This document shows, piece after piece, positions 1 to 64,000 of a DNA stretch of 64,000 nucleotides (position 1 is the stretch's first letter; every line of letters begins with the position of its first letter). This stretch comes from Atriophallophorus winterbourni (taxonomy: Eukaryota > Platyhelminthes > Trematoda > Plagiorchiida > Microphallidae), in assembly GCA_013407085.1 (NCBI GenBank), contig JACCGJ010000641.1:62001-126000 (forward strand). The letters run 5' to 3'. A model generated the notes under the pieces. That model had not been told where the DNA came from and searched no databases. It saw only the letters and a program-made list of their open reading frames with translations. Made by a program: the position numbers and the translations under genes.

Positions 1-927
1 TAAGTAGTATATGACTTTCGAAAAGCAGGACGGAAGCACACGACCGGTGTCGCGGTTGTTGCCGCTCATCAAGTATGTGTATCCGTTACCTGAGATTCGT
101 ACGCCCATCTGACTTTGTGCTAAATCCAATTATTTGTTGTCTGCGTAATAAACGCGTTTGACCAATCGGCTTTGTATTGTGTTGTGGGACACATGGGTGA
201 ACGCAACTGACCCTCGGCAGGTTGACCTCAGGTTTAAATCGGGAAGCAAACTTCAAGTGGTAATTAATGTTGGACCTATGAAACGGAAATGGGACAAGTG
301 GCTAGAAGTTCGCCAGGTGCCATTCGTTGACCTTAAATGGCCTGACCCAATCATTTCCCAACCCTTACAATATGATTTCATCGTTTAAACACAGTTCTGA
401 GACGTTGGGTACGTTATTTAAGAGCGATCTGGAATCCATAGTCACGAAAAGAATGTTTGAAAGGAATAAGTTGGAGCATATTTTATTGGTAACATATTGC
501 TTCAGACACAGAAGCTTTGTCAGACCAGTGATGTCTGTATGAACAATGTTCATTTTTAAATTGCATTTACCCGATTAATTCGAAGTTATCTAAGATAGAC
601 AGGCAAGATCCAGATCAATTGATACATTTTTATGCTGTGTCAATCCCTCGATTGTTTAGTTTGTGTGCTGGTGTAATCAACTTCCATCGACCGATAAAGC
701 AGCTTAAGTCATCCATGGGAACATTTGTGGTCATGCAAATTAGTCCTTACACTTGATCTGACTAAGCATCTTTGTCAAAAGCTAAACCTATTAAAAATCT
801 ACCCTAACCGATCGCTTTCAAAACTTTCTTTACGTATTTATACACATAAGTATTCTAGAGACTTAAGTTTGACCACATTCTTCTAACCGTGACACTTAAG
901 GGAGTATAAAGAAGTTCCAATAAGCGA
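1..927. other. Left-edge stretch without a recognised gene
   Basis: No exon or element could be assigned with confidence here. The stretch should belong to an intron or the 3' region of the minus-strand phosphatase gene, whose last recognised exon ends at 2877. The next exon would have to start with one base completing a codon begun by CA, and I could not find one. Near 30-75 on the minus strand there is a hammerhead-like motif with two altered core bases, which I do not trust. Confidence 0.3.
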
Positions 928-2650
928 TATCACGCATGATGGAGATCAAACCCAAAATAATTTATCGTATGGTTAATGATCAAGCTAAGGTGAAACCTGA
1001 AGTTGCGCCTATGAATACGTCAGCTGAACCAACAACAACTGCAACAGAAACTGCTGAAGCTTTAGCCACGTTTTATTCATCTGTACTCAGCCTGAGGGAA
1101 CATGGAATTTACATCCCAAATCAAACCATTTCAACCACGGTTGACAAGAGTGAAATAAATGTAACGTCGAAACGCGTCCTTCAAGCTTTATTTAATCTTA
1201 AAACCGGGAAGTCTCTTGGGGCCGACGGAATAACCCCGCAAATATTGAAGCAATGTGCAAATTTGTTATACAAACCACATACCTGTTCAAACAAACACTG
1301 GCAAATGGTGTGATTACTACAGATTGGAAACGCGAAATAATTTCTCCAGCTTATAAAGATGGAAATCGCTCTGATGTTTCTAATTGCCGACCGTTACTCT
1401 GTTACCTGTTATTTCTAAATTACTTGAGCGCCACATTGTTGACAATCTAATGAAACATTTCGAAAACAATCAGTTGCTTTCGAGGAAACAGCATGAATTT
1501 AGACGAAATTATTCCTGTTTATCTAATTTACTGATAACGCTGGATGATTGAACACAATCGGTATCGATATCTCAAAAGCAGTTGATCGTGTTGGCCATAC
1601 CCTACTACTGCAGAAGCGTGAAAGACTTAGTATCACTAGAAGGTTGTTAGATTGGCTAAATGACTACCAAACAAATCGCAATACATAGGTACGTGTTGAC
1701 GGTGCATTATCAAAACCAATTGCAGTAACTAGCGGAGTTCCCACAAGTTTCAGTCCTTGGTCCGATCCTCTTTCTGGTTTATTTCAATGGAGTACCGGAA
1801 ATTTTTCGATGTAACATTTCGTTATTTGCGGATGACATAAATATATGGCGTTGTATTCGTCGACCAGGAGACTGTCTGATATTACAAAAAGATATTGATA
1901 CGCTTCACAGCTGGTCGTTGAAGAACAAACTGCTGTTTAACTTCAACAAATACATGCTCATAAATGTGGGGAATCGAGTAGAGTTCACGTACCATATAGG
2001 TTCACATGTCCTTGAAAATTGCAGTGAGGATAAAGATTTGGGTGTCTGGATATGCTCCAGTTTAAAAACCTCAATTCAAACTAACAGTGCCTTTATAAAG
2101 GCAACACGCGTCCTAAATCTACTCAAACGGGGGTTTGGGAAATTTTCACCCAAGATATTCCAAAGTATCATGAATACATAGTTGAGACCAGTCATGGAAT
2201 ACACTGTGCAGTCATGGTCTCCGTGGCTCAAGAAGGATATTGAACTTATGCAGCGAATTATCACCGCTCAACAAAACTAGTTCTTATCATCCGAAATAAG
2301 CCTTATAAAGAAAGAATAGCTCAACTGAATCTGTTTGACTTTCCCTATCAACGAATCAGATAAGACCTTATCCTACTTTACAAAATATTCCATACCCCAA
2401 ACCACCCCTTACAGGATTTATTCACGCGAAGGTATACGAGAAATTATCGGACCCATGACTATGTGCTGGTGGCACCCAAATTCCGCATGAACTGTAGAAG
2501 GTATTTTTATTCTGTCCGAGTCGGTTTTACTTGAAACGGTTTACCGTCTACCGTTGCTCACTCCACTAGCTTGCACGACTTTAAAACGAAATTAGACTAA
2601 TTTTTATTGAATTATACGTTTGCCGAACACTTATATACTGCTTAATCTAA
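928..2650 (+). pseudogene. CR1-like LINE remnant, reverse transcriptase and C-terminal domain
   Basis: A decayed non-LTR retrotransposon. Translation across shifting frames gives the usual order for CR1-like elements: a GKSLGADGI block near 1195-1235, the region of the YRPVSL motif near 1390, a TSGVP block near 1730, the catalytic FADD near 1830, and then the C-terminal domain with KDLGVWICSS near 2035, RPVMEYTVQSWS near 2190 and NCRRYFYSVRV near 2490. Stops and frameshifts are frequent, so it cannot make protein. It lies between the phosphatase exon ending at 2877 and the left edge, on the strand opposite to that gene. The family call rests on the motif order; the subfamily is not determined. 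Confidence 0.85.
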
Positions 2651-2876
2651 TTCCTTATATGGTTTATACACCTAAATTTCATTTTTTACCATCCTATTGT
2701 TGTTGTTAAGCTCACGGCGTTTTAGACCATTAAAAACCTTGAATTGAATTACCTCGAAAACCCAGCCCTCCATTATACTACCGTACCACCAACATTTTAT
2801 CTAAGGCATGACAATTTTGAATCAATAAAAACAAGTGCTAAAATGAACCGCTAGAACAGTAAATAACCCAACTCAC

Positions 2877-3043
2877 TGGAAGTTAACATAACGGTCCTCA
2901 TGGTTGCCTCGATTTAGAAAAACAGCAGTAGGTCTCCATACCAATATGTACAAGATGACCACCAGCGTCTCGACCGAATTCTGTCCACGATCGACAATAT
3001 CGCCGTTGAACACGTAAGGATTCGTCACGTCTGGTATGCCATT
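2877..3043 (-). CDS. PPEF: PPEF exon: GDIVDRG and GNHED catalytic motifs
   Basis: The exon begins after a CTAAACAG acceptor with [20 protein letters not shown]. It continues through a hydrophobic helix and [14 protein letters not shown], and ends at CCA|GTGAGT leaving two bases (phase 2). The Asp, Asp, Asn and His of GDIVDRG and GNHED are the metal and phosphate ligands of PPP-family phosphatases. The NPYVFNGD wording is typical of PPEF rather than PP1, PP2A or PP2B. This is the last exon I can place; the next one is not found in 1-2876. Confidence 0.9.
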
Positions 3044-6000
3044 CTGTTTAGAGAGAAATCGAATTTTAGCACATGGGAAATGGAATTATTTTAGACAACA
3101 TTGAAACTCCAGAGCCACTGTTAGCAGGGTCAAACGGGATATTCGTTGACTGCTGCATTCCTCCAACGGTACGCATGACGAGTGTTATTTATCGATTTTA
3201 ACATATCTTGAACTATTATAAAGCGCCATTTGAGATGAAATTATTCCTTCCCCAGACAGCATCCACGTATTCGACCTGTATACAAATGTAAACTGTATCA
3301 TCGATTGAACCAAAAATTTAGAAAAAATCTGCAGGTGAAATAATGCGATATTTCTTAGTTTTTTCATAGAATTTACAGTCAATTAAAAGAGAAGTGAAAT
3401 AATTTGTCTTGCATTAGCAAAAAATGTGTTTTATACGGAGTAGTAGGCGTCATTTTCAAGTAGACAACCAAAAAGAATAAGACCTTTCCTGTATTAGAAC
3501 GAGCAACTTAATTGTTGCGAATAAATATCCAAATTTTCATGCATTTCTTTCACACGCACAGACGCTACGACCAGTTTCGTGTTCAATTAAGGACAGTAGG
3601 GTCAGGATCCGAATTAATTGAATCGGTGGAGAAATGGTAAACAAGGTTTTGAAGTTGTAAGCCACTTTTGTATAAGAATGGCACGACCAACTTGTTCAAT
3701 CACTATTACCCACGCACATCTGGGTGAGATTAAACCCAAGGTCATGAAGAGAATTACTCATTTGGAGTCATTTCCATCCAACAGTGGGTTATAAGTTCAT
3801 ACGTTGTTTAGTATTTGTTTACTGTTTCGAGTAATACGGATCCCGATCCTGTTTTCTCTACCTGATGGCCACGAACCCGGTCGTGGGGTGTTTGTGTGAT
3901 GTAAATGCATGCAAATAAGGTATCCCCATTTATCTGTGTGTGGGAACATACGCTTGAACAGGTTGGTTGTGCCAAACTTATATATCATTGGCCTGCGTGT
4001 TCATACATTTCTTAATCTAAATTATTTATTCAATTATTTCCTTCTTAAGCTTTTAATTGACTGCTTTGAAAAGAGAGCCACCAATCTGTTGCTAATCGTA
4101 TACCATGATATGCGTTAACATACGTGACGGATTACCTTACTGTTCGATAAAATGTAATGAAACTAACCTTGCTGAATATCATGTTGAGATCAGCGAATTG
4201 TCCGTGTAAATCCCCGATCACGGTAATTTGACGAGAAATCGAAGTGTAAGCCCTTTGGACATTCGGTCGAGCAGCGAGTATTTGCAGGGCGTGTGTGAGT
4301 AGCGTATAGATGTAATAACAATGAATGCGCTGGAAAGAAAAGGTTGATGTAGATTAGCAAATAAACCTGGATGAGTCACGTGTATGGAAGTGAGACCACC
4401 GACTTCCTAGACGGATACATTTAGCAACACCACATCACGATTAGCATAGATCTCGTAGTGGGCAAACATGACATAAGAAGCTGACGATCCTAACTAGTAT
4501 CAATTCTGTTTTACGGGATAGGTTCCCCGCGATCAGATATCGCAAGGGCTAGTTACGCTTCAAGTTATGCCTCGCAAATGTGTTCAGTTGCGGTCGTGTA
4601 GTAAGCATCTTTTCGAATTGTTTGCGTAATCTTTTGCTGTCAAATGGTTTGACGAGGAAAGGAATTTATGATGCATAGAAGTAAATACCACACGGAAACT
4701 GTCGCGTTGATGTCGCTCTACTCGTTCAAGAAACCTTCTTGAATGTCTGTTACATTCAAGCTGTATTCATCGTATCCCAGTTTGTTCGTATGTCCGCCCC
4801 AACCGATCTATCAGGAACTTATATTTTAATGGTTGTATGGCAGTTGATGCAATTGATGTCTTGTTTCGGTGTAATGCGCTCCTATGTGATGATGACGATG
4901 ATATACTTATCTTGAATTTTAACAAGGACAAGTCGACTTCTATGCGCAAGTCTTAAATTTAGTGTGACAGCGGTCTGCAAAACCACTAATACAGATTTAA
5001 TTCACGAAATGCACGTATAAATCGAAGCGGCTTAATAATAATAACAATAATAATAATTATTATTATAATTATAATTATAATTATAATATGATGATGATAA
5101 TGATGATGTCGATGATGATGATGATGATAATGATAATGATGATGATGATGATAATGGAGAAGAACAATATCTAAGAAACAAACAATTTACAAAAGTTATG
5201 ATTTAGATCTATTTGATTGGAAGCGCTCAGAATAAACAATTTACTTTTCTTCAAATTTCTATCTTCATCCAACTCGATAGTTATGATCAAGGCATTTATT
5301 GTCACGAATCAGGAGCCAAATGTCACATTAGGTGAATAGCGTTTCCATGGTATCATCGTAATCTGATGCCAGTTCTCTCGTATAAATGTTCAAGGGATAG
5401 GCTTTGAATGTGGCGTATTCGTGCCCTTTTAGACATCAAAGAAACATTGCTTCCATAATCATTGATATAATGCTTTGATATGCTTTCCCTGTCTGACGGC
5501 CAGCTTATTTCTAAAATACAATTTTACTAGATGCAAACAAAGTTTGGATTGGTCAACATGAAATTGTCAAAATTAGATTTGAATATATCCAAGTTGGGTG
5601 AATGTGCAACATTACAGGGTAGGTAGTTCCAGGTAAAGCATACACGTACAGAATAAATGTTCCTTCGACAGTTTAGTCTTGAGTCGGGAATATCTACTGC
5701 ATAGTCGTGACTCCGGCTGGTTCTGGGTGGTAGTCGCGTGAATAGTTGATTTAGAGGATGGTTGGGGGTATGTATATTGAACATAAGTATCAAATCACCT
5801 CTAAGACGGCGGTAGCGAAAATCGAATAGATTGAGACTTGCAATACGATCTTCGTATTGTTTGTGCTTCAAACCGCGTACGAGCTTGGTGGTCCGATGAT
5901 ATATTCTCTGCAAGAGGCTGATGTCCTTCTGCAGCCAGAGTGACCAAGCCTGAACAGCATACTCCATGGTTGGCCTCAAAAACGTATTAATTATTCGATG

Positions 6001-9000
6001 AACGGTTTGCTTAGTGAAACTCCCGAACACGCGTTTTAGCAGTAGCAGTACTCGTGACGTCTTTTCATAGACAGCGTTTCGAATAACTAAACAGTCCGAT
6101 TCGGGAGGAGCGATCTATGCAGTAGCGCTCAGAGCGATAGGCAATACTTATATAAACGATTTCAGTTGCACGCTAACGGCGTGATTTACGATTATCAGTT
6201 AAAAGCAGTATCTTCTCTACCTCAGGTGGCAGACGACGCTTCACATAGTGCCACTAAGGTGAGCGGTCAAGAGCCAGTTCTACCCAACACGTGGGGTCAA
6301 TGTCGAGTGGTTTCATATCAGCATCAGTATTCGGTTTATAACTATGTGATCTACTAAAAATGATATCCTGGATTTATCTGTATTCCTTATGCATTTTTTA
6401 ATCGATAGCATCAATCCTTTTTCGTTGAAATAATGCACCAATATGTTTTAGTTATTCTTTTATTTCAGGAATACTTTCGCCTCTTACCTAGCCCGCTATG
6501 CGATTCATCAATCGAAAGTTATTTTTGTTCTAAGGAGGCGTCTGATGCTGTGAATTTCGACATTGATACCTCACCTAACGTAACGTGTTTGGAAAAGTAT
6601 TTTTATGCGGTTGAATTAATATGATTTCTTAAACTTCGTGTACACGAATAAATTCATGGTCGTGGTCGTGGTTGCAAGTTGGAAATACCAAACTCCAAAC
6701 GGAACTGCCGCGGGTATTTTTATTCGGTGCGTGTGGGCTTTGTTTGGAATTCCCTACCTGTCGATTTGTTGAGCTCAAACAGTTTTTTCATGTTCAAATC
6801 GAAACTTGACGATTATATGAGAGATAATCCAAATTTTGCTCCGAAGTATTAATAAACTATCTTCGCCCCATTGATTTTGATTTTATGTATACAAATATCC
6901 ATATTTGTACCAATAGTTCGACTCTATGGTTATTGTAAAGTTAATTGCTTTTTCAACCATAAATCTTAAACCTTGAATCTTCTTCTTGTTTTCGTTGATG
7001 GATTGTTGTTATTGGTTACATGCAACTTTCACTGGAATTTATTAGGATACTAAATATTTCCAGCGAAGACCAATCCTGATATCAATAAAAAGAATACATT
7101 ACCTTTTTCGCTGTGAAAAGTTCCAGCAGGTTGACCAGTTGTTGTAAATCTAACGGGAATCTGATTCTTGGTCCTTTATAGTCAGCTGGAACTGGTGGTA
7201 ACCAATCTCCGTTCCAACACTTTTTACTCACTGGAATGTCACAGAAGTTTGTTATAAGCGGTTGCATAATTCTTGTTAATAGTTACGCATGAACATGTAC
7301 ACCATAAATCCTGACCGATGGAATGATACTAGAACATCGAGCTCTTGTTTATCAAAGATAAAGATGGTGTTGGAATTTATATTACGGTGCGCCATTAAGT
7401 CAACTTTTAGCAATTCAGGTTAAGGTAAGAAGACTTTTGACCAGCATTCTTGTACGCTATAATATGATTGATAATACTTAGAAGTATTCTTTGCTTATAA
7501 TAATACTTTAGATGGGTTATAAATTGTGTTTTACCGAGAAATACAGCGAAAAATACCCAGCTTTCTTCATTGTCAGTAGAAATTGACTTGTAGAACAATA
7601 TTCAATGAAGATGAACACTTATTTTATTATAAAGTCTTCAGTAATTTTCTTAAAAGAGATGGATCGCAGAGACTAACTTGAAACTTTCAGAAATATAAGC
7701 TTTGACAAACCGGTACATATGAAGAAATACAGCGAAATAACATTAGGCGCATCACATTGAAGATATCGTTTTGGACTCGGAATACAGAATTTATCAACAA
7801 AATAAATAGGTTGAAATCAGCTTAATTGAGTGAGATTTTGGATAAAAATGGGTATTTTAAACAACTCTCGATGCGAATAAGGAGCATTAATCGTGAAGAT
7901 ATTGATAAGTAGTTCGTTTAAATTAAAATATTGAATCAGAATGATTTCAAGATGTCTTGATTATAACTGTTGGGACACTGCTTCGCGAAGTCAAATATAT
8001 TGAACTTATTGCAAGAAAACTTGCCGTGAAGAAATAATAATAATGTAACAGACACCATGAAAATAACGTGAGAAAACAATTTAAGTCAATCACCGAAGGA
8101 GTGCTACTGAATGCCTTCGATTAATAACGAGAATAGCAATAAATTAATACATCTAGGTTCATCGATAACCAAAGTAATGTGCTGTTCACATCCCCTGTAT
8201 TTATACACCACAACCGGTATTTGGCTGTTTTTGGTTTTTTTTTAAGATTTAACATTCAAGATTCCAGAATTTATGGCATAAAAATGCTCGTAGCTATACA
8301 ACATCACAGGATATTCGTACAAGGACAATAAATATATATAAAAGATAAATTGAGGGATTAGAAAAATTGGGAGTTTTGTAGTTATAAAAATGTCATGTAT
8401 TGTCGCCGTATGATCGAAAAAATATTCGTTTGGATAAAGATCATGTTATATAAACGGGATGTAGGGTGGAATCACTACGCATAAATATATCCAATTTGGT
8501 CCTGAAAATCCTTTCACTAGATGATTGTACAACATCTGACGGCGGGAGTTCCATAAGAAACAAACGCGCACCGAATAGAAGAACAGACAGCAGTTCCGGT
8601 GGGAATGTGGAACATCAAATGCCAGTGGGTGAGTACGTGTGACATGGCTTGACCGGAAGCGAAATAGATGTCTCAGAGGGTGCATCTTTGAGTTCATTAT
8701 AAGTTCATTTATAAGTTCATTTTTTAAGTTAGGATTAGCTCAAATTGAACCCGTCTGCGAAGCAGTGTATCCAAATTAAGATGCACGAGTCGATTCTCGT
8801 ATGGTAGGTTGCGGAGACAGCCAACCATTTTAGTTGCTCTGTAATAAATCCTCTCGAGCAGCTTGATGTCCTTTTTTAGCCGTAGTGCTCAAGCTTGCAC
8901 TGAGTAATCCATCACCGGTTTAATATACGTATTTATGAGCATTGGGAATGATTCATGGGGAAACTGTCCGAAAATACGCCGAAGCATATCTAGCATGCGG

Positions 9001-12000
9001 CTAGCTCGTTTGTACACTGCTTCGCATTGCATGCTATTTTTAAGACGTCCATTAATCGATACGCCGAGGTCTTTTTCTTTGGTTTCCCATTCCAGTTGTT
9101 TTGATCTAAGGTTGTATGAGATTGGGAAATCTTTGCCTATTTGCAGCATTTTACACTTTTGGAAGCTGAATGGAAGATTATTTCGCTCCGACCAGCTGTT
9201 TAATATATAATTATATAATTAGATATCTATATAAGTATATATAGATATCTAGCTCTATATAATAATCTAATAGATATACTATTTCTCATATTGATCTATA
9301 TCTAGTAATAGCATCTATCCATCCGCTTTGTAAAGCGCAAACAGTCCATGCTTGACGTGATTGGCATCCAAATTCTAACATCATCCGCAAAGAGAACCAT
9401 TATGGCTGTGACAAGTTTTGGAAGGTCGTTGATGTCGACCAGAAAGAGAACCGGACCAAGTACCGAACCTTGTGGAACACCGCTAGTGGCTTCGATTATC
9501 CGGTGAAGAAAGTAAGATTAGATTCAATAAACCTTTAAATAGTGGGAAAGTAGTACACAAAGATATACTTTGAGGCAACTATTCAACAGGGTTCGTACCA
9601 CAAACCACGATGTTCAAACACCTGCTCACACCCACCACACTTTCACACTGACAGAATACTTCGGTCATCCATGATCTCCTTGAGCGTCCGACCAGGAATT
9701 ACTGTGTGTTTACTCTAAGATTTCGTTAGAAGTTTTAACAGTTAGATAATCGACCACTTTCTATTTAGAATGTTAAGTGCACCTGTTCAGATTATTGAAG
9801 AAAACCGGTCAGCACGCAGGGTTACGATGTTCCATGCACTTCTTAAAGTAAAAATGATTTACCTTTCGATTCCAACCAACGATTTCTGATCAATTATCGC
9901 TAATTATTTTCGCATGTATCAATTTATATAAAATCTGCCATGGGTTTGTTTTGAAATATCCGCGTACGTTTTTTTCATTCTTCACCACCTAACGATGAAA
10001 CGATGTCATAAGTTCTGGGAAGCGGTACTGATTACTTGTAAGGAACATCACGTGAGTTTTTAGAATTCTGTTTCAAATTTACACGATAAATTATCAGCTT
10101 GAATGTGGATACAAATGTACCAATTATCAGCCCTTGGAAGCGCAAAGGGTGCTAAAAGCTGAGGTGAAAACGATTACTGCTTTTCTCACCTCAAAAAAGG
10201 CTTCCCATGAATAAAACTCGGAATCAGTATTCATTCGTTTCATATAAGGACACTGTGTAACAATAACTCGTGAGAAATGGAAAGATTAATTAAGCAAATA
10301 ACTAATTCAGAAGGGAATATAACCCATCAGTACTATTACTAATTTATTATTCAATTAATAAACCGTACACCGCACCATCCATGCGGAACACGAACGAAAG
10401 TTAAATGCGTTTTATTTAAGGCGCATCAGTCGCAGGTTAAAAATATCTTAAATGTAAAAAGTAGCTAATGATGAAATGCTTCCGAAAGCTGCTCTGTAGA
10501 GAATGTTTGCTCTACTACTACAGCCCCGATTATGCTGGCTCGGTCATATCTAAAGAATGAAAAATAATCATATTGCAAATGATATACTCTAGGATGAGTT
10601 GATATAAATAAGTCGACTAATGGTCAGGCCGCACTCGCAGTACAAACGCATTGGCAAAAGAGATATGAACGCTCTTGATATTGACCCCATGAGTTGAGAA
10701 GAACTGACTCTTGACCGCTCAATTTGGTGGCACTGTATAAAGCTTCATGCACAACCTGGGAAAGAGCAGATAAAACTCATTGTTGCTGAACGTAGATGAG
10801 GCCGCCGGCGTGTAACTGAGGCCGATCGCTCGAGTACTGTCTATGGCTGTGAGCGCTGATGTAGTGATTTTCATTCTTAAATCTGCGGAGCATGAAAATA
10901 TCGTGCGACTCTGATGTATATCCATGTTCTAAATTGACCGAAGGAGGTCAACAACAGCAACAATGCCAATGGGCATTTTCAGTTTACTGCACAAAATCCT
11001 AACAACTGGCAAGGGTTTCCATATGTGGAAGATATTAGCTCAGCATCGCTCCTATCAGAATTTCGTCTTCCTTATTTCAACTCTGATTGCGTTTCAAAGA
11101 TGAATTACTTCTGCACCCTGCGTTTCGTGTCCACTTGTCGTTTAAGAACAGTAAGATAATTTTTCGAACGGAAATAACCTTCACCCCAGTATCCTAAAAC
11201 TCCAGAAACACCAGTTGGTTGCATATACAAAATATATAACGCACATCTATTTATTATAGGCAAATCTCAGAATTAGTAAGGATATACCCAGCAAAACACT
11301 GTCGGCTGTTATTTCGCTTTGATTTGTAACACCACCTCTCAACAGCCAATTCGCGATGAAACTTCGCCCAATCGCACTCTTTGACTGACCTTGACAACTT
11401 AGATGCCGTTCAAAAGATGATGATGTTCTCCATGTGCTTATGTTGTTTGTCAAACTATCAATTGCAGCATTCTCATATGCTACTTCCGAGAACCGTTTTC
11501 GTCGATCATTTTGGCGCCTCCTAATCTTACGTTGTGCTCAGGTGCAACGTTCTGCATAGCACTCAAGGTTTCTTGACTAGCATTTCGCAAGTGTATATTA
11601 GCTCTCTGCAAAAAAATTGGCCATCCAAGTCTGGTCACTATGGCTAAGGAAATATATCGAATTACTTGACAGGATTTATTCTTGTGCGAAAACGTTGGTG
11701 CCCCGTTACAGAAATTTGCCTTTCATAGAGCAAATGTTCAAACTAAATCTACATGATTTTACCAAACGACGGATACGGAGTGACCTCTTGTTGGCATTCA
11801 AAATCTTGCATATTGAGAACCATCCCCTTGAACACTTGCTAAAGCCCAATGGCCTTACTCGAACACGAAAACATCCAAAGGCTTTAAGCATTCCTCATTC
11901 ACGATTGGATATTGGTCAAAATGTTTTTTCCGTGAGAATTTGGTTCACTTGGAACATTTTGCCTGATGAAATCACACGCTCGGAATCTGTACGGTTTTCG

Positions 12001-15000
12001 CTTCCAAACTGGATGTGTATATGACGAACGATGCGGTATGTGACTGTCCCTATTGATTTTTGAGAGATTTGTTATTTTACTCCATATACCTGTCATTCTG
12101 TGGTTATTGTTAAGGTTACTGCTTTTTCTACCATAAAACATTCTGAGGTCTGAGTTCTGACTGTGAATAGTATATAGTTAGTAGCAGCGTTGTGAGTCCT
12201 TGAATGTATAAAGGCACTTCCGCTTGAGCAAAGCTAAAACTTTATATTCCACTCAACATTCTTTCCTAGTTAATTTCCGTGTGAGCAAAGCTTATGAGCA
12301 GAAACTGGGAGCAGTTTTATCTGCACAGGATTTCATCACACTGGCAACTGATTGATTGCATTTCAAAATAAATGATTTGCGAATCACACTGACTATTGTT
12401 TTGAAATTAGAAATAGGTAACTGACTGAGAATGTTATTAGCTGGACTTTAATTTACAATGTGAGCGTATGTTGATACGTTCCATAGGCAACGTGTCTTAC
12501 TGGAACTGTCAAAGTGCATATGCGTCGATTTGATTTGTGCGGAATGAAAATCGTACATATGGCATTTTATCACACACGATAACAGATGTTCTTTCCTTGC
12601 ATTTTTGTTTGGCATCAAGCGTAATACGTGTTCTTATCAGGTTTATCCATAAAAAAGATTTCTAGCATAGATTCCTACACGGTTTTATTAATGCTTAGAC
12701 CATCAGGCGACTAACTCATACGCGGAACTCTAACAGTTATTAAAGAATTCCTTATTTTTCACATTGACGATAATGGTTGTTGGCCTCCTTCGGTTGATGT
12801 CGACCATGGATGTACATCACAATCGCATGAATTTTCAAGTTCTACAGCATTTTCAATGACTAAACAGAGAGCGGAACAATCTCTCCCGCAGCGCTTGCAA
12901 CGATGGTCAGAACTCGGTTGTAGGGCGTCATTTGCACACCGGCGGTGTGATCTGCGTTCGGTAGCCAAGAGCTGTATCTGCTACTCCCCAGCTTGCAGAC
13001 GACGATTAACACAATGCCTCCAATGTGAGCGGTCAAGAGCACGTTCTTCCCAACTCGCAGGATCAATGCTAAGAACTTTCATATATCTTTTGCAAACGTC
13101 TTTGTACCGCAAGTGCGGTCTGCCCAATGGTCGATTTCCTAATTGCAACTCACCATAGAGTAGATCTTTCGGAATACGACCATTTTCCAATATGTAGACG
13201 TGACCAAGCACTTCAGCGTTAGTCACTCTGTCCATCCACGATATGTTCAATATACGATGGATGCTTGTAGATGGAAAGCATTCAGCTTCCGTTCGTGTCT
13301 TGCGTGGGTGGTCTAGGTTTCACTGTCGTACAGTAAAGTGTTTAGTAAGCACGCGCTGTATATTTGTCTTTACAGTGACCTTGCGGTTACCCTGAACAGA
13401 AGAGTTCAATCAGGAAAAAATGACAGCTGCTACACAAATATGCTAATTAATCTCCGTGTCTAGCGAGAGGTTATCCGCAACGGTTGAACCAAGATATGTG
13501 AAATGATGTACTGGTTCAAGCTGACAGTTTTCAATAGTAATGATTGGAGGCGATACAGTCCCTTGACCAAGGACTTTGGTCTTTCTCGTGCTGATTGTTA
13601 GCCCAAAGTCTTTGCATGCTGACGAAAAACAGTCCATTAGCGACTGGAGGTGCTCTTGGGAGTGAGCAATGAAGGCTGCATCGTCGGCAAACAGCAGGTC
13701 ATGGATTAGCACATCCCGTGCCTTGGTTTGTGCTCTCTCAGGTTGAAAAGATTACCGTCACTCGTGCGCAGGTAAATGCCTTCTGTTCTTGTTCGAAGAG
13801 TGTTCTTTAGAAGCAGAGCAAAGAAAATGCCGAACAGCGTGGGAGAAAGAACACACCCTTGTTTGACGCCTCGGCGAATTTCAAAGGCTTCTGAACTGAA
13901 ACCGTTGAAATGGACTGACGCTTCATGTCTGAGTAGAACAAAATAACGAGTTGGAGCAGTCTTGGGTGACAGCCTATCAGATCAAGCATTTTGAAAAGAC
14001 CCTCGCTGCTGACGTAGTCGAATGCTTTCGTTAAATCAATAAAAACAGTGTATAATGGCATACGCTGTTCCCGACACTTTTCTTGAAGTTCTCTCAGGGA
14101 GAAGATCATTTCAGCGGCTGATCTTCCCTTGCGAAAGTGACGATGATTACACCTGGATAAAATCTGTTAAATACATCCATCATCGTTCCTTTACATTGTG
14201 GACAACCTTCAAATTAAACTTGGTTTCAAGCACACACAAAAATAATTAAATTGTGTGACTCAGTTTAATACATCTCATTGAGATTCTTCAACAAGGTTAA
14301 TAATTAGAAATGCTCATATGCATGTATTTCCATCACACACACACCACGACCGGTTTCGCGCTGTTTGCACTCAACAAGTAGGGACAGTAGGATCTGGATC
14401 CGCATGCGCTTGGAACAGTGGAAGAATGGTAAACAACTTGCGTTTGTATGCCACTGCTGGATAAGTTTGGCACGACCAACCTGTTCAATCCCATGTGCCC
14501 ATACAAATGTAGAGGGTGTAAAACCCACGATCATGAACAAAAAAGTTCATTTGAATGTATTTCTAGCACATACACACCACAACCGGTTTTCTGCTGTTAG
14601 TAATTGTTGTTGCTCGCCGTTCGTAACGAAAAGTTTGTTATTCGTATCAAACGATATTCTTATTTCTCAGTAAAAGTCGGGTTCCTTATAGCAGTTGAAA
14701 AGATTCATTGTGAAAGCATCAGAGTGATATCTCAGTGTAGCTCATTTATATCAGTCTATCTTAAGGATTTGTTAACTTTCGCTTTAGTTGTAATTATATT
14801 TTACGGCTAATGGAAATTCGTCCAAATTATCATCTGAAAAATTATCGGGTTTCTAAAAATAGTTTATTGCTAGGCAACGAGTTAATCTAAAAATATTGAG
14901 GAGTGATTGATCGGACCGGATAAACCTGGTTAAAAAGGATAATGACGAAAGAAAAGCATGTTTTTAGCTCCATGTGATTGAAGCTTTCAAGAAATCGTGA

Positions 15001-18000
15001 ATTCCACTCAAAACGTTCGTTGAGGAACTTAAGTAGTGGGGATCAAACTTATAATTCCGCATGCTCTTAATTTCATGTTGTTATCGATCGCTCTGGCAAT
15101 AAGCTTACTTCGAGTATGCCTACGAAACTACAGTGCTCTTCCCAAGATATACGGCAGTCCAATCCGTAGCACATGGAGCAAACGAAATTTCATTACTGCA
15201 TCACCTACTGAACATTCTAACCAGAATATAAATGGTGGGTTCAAGTGTCCAAGAAAATCTAGAAACAAAATTTAGCCTTAAAATGCTGTGCGTTTCGTTC
15301 AAATTTCTCACATAAGTTTATTTGAATGCCATTCAGTTACGGAGGAGAGAGGATAAGCTCTAATTTACCTTAGCCAGTTTAGAAAAAAAACTAGCATTTG
15401 TATGGCCGAAAAGCCAGAGCTACAAAGGCGCTTTACAATTAACTTAAATGCCAACTGCAAGGCAGCTGGTTATATTTACGAATGTTTAATTAGTGAAGAA
15501 CACTATTGGACAGTAAAACATTGAAGAATTTTACATCAGTCACATTTAAAATTTCTATTTTGAAACTACATAACTATTACCAGAGTGAGTAGATTCAAAG
15601 TCTGCGTGTCCCCGTTTTTCACAATCTCGTACTGGTTAAATCGTTTCGGAGCCACCTCTTGGTCAGGGTGTAAAGGTTCTGTTAGATAAATCAACGACTT
15701 CTGCTCCTCCTGACGGTTCCGTGCTTTTTGTACTCATCATTTAGGGACAGTGATTTTAAGATACGCATGCGTTTGAAATATTGGAAGAATGGCAAACAAG
15801 TTGCGCTTGTATAAGGTTTATACGACCCGTGCTTGGACACATGTGAGAAAACATGTTGATCGTACCAATCTTAGCCAACAGTGTCATAGAAGCACAACTT
15901 GTTTAACGAGGGAAAATGTTTGGAGTGTTCTTTTTTAACTTTGTGAAATCAGATTTGGTTGAGCATATGCAATGGATTTATTTATAAAGTCAAACACTGA
16001 ATTCTTGTCGGCAAAATAATAATTTTGCTCTGATTTTCAGCATGCTTAAGCAAAATGTTGGTATATTAAACACAATTCAGCATTGGTTATATCATTGAAA
16101 CTGTTCTACTGCTTTCCACTCAGAACTAATACAATGTTTGCTGAAACTGAATCGCTGATCACACGTTCAGAGTTAGGTCCTTGCCTTCTGTAATATTGTT
16201 TTACTGAAATGTGGCTGCAAACTTAAACATTGCTCAATTAGCTTCTTCGAAAACATTCTTTATAACTCATAGCAATGACGCAAACATGTTTTGGATTTCA
16301 AATTTAGCACTTCTGCTTTCAAAGAAACAGTGACCTCAAATTCTAACTTTGTTTAACACTTTTCCACTGTTACAAGGCTCGCGGAACCCTAACTTATGGT
16401 CTCCATCTGATGGCGGTAAACAGCCAGCAACCGGTTGCCTTGTTTAAGTGTGGAAGATGTGAGCTACATTTCATTTTGAAAAAACATTACTGTTTTGGGT
16501 TTGGAAGTTAGAGCTTAAAAAGTGGTATGAATTTTCCCGTTTCACTAGAACGACAAACACTTGTTGACTACAGAGATGTTTCCAGGAATATGATTCGTGG
16601 AAGAGCAGCAAACATTATCAGGTGGTATATGAACTGGCCTGCAATATGTTGAGGATGTTGAAACGGTTTTGTGAAAATTAACTAATCATAACTGCAGTAG
16701 TTATTATACGAATAAACACTTGATAGCCTACCATATTCAGAGACAAATTTGGCTAGTTTCTGGCCATGCAATGATGGTCAAAGATAAGAACATGTTTTTC
16801 ATAAAGCCATCGGTTGTTTATTGGATGAAATACACTTCCGTAGATGTTAATACAATTAAGTGGACTTTAATGATAGAAGAGCATGCGCAGAATCGATGCG
16901 AACCTACAAATACTCTTTAGAGGAGTTATTTGTAATTTGATTTATTCTAGACTGCAGACAACAAAATATCGAAAATGATGAATGGATGCTTTTCGGTGTA
17001 CATTTTTCTTGTTATTCGGTTCCCCTCCACGTCTCCATTTTGTGAAATTTTGTTTCTCCTCACCTCCATCTCAAGGTCAAAATAGGCCAAGCTAGTTCTT
17101 CCCCAAATCCGTTCACACAATTATTACGTCTAAACTTTCTACAGTTTAATATTAACTTTATTGCAGCGTAATATCTCATTCTATCCCCGATATTCAACCA
17201 CCGATACTAATTTACTCTGCTCTACTCTAATTAACATTAAATACTTGCGGTTAAAAATATTCTGTTGAACTATTTATCCAGGTTAGACGAAGCAGCTTTA
17301 GCGAAGCATTAAATGAAAGCGAAGGAATTCCTTTTCGATATTTCTCCGATATATTTATATTTTATTACACATGTATTGTCAAGCTCGATGAGAGATGCTG
17401 AAAACGAATTCCTACGCTTTCATCAAATTTTTCGCTGAAAATATTGGAGCAGCTTTAGTTAACAGAGCACTGATTTTGAAGCTGGATTGACCAAGATGTT
17501 CAATTAAATGAACATCCTTACATATCTGTAAATGGGTGAACACATTGTATACGCATATATGCTACTACATTTTACTCAATCAGCGAATGCTTACGTGTGG
17601 TTTAGTCTCAGTGATTGGTGACAAAACGATTAGAATCCGTGTACCTCGTAAGAAATGTAGAAACAATAGATAAGAGTGCTAGTTTTCATTCATAATTAGA
17701 TAAGGCTGGCAAGACTAACGTGTTCAATTCCATGCGCCACACAAAAATGTGAATAGAGTGTCAAACCCAGGCGGTTGAACACAATGCACATATTGGTGGG
17801 ATTCTTGTGTCAAACACACACACAACACTACCGGTTTCGTGATGTTTGGATTCATCAGCAGGGCGCAAAACAATCAGGGACATCTGCCTTGTAACAACCT
17901 AGAAATCGTATATAGCTTGAATTCTCAAGTTTCTTTGTCAGTGGATCTATGACTAATAAACAATGTTAATATAAATCTAGAGGTTCTGGCGTCATTTCAT

Positions 18001-21000
18001 CGATATTTATTTAAGACATATGCTGTTGCTCAATTCCCACACTGCGTCGACTCTCTCATCACGATCTCAAACTGCGTTATTAAAATGTTTCATTTCATCA
18101 ATCAAATATGTTATAATCATCAAAAGGGACGGTGGCTACCTTGGTTTTGAACATGTATATCGCAGACGTGAACTTAAAAATCGAATAATTAAAATATTGG
18201 GCTCACTCACTTGTGCTGTTTTCGGGCGTCATTTCTACATCATTGATTGAGTCCTGACGCTGCACCGTTTCAATAAATTCTTTGTACAATGCATACAGCT
18301 GAAAAGACGGTTTTCGGTTAGCAGTTCAAACAATCAAGGGAAAAGATGATGTTGTATATGACCGCATATTCGATTAGGAAAACATGACTAAAAAAAGTGC
18401 AATAACTTGGACTCCGTCAGGATTTATGGGTAACGCTCCAATATGAATACTATAAAATTATGATCAAACCGGCGATTTTAATAAAGCGCATAACTGACTA
18501 GGTTTCCAATGCATCGTTTAACCCACATCCCCATTGCTAACAATCATTAACCGGCTTGAGCGGTTTGTGCTCATTGACTTGGCTTCACTAAAACTCCAAA
18601 AAGCGAGAAAGTAGTCAACGAAGCTATACTTTGAATCAACTTTCAATTAGATTCCGCTGTTTGAACTACGAATCATAAGGCGATTAATGGTCGAGCGCTA
18701 AAACGCTTAGGAAGATACCACCAGCATGTCAGATGGACTATTTCTGAGCATTTCACTGTGTTAACAGGAATCATTCAAATATTCTGAGATAAGGCATTTT
18801 TCATATTGCTAAATAATAAGTTTAAAGTGTGATTTCTTTACCATCGTTCCGTCATTTCGAAAATATTTGAAACGGATCTAACTGCCAGCGCAGGATGATG
18901 GCAAACACCAAGAAACGGGTTGCGGCATCTAGGTACGGAGAGTGTGAGCAACAGGATATATTTTTTTTATTTTCAAGCGTCTGACCTCCGTTTTGATTAA
19001 TAAAATGCCACAGTGTTGTTGGCGATAAAGGTCATAGAATTGTTTCTACAGGAATAAAATATAGTTGCTTTCACCTAGTCATAGCGATCTACGCTGAACC
19101 AGCAGAGGCTTCCTTATAACAGCTATCTTTTTTCAAATTGAACTGAAAACTTCGGTCAGAAGATATTCGATTTTTTGACATGATATAAACCACGATAAAT
19201 ACCAGGCATTCGGTTTGCGAAATCATTTTCTAATAGAAATGAATCAAAAAGCAATCTACGTTAAATTTACTGCTCGAATCAAAAATAACTTTTGTTTAAA
19301 TTAACCAATAAAGCGAATTCGTTCATCTGTAATCATCATTCAAAAAATATTGCAACATATTTTTCGAATTTCCAAGCAGAAAACCTAAAATGGGCTGGTA
19401 ATCAAATAAATTTTGTTGTTGTGTAGTATTCGGTAATCAGAATAATTACGATGCTTTTTCCGTTCTTTTAGCATTTCTAGAAACATGTCTTCGAAAAACT
19501 GACTATCTACCTACTCCAATGAAACAGATTGAAGATTAAAAATTTATGGCACAAATCACAAATTACCCATTAATTTGAACTAGTTTACATAGCGCCTTTG
19601 GATTGACTAATTCCCTGTGCGAAATATTGCTAATAGATACATGCATCCGAAATCATTTAATGATTCTCAATTATGTAACACAAACGGGTCGAAAATGAAA
19701 CCGGGAGATCTCTTTCCAATTAGACAAACATATGTGACACGATCTATCGGCGTTAAAACTGAACAATTAATAATTCTCGTATGCTGTTTCAAGGTTTCAA
19801 GTGCAGGTCAATATGCTTAGAGAATTCGGATGGTAGGTATCTGGATTCTGGCTGCTCTACTCTTCATAACTTCTTTATCTATCCTTACCTTTAAATGTTA
19901 TTTTGCTTGAACACCTCACAAATGCAGAATTCGAATGAAGTATAACCTTTTCGGATTTTTACATCGAGCTCTACGTTACACTTGTGACCGAAATGAAAAA
20001 TAAATCTGGCCGACATCGAACATACAACGGAGCAAAGTATCCCATATTATTACGCACAGATTCGGTATAAAGATTTTGACGGCCATACCCTCAGGTTTAC
20101 TCAACATACGCCAGTTCAGTCTTGCTGCCAGGTCTTCAAAAGGTTCGTGACTACTCCAAAGTCTTTGAAAACAATGCGAGCAACACAGAAAACATACTCA
20201 ATTCGTTTTCCTCAGGTGGGCTAGAATTATACAGTTCATCTTCCTAGAAACATTGCTCTCACATGTGCAACAAACCTTCAAGCGTGAAACATCCAAGGTT
20301 CTTGGATGCCGAGCAATCAGGCTCTCAGTTTCGTGCATATTATACCGCAGGATATAAGTAAAAATCTTACTTTCAAATGATTCTGCTCTTTATCATATTC
20401 CAGAGATTGATAAATCAGCCACGCACATCGCCGACGTGCCTCCAGTCGCGCGCGATATCTTCGATACCATTGTTGTATAATTATCGCCGAGCTGATACCT
20501 TGATGATGGTGAAAATGAAGTTTTAACTAACAAGCGAATAAACAAAATTACATGTGGTATGTGGAGCAAATATCAAGGTCATAAATTCAAGGTTAAAGGA
20601 AGTTTTTAATTTTTGTATTATTGCCTACGTTTGTGAATCATTACAACAATAAAATTTCAATGCTGAAGGATTTCGATTAGACGAAGACTGATTTTTCTGT
20701 CTTTATCTGCTCAGCTCACAAATTGCGATCCCCGTAGTAAAATTAAAATATTGGGAACAAGAGGAAAACTTATTGTGGGCGATAAAATGTTTACATTTTG
20801 AGCCAGTAATTCATAGAGTCCGTAAAACGAACCACGGTGTTCAAATACTGGGTTACAGAGTGATTCCATGTCAAGCACTCAACGGGTCTATCTTCCACCA
20901 AATTGGAGAGTCGATCACTTTGACGTACTTACACTGGTAATACCAAAATAGATGCAGTGTTGAATGATAATGATGGAAAGCGCAAAATGATGGTAGAATT

Positions 21001-24000
21001 TTCATTAGACCTGTATCTACACACATACAACCAGTCGTATAATATTTAACGCTTAGACACCGTTGCTGATAATGACAGTAGGCTAATCAAGAGAGTTTAC
21101 CAAAAGGCGACCAAAATGTCATAATGGTATAATCTACTCTTTGAGCAGCGACAGTTTACACTCGGAATGAGAGTCGTGTTCGGGGTGACCTAATACTAGT
21201 CTAATGAATCGTGACTACGGCATCTCACCCGCTTTAAATTGGTTCCATTTTTCCTATAGGCGGTTATAATTTGGTTCTTCAAAATACCAAACTTCCATCT
21301 AAATATCAGCCGTAATTTTTATTTGTTTAGTACATGTTTTCTCTGAGTATACCATCAGAAATTGTCATCAAAAACTGAACCGAAATCAAAACAAAAGCTG
21401 CGAGATTTTATATCAAATAATCTTGTGTTGGCATAAGCTCTCAAAAGTCAATTGGCTGAAGTTGAACACCAACATTTTCCTAACCTAATTCCTAAGTGAA
21501 ATTATTTGTACTCCTTCTCCCTCGAACCGATCGGATCGAAATTCGACAGTAACAAATATTAGGGTTTTATATGCATTTTTGCTGGCCTTTTAGGTCGATG
21601 GGAACAGTGGATGTACATCACAAGCACATGATGGCTTCAAGCTCGCAGTTTTTAGAATATCTAAAGCGTCCGATTTCGGAGCGCTTACAGCGATAGGCAA
21701 TAGCTGATCCACCATCAGCAGCCAAGAGCAGTATCTGCTCTCCCGAATATTAAACTTGGTGTTTTGCAAGGTTGCTCAAACGTGAGCGCTAAAGAACAAG
21801 TTCTTTTAAATTCGTGAGGTCAACGTCAAGAGCTTTCATATCTCAGCCCAAAAGTCAACTTCGTGATTTCAACTCACTGCAGAGTATATTTTTGGGAGCA
21901 TATTAGTAGTTCTGCCTGGTCAAAATGGGCCACGCATGCAAACGATGAACGGAACTTGATTGTCGGGAGACATATGAGACGCGTGCCATTAGAGCTTTTT
22001 TCTAAATGGGAGCATATCTCCAAAACCTCTCAATCTATACGATTTTTCCCGATATTCTTAAATTTAGTAGAATTCATAATGTGATAGTAAATAGACCGGA
22101 CTTTGATCTAATCTATGCCAAATTATTGTTCAGTTTGACACGTAAATTTATATGTTTTGTCATGCTAAATAAGTGAAAACAACTGAATGATTTACTTGAA
22201 GATTTCAACACTTGACGCATGTACCATATGCGTACGATTTGGCTGAATAAAAGATTCGGTGATATCGAATTAGTTTAGCACGCGATCAAAGAAACCTTAG
22301 AATCTCGTGCATTCAGACACGAATTCAAACATTTTACACTTTAAGACTACAATATGAATCGTGGTTTTCAACTTTTAAGTAATAGATAACACACATCAAA
22401 TCACGAACCGGAATTTAAATCTGTATCTCTATGCAATACCGGCTAGTATGCCTATGAACATATTGAAAATATGACTACTACCTATTTCTGAACGACTCAC
22501 AGGGCGTATCCCACATATTAGCAGTGATGGCAAACAAATTATACGCAGAGCAGCATTTCACTTAGCTAATCTGTAAGTAAGAGTAAGAATCTGGGTAAGT
22601 CACAATCGATATTCAGGGTTTTTTCTACTATGCGTTGAAGAAAACTTTGTAACTGATGTTAAATACTATGTAACGAAAAATCATGAAACATAATAAGAGA
22701 TTGAACACAAGGTTTCGCAGGGAAGAAGTTATAACTTGTATCCAAACTTCTTAAAAGATAAATTAACTGTTAAACGATGAATGGCGATTACAACCAAGAT
22801 ATAACAGCAGAGTGCTGTCTGGAAGAGAGATCTGCATCATCAGGATTATAACGACTTCAATTTCTGAACGATGGGGATCATATAATCATTAAGCATGATG
22901 CTTCAGTTTTGATGGTATGACGTTCTGGTTGAAAGTGATTCTCTCCGGCAATTCAGCCGATATTGTGAAAGTCTTGTGGAACAGGTCTCAGGCTTGAGGT
23001 ACAAAACACCAGAAACCAAGAAATTTATCGGTAGGCGTCTAGACGAGATCTCACATGCAAAGCAGATAAGTAGAATTGATGTAATTGCTAACCGAAGCAT
23101 TTGGCACTTTCCAGGATAGAAAGAGAAAACATTTGCGTGCAGATAAAGTCAGAATTATCTTTCCACTCTAATGATGGGCAGTCTTTAAGTTACTTGACAT
23201 GCGTTATTATTCGAATCATATTACTAATGAGATTCTCAATAAATCTTTCTTAAAAAACCAAGACATATAAGCAAAAGGGGAGCCACTGTTACTTTTAAAT
23301 TCTAGTAACGTTCGAATTGAAAACCAGCTGATCGGGTACGAATCGCGTTTTGGTTGCATATTTCTGAAAATGTGTTTGCCCCTGATCTCTACCGTACCAG
23401 TGTTAGTTGAGAGAACAACCGTGGCATCGACGTGCTTAATCCAGTGGACAAAATCTTAACACATTTACATCTTTGAGGTAAATATACCGAAGATGAACAC
23501 CAGGTTTGTGGATCAGATAAACATATAAACCTTTGGTAGACATTGTGTTCTTTCTTGACCTTGAAGACGCCTCAAGTGAGTTTATGGAAACGCGCTGCTC
23601 ACATTTACTCGACAAAATTAGGACAGTCCATTCCGACTAACAGGGCATCTTTCAAATTATTAATGTTACGCGGTAAGGAAATCAAATTTATCCTATTTGG
23701 CATTTTATTGGCTGTGTAATAAAAGCTGCACTAAAAATAAAAGATTCCTATTTAGTTTATACGATCAATTTGAACAGATCATGTAGTAACGTATGTTTTT
23801 TCTCGCTCGCTGAAATTTACAAATGCAACGTTAAACTGCGACATAATCTGTGTTAAAGCCTAAGAATGAGGAACTTACCACTTTAGATGGGTTGACTATA
23901 ACGGTAGTTCTATCAATAAGAGTACAGATTTGCATAACAAGAATTCGGATCAAAATACCAGAGCCACGTCTATTGTTTTCTCATATTCAGTATCTTTCTA

Positions 24001-27000
24001 CCGCCAATGTAGTTGACTGTTTTCATAGATACGTACAAAACGTTACGCTAAATGCTTTTGATAAAGATGTGAGAAAAAACAAATTATTTGGCAAAATCAT
24101 TTGATGAGCTAATGTGTTGCTATGCAACGCCGATTTGTTAATGAGATTTATGCTTACAACTCGTAATTGCAAATGGAATACTCGTAAGTGTGACCAGACT
24201 CAACAGAAGGTTTTCGCTTCTGAACTAGACATATGTTTGCATTCAATTAGATACGCGTTTACGTGATTTTACCTACGCCGTGAGAAGCGGCTCAGCATCA
24301 CCGTATGATCCACTTCATTGTGTAACTGCATTCTCGTCTTAAGCTCTGTTCCAATCAACATCCTGGTGCAGATGAGAGATTTCGTGTTATTGTGGAACAA
24401 ACGGACAAATCCATTCCATTGATCTTGAAGAAATTTCATTCGCATGCATTTCCATCACACCTACCATCAACTTGTTTCATTCTGTTTATATTCATCAGGT
24501 AGGGACAGTACGATTAGACTCGGCATGCCTTCGGACCGTGTGTATGTGTGTGAGGGAAGTGCATGCAAATACAAATTTTTTGTTCAATCACATGCGTTTA
24601 ACCCATCAACATATGTGTGGGCACGTTTTATTAGAAAGGTTGGTCATGCCATATCAAAAAATGTATTACAATCTCACAATTTCAACACTGTTTCAAGCGC
24701 ATGCAATCCTGATCCTTCTATACCTATCATATGAGAGCAAACAACAAAAAACCGGTCGTGAAGTGTGTGATAAAAATGCATCCGAATGCTGATCATTTTC
24801 AAACCTATGTGTATGACAATATTTACATGTGTTTGGGTACATGTTATTGAACGGGTTGGTCGTACCAGCCTTATCCAACAGTGGCATAAAAACGCTACTT
24901 GTTTACCATTTTCCCACTGTTTCAAGCGCATACGGATCCCGATCCTACTGTCCCTAACTGATGAGTGCAAACATCAAGAGAACGGTTATGGAATGTGTGA
25001 GATGGAACTGCATGCAAATATTGACTTTTTGTTTAAAGCAAACCTTACATTTTTGTCCCCATTATTTTTTATACTGTATTGATTCAACAAAATATGACAA
25101 TAAATAAATGATTTTTTAAATAATAATGACAATGAAATTGATTTTTTTAATGAATAATGATATCAATTGCATTATTGAAGTAACATGCTAACAAAATTAT
25201 TTAAATGTGATTAAAAAGAGAACTTAAACATAATATTCATTTGCATGCTTTTCCGTCACAAAACACCCCACGACCGGTTTCGTGCTGTTTGCACTCATCA
25301 GGTAGGTGGCAGTAAGATCAGGATCCGCATGCGCTTGAAACAGTGGAGGAATGGTAAACAAGGAGCGCTTGTATGCCACTGTTGGATAAGGCTGGTACGA
25401 CCAACCTGTTCAATCACATGTGTCCAAACACATGTTTAATGGGGTTTAACCCATAACCATGAAACAAAATATTCATTTGCATGCTTTTCCGTCACAAAAC
25501 ACCCCACGACCGATTTTGTGCTGTTTGCACTCATCAGGTAGGGACAGTAAGATCAGAATCCGCATGCGCTTGAAACAGTGGAGGAGGAGGAGCGCTTAAA
25601 CATATTGACACTAGGTGTGCGGCTATCTGAAATTTAGAAAGTTACGCATAAGTTTTCCTCCGATGAGGGAATATGTGAGCTCGATAATATCTCAGGCTTT
25701 GAAAAGTTGATTCTTGACAAACATTTATTCAAGCCAGGTTGTATTTAACAACAGCTACTGAAACATGATAAAAGTAAGATTCCTTCCGCATAAAACACAC
25801 AGAAAACATGAGCTACTCCTGTTCCTTTGTGGTATTCAATAAAAGAAGCAATCGCGAGTAAATTTGAGTAAACAGACGCTGCATAGTTTCCGTTAAATGA
25901 CATTTCAATACAACAGTGAACTTACTGCAGCAGGTTTTTCGAGTATTCTTTCTGAATGTCAAAGCCATGCCAACTGGAAATAGAATTTAAAAAAACGTGT
26001 GAACATTCAATAGTTTGCAGGATGGTAAACAGTTAAATTCCTCAAATCTAGAAGGTTGATAACATTACAATTCCCTTGAGAAATTATCGGTATTTTCGAT
26101 GGAATAAGATTTTGTTTATCTTTATCAAGTTTTCTAGATTTTTGTGCAGCCGATAAGAAGACTTCCTCCTAAATGGCATATAATGGCGCGTTTTACATGT
26201 CTCAAATCAGTGGAATTGTTGTGAGTTAAATACTTTACGGTACATTTTCATCTTGTCAACTAATTAAGTTGTCAACTTACTAATACTAATACTAATACTA
26301 ATTTCGAACAAAGATTCTCATTTGCACGTGGGGTGTCTGTGTGTGATGGAAGGATTTTTATTTCAAAGCCCTGAGTGAAACCCCATCCGCTTGTGTGTAA
26401 GCTCTTGTGATTGAGAACGGTGTTTACCTGTAATCTTTACACGAATTGCGAACGATGAGTGAACATTGTGATACAAACGTTATCATTAGAATCAATGTCA
26501 TTAAAGAAGACTCAGAACGGACTATGCAAAAAATTCCAACCGTGTTCCACTATCGTTTAACAATGATCACAGTGATTTTTTTGCAAAAACTCAAGAAATA
26601 TTGGTATGGGAACGAACATGAATGCAAGGTAGGGGACGCGAGATTGTACTAAAACATATTTTATTTATTGCTGACCTCCTTTAAACGATGTCGATCATGG
26701 ATTAAATGATAAGCGCGGGATGATCTCATGTTTGCATGGTTTGAGTGAGGAATGGAAGTACTTTACAACACTTACTGAAGCAATCGCACGAAGAAACATC
26801 ACGTCAACTGGGAAAACGACACTTAGATTGGTAGTGAAATTCATCAAAAGATCTCTATAGAGGCATCTGTAAAGCTTTACCAAACAATTTGCAGACGACT
26901 TTGAAAGAAAGCCTCCACAATAATCCATACATCCGAAACTGAAAGATTGAGTGTTATCAACATCTAACCTTCAACATAAACAAAAATGAATGTCACGTGT

Positions 27001-30000
27001 TACTGCTCAAGCTGGTTCGATCGATATTGATGTTGGCCAAGGCAATGACAGATCGCGAACTGTAATGGACCAAGAAAAAGTCTTCACTAGCAATCCCTTG
27101 GCAAATGTCAGTAGTGAGGTTTTTAAACCACAACTGTTTAAAAAAACACTCTTAAAACACAATGTGTACTCTAATATTCTTTTTGCAAAAGCTTAATCTG
27201 ACACAAGCGCTACAGCACAGTAGTAGTGATTCACTTTCGTTTTTGCAACTTTCCATTTTGTGTATAAAGAAAGTGAATCACCACAGGACCAATCGTCTCA
27301 GTACACAAAAGTTCGGTCAATCGCTTTTGATCGCTATTGCCTCATCTGTTCTCTGTTCTCTCTGTTCTCAGTCAAGTCTTCGTGACAGTTTTGGGAACCA
27401 TGCTATCCACATGGTGCTTTCGTATGAATCTTCGATTATGCATTTTACTTACTACAGTTTTCAATTACCGATGACCTAGATAGTATTCGTGTATTGTCGG
27501 ACTATTAAATGTTTTGCCACGCAGAAGATAAATACTTTGAAAACTCGAATAGGCAGCACATAAGACGCCATCCAACAGTCGAATCTCTGCCCATGCATTT
27601 GATAAATCAAAGCCCAGGATAATATCTTGTTTACTTACGGATCGGAAAACAGTTGACGGTTAGCTTTCTTTGAACAAGAAGACAAGATGAAACCTCAAGC
27701 AGACGATTTCATCGAAAACAAACGTGAGCGGGACAATAGACGAACTTTATGATTACAGTCTCGATGAAGTTAGAAAGACATTTGGTACCGAAGCTATTCA
27801 CACGAGCTACTCAAATTTGTTTTGAAGAAAATTTGGTGGAAGAACTTCCGCTGCTACAAGTTATTTTAAGTAGAATTAGTTTTTCACCATACTTTATGGA
27901 ACACCACATGCGCGCAATGCCCAGAAAACAACGAGCACTAACAGTGCCAAAAACGCCTTTATATCTCAAACTTCAATTTGAGGACGATGCTCTAGCGACT
28001 CTCTAGCCCGTAAGCTAGAACAGATAGTACGGTGAACGCTACCTTCTGGGAAAGTGACATTAACATTCACCAGCAAACCGGTAATCCGGCGAAAGTTGAA
28101 AGACCAGCTAACTTGTTAGGCAAACCCAAAATGCATTTACAAATTCATCAGCTGCTGAGGTGCCGAATTAATTGGATGTACAATGCGAAAACTGGAAATG
28201 TGAATGAAAATCATCCAAGTTGGTTAAACAAAAGTTGTTCTAAGAAGTTAAACAGTTCAATCCTAGCTCAGCAGATCCACAAACCCCATCGAGTGAGACC
28301 GAAAGATGCGTTGACTCTCGTTTACAGGGTTCACGGAAACTTGGCTGGAACATTTCGAGAGAACAGCTGAGACAATAGCGATTAAAGTCTATCAACCAAA
28401 ATTATGTTTCCAAAAACGGTTGGTTCGTTATCTCTCGTTGCCTTGGTCATCATCGGTATCAATCAACCCAGCTTAAGTGATTACACGTGACATAAAATTT
28501 TGTTTGAGGTTTGATGTTGATTAGACTCAATATTTCCATTTTCTGATGCATGGATTGTAAAGGTTGATTTTAAATCCTCTTCCATCCGTATCTTTTTATA
28601 GTTTGATGCTAATGGCATATCGCATCTTTTGTGAGACACAATAAGCCTACCAGCACTGTTCAGGTTTTTCTACAATGTTGATGGTTTGAAATTCTGTCTG
28701 CCCCAAGAATATTTCTTTCCGCTAAGCGCACAATCACTCTATTAAGCACACTAAAAGTAGGAAAAGTGTCTAGGTGTTTAATGGTTGGTGAGCGTATAAC
28801 AGTTTCTAGTATAAATGATGTAGAGGTGCTATTCATCAATTAAGGAGTAAGTTTGATAGACTTAATCGCTAGATTGGTGCCACTATTGAAAGCATAAAAG
28901 TTACCAGTTTCGACACGGTTTTTGAAGCCAGGACAGCTGAAATCACAGAAACTCCGGCTCAACCCCATTCCATAGTTTGCGAATTAGTTTAGCCATAAGC
29001 ACGGCAGGAAGTCTCGGGTTTGAAAGATGAATTTGTCGAACTTGCATTTTCGAGTTTGAATTTAAAACTTTGCGCAGATTGCACAGAAATATTAGCTGGT
29101 ATATATGAATGCTGTAACTCCTTTGGTTACAAATTAATCTCGCTAGAAGAAATACCGACTGGCTCAGCCTCAGTTTTCCACAATAAAGGATTTGTGACGC
29201 AGTCTTTGCTCTGGTTAGGCCTTGTGATTAATGTGCATTCTATGGCGTGCTTTCGTTTGAATGGAGCTGATGGTGACACGATGCACATAACGTGTGCAAA
29301 GTTCGAGAAAGGCGTAGTACATTTTTATTTTCTCAGACTAACCTGAACTTTTGTACACATTTTGACCACATTTGTGATTCGCATAAATGCTAGCATTCAA
29401 ACACTTAATAACAATATGCAGTGTCTGTATGGACGCGATTTTATGGACTATTCTGAGACTATGATAAACGGTGTTTTTACGAGAGGGGTCATAAAGAGCG
29501 TCGGTACATAAGCGTTGGCTAACTTGACTGACACGCAACTTCACTTCTTATTTGGCGTTCAATTTACTCACTTACAATTTTAATTGGTTCTGCACCAATT
29601 ACATGATAGACTACATGATAGACTCAAATTCATACAGTCGAACTTCAACAGTACCACTTCCTCTTTAAAGATCGTATTCATTTTCATTTAGCGTACACAT
29701 GACTTGTTTCAAGGTAATCACCTCTAATTTCAGCTAATTTTTCACCTATTTAATTTTCAGGTCGTCGTACGAAATCCTAGGACGTTCCATATTCCCCGTT
29801 CCAGAGCTAATCTGTTTACATTGGAAATTCTTTTTGCGTTTGCGAAAAATTACGGGGATTCTTGGTTGGTTCCTAATTCTCATGCATCTAATGAAGAAAA
29901 TAAAAGTTATGAGAAAACATCTCATTAATAGTACGCTTTCCAGCTAGTGGTGGGTAATAGTCGTCCAAATAGATCCAAATATCTGTCCGGTTGCCGAAAG

Positions 30001-32732
30001 CAGCCCAATGCGCTGAGCTCAAAGCCAATCGAGCCATAGATTTAAATCGAAATTTCCTTATTTCTATGCTCCACATTGAGATTAACGCTAAGCACCATAA
30101 CAAAGCAAACTGGCTGTTATCAATGCAGCGAGTGTTTATTCTATAGAACCCGGGAACTGATAGGCTGACAAAATCAGACAGCAACGTTTTTGTTCGTGGT
30201 AATGAGACAATGTGAACCACAATGACCAACTGGTTAACGCGAATCGGGCTACGATATATTTCTCGAGTAAAACTTAAGAGGCCTTTCTTGGTCAGAAGAA
30301 AAATCGCTTCTTTGAAATCTCGAAAAATGTACTGAACTTGAGTTCAATAATCTGCGTGTTGTACGTCGCAAAGCAATTTGCAGCCGTCTTAATTTATCTA
30401 GAATTAAGTTCACATGCTTGAGCAGCGGTAAATATGTCAAGTATCTAGGCGTCACCGTATCCGACAACCTAATTTGTACTTATAAAGTTCATAAACGTTT
30501 CCGAATTTTCTGTTTTCGTTTTCTCGGCTATTCCTTTTCACTACAATACCATCTCCTTAAAAGTTAAACTGCCTCTAAAACGAGATCAAAACATATCATA
30601 CCTCCTTCTCGAGCTTTATTATTTCACAAGTCGTTCATTATATTTTCATAAAGATACCTTTGTAAAAGGAAACTGCTTATTTAACAATTACAATTAATAA
30701 AATTATCTCGTTGATATCGTGGTTAAAGTCTCAGTGAATATTTTTCTTTTATGTGCAATTTGTACCGTATTCGTCGTGCGTTTGTAAAATTCGTCTTCAG
30801 CTACAATGTCGACAATTTTCGAATAAGGCTCATCCTTCTTCTTTTTCATTGCTACAGTTTAGTAAATGTTTTAACGATGATCGAAATACGTCGAAACAAC
30901 GGCGAGCTTCAGTTTCCTGGGACAAATAGGCTTCAAGTCACCAGTTACATGTTTTTGCTGTTTTCGCTTTGAATAAAGCAGTTTTCAAAGTCACACAATA
31001 CAAAACGCAGGATAAAAAGTATTTCGCATTGTACCATCCGGTGCGCAACAGAATTTTTAGGAGTAGTAATCCTAAGCTTATTTTCGTTTTTCTGCCAATC
31101 AGCAATTCATCAGGACCTAAAATCGTCTATTTGCTGATGAATCGGCTACTATCTCTTGGAACAGCTATGTCGAATATGAACAATATAGATTCATTTCTTA
31201 CCAAAGAGTTTTTCTCGATTAAACTTCAAAACCACGTTGAAAATTGTCAATGTGCTCAACAAAAAAACTGGCAACCAGCATAAAGCATTTCATCACGTGT
31301 CTGGATTTTTCAGATTAAACTTGATGACGATTAACACACAAAATGCCTATTTTTGAAATGGTTGCTATCACTATATTTTGTTACTTATAGAGAAATTTGG
31401 GCATAGTTGTCATTAAAATAATCGAAGCTAGTTAAATGTTGTGCTATTTTTGCTTATAATTATGTGAACACTGTCATCAATCTAATGAACTTTAACTGGT
31501 TAGGTTCACATAAGATTTATAAAAATATTCAGAGGATTTGATGAAATTTACTACGTCAGGCTCATTAGAGCTTTTAAAATTCTCTCGTTAATAAGAATAC
31601 ATGTATTTAGCAATTAGATATACAGATGCTTTATTATATTTTCATCGCAAATTTATGATATGGCTACGAAGCGAACAAACGTCATTCGTGAATTAAATCG
31701 AGTGCATACTTCTTGACCATCTTTATAGAGTGAGACTGAAAAGCACTTCCAAGAAAAATAGTCCCGATAACAAAGGCATGTGCTTCTAATAAAGACGATC
31801 AAAATTTATGTGCAGCATCAACCTTACTGGATATGAAAAGTGACATGCCTTCTCGTCTTATTGATGGTTTAATAGTATGATAGAGGTACGTTTTACCTTC
31901 ATGAATTATTGTACCAATGAGAATGTCATTAACATTTACTGTAGACAAATATCTGCATACTTTCGTATTAGAGCCAATTGATTGTTCATAAATTTCATTG
32001 GAATATGAAGAGATGCGATTTCTGATATCTATTATGGCTATCTATATATCAGGCTATCTTCATGATTTACATTTTCGAACCAGTAAAAACACTTTTAACA
32101 TGATTAATGGTCTCGCCTTCTGTCTAAGATCTCGTGCATTACCAAAAACGTTTTCGGTTACTTCTCCATACATATATATTGATGTTTCTAAAAATAATGA
32201 AGGTCCTCAAAACAAAATCCATGTTGAATAATTCTGAGAAATTTTTTTCAATTTACAACATCGTATCCAGATCTTACAATAACTTGTTTAAAAATGTGGT
32301 AAGAATGTGAAAATTATCTAGAGTGATTTTCAGATGTAAAACCAAATTTATGCAACTAGTACGTAAGAATAAATTGTATAAGGTAAGAGATCTACGTTAT
32401 TTGCATCCGCCATATAATTTATAAATACGCATTCAGATTAATTTAAAATAGAACTTGTAAGATATATAGATAAGGAAAGAAAGAATTAATATATTTGTTT
32501 CATTGTTATCGCTTATTGTGTTCATGAATACAAGTTAACATGATGAAAAGAGAAATCAACAAGGGAATTTTGATTTTTGATCGCATAACAAAAGCACATA
32601 TATCGAGGGTGAATAAATCCAACACAATCATTCATCTAATCTTCACAAACAAGGTATTCGGCTCTGAAAATACGTACCTCTCTTGGCCAATGAATTCTGA
32701 TCGTTGATATCGACTGAATGTTGGCATCCCAT
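2877..32732 (-). CDS. PPEF: PPEF/rdgC-type serine/threonine protein phosphatase, partial gene of six exons
   Basis: Gene-level entry. Exons on the minus strand, 5' to 3', are 32674-32732, 20371-20491, 18211-18298, 7103-7230, 4168-4329 and 2877-3043. Every junction has GT/AG ends and matching phase. The protein starts with MGC, which suggests N-myristoylation. It then has an IQ motif ([19 protein letters not shown]), which in this family binds calmodulin, a linker with the PPEF-like YKGPRIRFP, and the start of a metallophosphatase domain with [19 protein letters not shown] and FLNRGNHED, which supply metal ligands. In flies and vertebrates this family acts in sensory neurons and photoreceptors. 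The rest of the catalytic domain and the usual EF-hands are missing from the window. The introns are large (1.1-12.2 kb) and full of repeats. Family identity is secure from motif order; the exact donor of exon 1 is less certain. Confidence 0.9.
3534..3770 (-). repeat. Degenerate copy of the 236-bp hammerhead repeat
   Basis: Oriented as in the reference unit at 25233-25592, with the ribozyme on the minus strand. Conserved blocks are the GCATTTCTTTCACACG start, GACAGTAGGGTCAGGATCCG, GAAATGGTAAACAAGG, GGCACGACCAACTTGTTCAATC and ATTAAACCCAAGG. The ribozyme core is destroyed: the CUGAUGA and stem II positions do not survive. It lies in the PPEF intron 3044-4167. Confidence 0.75.
3836..4000 (+). 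repeat. Degenerate copy of the hammerhead repeat, opposite orientation
   Basis: Reads as the reverse complement of the neighbouring copy: ACGGATCCCGATCCTG, then a CTGATGG core remnant, GAACCCGGTCGTGGGGTG, ATGCATGCAAATAAGG and GAACAGGTTGGTTGTGCC. Stem II is deleted, so the ribozyme is inactive. With the copy at 3534-3770 it forms a head-to-head inverted pair inside one host intron. Confidence 0.75.
4168..4329 (-). CDS. PPEF: PPEF exon: GDLHG catalytic motif
   Basis: Bounded by a TTTTCTTTCCAG acceptor and an AAG|GTTAGT donor; 54 codons, phase 0 at both ends. It starts [16 protein letters not shown], a helix corresponding to the region just before the catalytic core in PPEF proteins, and reaches [15 protein letters not shown]. 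The Asp and His of GDLHG coordinate the first metal ion in PPP phosphatases. It joins in frame to the exons at 7103-7230 and 2877-3043. Confidence 0.92.
5033..5155. repeat. Compound microsatellite (TAA)n / (TTA)n / (GAT)n
   Basis: A run of AATAATAAT merges into TTATAATTA repeats and then into ATGATGATG with occasional TGATAATGA interruptions. It lies inside the PPEF intron 4330-7102 and would be length-variable between individuals. Confidence 0.95.
5527..6030 (-). pseudogene. CR1-like LINE, C-terminal fragment
   Basis: An open stretch of 167 codons matches the C-terminal domain of the CR1-like family also seen at 928-2650. It contains [49 protein letters not shown] and [16 protein letters not shown]. 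The reverse transcriptase core is missing, as expected for a 5'-truncated insertion. It lies in a PPEF intron in the same orientation as the gene. Confidence 0.85.
6045..6335 (-). pseudogene. RTE-like LINE, 3'-terminal fragment
   Basis: Reverse complement of the last few hundred bases of the element at 48012-51868. Shared blocks include the complement of the zinc-finger segment (ACTAAACAGTCCGATTCGGG at 6090), the CGCTCAGAGCGATAGGCAA stretch, and GTGAGCGGTCAAGAGC near 6258. Coding potential is lost. Confidence 0.75.
6655..6855 (+). pseudogene. CR1-like LINE, extreme C-terminal fragment
   Basis: Translates to [19 protein letters not shown] followed by [18 protein letters not shown] and a stop. 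This matches the end of the CR1-like protein in the neighbouring copies. It is a short, 5'-truncated insertion in a PPEF intron, opposite to the gene. Confidence 0.8.
7103..7230 (-). CDS. PPEF: PPEF exon: linker before the catalytic core
   Basis: Starts after GACATTCCAG with TG (completing ATG with the last base of the exon at 18211-18298) and ends at AAG|GTAATG in phase 0. It encodes [20 protein letters not shown] and then [19 protein letters not shown]. The YxGPRxxFPL phrase followed by a helix is characteristic of the PPEF segment between the IQ motif and the phosphatase domain. Confidence 0.9.
8446..9510 (-). pseudogene. CR1-like LINE remnant, RT palm to C-terminus
   Basis: The minus strand gives [17 protein letters not shown] and LFADDVRIW between about 9500 and 9330, then [32 protein letters not shown] and [18 protein letters not shown], ending with [13 protein letters not shown] near 8560. 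Between the two halves lies an AT-rich stretch of about 90 bp (9207-9300). The FADD catalytic pair is kept, but stops and frameshifts make it non-functional. Confidence 0.85.
9207..9302. repeat. AT-rich simple sequence inside the CR1 copy
   Basis: Almost pure A and T with repeated ATATAATTA, TAGATATCTA and TATATAG units. It interrupts the CR1 copy between the palm domain and the C-terminal domain, so it is a later expansion or insertion. Confidence 0.7.
9530..9720. repeat. Unclassified dispersed repeat, copy 1
   Basis: The stretch GAAAGTAGTACACAAAGATA, then TACTTTGAGGCAACTATTC, GGGTTCGTACCACAAACCAC and GATGTTCAAACACCTG recurs in altered form at 18595-18760 and, in part, at 20815-20880. No coding capacity or terminal repeats are visible. 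Type unknown. Confidence 0.45.
9995..10214 (+). CDS. Possible small two-exon gene, product unknown
   Basis: An ATG at 9995 opens 19 codons ending CAC|GTGAGT at 10051. A 46-nt stretch ending ATTATCAG follows, and the frame continues in phase from 10098 to a TAA at 10212-10214, giving about 57 residues. The product has four Cys and four His in the first 28 residues ([12 protein letters not shown], then KEHHLECGYKC), but I recognise no family. AATAAA overlaps the stop codon at 10210-10215. It lies in a PPEF intron on the opposite strand. It could equally be a chance combination. Confidence 0.3.
10365..10960 (+). pseudogene. RTE-like LINE, interrupted 3' fragment
   Basis: Near 10378 the sequence resembles the [12 protein letters not shown] region of the full-length RTE. 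After an unrelated gap (about 10450-10600) it resumes at the [10 protein letters not shown] region near 10620 and runs to a GACCGAAGGAGGTCAACAAC 3' end. Stops are frequent. Confidence 0.75.
11605..12065 (+). pseudogene. CR1-like LINE, C-terminal fragment
   Basis: A 135-codon open stretch with [33 protein letters not shown] and [16 protein letters not shown], again the C-terminal domain of the CR1-like family. 5'-truncated insertion in a PPEF intron, antisense to the gene. Confidence 0.85.
12775..14137 (-). mobile_element. 5'-truncated RTE-like LINE with 10-bp target duplication
   Basis: The minus strand covers the RT palm to 3' end of the element at 48012-51868: [16 protein letters not shown] near 14030, [14 protein letters not shown] near 13690, RMPPLGRP-type C-terminal text near 13130 and a CKRCGRDC zinc finger near 12900, in several frames. 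The 3' end is the same GGAGGCCAACAAC-type tail. TGACGATAAT at 12765-12774 and TGACGATGAT at 14138-14147 flank it as a target duplication with one mismatch. The coding frame is broken by indels. Confidence 0.88.
14311..14610 (-). repeat. Hammerhead repeat, 1.2 units
   Basis: A full unit plus the start of a second one, about 234 bp apart, marked by TGCATGTATTTCCATCACAC at about 14318 and its variant near 14552. The ribozyme core is damaged: the complement of CUGAUGAG reads CTCAACAAG. The ACCGGT stem III palindrome is kept in both. Confidence 0.8.
15705..15920 (-). repeat. Degenerate hammerhead repeat, rearranged
   Basis: Starts like the reference unit (CCGTGCTTTTTGTACTCATC, GGACAGTGATTTTAAG, GAAGAATGGCAAACAAG), then flips at about 15820 into the complementary orientation (GTGCTTGGACACATG, ATGTTGATCGTACCAATCTT). 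This suggests two copies fused by deletion. Confidence 0.6.
17700..17870 (-). repeat. Hammerhead repeat, right part, partly kept core
   Basis: Blocks ATAAGGCTGGCAAGACTAAC, TTCAATTCCATGCGCC and TCAAACCCAGG precede CACTACCGGTTTCGTGATG and ATTCATCAG. On the minus strand CUGAUGA, GAAA and the ACCGGU stem III survive and the cleavage triplet is GUA, but stem II no longer pairs well. Confidence 0.75.
18211..18298 (-). CDS. PPEF: PPEF exon: short linker after the IQ motif
   Basis: Flanked by a GTCTTTTCAG acceptor and an ACAA|GTGAGT donor; 29 codons plus one base. It encodes [18 protein letters not shown] and [11 protein letters not shown]. The sequence is not itself diagnostic, but it starts in phase 0 as required by the IQ exon and leaves one base as required by the exon at 7103-7230. 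Its aromatic-rich start matches where PPEF proteins have the LxxFF segment. Confidence 0.8.
18299..20370 (-). other. PPEF intron of 2,072 nt
   Basis: Holds a copy of the unclassified repeat (18595-18760). Otherwise AT-rich DNA with no gene or element I can support. Confidence 0.7.
18595..18760. repeat. Unclassified dispersed repeat, copy 2
   Basis: GAAAGTAGTCAACGAAGC, then TATACTTTGAATCAACTTTC and TTTGAACTACGAATCATAAG parallel the copy at 9530-9720 at recognisable but low identity. A further short trace lies at 20815-20880. Family unknown. Confidence 0.4.
20371..20491 (-). CDS. PPEF: PPEF exon: IQ motif
   Basis: Bounded by a CAAGGTATCAG acceptor and an AAA|GTAAGA donor; one base plus 40 codons. 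Encodes [19 protein letters not shown] followed by [19 protein letters not shown]. This is a canonical IQ motif (I-Q-x-W-Y-R-R-Y) followed by the Q-S-x-E-Y-x-x-E-Q phrase shared by PPEF1, PPEF2 and rdgC. IQ motifs bind calmodulin, which regulates phosphatase activity in this family. An alternative acceptor nine bases upstream would change only the junction residues. Confidence 0.93.
21580..21900 (-). pseudogene. RTE-like LINE, 3' fragment
   Basis: Complement of the RTE 3' end: GGTCGATGGGAACAGTGGAT, GTACATCACAAGCACATG, CGCTTACAGCGATAGGCAA, CAGCCAAGAGCAGTATCTGC and GTCAAGAGCTTTCATATCTC match the minus copy at 47450-47923 with many changes. No coding potential remains. Confidence 0.75.
24440..24532 (-). 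repeat. Partial hammerhead repeat
   Basis: GCATGCATTTCCATCACACC, ATTCATCAGGTAGGGACAG and CGGCATGCC mark the left third of a unit. It breaks off against the plus-oriented array that follows. The ribozyme core is altered in stem II. Confidence 0.7.
24533..25045 (+). repeat. Tandem hammerhead repeats, about 2.2 units, plus orientation
   Basis: Three successive unit starts (near 24533, 24752 and 24982) are spaced about 220-230 bp. Shared blocks are GTGTGTGATAAAAATGCAT, GGTTGGTCGTACCAGCC, CCAACAGTGGCATAAAAACG, GTTTACCATTTTCCCACTG and CGGATCCCGATCCTACTGTC. At 24959 CTGATGAGTGCAAACA is intact, but the GAAA side is lost; at 24752 the ACCGGTC stem III and cleavage site are kept, but the CUGAUGA side is lost. 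Confidence 0.8.
25262..25306 (-). ncRNA. Predicted type I hammerhead ribozyme
   Basis: Read on the minus strand: CCTAC (25306-25302, stem I 5' side), CTGATGA (25301-25295), GTGC-AAACA-GCAC (stem II and loop), GAAA (25281-25278), then CC-GG forming a three-pair stem III with the flanking A and U, and the cleavage triplet GTC ending at 25272. Next comes GTGGG (25271-25267), which pairs with CCTAC including one U-G pair. All invariant hammerhead bases are present. The minute palindromic stem III resembles the schistosome Sm-alpha ribozyme, where short stem III is thought to favour dimeric pairing. Predicted cut: between 25272 and 25271. Self-cleavage has not been shown. Confidence 0.85.
25502..25542 (-). 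ncRNA. Second hammerhead copy, probably inactive
   Basis: Exactly 236 bp from the intact copy. CTGATGA and the GTGC/GCAC stem II are perfect, but GAAA reads AAAA, so the invariant G12 (general base in cleavage) is changed. Stem III becomes AUC/GGU, still pairable through a wobble. Confidence 0.75.
26310..26440 (+). repeat. Partial hammerhead repeat
   Basis: CGTGGGGTGTCTGTGTGTGA, TGAAACCCCATCC and GTGATTGAGAACGGTG follow the plus-orientation unit after the cleavage site. The core itself is missing. A short (ACTAAT)n run lies just upstream at about 26278-26301. Confidence 0.55.
30290..30490 (+). pseudogene. Weak LINE reverse transcriptase trace
   Basis: One frame reads [17 protein letters not shown] near 30425-30475, resembling the KYLGVxIS phrase after the palm domain of CR1/Jockey-type elements. 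The flanks are too decayed to confirm. Confidence 0.35.
32674..32732 (-). CDS. PPEF: PPEF first coding exon, MGC N-terminus
   Basis: ATG at 32732 opens [18 protein letters not shown], resembling the MGC-led N-termini of PPEF proteins, where Gly2 is a myristoylation target and Cys3 could be palmitoylated, placing the enzyme at membranes. With the donor GTAC|GTATTT the exon leaves AC, which the IQ exon completes as ACC (Thr). An alternative donor four bases earlier (AGAG|GTACGT) would pair with an acceptor nine bases upstream of the IQ exon start. Either way the frame runs on into the IQ motif. Confidence 0.75.
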
Positions 32733-32844
32733 GCTTGATAATTTGACTTTTCATGAATTAAAAAGTTTTTAATACGATATTTGATAATTATTTAGATAAA
32801 GTTGAAAATGTAATGACCATGAAATTAAGCAATATACATATATA

Positions 32845-33331
32845 AAACAAGTTCAGTTCAGTTGCACAGGAAAATAAGTAGCTAACGAGCCAATCGAGCA
32901 TCCAGAATTTTTTTCGGTAAAGTGCCACAATAAGTACCCAACACAGCCAAAACGTTTTTCTTCTTTTTTCTCTCGAAATCTTTAACGATCTAGACATCAA
33001 AAGAATGTTGGTATTGAATTCAGGGAGCACCTCGTTATAACCTATACTAGAAAATAAAAAGCAAATTTCTTCACCAGTTCAGTTTAATTCAGTTGGTACA
33101 GGACTGTATTTGGATGAAAAGCTAATTGAGCGTAGAGGAGCTCTGTCAGTGGATAGATTCTATGGGGCACCCTCCACTGCCAAGTTTAGTTCAGTTCAAT
33201 TCAGTTCAGTTGCACAGGACAGTAAGTGGCAAATGAGCCAATCGAGCGTCCAGAATTTCTTTTGGTGGAGAGCTGCAGAGAAGCAACCACCACTGCTAAA
33301 GCGTTTATTATTATTGTGATTTGGATATCCT
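32845..33331 (-). repeat. CR1 3' region repeats (TTCAGTTCAGTTGCACAGGA family)
   Basis: The block CAGTTCAGTTGCACAGGA followed by GAGCCAATCGAGCGTCCAGA and TTTCTTTTGGTGGA occurs at about 32850, 33080 and 33190, and again at 54195 next to a CR1-B C-terminal fragment. It therefore appears to be the 3' untranslated end of that CR1 family, repeated here two or three times. The last copy is cut at 33331 by the Gypsy insertion and seems to resume at 38230. Confidence 0.6.
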
Positions 33332-33696
33332 TGTAGCAACTTGTAATTTCACTTTCTTTTCAATTGTACTTCCATTTCCATCAATGTTTGTTTTAATCAA
33401 CCATTATTCCAGAATATACATTTTCCGGTGGCGTTCCTCCTCTGCTTCATTTTCGTGGTGCTGCGTTATTGCGTGTTTGCGAATGACGACATTAACAGCA
33501 AAATTGACTTTCGCCACATTTTTCAGCTTCGCCAATTCTAATTGCTGATCAACGCGATACACCGGAGTTTGGAGCTGGAATATTTTTGTGTGCGGATATT
33601 TGCATTGAACATTGAAGTTCCACTAATCGTGAGTTCGTTCCTTGTCTATTTTTACTATAACATTTTCCTGTTATATTTTTGCATTTATCCACTACA
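33332..33696 (+). repeat. Gypsy 5' LTR
   Basis: Begins TGTAGCAACTTG and ends CATTTATCCACTACA, so it has TGTAG/CTACA inverted ends. It carries an uninterrupted TTAA at the position where the 3' LTR holds the MITE, and serves as the empty site for that insertion. Confidence 0.95.
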
Positions 33697-33761
33697 TAAT
33701 TGGTGAGCCCGTATTCCATTTTTCGCTCAGAACTCCCATTATTTCTTTCAATTTTGCTATA

Positions 33762-36700
33762 ATGTCGTTTGAACTAGCAGATAATATTCCCGAACGCGTC
33801 GACAGAACCAGCGTTAATCATGTATCAGAAGGTGGCAACCTCTCAAAGCTTGCAGCCACCGTAGCCATGCTGAATAAGGAACTTGCATCCTTACAGCTTA
33901 CCATCTTTAACTTGGAACGCTACAAAACGTCTAGATTTAGACCCCGGAGTCCATTTGGAAAGAGAAGACATTCTCTTACTCGTGATACCAACTGGTTCTG
34001 TTATTATCACCGTCGTTTCGGAAACGCTGTGCGCACTTGTCGCCCCGGGTGTAAACATCCTAACGCTGACAGCCACCGTGTTGATAAACCACGTAGCCAG
34101 TCAGTTATGGCGACAACCGCTTCTGGCAAACCTACTAGTCGCATCCAGTATGTATATGATGCGTCGAATAAACTTAACTTTCTCGTGGACACTGGTGCCT
34201 AAGTTAGCGTTATACCGCGTAGCTGCAAAAAACGTGACTTACGTCCATCAGGCATCACACTGCAGGCGGCTAACGAATCGAAAAATTTGACTTACGGTGA
34301 GAAACTTTTGAAACTTGATCTCGGACTTAGATGGGCTTTCCCTTTCATCTTCTTGATAGCCGATGTTCAGAAACCTATCATCGGTATCGATTTTTTGACG
34401 AAATACGGTCTCGTAGTCCATCTCCGACACCCACGGATACCTGACAATACTACGTCATTGAACGTGTCAGGTAAACTATGTTCCATCATCTCACCCAGTC
34501 CTCGCATATTCGTGCCGAACAGTGCCACATACAGCGACATTCTGCGTGAATTCCCGAACTTGACACGCGTATCGTCATACTCGGAGACTCCCACCCACGA
34601 TGTTCAACATCACATCGTTACTAAAGGGCCTCCGGTTTTTGCCAAAGCTCGAAGGCTGCCTCCAGAAAAACTGAAAGCAGCAAAATGTGAATTTGAACAT
34701 ATGGCTGCGTTGGGCATAATTAGACCGTCAACCAGTCCGTGGGCATCGCCGTTACATATGGTCGCCAAGAAGAACGGCGATTGGAGACCTTGCGGAGAAT
34801 ATCGTGCGTTGAAAAGCGTTGCCCAGCCCGACCGCTACCCTATTCCGCACATACATGATTTTTCGCTAAGCCTCGACGGAAAATCTGTTTTCTCCAAATT
34901 AGACCTCGTACGTGCGTATCACTAGATCCCCATGGCACCTGACGACATTACAAATACTGCTGTAATAACATCATTCGGCCTTTTCGAATTTCTTCGTATG
35001 CCATTTCGTTAACGAAATGCAGCACAGTCTTTCTAACGGTTCATGGATCAAGTTCTTCGTGGTCTTGACTTCGTCTTTGTGTATATCGACGACGTGCTAG
35101 TCGCTAGTTCATCACACGAAGAACATGCACGACACCTCCGCAAAATCTTCCAACGTTTTGCCCACTACGGTGTTACTAACAATCCCGACAAATGCGTCTT
35201 TGGCCAGTCGACCATTGATGTTTTCGGCCATAGGATTGACAGTGATGGTATAAGCCCGTTACCCGAAAAAACGCAGTCAATAATTGAATACCCAATGCCC
35301 CAATCCGTTAAAAGTTTACGTCGATTTCTCGGCATCGTTAACTACTACGGAAGATTTATCCCTGACGCCGCCAACATACTTCATCCACTTAATGATTTGC
35401 TCAAAGGAAACCCCGAAAAATTGTCAATCACTGCTGCCGCAGAATCTGCTTTGGTCTAGGTTAAAGAACTTCTGAGCAACGTTACCGCTTTGAGTCACTT
35501 GAAAACCGACGAAAACGCACACTTGGTTCTGAAAAGCGACGCCTCACAAGCTGCAGTCGGAGCCGTCCTACAACAGGAATTCAACAGGAACATTCAACCA
35601 CTATCCTTTTTCTCGCGGAAGTTGCAACCAGCTCAGACTAAGTATAGTACTTTCGGACGCGAACTCCTCGCAATTTACCTAGCTATTAAAAACTTCCGTC
35701 ACTTACTTGAAGGACGTAACTTTACCATCTTTACCGATCACAAACCAATCATTTATGCTTCCCGTTCTCCGACAGACAGACACTCGCCCAGAGAAATCCG
35801 TCAGCTTGATTTCATCGCACAGTTTACGACAGATATCAGACATATCGACGGTGATCGTAACATTGTTGCTGATGTTTTATCACGTTGTTCCATCCATGAA
35901 TTGATCAACCCAGTACTCGATCTCAGAGAGCTCGCAAGTCACCAGGAAAACAATCCCGAATTCATCGAAATCGTTGCCAATAAATCTCTGAAATTCGCAC
36001 TTTTGCCGCTACTCGATTGTGATGCCAAGATCCATTGTGACATATCGACCGGTAAGCCGAGACCTTTCGTCCCGCAAACATATCGCCGGAAGATCTTCGA
36101 TCACTTTCACGGATTGTCACATCCGAGTATTCGTTCAACTGTGAAAATCATAACAGAACGATTCATTTGGAAAAATATGCAACGTGAAATCCGTCATTGG
36201 GCCAAACACTGTGTAGCATGCCAACGCCGCAAAATTCATCGACACACCCGTGCCCCGTTCAGCACATTCCCTGTACCCGACGGTCGATTCAGGCATATCC
36301 ACCTGGATATTGTTGGTCCTTTACCCGTTTCCCGAATTTATAGCTATATCTTGACATGCGTTGATAGATACACTCGCTGGTCTATAGCAGTCCCAGTTCG
36401 TGACACCTCCACAGATACCATCGCGCGAAAATTCGTCGATTCATGGATATCGATTTTTGGTGTACCCTCTACTATTACCACCGACAGAGGATCACAATTC
36501 ACAAGCGCTTTGTTCCGTGAACTAGGCCGTTTACTAGGATGTGACCATATGCGTACTACTGCATATCATCCTGCAGCTAACGGTCTAGTCGAACGTTTTC
36601 AACGTCAATTGAAAGCTGCTATAACCGCTTGTTCTGGAACAAAGTGGTCTGAATGTCTTCCTATCATACTTCTCGGTATTCGAAACACCGCTAAGGAAGA

Positions 36701-37235
36701 CATCGGTTGTTGCCACTCAGAGTTAGTATTTGGCACCACACTGAGACTGCCTGGCGAGATGGTACTCGACACACGCACTACCGTCGAGGTTGAACCAGCA
36801 TCCTACTGCACCAGACTAAAGCAACATTTTCAGTCTATCAAGCCCGTTCCCACACGTTTTGTCGACCGTCCCTCATTCATTCTCAATGATCTCAAAAGTT
36901 GTCCCTACGTTTTCGTTCGAGTCGATGCCGTTTGAAAGCCCCTACAAACTCCGTTTTAAGGGCCATTCAAAGTAATGGAACGTAAAGACAAATATTTCGT
37001 TCTGCTACGCAACGGTATCAGAGACAAGGTTAGCATCGATCGCCTAAAGCCTGCTTACGTCGAACGGAATTCATCACAAGAAGCTACCCCTTTAACTCTA
37101 CCCACACAGCCTATGACGACCAGTGATGTTACATCCAATCGACCCTCACCCATCCTGTCTACTCCTTCATCTCGTCAAACACGTACCGGCCGCAGAGTGA
37201 GGTTCCCCGCAAGACTGGTAGAATACATGCCTTAA
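33762..37235 (+). pseudogene. Gypsy gag-pol reading frame with seven in-frame stops
   Basis: One continuous frame from an ATG at 33762. Gag is short (about 145 codons to the protease) and seems to have lost its central part, but keeps the zinc motif FCYYHRRFGNAVRTCRPGC near 33995-34050. Protease has VDTGA at 34185, followed at once by a stop. RT shows [32 protein letters not shown] and YIDD at 35082-35093. RNase H has LKSDASQAAVGAVLQQ and FTDHKPII. Integrase has the HHCC finger and a DDE core (HLDIVGPLP, TTDRGSQF, GLVERFQRQ). Stops lie at 34200, 34923, 35010, 35034, 35457, 36933 and 36957, with no frameshift. Confidence 0.93.
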
Positions 37236-37448
37236 ACGATGTATCGAGCGTTCATCCGTCAACTCACGCTCTAGGGGGGAGTTCTGTAGCAACTTGTAAT
37301 TTCACTTTTTTTCAATTGTACTTCCATTTCCATCAATGTTTGTTTTAATCAACCATTATTCCAAAATATACCTTTTCCGCGCGCGTTACTCTTCTGCTTG
37401 ATTTTCGCGGTGCTGCGTTATTGCGTGTATGCGAATCACGAAGGTTAA

Positions 37449-38024
37449 CCTTTTCATGCCTGAATCATTTTCTAACCCGAAATAAAATATTTTTTCTTCT
37501 GAAACGAGTTGCCCAGGGGTGAAATAACACAAATAATATAAAAAGATTGTGATATTCACATAATTGAGAAATTAACAAAATGTAACCAATTGGTTACATC
37601 CGGCATAAGTCACCAGTGTACGATTTTGGTGGCTTCTGCCGGATGTAACATAAAGGTTACATCTATTTAAACGCAACGCATTTCGAAGATTTTCTGATTT
37701 ATTCCAATTTTTTACATAATGTTATGTAGGCATGACTAAGTTTATACTGGAACAAAATTTATAATAACTGAGACTTTAACACGATTTTTATTCGGCTCAC
37801 AAAACTGCGAATTGTGAGGATACGTTCGAAACCCGTACCAGCACATACTTTCTCTTTCACTGTGGACAAGTCAATGATGATTGCGAACAAAGAAGAAAAC
37901 CATCCTGCAGTTGACAAAATTCTGTATGCCGCCGTGCAAAAAAATTCGGAAAATTCAGTTAGAATTTGCTTAAAATGACTTGCGAAGTTCATGTAACCAA
38001 AAGGTTACATCCGTCCTGAAATGG
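37449..38024. mobile_element. piggyBac-like MITE, 576 bp, TTAA target
   Basis: Inserted in the Gypsy 3' LTR between duplicated TTAA tetramers (37445-37448, 38025-38028). Ends are imperfect inverted repeats: CCTTTTCATG at the left and, reversed, CCATTTCAGG at the right. TTAA target and CC(T/A)TTT ends are the piggyBac superfamily signature. Subterminal GGTTACATCCG motifs recur three times. No transposase is encoded, so it would need a partner in trans. A weak 77-codon open stretch on the minus strand is unrecognised. Confidence 0.88.
37581..37661. repeat. Internal 35-nt inverted repeat of the MITE
   Basis: Arms 37581-37615 and 37627-37661 pair at 29 of 35 positions around an 11-nt loop. The left arm itself contains the palindrome GTAACCAATTGGTTAC. 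It could fold as a cruciform or RNA hairpin. Confidence 0.85.
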
Positions 38025-38399
38025 TTAACAGCAAAATTAACTTTCGCCACATTTTTCAGCATCGCCAATTCTAATTGCTGATCAACGCGATACACCGGAG
38101 TTTGGAGCTGGAATATTTTTGTGTGCGGATATTTGCATTTGACATTGAATTTTCACTTATCGTGAGTTCGTTCCTTGTCTATTTTTACTATAACATTTTC
38201 CTGTTATATTTTTGCATTCATCCACTACATCCTCGACGATCGCGATGCCAAGGGATTATCCGGGTTGTAATTAGGAAGCACCACGTAATGAATGATGCTG
38301 GAAAGATCAGAATACATTTCTCCTCACCAGTACGGTGAGAGGTCAGCTAAAGAAGAGTTGTGTATTAAACAAACAGAACTTTAGCATTTACTTACCAAA

Positions 38400-39140
38400 C
38401 AACGCTTAAATGGTGAACAACCTAATCTTGCATAAAAATTAGGGTAAGAATTCAGGAAAAAGCTTACCCCAGATGCGGTCCAAACCCTGCTTAAAACTTG
38501 CGACAGAACTGCAGGATATAAGTTCTTCTGGAAGCCGGTTCCAGAAATTTACCACCCCGAGGCTGAAAAAGTTTTTCCTGGAGTCTAGTCTACATCGCTC
38601 CTTAGCAAGTTCGAGTGAATGGCGCCGGGTGCCCAGCTCAGGACTAAAGGCAAAGAAGTCGGTCATGATTACGCCACTTAACCCCTTCAAGATCTTGAAG
38701 GTTTCAATTAAGTCACCTCTCAAACGACGGCGCGTAAGTGAAAAAAGATCTAGGGACTTCAGGCGTGCAGCGCAAGGTTTCCCTCGCTGACCCTCAATCA
38801 TGCGAGTTGCGAGACGCTGTACGCTTTCGATATCCTTCTTGTAGTAAGTGCACCACGCCTGGACACAATATTCTAAATGCGGCCAAACTAATGCCTTGTA
38901 AAGGGGCAGGAATACATCGGGTCTTCTGCTGGATAACACGGATCTCAGCCGAAAGAGAACTCTGCAAGCACGTTGAGCTGCAGTGGCGCATTGGTCTTCC
39001 CATTTGAAGACAGTCCTAACTAGTAGTCCTAAATCCTTAACACGCTGTGTGGCGCCAGACCTACACTGAACCGTCACCGCAAGCTGGGTCAGTAAAATGT
39101 AGTTATTTTTTGGTATCCTCGTCGTATGCAATGGTATGTC
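38400..39140 (-). pseudogene. CR1-like LINE (family B), C-terminal fragment
   Basis: A 230-codon minus-strand open stretch with [64 protein letters not shown] and NFFSLGVVNFWNRLPEEL. This is the C-terminal domain of a CR1-like element different from the copies at 928-12065. Its 3' region probably continues beyond the Gypsy insertion at 32845-33331, so the Gypsy element landed in it. The reading frame is intact, so it is fairly young. Confidence 0.85.
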
Positions 39141-39149
39141 AAGTATTAT

Positions 39150-39965
39150 CTAGACCGTCTTTCTGTACCTGAGTTTTGCAGCTGCGATCTTTAATAAACG
39201 GAAAGGTGTTCTCTTCACCAAGTCGGTGGGTAAAGTTTGTGCGTACATTTACAACATGACATTTAAAATATGACATTATATAATTATATATTTTGCACTT
39301 TTTCCTTTTCAGATCGTGGTAAAAAGCGTATAAATTTCAAAATGAAAAACATTTTCGTGTCAATTCAACCGACGGGCGACCTGAATAAACAGGGAAAGAT
39401 GATACGTAAAAGCCCATCACAGGATGAATTCGAACCACTTTGAAACGCCCCTAACGATATGCAGCGAACAGTTTGTACATACACACTTCATGTTCAAGAT
39501 TCTTACCACTCATCTACTGAAGAAGTGTTGCCTGAGATTCAGACGATTTTGATTTTTCGCGAGCTTCATTGTATGCCCTCTAGCTGAATAGTTGATCGCT
39601 TGAGTGTACAGGTTTTGACCACACTTGTTGCCTAGACCTTTCAGGATTTTGAAGGTGTCTATTTGGTCCCACGTATACGCCACGCTGAAATTAGAAGGGA
39701 CTCGAAGAAATTAGACATTCCTTGTAGGGTTTCCTAGATATATCTTCGACCATTTTGGTAGCGCGACTTAGGACTCACTCTAATAGTAATATGTCTTTTT
39801 GGAAGAAAGGGCTTAAGGCTCGCATGCAGTATTCTAAATACAGCCAGACAAGCGCCGTATATAAGGGGATACACACTTCCTGCGTTCTACACGTCAGAAC
39901 ATATTTAAGTCTAAAGAGTTCTACTCTATCTCGTTGTGCAGCTTAGGCACAGTGAGCAGCCCATT
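39150..39965 (-). pseudogene. CR1-like LINE (family B), second decayed copy
   Basis: Sequence from about 39160 (CTTCACCAAGTCGGTGGG, GTGCGTACATTTACAACATG) to 39960 parallels 54370-55090 and the coding copy at 38400-39140. The minus strand shows broken pieces of the same C-terminal domain, for example around 39480-39700 and 39740-39940. Many stops. Confidence 0.7.
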
Positions 39966-40027
39966 TTTTTGAGAATTCCAATCATAATAAATTGTACAAT
40001 CAGGTTAATAGAAACGCACATTAGAAG

Positions 40028-40463
40028 TAAATATCAGTATATTTGACGCCGCAGACAGCCGTTACTTGCTGTTCACCCATACACGAAACAATGGTAATAT
40101 TGACCATGTTGTTCCCAGTATCTTCGAAATTTTTGATGATATCTTGGCGCAAATCACCGTCTGGTTGCTTTATTTCTTCTGTGGCGTATTTAGTGTTTAT
40201 ATATGACAGATAATCGCCATCAATAGCAACCAGCTAGTATTCTTGACGTTTCAGTTCTGGTGCCATTAAAGTGGCAGAAGACGAACATATTTCTTCTCAT
40301 TTTTCCCAGTAAAAATGTGGACAACAATGAGATGGACCTTAACGAAACAGTGCTTTCCGGTTTTTGAGGTTGACATTTCGAATCGCAGCTGTCCAGCAGC
40401 AATAGGTCTACAAGCTGATGCCCCAGATTCTGCGGCTTCAAAATGATTATCAAATTCTTCCAT
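40028..40463 (-). pseudogene. EIF5A: Processed pseudogene of translation factor eIF5A
   Basis: Intronless and inactivated. The first half reads EEFDNHFEAAESGASACRP, then FEMSTSKTGKH, VKVHLIVVHIFTGK. A frameshift follows, then APELKRQEY, an in-frame TAG (40234-40236), LVAIDGDYLS, QPDGDLRQDI and MVNITIVSCMGEQ. These follow eIF5A from the N-terminal acidic region to the C-terminal OB fold. About 14 residues before EMSTSKTGK are missing. The hypusine-site lysine is present, but the normal GKHGHAK context reads GKHCFVK. eIF5A aids translation elongation and termination; this copy cannot. No poly(A) tail or clear target duplication remains. Confidence 0.88.
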
Positions 40464-40781
40464 AATGACACTAAGTCGGCACCAGTAATATTTTGGAAAA
40501 CAAAGCCAGTCGCAGTTGAAATGCGCTGGGGAATCCATTAACCCTTAGAATAGAATTGAAGTCCAACCTCCGTTATTCATATTTACTGTAATTTTGTCAT
40601 TGACATTTACTATGGTTCAGAAGAAGATCCTGATGCTGTGGCCATTTAATGACCTTTAAATATCTCAACAAATCACCGTGATCACTGGGTCCGGTGAATT
40701 TAGGATCATATGCAAAAATGTAACGGGGGCATGACGACTTTGAAGCCAAATCGATGAAGATCAGAAACAGTATTTGCTTAG

Positions 40782-41277
40782 TGTAAATGACGAAAATTTT
40801 GTGTAAAATTCCTTCTTATTTTTCTGTTTGAACAATTGAATTCTTCTTAATTGTCAACAATTTTATCTTACATTGTTTTTGTGTACACATTTTCCTTATG
40901 CACCTGTATACCCCATTTTGTTTTACTGAAGTAATTTATATTGCTTGGCTGCCATTAAAATTCCACATATTTTGCTCGTGGTATTTGGAGAAAACAGGGA
41001 CGATTGTTCATCATTGTATTGGTAATTTTATTTCTTTGCATTTATCATTTGGCAGTCTATCTTGTCAGCATTGGCTGAATTTGTTGTTGTCATTTGGAAA
41101 CTTTGAGCATTTTGGCTCACATCATTTGTACAACCCGGTACAGTTGAGGTTTGTTAATTGTTATTGTCTATTAATATTGTTAATAGAACCGTAGAAAACT
41201 CGAATCATTGTGGTTTTGAATTGTCGAAACTAAGAAACGGGTGGACTACGCGTTAAACAGCGACTTTAGTCGATACA
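40782..41277 (+). repeat. BEL/Pao 1 5' LTR
   Basis: Starts TGTAAATGACGAAAATTTTG and ends CGACTTTAGTCGATACA. Paired with 44703-45198. Confidence 0.95.
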
Positions 41278-41471
41278 GTTCTCAACTCGGATTGTTCTAC
41301 AAGAAGAAACAGAAAAAAGAATTGCTCAATAGGAAACGGTCGATTTGGATCGTCTGCCAATTTGAACAAGGATCAACTTGGATCTTCGTGCCGCAATTCT
41401 TTTTTGTTTCGAACTCGGTGACGTCCCCTGTTTTTCTTTTTTTTATATTTTCGTTTTTGCATTAATTGATA

Positions 41472-44400
41472 ATGCCTAAAAAATCGCAACGGTTGATCCC
41501 TACTGGGAAACATTTTGATAGTGAATTTAATGACACTGCTGGTTCTGCCTCACATAGCTCTTGCTTGTCGCCTTTAGGTAGTTGTAATTTAGAACCTAAA
41601 CCCGAACAGGCTATGCGGGATTTACAGCAGGACTTAGTAGTAGTGAAAGAAATGTTAGCTCAGTTGTGCCGATCCAACGACAATCCGGTGGCCAGTTTTC
41701 CCGTCGCTGATCGTCAACCTGAATCGGAAGTGAACAAAGCGCCAAAGAGAATCGTGAAAGATTCTGCTTCACTTCCAAAAGTTATATTATCATCATTTGA
41801 TGGTAATCCAGTGGACTACTGGAAATTTATAAGGCAGTTTGAATGCCATGTGAAATCAAAAACTACGGATTCTGGTCAGCTTATATTGTACCTCACATAT
41901 TATTGCCGAGGTAAAGCTCGAAATGCGATTGACGCTTGCGTGATGTTGCCGCCTGAAGAAGGTTATGAAAGAGCACGCAGCATTCTAAAGGAAATGTTTG
42001 GCCTACCTCATGTTGTTGCACGCTCGTTATTAAACGAGATGTTGAGTGAAGCAACACGGGTAAGAAACACTTCCGACAGTCTGTCAAACCTCGCCTTGAG
42101 GATGGAAAACTGCCAAATTGCTTTGAAGCAAATGGGTTGTGAAGCAGATTTGAATTCTGTAACCACCTTGGAAGGCGTTGTTAAGTGTCTACCTGTCGCC
42201 TTACAGCATCAGTGGGCTGATGCGGCGGATCAACTCAGCATGGATGGCCATGGAGTCACATTTGAGCACCTGACACAATTTGTGTCACGGCGTGCACGTA
42301 TCGCAAGGAGCAGGTTTGGGCAGCTGCTTGAAACAACTAGCTCAAACACGCATCAGCAATCACCTCGTGCATACCCGAATGCGAGGAGTGGTTTCCAAAC
42401 CACTGAGAAAAGGAATGTTTTTGTCACCACAAGTGATGTAAGGCCTAGCATGAAATGTTGCATTTGCCAGGCATCTCATGAGTTACAAAATTGTCCGAAA
42501 TTTATTGAATCGGATGTCAAGTCGCGCTGGGAAATCGCCAGGCGCAACTCTGTTTGTTTCTTATGTCTGCGACCGTCACATGGCGCTGTGTCATGTAAAT
42601 ACAAGCCGTGGTGCACTGCCGAAAATTGCGGTAAACGACACCACACACTTCTACACTACAACCACGCTGCAGAGAAACCGTCCACGAATATTCACTGCAG
42701 TCATGCGGCATTCAGTGCAAAGGTGTTCTTAGGTTCTGTACCCATCAAGATCGAGACTCCAAATGGGCTTATAAATGCAGTTGCCTTCTTGGATAGTGGT
42801 TCTGATACCACTTTGATTCTTAATGACTTCGTTGAACAGAACAGGATGCCTAAAAGTCCTGCGCAAGTTTCATTGACCACTTTGGGTCATCAGCGTAAAC
42901 TTACTTGTTCTCGTTTGAAATTTGAAATACACTCGTTTGATGGCAGTCAAGTAATCCACGTCCCTGAGGCTTACACAGTAGAAAAGTTGCCGCGTGTATC
43001 ACAGTGTCCAATGACAGCCTTGAGTGAACGGCCTGCATACTTGAAAGACGTTGACTTCCTTGATGTTAGTGATCAGCCTGTGACTGTGCTCATAGGCTGC
43101 GATGTCCCTGAAGCACATTGGGCGTTGGAACAGCGCTTAGGAGGCAGGCGCCGTCCATTTGCAACCAAAACGCTGTTGGGGTGGATTCTGCAAGGCCCAG
43201 CATGCCAAACTCCAAAGGATATCTTGTGTTTGAATTCTTCCTTGGAGCAAGGGTCCATTGATGAATGTGTCAACCGTCTGTACAATGCAGAATTTGCAGA
43301 CATATCCGCTGAAGGAAATGAACGATCGCGCGATGACGAAGATGCATTGTCGCTCGTAAGCGGATCAAAAATTATCGACGGTCATTTTCAGGTACCGCTA
43401 CCTTGGAAGCCTGATAGAAGCAAACTGACCACAAATTATTTGTCAGCGGAAAGGCGCTTAAGCTACTTGCGGCGTCGATTTGAACGCGATAGTGTTTTGT
43501 TCGAGCGTTACAGCAAGGTTATGGCACATCATCTGGAGATTGGTTATATCGAACACGTTCTGAATAATGCCACGGAGAATATTGCTTGGTATTTGCCTCA
43601 CCATCCGATTTTCAATCCTAAGAAACCGGAAAAGCTGAGAGTAGTTTTCGATTGTGCGGCTAAACACAATGGTGTGTCGTTGAATGATGTACTATTTCAA
43701 GGACCAAATCTGACAACAAATTTGATCGACGTATTGCTGCGCTTTCGATTACATGTATATGCTGTTGCTGCTGACATCAAAGAGATGTTCCTCCAAGTCA
43801 AAGTGCCAAACTATGATAGAGATGCACTTAGAATTCTCTGGTGGGAGGATAATGATATGCGGGGTTCCATTAAAAAATTTAAGATGACAGTTCATCCCTT
43901 TGGGGCAACGTCGTCCCCATTTTGCGCTACGTTTGCACTGCGTAAAACAGTCGAGGATTTCGGTCATTTATTTGAAGAACGAATTGGAAATTATGTTTCG
44001 AAAAATGTTGGTACCCGTTATAATCCAGCTGATTTGACCTCACGGGGTGCCATGGAGTTGTCTCAATTGGAATTTTGGTTAAACGGCCCTGACTTTCTAA
44101 GACAAACCATTGATACGTGGCCTGAAATTGTTAATCCGCAGCGCACCGAGCAAGCTGAATTCAAGCGTGTTAATTGTAACATTACGTCAAAGGATTCAGA
44201 ACGAGGAATAGACAACAATCTTCGTCGATTTTCTAGTTGGAAACGACTTTTACGCTCCATTGCGTGGCTGGTCCGTTTCAAACGTTACATTGTTGTTATG
44301 TTTGGTCATCATTCCGATAGATCCTTATCGGTAGGCAAACTTGGTTTTGATGAATTACAAAATGCCGAATCCGACATTTGGTTTGCTGGAAGGACATCAA

Positions 44401-44492
44401 GAAGACGAAGGCCCGGAGGTTGGCGCGGTGGCGCAAATAGGGCAAGCCCGAACTTCTTAAAGGGTCAGGAGCAAAGCTGGAGGACGTGGTGA
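41472..44492 (+). CDS. BEL/Pao 1 gag-protease-truncated RT polyprotein
   Basis: Start chosen at ATG 41472 (MPKKSQRLIPTG). Gag (to about residue 320) has the BEL-type SFDGNPVDYWKFIRQFE segment. It is followed by zinc knuckles CCICQASHELQNCPKF, CFLCLRPSHGAVSCKYK and a CGKRHHTLLH finger. The aspartic protease has FLDSGSDTTLI near residue 443. RT begins with RLRVVFDCAAKHNGVSLND-type text and keeps MFLQVKVP and VHPFGATSSPFCATFALRK. At about 44000 it jumps to GTRYNPADLTSRG, far downstream in BEL pol, so the catalytic VDD and RNase H are deleted. A second jump near 44370 removes integrase. The frame survives both deletions. Gag and protease could still work. Confidence 0.92.
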   Translation: MPKKSQRLIPTGKHFDSEFNDTAGSASHSSCLSPLGSCNLEPKPEQAMRDLQQDLVVVKEMLAQLCRSNDNPVASFPVADRQPESEVNKAPKRIVKDSASLPKVILSSFDGNPVDYWKFIRQFECHVKSKTTDSGQLILYLTYYCRGKARNAIDACVMLPPEEGYERARSILKEMFGLPHVVARSLLNEMLSEATRVRNTSDSLSNLALRMENCQIALKQMGCEADLNSVTTLEGVVKCLPVALQHQWADAADQLSMDGHGVTFEHLTQFVSRRARIARSRFGQLLETTSSNTHQQSPRAYPNARSGFQTTEKRNVFVTTSDVRPSMKCCICQASHELQNCPKFIESDVKSRWEIARRNSVCFLCLRPSHGAVSCKYKPWCTAENCGKRHHTLLHYNHAAEKPSTNIHCSHAAFSAKVFLGSVPIKIETPNGLINAVAFLDSGSDTTLILNDFVEQNRMPKSPAQVSLTTLGHQRKLTCSRLKFEIHSFDGSQVIHVPEAYTVEKLPRVSQCPMTALSERPAYLKDVDFLDVSDQPVTVLIGCDVPEAHWALEQRLGGRRRPFATKTLLGWILQGPACQTPKDILCLNSSLEQGSIDECVNRLYNAEFADISAEGNERSRDDEDALSLVSGSKIIDGHFQVPLPWKPDRSKLTTNYLSAERRLSYLRRRFERDSVLFERYSKVMAHHLEIGYIEHVLNNATENIAWYLPHHPIFNPKKPEKLRVVFDCAAKHNGVSLNDVLFQGPNLTTNLIDVLLRFRLHVYAVAADIKEMFLQVKVPNYDRDALRILWWEDNDMRGSIKKFKMTVHPFGATSSPFCATFALRKTVEDFGHLFEERIGNYVSKNVGTRYNPADLTSRGAMELSQLEFWLNGPDFLRQTIDTWPEIVNPQRTEQAEFKRVNCNITSKDSERGIDNNLRRFSSWKRLLRSIAWLVRFKRYIVVMFGHHSDRSLSVGKLGFDELQNAESDIWFAGRTSRRRRPGGWRGGANRASPNFLKGQEQSWRTW

Positions 44493-44702
44493 GTCTACGT
44501 TTGGCAAACGTTTTCTCTATAAAAAGCCACATATGTCCAGTGATAGCAATGCAATGTGGCGTGTGTGACTCGCCACTCAATAAAGTCATTTGCCGTTTGT
44601 CTTGCGTTTTTTGGGTTAGGATTGGAGTAGTTGGGTAGGGAGGCGGAACCAATCAGTTAATTTCATTCAGAACACCAGGTTTAGAAGGAATTTGGCGGGA
44701 GG

Positions 44703-45198
44703 TGTAAATGACGAAAATTTTGTGTAAAATTCCTTCTTATTTTTCTGTTTGAACAATTGAATTCTTCTTAATTCTCAACAATTTTATCTTACATTGTTTT
44801 TGTGTACACATTTTCCTTATGCACTTGTATACCCCGTTTTGTTTTACTGAAGTAATTTATATTGCTTGGCTGCCATTAAAATTCCACATATTTTGCTCGT
44901 GGTATTTGGAGAAAACAGAGACGATTGTTCACCATTGTATTGGTAATTTTATTTCTTTGCATTTATCATTTGGCAGTCTATCTTGTCAGCATTGGCTGAA
45001 TTTGTTGTTGTCATTTGGAAACTTTGAGCATTTTGGCTCACATCATTTGTACAACCCGGTACAGTTGAGGTTTGTTAATTGTTATTGTCTATCAATGTTG
45101 TTAATAGAACCGTAGAAAACTCGAATCATTGTGGTTTTGAATTGTCAAAACTAAGAAACGGGTGGACTACGCGTTTAACAGCGACTTTAGTCGATACA
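44703..45198 (+). repeat. BEL/Pao 1 3' LTR
   Basis: Nine substitutions against the 5' LTR, no indels, same 496-bp length. Confidence 0.95.
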
Positions 45199-45204
45199 CT
45201 TTGT

Positions 45205-45713
45205 ACTGAACCGTGTTGGTCCCCACTGGTAGCTTTTGCGAATTCAGAGGTATTACCCCTACACGGAGATAGGACTATCTATCTCGAAGAAAACTGGTTA
45301 TCTAGTCGTGAAGCTTACCCGATACTCTATTGACCGCGAGCATGAATCCTAGAAAACTGTGAGTCACCGATTCGAAAGCATTACTGAAATCTAAGTTAAA
45401 GATCTCCACCCGTCTGCTTTCCTCCAGTTTTTGGAAACGCAGTCTAAGAAGCATAGAAGATTCGAGAGAATCTAAATTCCTTTAAGAAAGCCATTTCGAA
45501 CCGTGCTTAATGATGAATTGGGCACGAGGTGGCTGCACAAACGATTCCTGATAAGTCTCTCCAAAGCTTAAAATAAAACGCTAGTCGAGCTTACCGGTCC
45601 TAAATTGTTAACTATGTTCGCGCTACCTCATTTTGAAATGGGTACTACAACGACTTTCTTCCATCCATTTAGTAGGATGCCCTCGAAGAGCGATTCTTTG
45701 TATAACCTGCAGA
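45205..45713 (-). pseudogene. CR1-like LINE, N-terminal RT fragment
   Basis: On the minus strand: LFEGILLNGWKKVVVVPISK near 45690, NLGPVSSTSVLF near 45600 (the YRPVSLTS block), LVPNSSLSTVRNGFLK near 45520 and VEIFNLDFSNAFESVTHSFL near 45390 (the DFSKAFD block). These are RT fingers and early palm of a CR1-like element. It lies between BEL/Pao 1 and the 5'-truncated BEL/Pao 2. Confidence 0.8.
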
Positions 45714-48011
45714 AGTTTCGATGTGCATTCGCTTGACAGTGATGAAATAATTCATGTTGCCGAAGCTTACACGGTTTCCAAGTTATCTGAAGCAGTGCTG
45801 AATTCCCCAAATATGATCAGCGCGAAGTATGCACATTTGAGAGATCTGAAATTTTCAGAGAATGTTGGGCAAGAAATAACTTTGCTAATTGGATTCAACG
45901 TACCGGAAGCGCATTGGGTGCTCGAACAACGTTTAAGTGGTCGTAAGCAGCCATTCGCTACCAAGACGTTACTTGGATGGGTTCTACAGGGACCAACTGA
46001 TTGTTCGACAGTTGTTAATGACGTGCGTGCTCTCATCGCACAAACACAAGATGTGCTCGACAAACTCACCAAGTTGCATGACGAAGAGTTCGCCGATCCT
46101 TGTGCGGAAGATACAATTCTCTCTCGTAATAATGGATCTTCGCTACGTATAGTAGAAAAATCCTCATTAGTTGACGGGCATTTTCAGTTACCCCTTCCGT
46201 GGAAAAAACCTGATATTCAATTGGATGATAATTATCAGTTAGCCTTAAAGAGGCTCAGCATGTTAGAAAGACGTATTGAAAGAGATGGACAGTTGTATCT
46301 ACGATATGTTCAAATATTACGACATCACTTCGAATCCGGAAACATATAGAATATTTCATATACTATTGAGCGTCCGACACGTGCTTCGTATTTGACACAT
46401 AACCTGGAACTGAATCCACGGAAACCGGAGCAGTGTAGAATTGTGTTTGATTGTGCTGCAAAGTATTACCACGTCGGCTTGAACGACATGTTGTTACAGG
46501 GTCGGAAACTGACAACGAACTTGGCTGGCATCAAGAAAATGTTTCTGCGAGTGCCTGCGCCGCAGGCGGGCCGAGACGCATTAAGACTACTTTGGTGGTC
46601 GAATAACGACATGACGTCGCACATTAAAGTGTACCGAATGACAGTGCATCCATTTGGTGCCACTTCACCATTTTCTGCAACTTATGCGTTACGCAGAACT
46701 GTAGAACAGTTTGGACATCAGTTTGACGACAGCATCAGTGAATATGTACATACTAACTTCTTTGTGGACGACTGCTTGATTTCGTTGCCATCTCGAGAAG
46801 AAGCAATGAGAGTGATACGGCAGCTCAGTGAATTATTGAAACTTGGTGGGTTCAACTTGACGAAATGGCTATCAAACCACCATTTGTTGCTTGAGTCTAT
46901 GCCAATACACGAAATGGCCCCTCATTTTCGGGTGATAGGCGAGGACAACCCGTGTATCGAAAGAATGTTTGGAGTGATATGGAACGCATCTAATGATGAA
47001 TTTACACTGGAGTTTAATATGCCGAGAAGTGGAATACTGTCCATGGTCAGAAGTCTGTACGATCCTCTTGGGTTAATGAGTCCATGGATTCTGCCCGGAA
47101 AACATTTATTACAATGCATTTGTAGGAGAAAGTTGGGATTGGATGAAAGGATTCCTGATGATATTGTGTTGTTATTCGATAGATGGATATCATCCTTACG
47201 CTCTGCCAAGGAGATTCGAGTGCCTCGTTGCATTGATGGGCATTACCAGCTTGATACGCAAATACATTTGCATATATTTTGCTATGCATCTGAACTTGGT
47301 CACGGAATAGTGGCATATGTGCATATCTTTGATAAAGGATTCGTTTCACCTGCTCGTCGTTTATTTTCAAGGTCTAGAGTTAATCCTTTGAAAAACAGTT
47401 TCTATTCCCAGAATTGAATTACAAGCAGCTAGGCTGGCGTTACGAATATTGTTGTTGTTGGCCTCCGTCGGTCGATGTCGACCATGGATGTACATCACAT
47501 CGCATGAATTTCATGTTTTGCAACTTTTTGAATGACTAAACAGTCCGATTCGGGAGGAACAATCTCTCCCGCAGCGCTTGCAACGATAGTCAGAACTCTG
47601 TTGTATTGCATCAGTTGCACGCCGGCGGCGTGATCTGCGTTCAGCAGCCAGGAGCTGTATTTGCTCCTCCCCGGCTTGTAGTCGACGCTTTACACAATGC
47701 CTCCAAAGTGAGCGGTCAAGAGCAAGTTCTTCCCAGCTTGCGGGGTCAATGTCAAGAGCTTTCATATCTCTTTTGCAAACATCTTTGTACCGCAAGTGCG
47801 GTCTGCCCAATGGTCGACTTCCTAATTGCAACTCACCGTAGAGTAGATCTTTCGGAATACGACCATTTTCCATTCTATAGACATGACTGCTGTGCTGGAT
47901 GAGAAGCGCTCAGCATTCTTGAGGTTACGAATATATTTGTTATTAAAACGAACGTTTGGAAAACACATGAAGAATGTGAACTTTTGGACAGACTGAATGA
48001 CAGTCCTTCGG
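45714..48011 (+). pseudogene. BEL/Pao 2 pol remnant
   Basis: Starts inside the protease-to-RT region (VHSLDSDEIIHVAEAYTV), with one in-frame TAG at 46347-46349 and then RT with VHPFGATSPFSATYALRR and the catalytic FFVDDCLISLPS near 46760. About 25 residues around the first catalytic Asp are deleted (TTNLAGIKKMFLRV). It continues to IELQAARLALRI at 47449 and, after the first RTE copy, to VNFWTD, a stop, and MTVLR at 48011 in RNase H. These two sides of the insertion read in the same frame, which shows the empty-site sequence. Confidence 0.88.
47450..47923 (-). mobile_element. 5'-truncated, 5'-inverted RTE copy (twin-priming structure)
   Basis: Flanked by an 11-bp target duplication GTTACGAATAT (47439-47449 and 47924-47934). 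Minus-strand 47887-47450 is the last 435 bp of the RTE element, with an intact C-terminal frame including [17 protein letters not shown] and the zinc finger [18 protein letters not shown]. Next to it, 47883-47926 is a 43-bp piece in opposite orientation, matching 49676-49718 of the full-length copy. The inversion junction shares ATGAC. This is the layout produced by twin priming during target-primed reverse transcription. Confidence 0.9.
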
Positions 48012-51000
48012 GCAGGTGGAGCTCGTAAGTCCATGAAGGCGGTCCACCATGGGGAAGGAAAACCCTTATCTCAAACCTCCACTGCCTTGTGGCTACATCC
48101 AATCATGGAAAAGGCTTCAGGAGTCAACCTCGAGGCAAAATCCGGAGCCGGAGTCCCGTTAGGCAGTCCGAAGTTTTTTTTTACAACTTCGCCCTGCCAA
48201 CTTCTGCGACGGCATCGTTGTCCAAACGTATCAGCCTAGCTGTTCCTTTGGTTCCGATGGTGCCGTGGAGAGGGAGCACTTGCTGCAGGGGCAACAGCTA
48301 GTTCTCCACTTTGAACTGCCCTGGCGTACATCACAACGCACCAATGGAGAGGACACTCCATTCCGCTTCTGCGGATAATAACACGGGAAGCAGCAGATAC
48401 CGGTTAAAAGCTATGGCTCGATTGGCGTAGAGCTCAGCGCCTGGGGATGCTTTCGACGGTGGGAGAGACTTTCAGGTCTCATTGGACGGCTACCGCCCGC
48501 CTCAAGCTGGGCAGCCCCCAGCCAATATGGTGCCGTCTCGCCACGGTCTGCTATCCTCATTGGGTGCATGGGGATTAGGAATCAACCGACAAGCAGAATG
48601 TTATTTCCGCACCAGCGAAACCAACTACGAAAAAACAAATGTCATTTCTGAAACTGGGAACCTGGAACGTCCGGTCCATGCTTCCTGGATTTCACGACGA
48701 CGTCTCGAATACCAGAGGCGTGAGAAAATCTGCTGTTATTAACAACGAGTTGAAGAGACTAAAGGTCGACGTGGCAGCCCTACTAGAGACGCGATTACCA
48801 GACACTGGTAAGCTGACAGAAAGAGATTACACGTTTTTTTGGAAAGGAAGGGGTTCTGATGAGCCTCGACTGCATGGAGTTGGGTTTGCCGTTCGAAACG
48901 ACCTTCTAAAAGCAACGGAACCGAGCAGCAGCGGGAGCGAACGGATTTGGACTCTAAATCTGAGGTGCATTACTGGTATCATTACGTTGGTAAACGTTTA
49001 TGCGCCGACGCTCTCTGCGACGACTACTGAAAAAGACGCTTTTTATTACAACCTCGCAACAGTCCTGAAAAACGTGCCACAAAGAAACTGTGTAGTGGTA
49101 TTGGGTGATTTCAATGCTAGAGTTGGTGCGGATTACGAATCTTGGCAAAGCTGTCTCGGGAAATTCGGTGTAGGCAAAACTAATGAAAATGGACTACGCC
49201 TTTTAGAATTATGCACACAGTTCAGTCTCTGTGTTAGTAACACTTTCTTTCAAACAAAACCACAGCATAAGGTCTCTTGGAAACATCCTCGCTCTAAGCA
49301 CTGGCACCAGCTTGATCTTATCCTTGTTAGGCGCCCTAATATAGGAAGCGTACTTCTCACCAGATCATATCAAAGCGCAGACTGTGACACTGATCATTCA
49401 CTGGTTTGTGCAAAACTGAAGCTTTCCGACACGAGATTTCACCGCAACAAATTGTCTGGTAAGCCTAGGATTGACGTCACCCGCATGTGCGAACCTAATC
49501 TAGTTGCGCGATTTGCAAAAGCCTTCACAGCCGAGTTCAGCAAGACAACCCCACTTGAATCGGCTTCAGAAAACTGGAAATCGATTAAAAACAGCATATG
49601 CCGAGTCGCACTTTCCACTTTCGGTCCGAAGAAAGCTCGAACGAGCGACTGGTTCGAAGCAAAAGCTTCTGAGATGACTGCTGTGTTGGATGAGAAACGG
49701 TCAGCATTATTGAGGTTCAAAGGTATGCCAACAGATGAAAACTTACGACTTTTAAGAGCAGCCAGAAATAAGGTCCAACAGACTGCAAGGCGCTGTGCAA
49801 ATGACTACTGGACAGAAATTAGCCTTAGTATCCAAAAAGCTGCGGATACTGGAAATTTTCACGGCATGTATGATGGGATCAAGAGAGCCATTGGTCCAAA
49901 CAAACATAAAATGGCTCCCATTAAGTCAGTATCTGATGACCCGATTGTGGACAAAACTCAGCAGATGGAAAGATGGGTAGAGCACTTCTCCTCCTTCTAC
50001 TCTAGGGACAGTACGGTTTTACCACATGTATTTGAAAATTTCGAGCGGTTGCCGACTATTGAATATCTAGATACTCCCCCTACTCTTGATGAGCTCAATA
50101 GAGCAATCGACCGCTTAGCGAATGGGAAGGCCCCTGGTGACGACGGAATTCCACCTGCGCTCATCAAATGCGGTAGAGCAGCATTATTACAACCGCTTCA
50201 CCACTTGCTTCTTCAGTGCTGGCAGGAGGGGGGTGTCCCACAAGAGATGCGAGACACAAAGATCATCACGCTATTCAAGAATAAAGGAGATAGAGGCGAC
50301 TGCAACAATTACAGAGGAATCTCCCTTCTGAATGTTGTAGGCAAAGTGTTTGCTAAAGTCTTACAGATCCGGCTGCAAGTTTTAGCTGATAGAATTTACT
50401 CCGAATCTCAATGTGGCTTTCGCAAGGGAAGATCGACCGTTGACATGATCTTCTCCCTAAGACAACTTCAAGAAAAGTGTCGGGAACAGCGTATGCCATT
50501 ATACGCTGTTTTTATTGATTTAACGAAGGCATTCGACTACGTCAGCAGGGAGGGTCTTTTCAAAATGCTTAATTTGATAGGCTGCCCACCAAGACTGCTA
50601 AAGCTCGTTATTTCGTTCCACTCAGGCATGAAGGGCTCAGTCCATTTTAACGGTTTCAGCTCAGAAGTCTTTGAAATTCGCCGAGGCGTCAAACAAGGGT
50701 GTGTTCTGGCTCCCACGCTGTTCGGCATTTTCTTTGCTCTACTTCTGAAGTACGCTTTCAGGACGAGAACAGAAGGTATTTACTTACGCACGCGAAATGA
50801 TGGCAAGCTTTTCAACCTAAACCGGTTGAGAGCACAAACCAAGGCACGAAATGTGCTAATCCGTGACCTGCTGTTTGCCGACGATGCAGCCTTTATTGCT
50901 CACTCCCAGGAGCACCTTCAGTCTCTAATGGACTGTTTTTCGTCGGCATGCAAAGACTTTGGTCTAACAATAAGCATGAGCAAGACCAAAGTCCTTAGCC

Positions 51001-51868
51001 AAGGGACTGTATCGCCTCCCATCATAACTGTTGGAAACTGTCAGCTTGAATCAGTACATCAGTTCACATACCTTGGTTCAACCATTGCGGATAACCTCTC
51101 GCTAGACACGGAGATTGATAAGCGAATTGGCAGAGCAGCTGTCATTCTGTCCCGTTTGAACTCTCGTGTTTGGGGTAACCGCAAGCTGACTGTAAAGACG
51201 AAAATGATGGTGTACAGCGCGTGCGTACTGAACGCTTTACTGTACGGCAGTGAAACCTGGACCACCCACGCAAGACACGAACGGAAGCTGAATGCTTTCC
51301 ATCTACGAAGCATCCGTCGTATCTTGAACATATCGTGGATGGACAGAGTGACTAATGCTGAAGTGCTTTTAAAAGCTGGTCTACAGAGCATGTTCACTCT
51401 ATTGCGACAGCGCCGCCTGCGCTGGCTTGGTCATGTCTATAGAATGGAAAATGGTCGTATTCCGAAAGATCTACTCTATGGTGAGTTGCAACTAGGAAGT
51501 CGACCATTGGGCAGACCGCACTTGCGGTACAAAGACGTTTGTAAAAGAGATATGAAAGCTCTTGGCATTGACCGGCGAGTTGGGAAGAACTTGCTCTCGA
51601 CCGCTCACATTGGAGGCACTGTGTAAAGCGTCGTCTGCATGCTGGGGAGGAGCAGATACAGCTCTTGGCAGCTGAACGCAGATCACGCCGCCGACGTGCA
51701 ACTAACGCAATACAACCGAGTTCTGACTATCATTGCCAGCGCTGCGGGAGAGATTGTTCCTCCCGAATCGGACTGTTTAGTCACTCAAAAAGCTGCAAAA
51801 CTTGAACTTTCACGCGTTTGTGATGTACATCCATGGTCGACATCGACCGAAGGAGGCCAACAACAACA
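48012..51868 (+). mobile_element. Near full-length RTE-like LINE, 3.86 kb
   Basis: Flanked by TTCGG (48007-48011 and 51869-51873), a possible 5-bp target duplication. It has a 5' region of about 627 bp, a single long ORF, a short 3' end and a GGCCAACAACAACA tail shared with all other copies in the window. It sits 88 bp from the other RTE insertion, in opposite orientation, so the shared 3' ends form inverted repeats of about 430 bp (47451-47885 against 51440-51868). Only the end of the ORF is damaged. Confidence 0.9.
48639..51626 (+). CDS. RTE-like endonuclease/reverse transcriptase
   Basis: 995 codons from ATG 48639. The N-terminal APE-type endonuclease (residues about 1-260) has LKLGTWNVRSMLPG, ALLETRLPDTGKL, VVLGDFNARVGADYES and the final SADCDTDHSLV. 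The RT domain (about 480-780) has [84 protein letters not shown] and the catalytic [13 protein letters not shown]. The C-terminal domain reaches RRLRWLGHVYRMENGRI. A one-base deletion near 51572-51585, relative to the copy at 47450-47923, shifts the frame, so the protein ends early without its C2HC finger (still readable at 51734-51796). It nicks the target and copies its own RNA there. Confidence 0.93.
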   Translation: MSFLKLGTWNVRSMLPGFHDDVSNTRGVRKSAVINNELKRLKVDVAALLETRLPDTGKLTERDYTFFWKGRGSDEPRLHGVGFAVRNDLLKATEPSSSGSERIWTLNLRCITGIITLVNVYAPTLSATTTEKDAFYYNLATVLKNVPQRNCVVVLGDFNARVGADYESWQSCLGKFGVGKTNENGLRLLELCTQFSLCVSNTFFQTKPQHKVSWKHPRSKHWHQLDLILVRRPNIGSVLLTRSYQSADCDTDHSLVCAKLKLSDTRFHRNKLSGKPRIDVTRMCEPNLVARFAKAFTAEFSKTTPLESASENWKSIKNSICRVALSTFGPKKARTSDWFEAKASEMTAVLDEKRSALLRFKGMPTDENLRLLRAARNKVQQTARRCANDYWTEISLSIQKAADTGNFHGMYDGIKRAIGPNKHKMAPIKSVSDDPIVDKTQQMERWVEHFSSFYSRDSTVLPHVFENFERLPTIEYLDTPPTLDELNRAIDRLANGKAPGDDGIPPALIKCGRAALLQPLHHLLLQCWQEGGVPQEMRDTKIITLFKNKGDRGDCNNYRGISLLNVVGKVFAKVLQIRLQVLADRIYSESQCGFRKGRSTVDMIFSLRQLQEKCREQRMPLYAVFIDLTKAFDYVSREGLFKMLNLIGCPPRLLKLVISFHSGMKGSVHFNGFSSEVFEIRRGVKQGCVLAPTLFGIFFALLLKYAFRTRTEGIYLRTRNDGKLFNLNRLRAQTKARNVLIRDLLFADDAAFIAHSQEHLQSLMDCFSSACKDFGLTISMSKTKVLSQGTVSPPIITVGNCQLESVHQFTYLGSTIADNLSLDTEIDKRIGRAAVILSRLNSRVWGNRKLTVKTKMMVYSACVLNALLYGSETWTTHARHERKLNAFHLRSIRRILNISWMDRVTNAEVLLKAGLQSMFTLLRQRRLRWLGHVYRMENGRIPKDLLYGELQLGSRPLGRPHLRYKDVCKRDMKALGIDRRVGKNLLSTAHIGGTV

Positions 51869-52152
51869 TTCGGCAAGTATGTATGTTAGAAGAGTACCAA
51901 GAAGAGGTGGGAGATTTGGGTAAGGATCAGGACAACTCTTCTTTATAAGGCAAGAAGCAGCACCGGAGGATGTGGGGAGTCTGCGGTTGGCAACCACATT
52001 TTCTATAAAAAGCTACTAATATCCAATGATGGTGATGTAATGTGGTGGAAGTGACTCGCCACTAAATAAAGTCATTTGCTGCTCTGAATTCGTTAGGGTA
52101 TTTGTCGAACAATCGTTGTACAGTTGAGCCCTAGAAAGAATTTGGTCGGAGG

Positions 52153-52727
52153 TGTAAGGTTCAAAGTAGTTTGAAAGTTTTCCTATCCCTTTAACATTCC
52201 TTTTATTTTGAACCTAGTTATATAACCTGAATTTTGTGAAATAGATTTTGCTTGTGTTTAATTTTCCTACAGTATTTTGATATAAAACTTTTCTTTTTGT
52301 AATTATTTCTGTTATTGTAAATCTTTTCTTTACACGACTTCGGTCCAAATGTTTGTTTTAATTTATTGTCTCTGACATTGTCAGTCATTGTTGCGGAATT
52401 TGGTTGCCATTTTGGGCTCCAGTATTTTGCTTGATTTTGGACGCTATTTTGAGTGTCATTTTTGATTGTCACAGAAAGTTTGGACGACATTTTGGTAAAT
52501 CGATTCTTCTTATTTTATATCAGGTCGTCTTTTGTTTGAATTGAATTTGATTATGGAGTATTTAGCTCTATTGTTGCTGTGACGTTCCTATACAATTGAG
52601 GTTTGTATAGTTTATTTTGTTGTAATTGTTGTTAATTACAGTACCGTAAAATATCTCAATCGTTGTTTAAAATTTGTCGAAATAAGAAACGGGTGGACTA
52701 AGCGTAACTCACGTCACAGACAATACA
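52153..52727 (+). repeat. BEL/Pao 2 3' LTR
   Basis: Begins TGTAAGGTTC after GGAGG and ends ACAGACAATACA. The last part (AAGAAACGGGTGGACTAAGC) matches the end of the BEL/Pao 1 LTR, while the left part differs, so it belongs to a sister family. Length about 575 bp. Confidence 0.8.
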
Positions 52728-53053
52728 AATATAATTACATTTTATTTTAATTACTCAAATTAAATGTACACGAATATGGAAACATTCTCCTTCTTTATTT
52801 CGTGGAATAAAATATAGTCTCACCTTAACTTCGTCTAATCTAGTAAAATTAAAACCAATTTTAAAGAAGTATCTTTATATTATACACAACATTATGAATT
52901 ATCAAGTAAATTCAACGTATGTAATTGCAACTGACACGAAATCGGTAAGCTTAAATTTCATACACTATTTATCACTGCACTAGACTTATCATGTTGCAGC
53001 AAATTGATTTATAAACCATACAGAATCTATATATCGAAACTTAGTCTTTACTG

Positions 53054-53056
<3 letters not shown>

Positions 53057-53098
<42 letters not shown>
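53057..53098. repeat. (AT)21 microsatellite
   Basis: Uninterrupted alternating AT for 42 bases, intergenic between BEL/Pao 2 and the NF1 start. Likely polymorphic. Confidence 0.97.
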
Positions 53099-53102
<4 letters not shown>

Positions 53103-53544
53103 AAACGTTTTGCTCACTATTTACTAAACACGGGAATCTCTAGTTTACCAAATACCGAATATTTTGATAGAATGAAATCATAAATTATAGATAACTTAAA
53201 AGATACTGAATGAGCGAAGTAAATTTTATTAATGAACCCACAATTTCGTCTCTTTTTGGAAGATCCTCAGTGATCATGCTGCATTCTGCAATAAGAACAG
53301 AAACTAAGTCTATGAAATCACTGCAAGTCTGATTCATTAAGATCAATATACGAAGAAATCAAGTGTTTTTCAAATGATTATTTTTCATTCATTGTATTTT
53401 AATTCGAACAACAACTGATCACACATTGATTTTCTTTAAAAATATGTATTAATTGCAATTAAACTTAAATTTTTAAAGAACAAACTTTTCCTTGACCTTT
53501 GACTTGGAAATTTTAATCACGATTTTAGATATTTTGCTTACGTT

Positions 53545-53860
53545 GTACAAACATTTTGTTTGTCGTGTGGTGTGAATGACTGAAAAGCATGCAAATGAAC
53601 ATTTTGTTATATTTTGATGATGCTTGACATATCTCGCAGAGTCGAAAATAAATTATTTGTGCATTTGTCACAATGCGAACTATGATTATTATGTTTTGTG
53701 GCTTTAATAAGCCAACTGTTGTGAGTTTAAAACCCAACGTATCTGGTATTCAATGAACCGTGCGCAGCAAGCGTGATGCTGTTTTAAAACTGCACTATCG
53801 AATCACAGTTGGATAGTGTCGGAACGACCAACCTCGTATTGTTCGAGGCTGAGTAAACAT
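53545..53860. repeat. Degenerate hammerhead repeats, inverted pair
   Basis: Plus-oriented GTCGTGTGGTGTGAATGAC and AAAAGCATGCAAATGAAC (53555-53605) and minus-oriented GGAACGACCAACCTCG (about 53820) come from two opposite copies. No ribozyme core remains. Confidence 0.55.
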
Positions 53861-54179
53861 TTAAGATAAATGCCTAGAAAATTGCTCCTGGCACGTTTTG
53901 TGCAATATTTGATTCTTGGAAATTTTCTTACATTTCATCCTGTAAACGCAGCGTCATTAGCGTTCAACTATTCAATACTTTACTCGAAGTTGCGTTATCA
54001 AATTTATTAATGAATTCTTTCATGAGTTTGTGGATTTTGGTCACAAATGGAAATCACCTTATAAATCTACGATTTCTTGTTGAAATTTAAACGCTAATCA
54101 TCATGGTTTACAATTGGTTCTGTCATTATCGAGTTGATATGATAACTCCGTTTTGCCGTGCATTATAGAAATTAATTGT

Positions 54180-55095
54180 GCTTAAAAGATCATTCAGTTC
54201 AGTTCAGTTTAGATGACACGGGACTGTAAATGGCTGATAAGCCAATCAAGCGTTCAGAATTTCTTTCGGTGGAAAGCTTGAAACGAGCGCCAACCACTGC
54301 TAAAGTTGTTTCAATGATGTTACGTCGGGTGTTGTTTCAGGCTGTACTTCAGTCCCAGTGTTTGTAGCTGCGACTGAGATAAACGTAAATGGCTTCTCTT
54401 CACCAAGCTTGTGGCAGGTGAGATATAAAAATTTGTGCGTACATTTAAAACATGTCATTTAAAAACAGGCATTATATAATAAGATTTTTTAATTAGTGGT
54501 AAAGACCGTATAAATTTAAAAAAAACACAAAATTGCCCATTCTGTCGACAGGCGGTCTGTATATTCATTTAAAAATGTCTTGGAAAAGCTCACGTCACAA
54601 GGCATCCAAACCCCTCATGAATGCAACTACAGATGTGCAAATGATTATTTCCTCAAACAGCTTGTTCCAGAAGCTTACCACTCTTTCACTGAAGAAGTCT
54701 TGCCTAAAATTCAGACGACTGTGCTTTTTCGCCAGCTTCAGTGAATGAAAGGATGAAAGGCTAATAGCTCGAGAGAACAGGTTTTGACAAACCTCGTCGT
54801 CTAAGCCTTTTAGGATTTTAAAGGAGTCTATTAGGTCACTCCGTAGACGCTGACGTTAAAAGAAAAAGAGACATTAAGGAATTAAACGTTCTTCTTAGGT
54901 TCCCAAGCATAACCTTAACCATTTTGGTAACCAGACGTTGAACTCTCTCTGATATGTCTTTTTGGAAGAAGGGGCCCCAAGCTTGAACGCAGTATTCTCA
55001 ATGCAGCCTGACAATCGCCGTGTATAAGGAGATCAACACTTCCTACGTTCTACATGTCACAACGGATCTAAGCCTAAATTGTTCTACTCTAACTC
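54180..55095 (-). pseudogene. CR1-like LINE (family B), C-terminal and 3' fragment
   Basis: The left end (CAGTTCAGTTCAGTTTAGAT) is the 3' repeat also seen at 32845-33331. On the minus strand from about 55070 to 54560 are broken pieces of the C-terminal domain: YCVQAWGPFFQKDIS near 54980 and frameshifted segments of the LRGDLI region near 54840. It ends about 230 bp before the NF1 start codon, antisense to it. Confidence 0.75.
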
Positions 55096-55327
55096 GTTGT
55101 GAAGCTCGGTTAGAATTGAACCTGAACCTGAAGCTGAACAGATTACTTTACTACATATATTCATTGAGCTGAATATCGATGAGTGATTTTTGTGTTCAGT
55201 TATAATGAGATTTCAAAAAATATATTTTCAAAAATTTGATTGCTATTCTTTTATCAAATAATTTAAATGCCCAATGATGCCATCTTGAACGCGCTATTAT
55301 TAATTTCAATTTAAATGTCGTGACAGT

Positions 55328-55387
55328 ATGGCTGATAAAAAGCCAAATGAATGGGTTCATTTGTTGCTATTACGGTTCGATTCACAA
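55328..55387 (+). CDS. NF1: NF1 exon 1 with start codon
   Basis: Start at ATG 55328: twenty codons, ending TCACAA|GTGAGT in phase 0. The E-W-V and R-F-D-x-Q pattern matches the first exon of neurofibromin, which also ends just before LPI(K/R)TG. Confidence 0.9.
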
Positions 55388-58300
55388 GTGAGTTTATTTG
55401 ATATCTTAAGCAATTTATTTCTTCTTGATCAGTAAGCTTTTAGTATGTTCAAAATTTCGCAATTAGTAAAATTGTATGTGTTCCGCCAAATTTGTTGACA
55501 AAATAAAAACTGTCAATTAAAAATTATTAATTTGAAGTATTTTTACAGATCATCATTTCAGCGCTATAATTTTCTGCAACTTGCATAAAGATTTCTTCTA
55601 TGTAGTCGCTTAATTACTCTTTTGATTGTATTAATTGCAAGAGTGTGAACATGTTCCATTACATCTAGACGGCTCTTTCGGTTTTACTTTATGCCACGCC
55701 ATGTAAATATAAACAGTGGTAAATAAGTTATGAACTTATAATCCACTGCATAATACGGCTGGCATGCCCAACTTGTTTAATCACGTGCCTACTTAAGGTA
55801 TGTGGATCTAGATCGTACTGTTCCTCACTGCTGTGTCCTAAGAGCAGGTGTGTGTGATAGAAATGCGTGCAAATACGGATTTTTCTTTCAAGCATTCGGG
55901 TTTAACCCCATCCACATATGTGTGCGAACGCGATTGAACTGATCATTATTATCCAGCATTATCCAACTGGCTTACAAGTTCATCTTATCTACCGAACTCC
56001 GTTTTTCTCTTATTTTTACTTCAACTATAACAAGTTGCACCGATTTGAACAATATCAGGAGTAATGCCTTTAAAACTTTATTCATTCTGGTCGAACATGC
56101 TATCAAAACTGCTTAGTGCATGCAAATGTTTCTTTTTAGCTGTATTGAATATGGTAGCAGGAAATATTTATGGATGGTCTGCATGCGCACGCAACGGTCC
56201 TGGCTAACACTCATAATGCTATATAGAGATACTTCAGTTGGAATATATGTCACGATTATTATTTCTTGTTTCATCACCATGCATTTTCTTGTTAAATTGG
56301 GCCCTTTAAAGATTACACTTTGTTAAATAGTTCAATAGTACGGTAGTCGACCATTGTTATATACAGGTCTCTCCTTACTCGAATACAGCTTTAATTATCC
56401 TATTTTAGGTCAACTTGGCACTAGCTTTTACCTGGAATTTGCTTCTGTCCATGTGGTTTTCCATCGAGCGGAATGAAATGTTATCTCACCTACGCCCTGG
56501 CATGTCCATATGGAGAACTGAATTTTATCCATTAAGCGCGTTCGTTTCTACTGTTACACCGTGGGAGTCAATGAAACTGTCTAGTTAACACAGTCACGTA
56601 ACAATATAGTCCTTAATTTGCCAGAAAAGTTAGATATCACCGCGAGTAGCTAATGTAAACCTATATTTGCCTTTTCGGGTTTGAGTTTGTTAGGTGTTCT
56701 GACTTTCAACAATGACAAACTGCACCTGCCTAAAGCACACTGTTTTTTCTTCCGTCAGTAGAAGCTATTATCATGCTTGTAAGTCTTGCTCTCCTAATGT
56801 TTTAGGACAATTATTAGGCGATAGATTATATCTACAGCCAATATTACTGTGAATAACTTGGAACTACCCAACATTCGATCCGGTTTCATCGTTTAATAAT
56901 GGAATGTAATCGATTATTATGACAATAACACTTGATTAGTGGTCACTGATGAACTATTGCAAGCATGAAATTTTATCCTCTCTCATTTTGTTTGTCAGCT
57001 TTTTTTCTCATAGGAATAGTTGTTTTATTTAATCAATAATATAACGAAATTTTGTTAAAGGTAGCTTGCAGGAGGATGGTCAAGATTTGCATTTTGAATA
57101 AGTTTATAAGCCTAGTTGAACATCTTCTACACCGTATCATAGCTCTTGATGAATAAGAATCATGACAAATATGGAAAGCTGATATCGATGACATTAACGT
57201 GTGTGCAAATGAAGCAAATTATGCCGATTTTCGTTTGTTCAATCTTCAGTATAGTAGATGGGCTTTATCCGTAATTGCGCTATTATCCGTTTTGCTTTTT
57301 GAAGCAATATGCTATTTCACAACGAACACTAGGTTATTTTAGTGTGTAGTAGGTTTGTGCTGAAAATTATAGAGTGTTAGCCGAGGCCGTAGGTCACATT
57401 GCCAAACTTAATAATTATTTCACCAAAATTGTTTATTACTTTATCTTCTTAGCTCTTATAAAATTTGTGATCAGCGTTAACGAACTGATACTATTGATCA
57501 CGTTGTCTATCTCACTTTTATACATTTTAAGAGTACTATTTTGCGGCTTTCATTTATTTCCCATGTTCTGTGACACCTCTGCTGTCCATGGTAATTAAAG
57601 AATAACTGTAAACTGTGAAAAATAAACGGGTTTTAGTATCATACTTGTGACAAATAACGTGGCTAGTCACCAATGATGACATGAATTGAATGGATTTCTT
57701 TGACAACGGTTTTTAAGAGTGATTCATTATTTTTCAATAGAAGGCATATTTATGGAAATGGTTTTCAATTAGCAGATTATTTAGCAAATAACTGAACCAC
57801 ATTTAACTCGTCTATAAGTAATACCTGCAAATTCTTGCGTTCAACTACGAAAGCTAGTAACTTGATAATCATTGATAGCTGCGTTACGTCAATATGGTTT
57901 CATTAGAACAACATTTCACCATTTTCCTTTTCCACAGCTTCCAATTCGAACAGGACTCCACACAGCACAAACGAATCAAAACATGGAACAAAACAAAGAA
58001 TGCTTGGTCAATGTCAGCCGCAGCAAGTTCTCGCTTGTGGTTTCTGGGCTTTGTAAAATATTACAAAGCATCGATAGCATGGTATTTCATTTTCCCTGTT
58101 TGTTACCGTTCCTTCAAGCAAGTTTACGGACCTGACGCCGAACGTAACTTTTCGGATTCGTTGTTAATCGTGTTAGAGACGTTGGAAAAATGTCTCAGTT
58201 GTGTATGTTGTTGTGTGTTTTGAGAATTTTCGGCAGCAAACACGTGATACTTCACGTTTGGATGAAACCATTTTGGTAAAGAATCTTCTACAGGAGTTAT

Positions 58301-61300
58301 TTCGCGTGCGGAACCTCGTCCTAAATGTAAGTTTCAAGGTCGATTCCATTGAATTTTCAGTTTATGAACTTGACGAACGACAACATAAAAATGTACAACC
58401 AACTGTTGACTCTGGTCTCACAAGTGTTGTACGCATTGAGCACACAATACTTCAATGCAGTTTTCAACCGTATTCCCAACTGGTAAGTGAACCACTGTCG
58501 TTATATCTATATATAAGCATGCGTTTTCATCACATATAACGCACCAGTTTGGCGTTTGCCCTCATCAGGTAGTGACAGTAAGATCAGGATCCGCATACTT
58601 TGACACAGTGGCTGAACTTTAAGTCTACTGTTGGATGAGCTTGGCACGGCCAACCTTTTCAATCACGTGTCCACATATGTAGATGTATGTGTATGTAGAG
58701 TTAAACCCAATGGCTCGAACAAAAATCCGTATTTGTATGCCTTTTCATCGCACGCACCACGACCGGTTTCATGCCTCTAGCTGATAGCGCAGCAGCATTA
58801 AACCGGTCGCCTTTTGTTTGTGGTGGAAATAAATACAATTTTTTCAGGCCCATCTGCATGTGTGTGCGGGCACATGTGATCGAGCAGGTTAGTCGTGTCA
58901 GTCTTATCTAACACTTACTTAAACGCTTAAGCTTGGCACCAATAATTAATAGCAAAATAACTGCGAAAGCTTAGTACCTTATATTACCGATAGAGATTGA
59001 TACGGACGCAACCGGAGATAAACACTAGCTCTATGGGAGACAAAACTTGATAAGGAATGAAAAAAGTAGCGTGTTATTGAGTGATGTCAACATCAGGCCT
59101 ATTACTGAAATTCCTACATAATATTTACGAACACCAAAAAACCTAGTTTTGTGCGTGAGTCAGTATGGTTGAACTAGTTCATTCCGCTCGCTATTTCGGC
59201 TATTTTCACGACTAACTCAAAGTAATTATTCGTACATTTCCACCCTTTTCTTCTCAGTTTAACACTTGCGACACAAGATGAATCTATCGGCAACAGCTGG
59301 AACGAGCTAGAGCTGATACAGCATTTAAATTTGGACATGCACAAACTATCTCGTCTGATTTTCGGTATGTTCTCACTTCACTTGCATGTTGCTAATGTAC
59401 CGATTCAGAAATAACAAGTCGTTTCCAGTCGTTGAAGAAGGCCACTTGGTTACATTTGGCTGTTTACTTGGAGCGAGTAAGTGACCGTGTTTTTATTATT
59501 CACACGGGACAGCATTGAATTGGTAGCATGTTCCAAATGCATAACTGTCGTACAACCATTGAAAAATTAAAATATCAAAACATGGGGAATGGTGGGACTT
59601 AAACAGCTGCGGATTCTGTAGAAGGGTAAGCACAAAAAACTAGGATGAGGTGCCTACACCTCGAATGAAACGTGCATTCACTCAAGATTCGTGAACAAGT
59701 AGAGCGACATAAGCACGACAGCTTCCCTGCGGTTTTTACTGCCATGCATCATATCAAGCTTTCCTCGTCATTCCGTTTGACAACATACAAGGTTAAGCAA
59801 ACACTCGAAGTAGATACTTACTTCATGACTGCCACTGAACACGGTTTCGGGACATATCTTAAAACAAAACCAAACTGCGATATCTGAACGTGGATTCCCA
59901 CACGTGAGAATTTATTTCTAATTTTAGTAGATAATGAAGTATCAATCAGTAGTACTAACTAACATTTCGGGCGATTATTCCTAATCTATGTTAACCCCAG
60001 CTATACGATTTATAGTTTTTTTGCCGCAAACAATTTAAACAGAAAACATTACTTGAACCCATCTTATAAATTATCTGCTTATTAAAGTTTGTAGGCTTTC
60101 ATTGTACGCTTTTCATTTTCTTTCTCTCGGCGTTAAGTTTAAGTTAATTTTTCACTTCATCTTCTCTTGTATGCAAACCACATATTTTTGTACTGTTCTC
60201 CTGCTATTTTTCCGGCACTTCTTTTAAAAATCGTCATGTTGCTCAACATCGTTTCACACGCTAGTTATGGTTGCTATGGGGACATTCTTAAAAAATATTG
60301 AAACGACATTTTTCCTTTTGAGACCCACTAATAAATAACATCCACAATGATATTTCTCACCCCACTTCATGGCGATCTCCTACAAAGTCATGCTGCTTCG
60401 ACGACTTGACTAAAACACATCATACTGCTTTCTAGAACGTCTTTTTATCGGGGTCCTTTATCCCATTTGCATCAAAATACCTTTGTTGAAAAGAACAGTT
60501 TATTGAACAATTAGGGTAGAATTTATCTTATTGATATCATGTCTACGTATTCCGTGAATATTATTTTATGTAGAATTTTTCCATAATTGGTTGTGCGTAT
60601 TTTAAATTAGTCTGAAGCTGAAATTTCGAAATTTTCCGCATAAAAATTTATCCTTCCTTTCTTCCGTTATCATCAGCATCATCCTTACGCTATTTAGCTT
60701 TGCAATTCCCATTCACAGCATTCGAACAAACCTCCGATATGATGGTTAGATTTTGAGAAAATAAACTCATCATTTCAAGCTCAGTTACGATGTATTCGTG
60801 TTAATATCAATAATAATTTCGAGCGTTGTGAACATGTCACACTGATGCTTATCACAGCGATCGTTTTTCATAAATTATCGTTCATCACTCATCGTTTTCA
60901 TCGTCACCATCATGGGGCAGATGTCTGGAACCAGACAAATTACCAGGCAACCTGAAAAGCAGATAAACACGTAGAAAGGAAGCGGGCAAGCGAATTATGC
61001 AAATGTGTATAAAAAGCAGTTCGTTTTTGCTGTGCCAAATGCTAGTTTACTCAACGCATGAACACATGAATCGCATTACAAAGCAGAATCGTGGCACTGA
61101 AACAAGATTATTTTGAAGATCCGGTCAGCTCATCCGTGATAGCAAATCTACATGATATGCATGACTGGCAAAACGATTCCATTAACTTATATTACTCCTG
61201 TTATTTGTAACGATAGAATTCGAACTGAACTCTAGGTTGATGGCAAGTAGTTTGGGGTTGAAATTACGATTCACCCTGCCGAAATTAATCTCAAAACATT

Positions 61301-63292
61301 ACGGTAAGCATAGCATACACAGTAATTTGCCCGACTTGCATACTGTTACAAATTATATATATTGACCAAATCCAACCTCAATACGTAAGCTAACTTTCCG
61401 TATTAACAAAATATCCTTGTTTTTTATGCATTCCCGATATTTTTAATCAACTATAAAGTATTTGCTTTTTCGACCATTGAACTTTGAATTACTTTGAATG
61501 GGTGAACTCATGCTGCCGCATACCACAATCTCTCACTCTCATGTTTGATAGCGGAGTGTAACATCTGCTTTTATGTTATTTCTTTGGAATTTCTCGCCTG
61601 AAGATTTTTTACAGAATGGTTGTACCCTTGGTTTTTTCGAGGGAAAGTTGTATTTCATACACTGCAACATCCAATCATTGTGCCTCATTAGGACAATGGG
61701 GTTGAGTTTCGTGTACAGATAAACGAGCGTACTGTAAGGTGTCAAAGGCGATTAGGAGACCATGCGTCAAGTTAATCTAAGCCAAACCTCATATCTTGTA
61801 TTAACGTTGTTCCATCAGGCTTCGATGACACTCGATGTGATATTTACCACGTCGCCCTCGCGTTTCACACCCACTTGTTGACGATTGTGTCCCGATTAAT
61901 CCGTGCGGTCAATCTTTCCAACGCTCATTACGTTCACCCACGAATCACACAAGAAAGCGCCAATTGGCCAGACGCGTTTATTACACACGTGACAAAGAAC
62001 AGCACCTCACGCATTCAACTTATATCGAACAATCACCCTACAACACTCGTCCGCAGCATGGCTGTACTGGTTGTCAGTTCGGTGTGATTTGTCAACCGAT
62101 TTCGTGATAACCGATTAACTCCAAGCCTTCACTATGTTGGACTCATTTGACCCACCTTGACGAATCGCATATTGCTCCATTTCCAAATATTTCTGAAGAT
62201 GCTGACGCTCGAAGCGCTCTCGTGCAATTCTTTTGATTACGGGTTCGCGATGGTCGTTTCAGTGCCTTTTACCTTTGTGTTGTGTCTGCAGAATTGTGAA
62301 AGGTCTTGTTTAGCACTAATCGCTAATGCCTCAGCAATATCATTGAAGGGAACAGATGCAGTAATAGCTGGTGACATCATCAGCTCGGCAAAGTCCGATC
62401 GAGTAACTTCAGAGCGGTAAAGGTTGGAACTAAACCAGGTGAATAAAAATGATCCAATGGCTCGAAAAAGGGGGAAACAGATGGGTTTAAGCCAAATGCA
62501 GGAAGTCGGCTGATAAGATGTGTGGGCGAGATGAGGCGTTTGCAAACAATTTCTCATTATTAGACTGTGTATGATTCCTGATAATCTAGTAAGCCTTCTG
62601 ACAGAAAGCGAGTTAGTTTCTTTGGTTATATAGTGTTGCGGAATGGATTGTTTTTTAGACGATGAATCGTCCTTCTCAAACTGTTTGTCCGCCTTTACAA
62701 ACACATCGTTCCTTGTTATTCAGATGATCAATCGATTTTTTCTGTTCTCACTCGCTATCGAGCTATCGTTCCCAGACAGTGATTAAGAGGTATTCTTGCG
62801 TGCATGAAATCACCATCCAACAGCCTAGCAAAGCTCCACAAAACTATGGACTGAGATACTCTCACGTTGACGGACCTAGATAAATGTCCAAGGATGGTAC
62901 ACTGACAGCTAAACTTCAAGACTCCACTAGGGGCCTACATACGCGAATAACCAGCAAGTATCCCATTTGGTTTGAATGTTTATGTTGTTCATTCTACCAG
63001 CTCCTCTTTATTGCAAAATAAATAATTTCTCGCGGTTACCATATTCCACCCGGGTACTTATACAAATTACTTTCGTAACGCATGGTGTTTGACTTTGTGA
63101 ACGGTATGCAATGGTGCTCTTTTTATTGGTTAGATTGATATAATTGCACGGAAAACGACCTGTCACCGAGCGGCTAACTACCGTAGCAATTGTCAATTTA
63201 TTTTCCTTTACTGTAGGCCATTTGGAATTGGTTGGAAAATTATCCTCAAGAATTCGACGAGCTGCAACGCAAAGCCAGTGACGAGCTGAGTG
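55328..63292 (+). CDS. NF1: Neurofibromin (NF1), 5' part of gene, eight exons
   Basis: Gene-level entry. Exons are 55328-55387, 57938-58081, 58119-58202, 58237-58326, 58361-58482, 59258-59364, 59409-59476 and 63217-63292; all junctions are GT/AG and in phase. The protein begins MADKKPNEWVHLLLLRFDSQ and continues LPIRTG, NKECLVNVSRSKFSLVVSGL, LLIVLETLEKCLS, DTSRLDETILVKNLL, YFNAVFNRIP, LELIQHLNLDMHKLSRLIF and AIWNWLENYPQEFDELQ. Each block has its counterpart, in order, in the N-terminal region of neurofibromin, the Ras GTPase-activating protein. The GAP domain itself is beyond the right edge. A clear ortholog, with full splice-phase support. Confidence 0.94.
55388..57937 (+). other. NF1 intron 1, 2,550 nt
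   Basis: Contains degraded hammerhead repeats at 55745-55985. The remainder is AT-rich; an open stretch at 57374-57598 coding for hydrophobic residues is not recognised. Confidence 0.8.
55745..55985. repeat. Degenerate hammerhead repeats in NF1 intron 1
   Basis: Minus-type GGCTGGCATGCCCAACTTG and TTTAATCACGTGCC (55750-55795) abut plus-type GGATCTAGATCGTACTG, CAGGTGTGTGTGATAGAAAT, GCAAATACGGATTTTT and GGGTTTAACCCCATCC. Core lost. Confidence 0.65.
57938..58081 (+). CDS. NF1: NF1 exon 2
   Basis: After TTTTCCACAG; 48 codons, phase 0 both ends, donor ATG|GTATTT. Encodes LPIRTG, NKECLVNVSRSKFSLVVSGL and CKILQSIDSM, closely following the neurofibromin LPIKTG / NKECLINISKYKFSLVISGL region. Confidence 0.95.
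58119..58202 (+). CDS. NF1: NF1 exon 3
   Basis: Twenty-eight codons after a 37-nt intron; QVYGPDAERNFSDS then LLIVLETLEKCLSC. Donor TGT|GTATGT. Confidence 0.93.
58237..58326 (+). CDS. NF1: NF1 exon 4
   Basis: Thirty codons after a 34-nt intron; DTSRLDETILVKNLLQELF matches the neurofibromin DTMRLDETMLVKQLLPEI region. Donor AAT|GTAAGT. Confidence 0.93.
58361..58482 (+). CDS. NF1: NF1 exon 5
   Basis: Forty codons plus two bases after a 34-nt intron ending TTTTCAG. FMNLTNDNIKMYNQLL and LYALSTQYFNAVFNRIP match the neurofibromin segment ending FNAVFSRIST. Donor CTG|GTAAGT. Confidence 0.92.
58515..58920. repeat. Hammerhead repeats in an NF1 intron
   Basis: A minus-type unit from 58515 and the start of a second at about 58750, with GTAAGATCAGGATCCGC, CTTGGCACGGCCAACC, CACGACCGGTTTCATGCC, then a plus-type piece (58795-58920) with AAACCGGTCGCCTTTTG and CACATGTGATCGAGCAGG. 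In the first unit CTGATGA is kept, but the GAAA box has lost its first bases. Confidence 0.75.
59258..59364 (+). CDS. NF1: NF1 exon 6
   Basis: After TTCTTCTCAG. Its first T completes TGT (Cys) with exon 5; 35 codons follow and one G is left at G|GTATGT. NSWNELELIQHLNLDMHK and LSRLIF parallel the HDIELLQYINVDCAKLKRLL region of neurofibromin. Confidence 0.92.
59409..59476 (+). CDS. NF1: NF1 exon 7
   Basis: After a 44-nt intron ending CCGATTCAG. Starts AA (completing GAA), then ITSRFQSLKKATWLHLAVYL and ER, donor CGA|GTAAGT. Matches the FKFKALKKVAQLAVINSLE region. A nearer CAG at 59428 would break the phase and was not chosen. Confidence 0.9.
59477..63216 (+). other. NF1 intron 7, 3,740 nt
   Basis: AT-rich with no recognised element. 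Open stretches at 61539-61745, 61875-62087 and 62237-62704 look like chance frames. Confidence 0.7.
63217..63292 (+). CDS. NF1: NF1 exon 8
   Basis: After CTTTACTGTAG; phase 0 start, 25 codons plus one G, donor G|GTAAGC. AIWNWLENYPQEFDELQ corresponds to the neurofibromin FWNWVENYPDEFTKLYQ segment, the clearest single match in the gene. Confidence 0.94.
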
Positions 63293-63514
63293 GTAAGCGA
63301 TCCAGGGTGATGGTTAAATGTTTTGTTTTCACTGAATTCGCTCGAATAATTTCTCATCATTTATTGACATAAATATGGTAGACGTATCAATGACTACATG
63401 TAACCTTGGTTTCGTGGTAATATTGGGCAATATTCGAAATTTTATCTTTGCACTTCGTATAGATACGCATATTTCGTACATATTTGGTACAGTATATTTA
63501 CTAATAAAGATCCA

Positions 63515-63605
63515 AATTTGCATCTATTTCCATCATACACACCTCACGAACGGTTTCGTGTTATTTGCACTCATCAGGTAGGGAAATTACGATCAGGATC
63601 CGCTT
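63515..63605 (-). repeat. Partial hammerhead repeat, core nearly kept
   Basis: AATTTGCATCTATTTCCATC, then CACGAACGGTTTCGTG and GCACTCATCAGGTAGGG. On the minus strand CUGAUGA and GAAA are intact, stem II pairs as GUG/CAC, but stem III is ACC/GUU and the cleavage context reads GUUC. It ends near GATCAGGATCCGC. It lies in the NF1 intron after exon 8. Confidence 0.75.
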
Positions 63606-63640
63606 GCTGTATGTTGTGATCCACCTTTCTATAAACATAG

Positions 63641-63762
63641 CAAAGGCAAAAGAGTTCGATAAATGTTTTGATGATATGTCCCGTCGTCAAGTTGTTACGA
63701 TGAAAGCGGATGATGTGGCAGAGACAGTCGTTGCGTTCTTTCAATCGATGCGTTGTTCTTAA
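63641..63762 (+). CDS. Possible next NF1 exon, uncertain
   Basis: After ATAAACATAG, CA completes GCA with the G left by exon 8. The frame then reads KAKEFDKCFDDMSRRQ and on to a TAA at 63760. The EFDKCFD phrase could correspond to the ECAEKLFDLVDGF segment of neurofibromin, but the rest does not convince, and an internal donor would be needed before the stop. The acceptor is weak. It may be chance. Confidence 0.28.
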
Positions 63763-64000
63763 CTCAACAGTCAGGAAAACAGAGCAAGGGCGGAATGGAA
63801 CGTTGATAGGGAGTAAAAGGTCCCAGTGCCCAGTGAGTGCTTTTTCCCTTGGACATGGTTTGCATTTATATGACAACAAAGTGAACGAATGAAGGTACAG
63901 ATTTGTCCCTGGAAAAGTGCGTTGCTGAGGCAGATGAGATAAAGTAAAACAGCTGGCACGTAGGTGAGTGCATAGCAAGACCGATGGAAGTGCGTTGTCA

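Follow-up and report, generated by a model that had tools for sequence, protein, structure and literature searches.

A decayed, retrozyme-like hammerhead repeat in Atriophallophorus winterbourni, likely inserted by reverse transcription of circular or multimeric RNA

Animal non-LTR retrozymes have been described as tandem repeats, from dimers upward, with units of 150–450 bp that carry type I hammerheads; their GC content is below 50%, they lack LTRs, and their target duplications, when present, are longer than 4 bp (PMC7229834). In coral, mussel and axolotl these elements occur as linear and circular RNA of 170–400 nt; monomers cleave fast in the coral and more slowly in the mussel, and the axolotl retrozyme acts as a dimer. 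The same account places similar repeats in other invertebrates, including platyhelminths (PMC7229834). Within the flatworm genus Schistosoma, the Sm-alpha and Sj-alpha elements are characterized as SINE-like, dispersed, high-copy, non-coding and hammerhead-bearing (PMC2770079, PMC8490949). Among the titles and abstract openings listed from the open-licence literature, which covers the field in part, none described a fluke family of such repeats outside Schistosoma. Here we describe a 236-bp repeat family in a 64-kb stretch of DNA (the whole stretch analysed, hereafter the window) that probably adds a new flatworm representative to the retrozymes already known from animals.

The copy on which this analysis centers, element A, lies on the minus strand at 25233..25594 and is 362 bp long, corresponding to 1.53 units of 236 bp. 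Its extent follows from a BLAST self-match together with a flanking 10-mer. The self-match pairs 25226-25350 with 25462-25585 at 95% identity over 125 bp, with a start offset of exactly 236 bp. Because CTTAAACATA sits at both ends of the repeat, on the left at 25223..25232 and on the right at 25595..25604 (no strand being assigned to either), we set the element at 25233-25594 and read the two 10-mers as a target-site duplication. This 10-mer has only two occurrences in the whole window, at 25223 and 25595, one per repeat end, and the chance of a shared word of at least 10 letters at such ends is 0.1% as judged from 3000 random pairs of places. The GC content over 25232-25595 is 46.7%, and the longest stop-free stretch in any frame of the element is 68 codons, on which basis we take it to be non-coding. 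With a type I hammerhead, a tandem unit of 236 bp, low GC, no coding content, no LTRs and a 10-bp duplication that exceeds 4 bp, element A is like the animal non-LTR retrozymes as that account portrays them (PMC7229834). The initial annotation had proposed a tandem 236-bp repeat, which is correct for 1.53 units over 362 bp and does not extend to an array: a long satellite array in the window was considered and rejected, as Tandem Repeats Finder reported no period near 236 and copies range from 0.4 to ∼2 units. Sm-alpha carries a Pol III promoter. Element A is unlike Sm-alpha in that such a promoter is not evident, since neither an A-box nor a B-box consensus was matched in 25232-25595, and we rejected this candidate feature. 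By description, which is the only basis of the comparison, the 236-bp family is otherwise like Sm-alpha and Sj-alpha in being a dispersed, non-coding, hammerhead-bearing element in a flatworm setting.

The intact hammerhead of element A, termed A1, lies on the minus strand at 25267..25306 and retains all core bases. In minus-strand order it reads CCUAC CUGAUGA GUGC AAACA GCAC GAAA CCGGUC GUGGG. Stem I comprises 5 bp (CCUAC/GUGGG, 25306-25302 with 25271-25267), stem II comprises 4 bp (GUGC/GCAC) capped by an AAACA loop, the core blocks are CUGAUGA at 25301-25295 and GAAA at 25281-25278, and the stem III palindrome ACCGGU occupies 25278-25273. Position numbers used here (G12, 15.2, C17, C3 and A14) follow hammerhead numbering; C17 is then at 25272 and the predicted cut falls between 25272 and 25271. 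These observations bear out the initial annotation as to a minus-strand motif with all invariant bases, a stem II with an AAACA loop and a 5-bp stem I (25306-25267).

A descriptor of core plus stems, for the type I pattern CUGANGA...GAAA...UH with stems I and II, was run on both strands of the 64-kb window; it matched A1 alone, and it had no match in 60 first-order Markov-simulated windows. When the 25-mer was allowed up to three mismatches, five window sites including A1 were recovered against a mean of 0.00 over 100 shuffles. The Rfam Hammerhead_1 model scored A1 at 26.8 bits (E of 0.0012 for a 3-kb search space, 0.027 for the 64-kb window) and recognized three window sites at E values up to 10. 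An Infernal search with Rfam was the check that the initial annotation had named, and it went against that annotation in that no match reached the gathering score of 34 (A1 at 26.8 bits, the second hammerhead A2 at 23.4 bits), although the E values for A1 are low. Another hammerhead-like motif is located at 22-88 on the minus strand, where the Rfam HH9 model gives 26.1 bits, under its gathering score of 52. This motif has ACCGGUC-GUG in common with the 236-bp family, but C3 is replaced by U and A14 by C, and it is absent from the nhmmer matches to the family.

Stem III does not close in a single A1 molecule, as ACCGGU leaves no loop. Because this hexamer is self-complementary and loopless, it pairs only between two hammerheads, and the three-pair stem III that had been drawn inside one hammerhead is impossible. 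The missing loop also leads us to expect that element A would act as a dimer, like the axolotl retrozyme and unlike the coral and mussel monomers (PMC7229834). The natural partner within the element is A2, at 25503..25542 on the minus strand, the core of which is broken: G12 is changed to A at 25517 and position 15.2 is a U (25513), whereas its own cleavage site at 25508/25507 is intact. G12 functions as the general base, and the A12 substitution, which has a much lower pKa, has been used to capture hammerhead structures (PMC2553840). With its general base changed from G to A, A2 should be inactive. Element A follows the retrozyme layout of tandem units with one type I hammerhead each (PMC7229834), the second of its hammerheads being broken. 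The claim of a second copy 236 bp away consequently holds for the exact spacing and the 95% identity over 125 bp but not for the core, and the wording "structurally complete" was too strong given that the partner carries G12A and that stem III requires a second hammerhead.

When constrained to the double-hammerhead form, A1+A1 has a calculated energy of -28.9 kcal/mol and A1+A2 of -26.3 kcal/mol, with -9.8 kcal/mol for a single hammerhead minus stem III. Free cofolding does better than the double hammerhead, at -34.1 kcal/mol for A1+A1 and -33.2 kcal/mol for A1+A2, and A1 (-14.1) and A2 (-18.1) folded separately total -32.2 kcal/mol as compared with -26.3 kcal/mol for the two joined. In these folding models the double hammerhead is therefore not the lowest-energy form of either pair.

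In the double-hammerhead model, each core cleaves at its partner's site. The intact A1 core would then cut the A2 site at 25508/25507 alone, sparing its own site. Release of the unit needs two cuts; since A2 is without G12 and the A1 site would stay uncut, the locus should not release the 236-nt unit. Judged from its sequence, the locus is probably no longer releasing circles and would be a fossil insertion, not a source. Hammerhead satellites of newts form arrays with double-hammerhead action. Element A resembles them in a palindromic stem III that is expected to pair across two hammerheads, and the 236-bp family differs from them in consisting of short dispersed copies.

Using nhmmer and local alignment we analysed nine loci of the family, A to H and J, a set from which weaker stretches found by either method were excluded. 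Copies are on both strands, and the eight beyond A are decayed, with 70–84% identity to the unit among the 12 aligned stretches once A is left aside. Copy B (24549..25034, plus strand) contains ∼2 units in the orientation opposite to A, and both of its hammerhead cores are broken. Direct repeats lie in it at 24549, 24761 and 24993, with spacings of 217 and 232, and it is covered by alignments at 24549-24719 (stretch H2) and 24602-25034, the left end of the latter being set by the stretch supplied and not by the repeat itself. The remaining copies are all on the minus strand. Copy C (14308..14598) is 1.25 units long and 82% identical to the unit, copy D (58517..58774) 1.18 units and 78%, and copy E (3523..3778) 1.11 units and 75%; the hammerhead core is broken in C and D, and most of the hammerhead is deleted in E. 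Copy F (17584..17910) is degraded and keeps CUGAUGA and GAAA with stem II lost, and its similarity to the unit stops near the cleavage site. Copy G (63516..63607) is 0.4 unit with a hammerhead that scores 21.5 bits with Rfam, having kept the core letters while losing a base pair in stem II along with the palindrome of stem III. Copy H (24431..24528) is 0.43 unit with a degenerate hammerhead, and copy J (15714..15812) is a degraded fragment with an end near the cleavage site. From their sequences, the copies of the family look like decaying fossils.

Exact target duplication was tested at all nine loci and found at one of them, A. That of copy C is imperfect: AATTACTAAC and AATTATTAAC adjoin its two ends and match at 9 of 10 positions, which has a chance probability of ∼5% (4000 random pairs). 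No clear duplication was found at B, D, E, F, G, H or J. The absence of an exact duplication at 8/9 loci, the head-to-tail arrangement of the repeats, and the fact that the schistosome element was originally named a satellite (in the title of a cited reference) would all suit a tandem satellite whose pieces were scattered by recombination without an RNA intermediate. A satellite origin of this kind does not readily account for a window that has no long array and in which copies of 0.4 to ∼2 units stand in both orientations, nor for 3' ends that cluster (see below) and a 10-bp flanking repeat that is exact at one locus, and we consider it very unlikely.

Because A and B point in opposite directions, we considered that they might be the terminal inverted repeats of a transposon of the DNA class, and rejected this because each of the two has its own tandem repeat and copies at other places stand alone. 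A tail in common with a LINE of the window was also sought, and no partner was found: all BLAST matches of 24600-26200 are within the repeat part (query 87-986) and were taken as family copies. Copies B and A are ∼78% alike over 342 bp. Between them, 24825-24950 and 25310-25435 form inverted arms of 126 nt that are 90% complementary; the similarity of these arms perhaps reflects gene conversion, and a read-through RNA across B and A would be predicted to form a long hairpin.

We aligned ten hammerhead sites of the family, leaving out those of C and D that a first pass had truncated, as well as the deleted one of E. Only A1 passes the core-plus-stems descriptor, and both CUGAUGA and GAAA are at homologous places in four of the ten (A1, F, G and H). 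Paired cells amount to 69.5% in this alignment versus 67.6% in shuffled ones, with 93 of 500 shuffles as high, and the covariation term from an alignment of five whole units is unfavourable (+1.2). Neither the 236-bp unit (-68.3 kcal/mol, z -1.25) nor the motif at A1 (z 0.12) folds clearly better than its shuffles. Given these z values, covariation close to shuffled levels and a term of +1.2, structure gives no support. The lack of covariation among copies and Rfam scores below the gathering threshold are what one would expect if the hammerhead likeness had arisen by chance within an unrelated repeat. Such a coincidence is extremely improbable in our estimate, as it is at odds with a descriptor that matches 0/60 simulated windows, with homologous retention of both core blocks at 4/10 sites and with three sites that the Rfam Hammerhead_1 model picks up at E values no higher than 10. 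Exact patterns from the repeat had no matches in viral and prokaryote contig collections, which says little because those collections are viral and prokaryotic. Unlike the published animal retrozymes, the family is seen in the window as only 0.4 to ∼2 units per copy.

To describe where copies begin and end we used unit coordinates in which phase 0 is the first base past the predicted cut, applied to the 12 aligned stretches. The 3' ends of seven of these fall at phases 28–45 (A 38, B 45, C 40, D 28, E 40, G 32, H 40); the phase of 38 for A is set by the flanking repeat, as alignment alone overran to 72. Other 3' ends are at 132 (E2), 0 (F), 196 (H2, which continues into B), 154 (I) and 232 (J), so that two of the twelve (F and J) terminate at the cleavage site. 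Start phases vary (A 137, C 218, D 222, E 14, E2 120, F 151, G 175, H 175, H2 11, I 177, J 133) yet partly cluster, with G, H and I at 175–177 and C and D at 218 and 222. A cut template copied from its 3' end would be predicted to give ends at 235 or 0, a prediction that F and J alone match. Copies A, B, C, D and E each exceed one unit, which indicates that their template ran beyond a cleavage site. As seven of the twelve ends lie 28–45 nt past the cut and several copies are longer than one unit, reverse transcription appears to start within circular or multimeric RNA. For the ends other than those of F and J, the simplest reading of the sequences suggests that copying began internally, ∼40 nt beyond the cut, with an uncut RNA, circular or multimeric, as its template.

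A binned alignment gives only coarse support for a shared 3' end. Bins 40–80 nt after the cut fail to separate terminal from internal passes. The 80–100 nt bin separates them, with means of 15.0–16.7 for four internal and 7.0–12.0 for five terminal passes; in this bin G scores 10.2, H 8.8, J 10.8 and F 14.0, as compared with 9.4 (sd 2.3) for random sequence. Copy F may continue past the cut in view of its value of 14.0.

An internal rather than 3'-terminal start of reverse transcription has been described for Penelope-like elements (PMC11167929) and resembles most 3' ends observed here, and hammerheads of Penelope-like and Terminon elements are reported with a minimal, loopless stem III like that of the 236-bp unit (PMC7761336). 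These likenesses raise the alternative that the unit derives from a Penelope-like element, as a fragment of its pseudo-LTR or as a non-autonomous form, with minimal hammerheads that act as dimers. Penelope-like and Terminon elements as described encode a reverse transcriptase, joined in canonical Penelope-like elements by a GIY-YIG nuclease, whereas the 236-bp unit encodes nothing (PMC7761336, PMC11167929). Stop-free stretches in element A do not exceed 68 codons, and it is the 236-bp unit that the copies repeat. Of ten window frames tested with Pfam, five have domains, which are endonuclease, reverse transcriptase, integrase and Pao peptidase; a reverse transcriptase and GIY-YIG in one element were not found, there being no such frame in A and no GIY-YIG domain in the ten frames. 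We therefore regard a Penelope-like origin of the unit as unlikely. More specifically for the retrozyme-like reading, we tentatively suggest, with considerable doubt, that reverse transcription would begin at a single fixed position inside the unit, ∼40 nt beyond where the ribozyme cuts, and would go more than once round an RNA circle. A Penelope-like start of this kind would produce the partial tandems, and the end made by cleavage would not be the end that integrates.

The window contains several other mobile elements. A fully open LINE frame of 1015 codons, which we take to be RTE-like, is at 48579-51626 on the plus strand and has endonuclease and reverse transcriptase domains (Pfam). LINE-type stretches at 12776-14137, 47450-47887 and 50417-51868 are related and 88–92% alike by BLAST. 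Direct repeats of 497 bp at 40781-41277 and 44702-45198, which are 98% identical (BLAST) and bracket a frame of 1008 codons whose weak match to DUF1759 falls under the cut-off, are probably LTRs of a young insertion; nearby, the frame at 46350-47417 has a Pao peptidase match. For the gypsy-like frame at 35460-36935, the best 120 of 1575 matches have Hymenolepis microstoma as the closest (63%), together with Dicrocoelium (65% over 82%), Sparganum and Schistosoma (54–55%) and Spirometra. The frame at 38442-39149 has 1017 matches; of the best 120, most that are named come from birds, and the others include two turtles, bacterial bins and a single Dicrocoelium. From the gypsy-like set and this one Dicrocoelium match, the host would be read as probably a flatworm and perhaps a fluke.

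Taken together, the type I hammerhead, the partial tandem of a 236-bp unit, low GC, lack of coding content, 10-bp flanks and dispersed copies lead us to favor, with a probability of roughly 80%, the reading of element A as a decayed animal retrozyme: a 1.53-unit copy of a dispersed, non-coding type I hammerhead repeat that has exact 10-bp flanks and was likely inserted by reverse transcription of circular or multimeric RNA. On the same features (GC 47%), the retrozyme or Sm-alpha-like layout recognized in the initial annotation is supported; its claim of completeness goes too far. We infer from the sequence that the 236-bp unit would move as circular RNA. In the cycle that we propose, adjacent hammerheads of a multimeric transcript would pair via the ACCGGU palindrome and then self-cut, and a host RNA ligase would close the unit RNAs into circles. 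Reverse transcription, by an enzyme borrowed from an autonomous element, would begin ∼40 nt downstream of the cut; copying would cross the cleavage site and go on through more than one turn or repeat, ending when the enzyme falls off.

Element A is thus a real hammerhead-bearing, retrozyme-like insertion that is itself probably dead. As it stands it is an ordinary decayed copy, and the lasting interest is the 3' end common to most copies. Retrozymes are considered to move by way of RNA circles, but the template and start point of their reverse transcription have so far been inferred, not demonstrated. Short, well-bounded copies with a common 3' end away from the cleavage site could separate linear, multimeric and circular templates from genome data, and such a family could also point to the copying enzyme.
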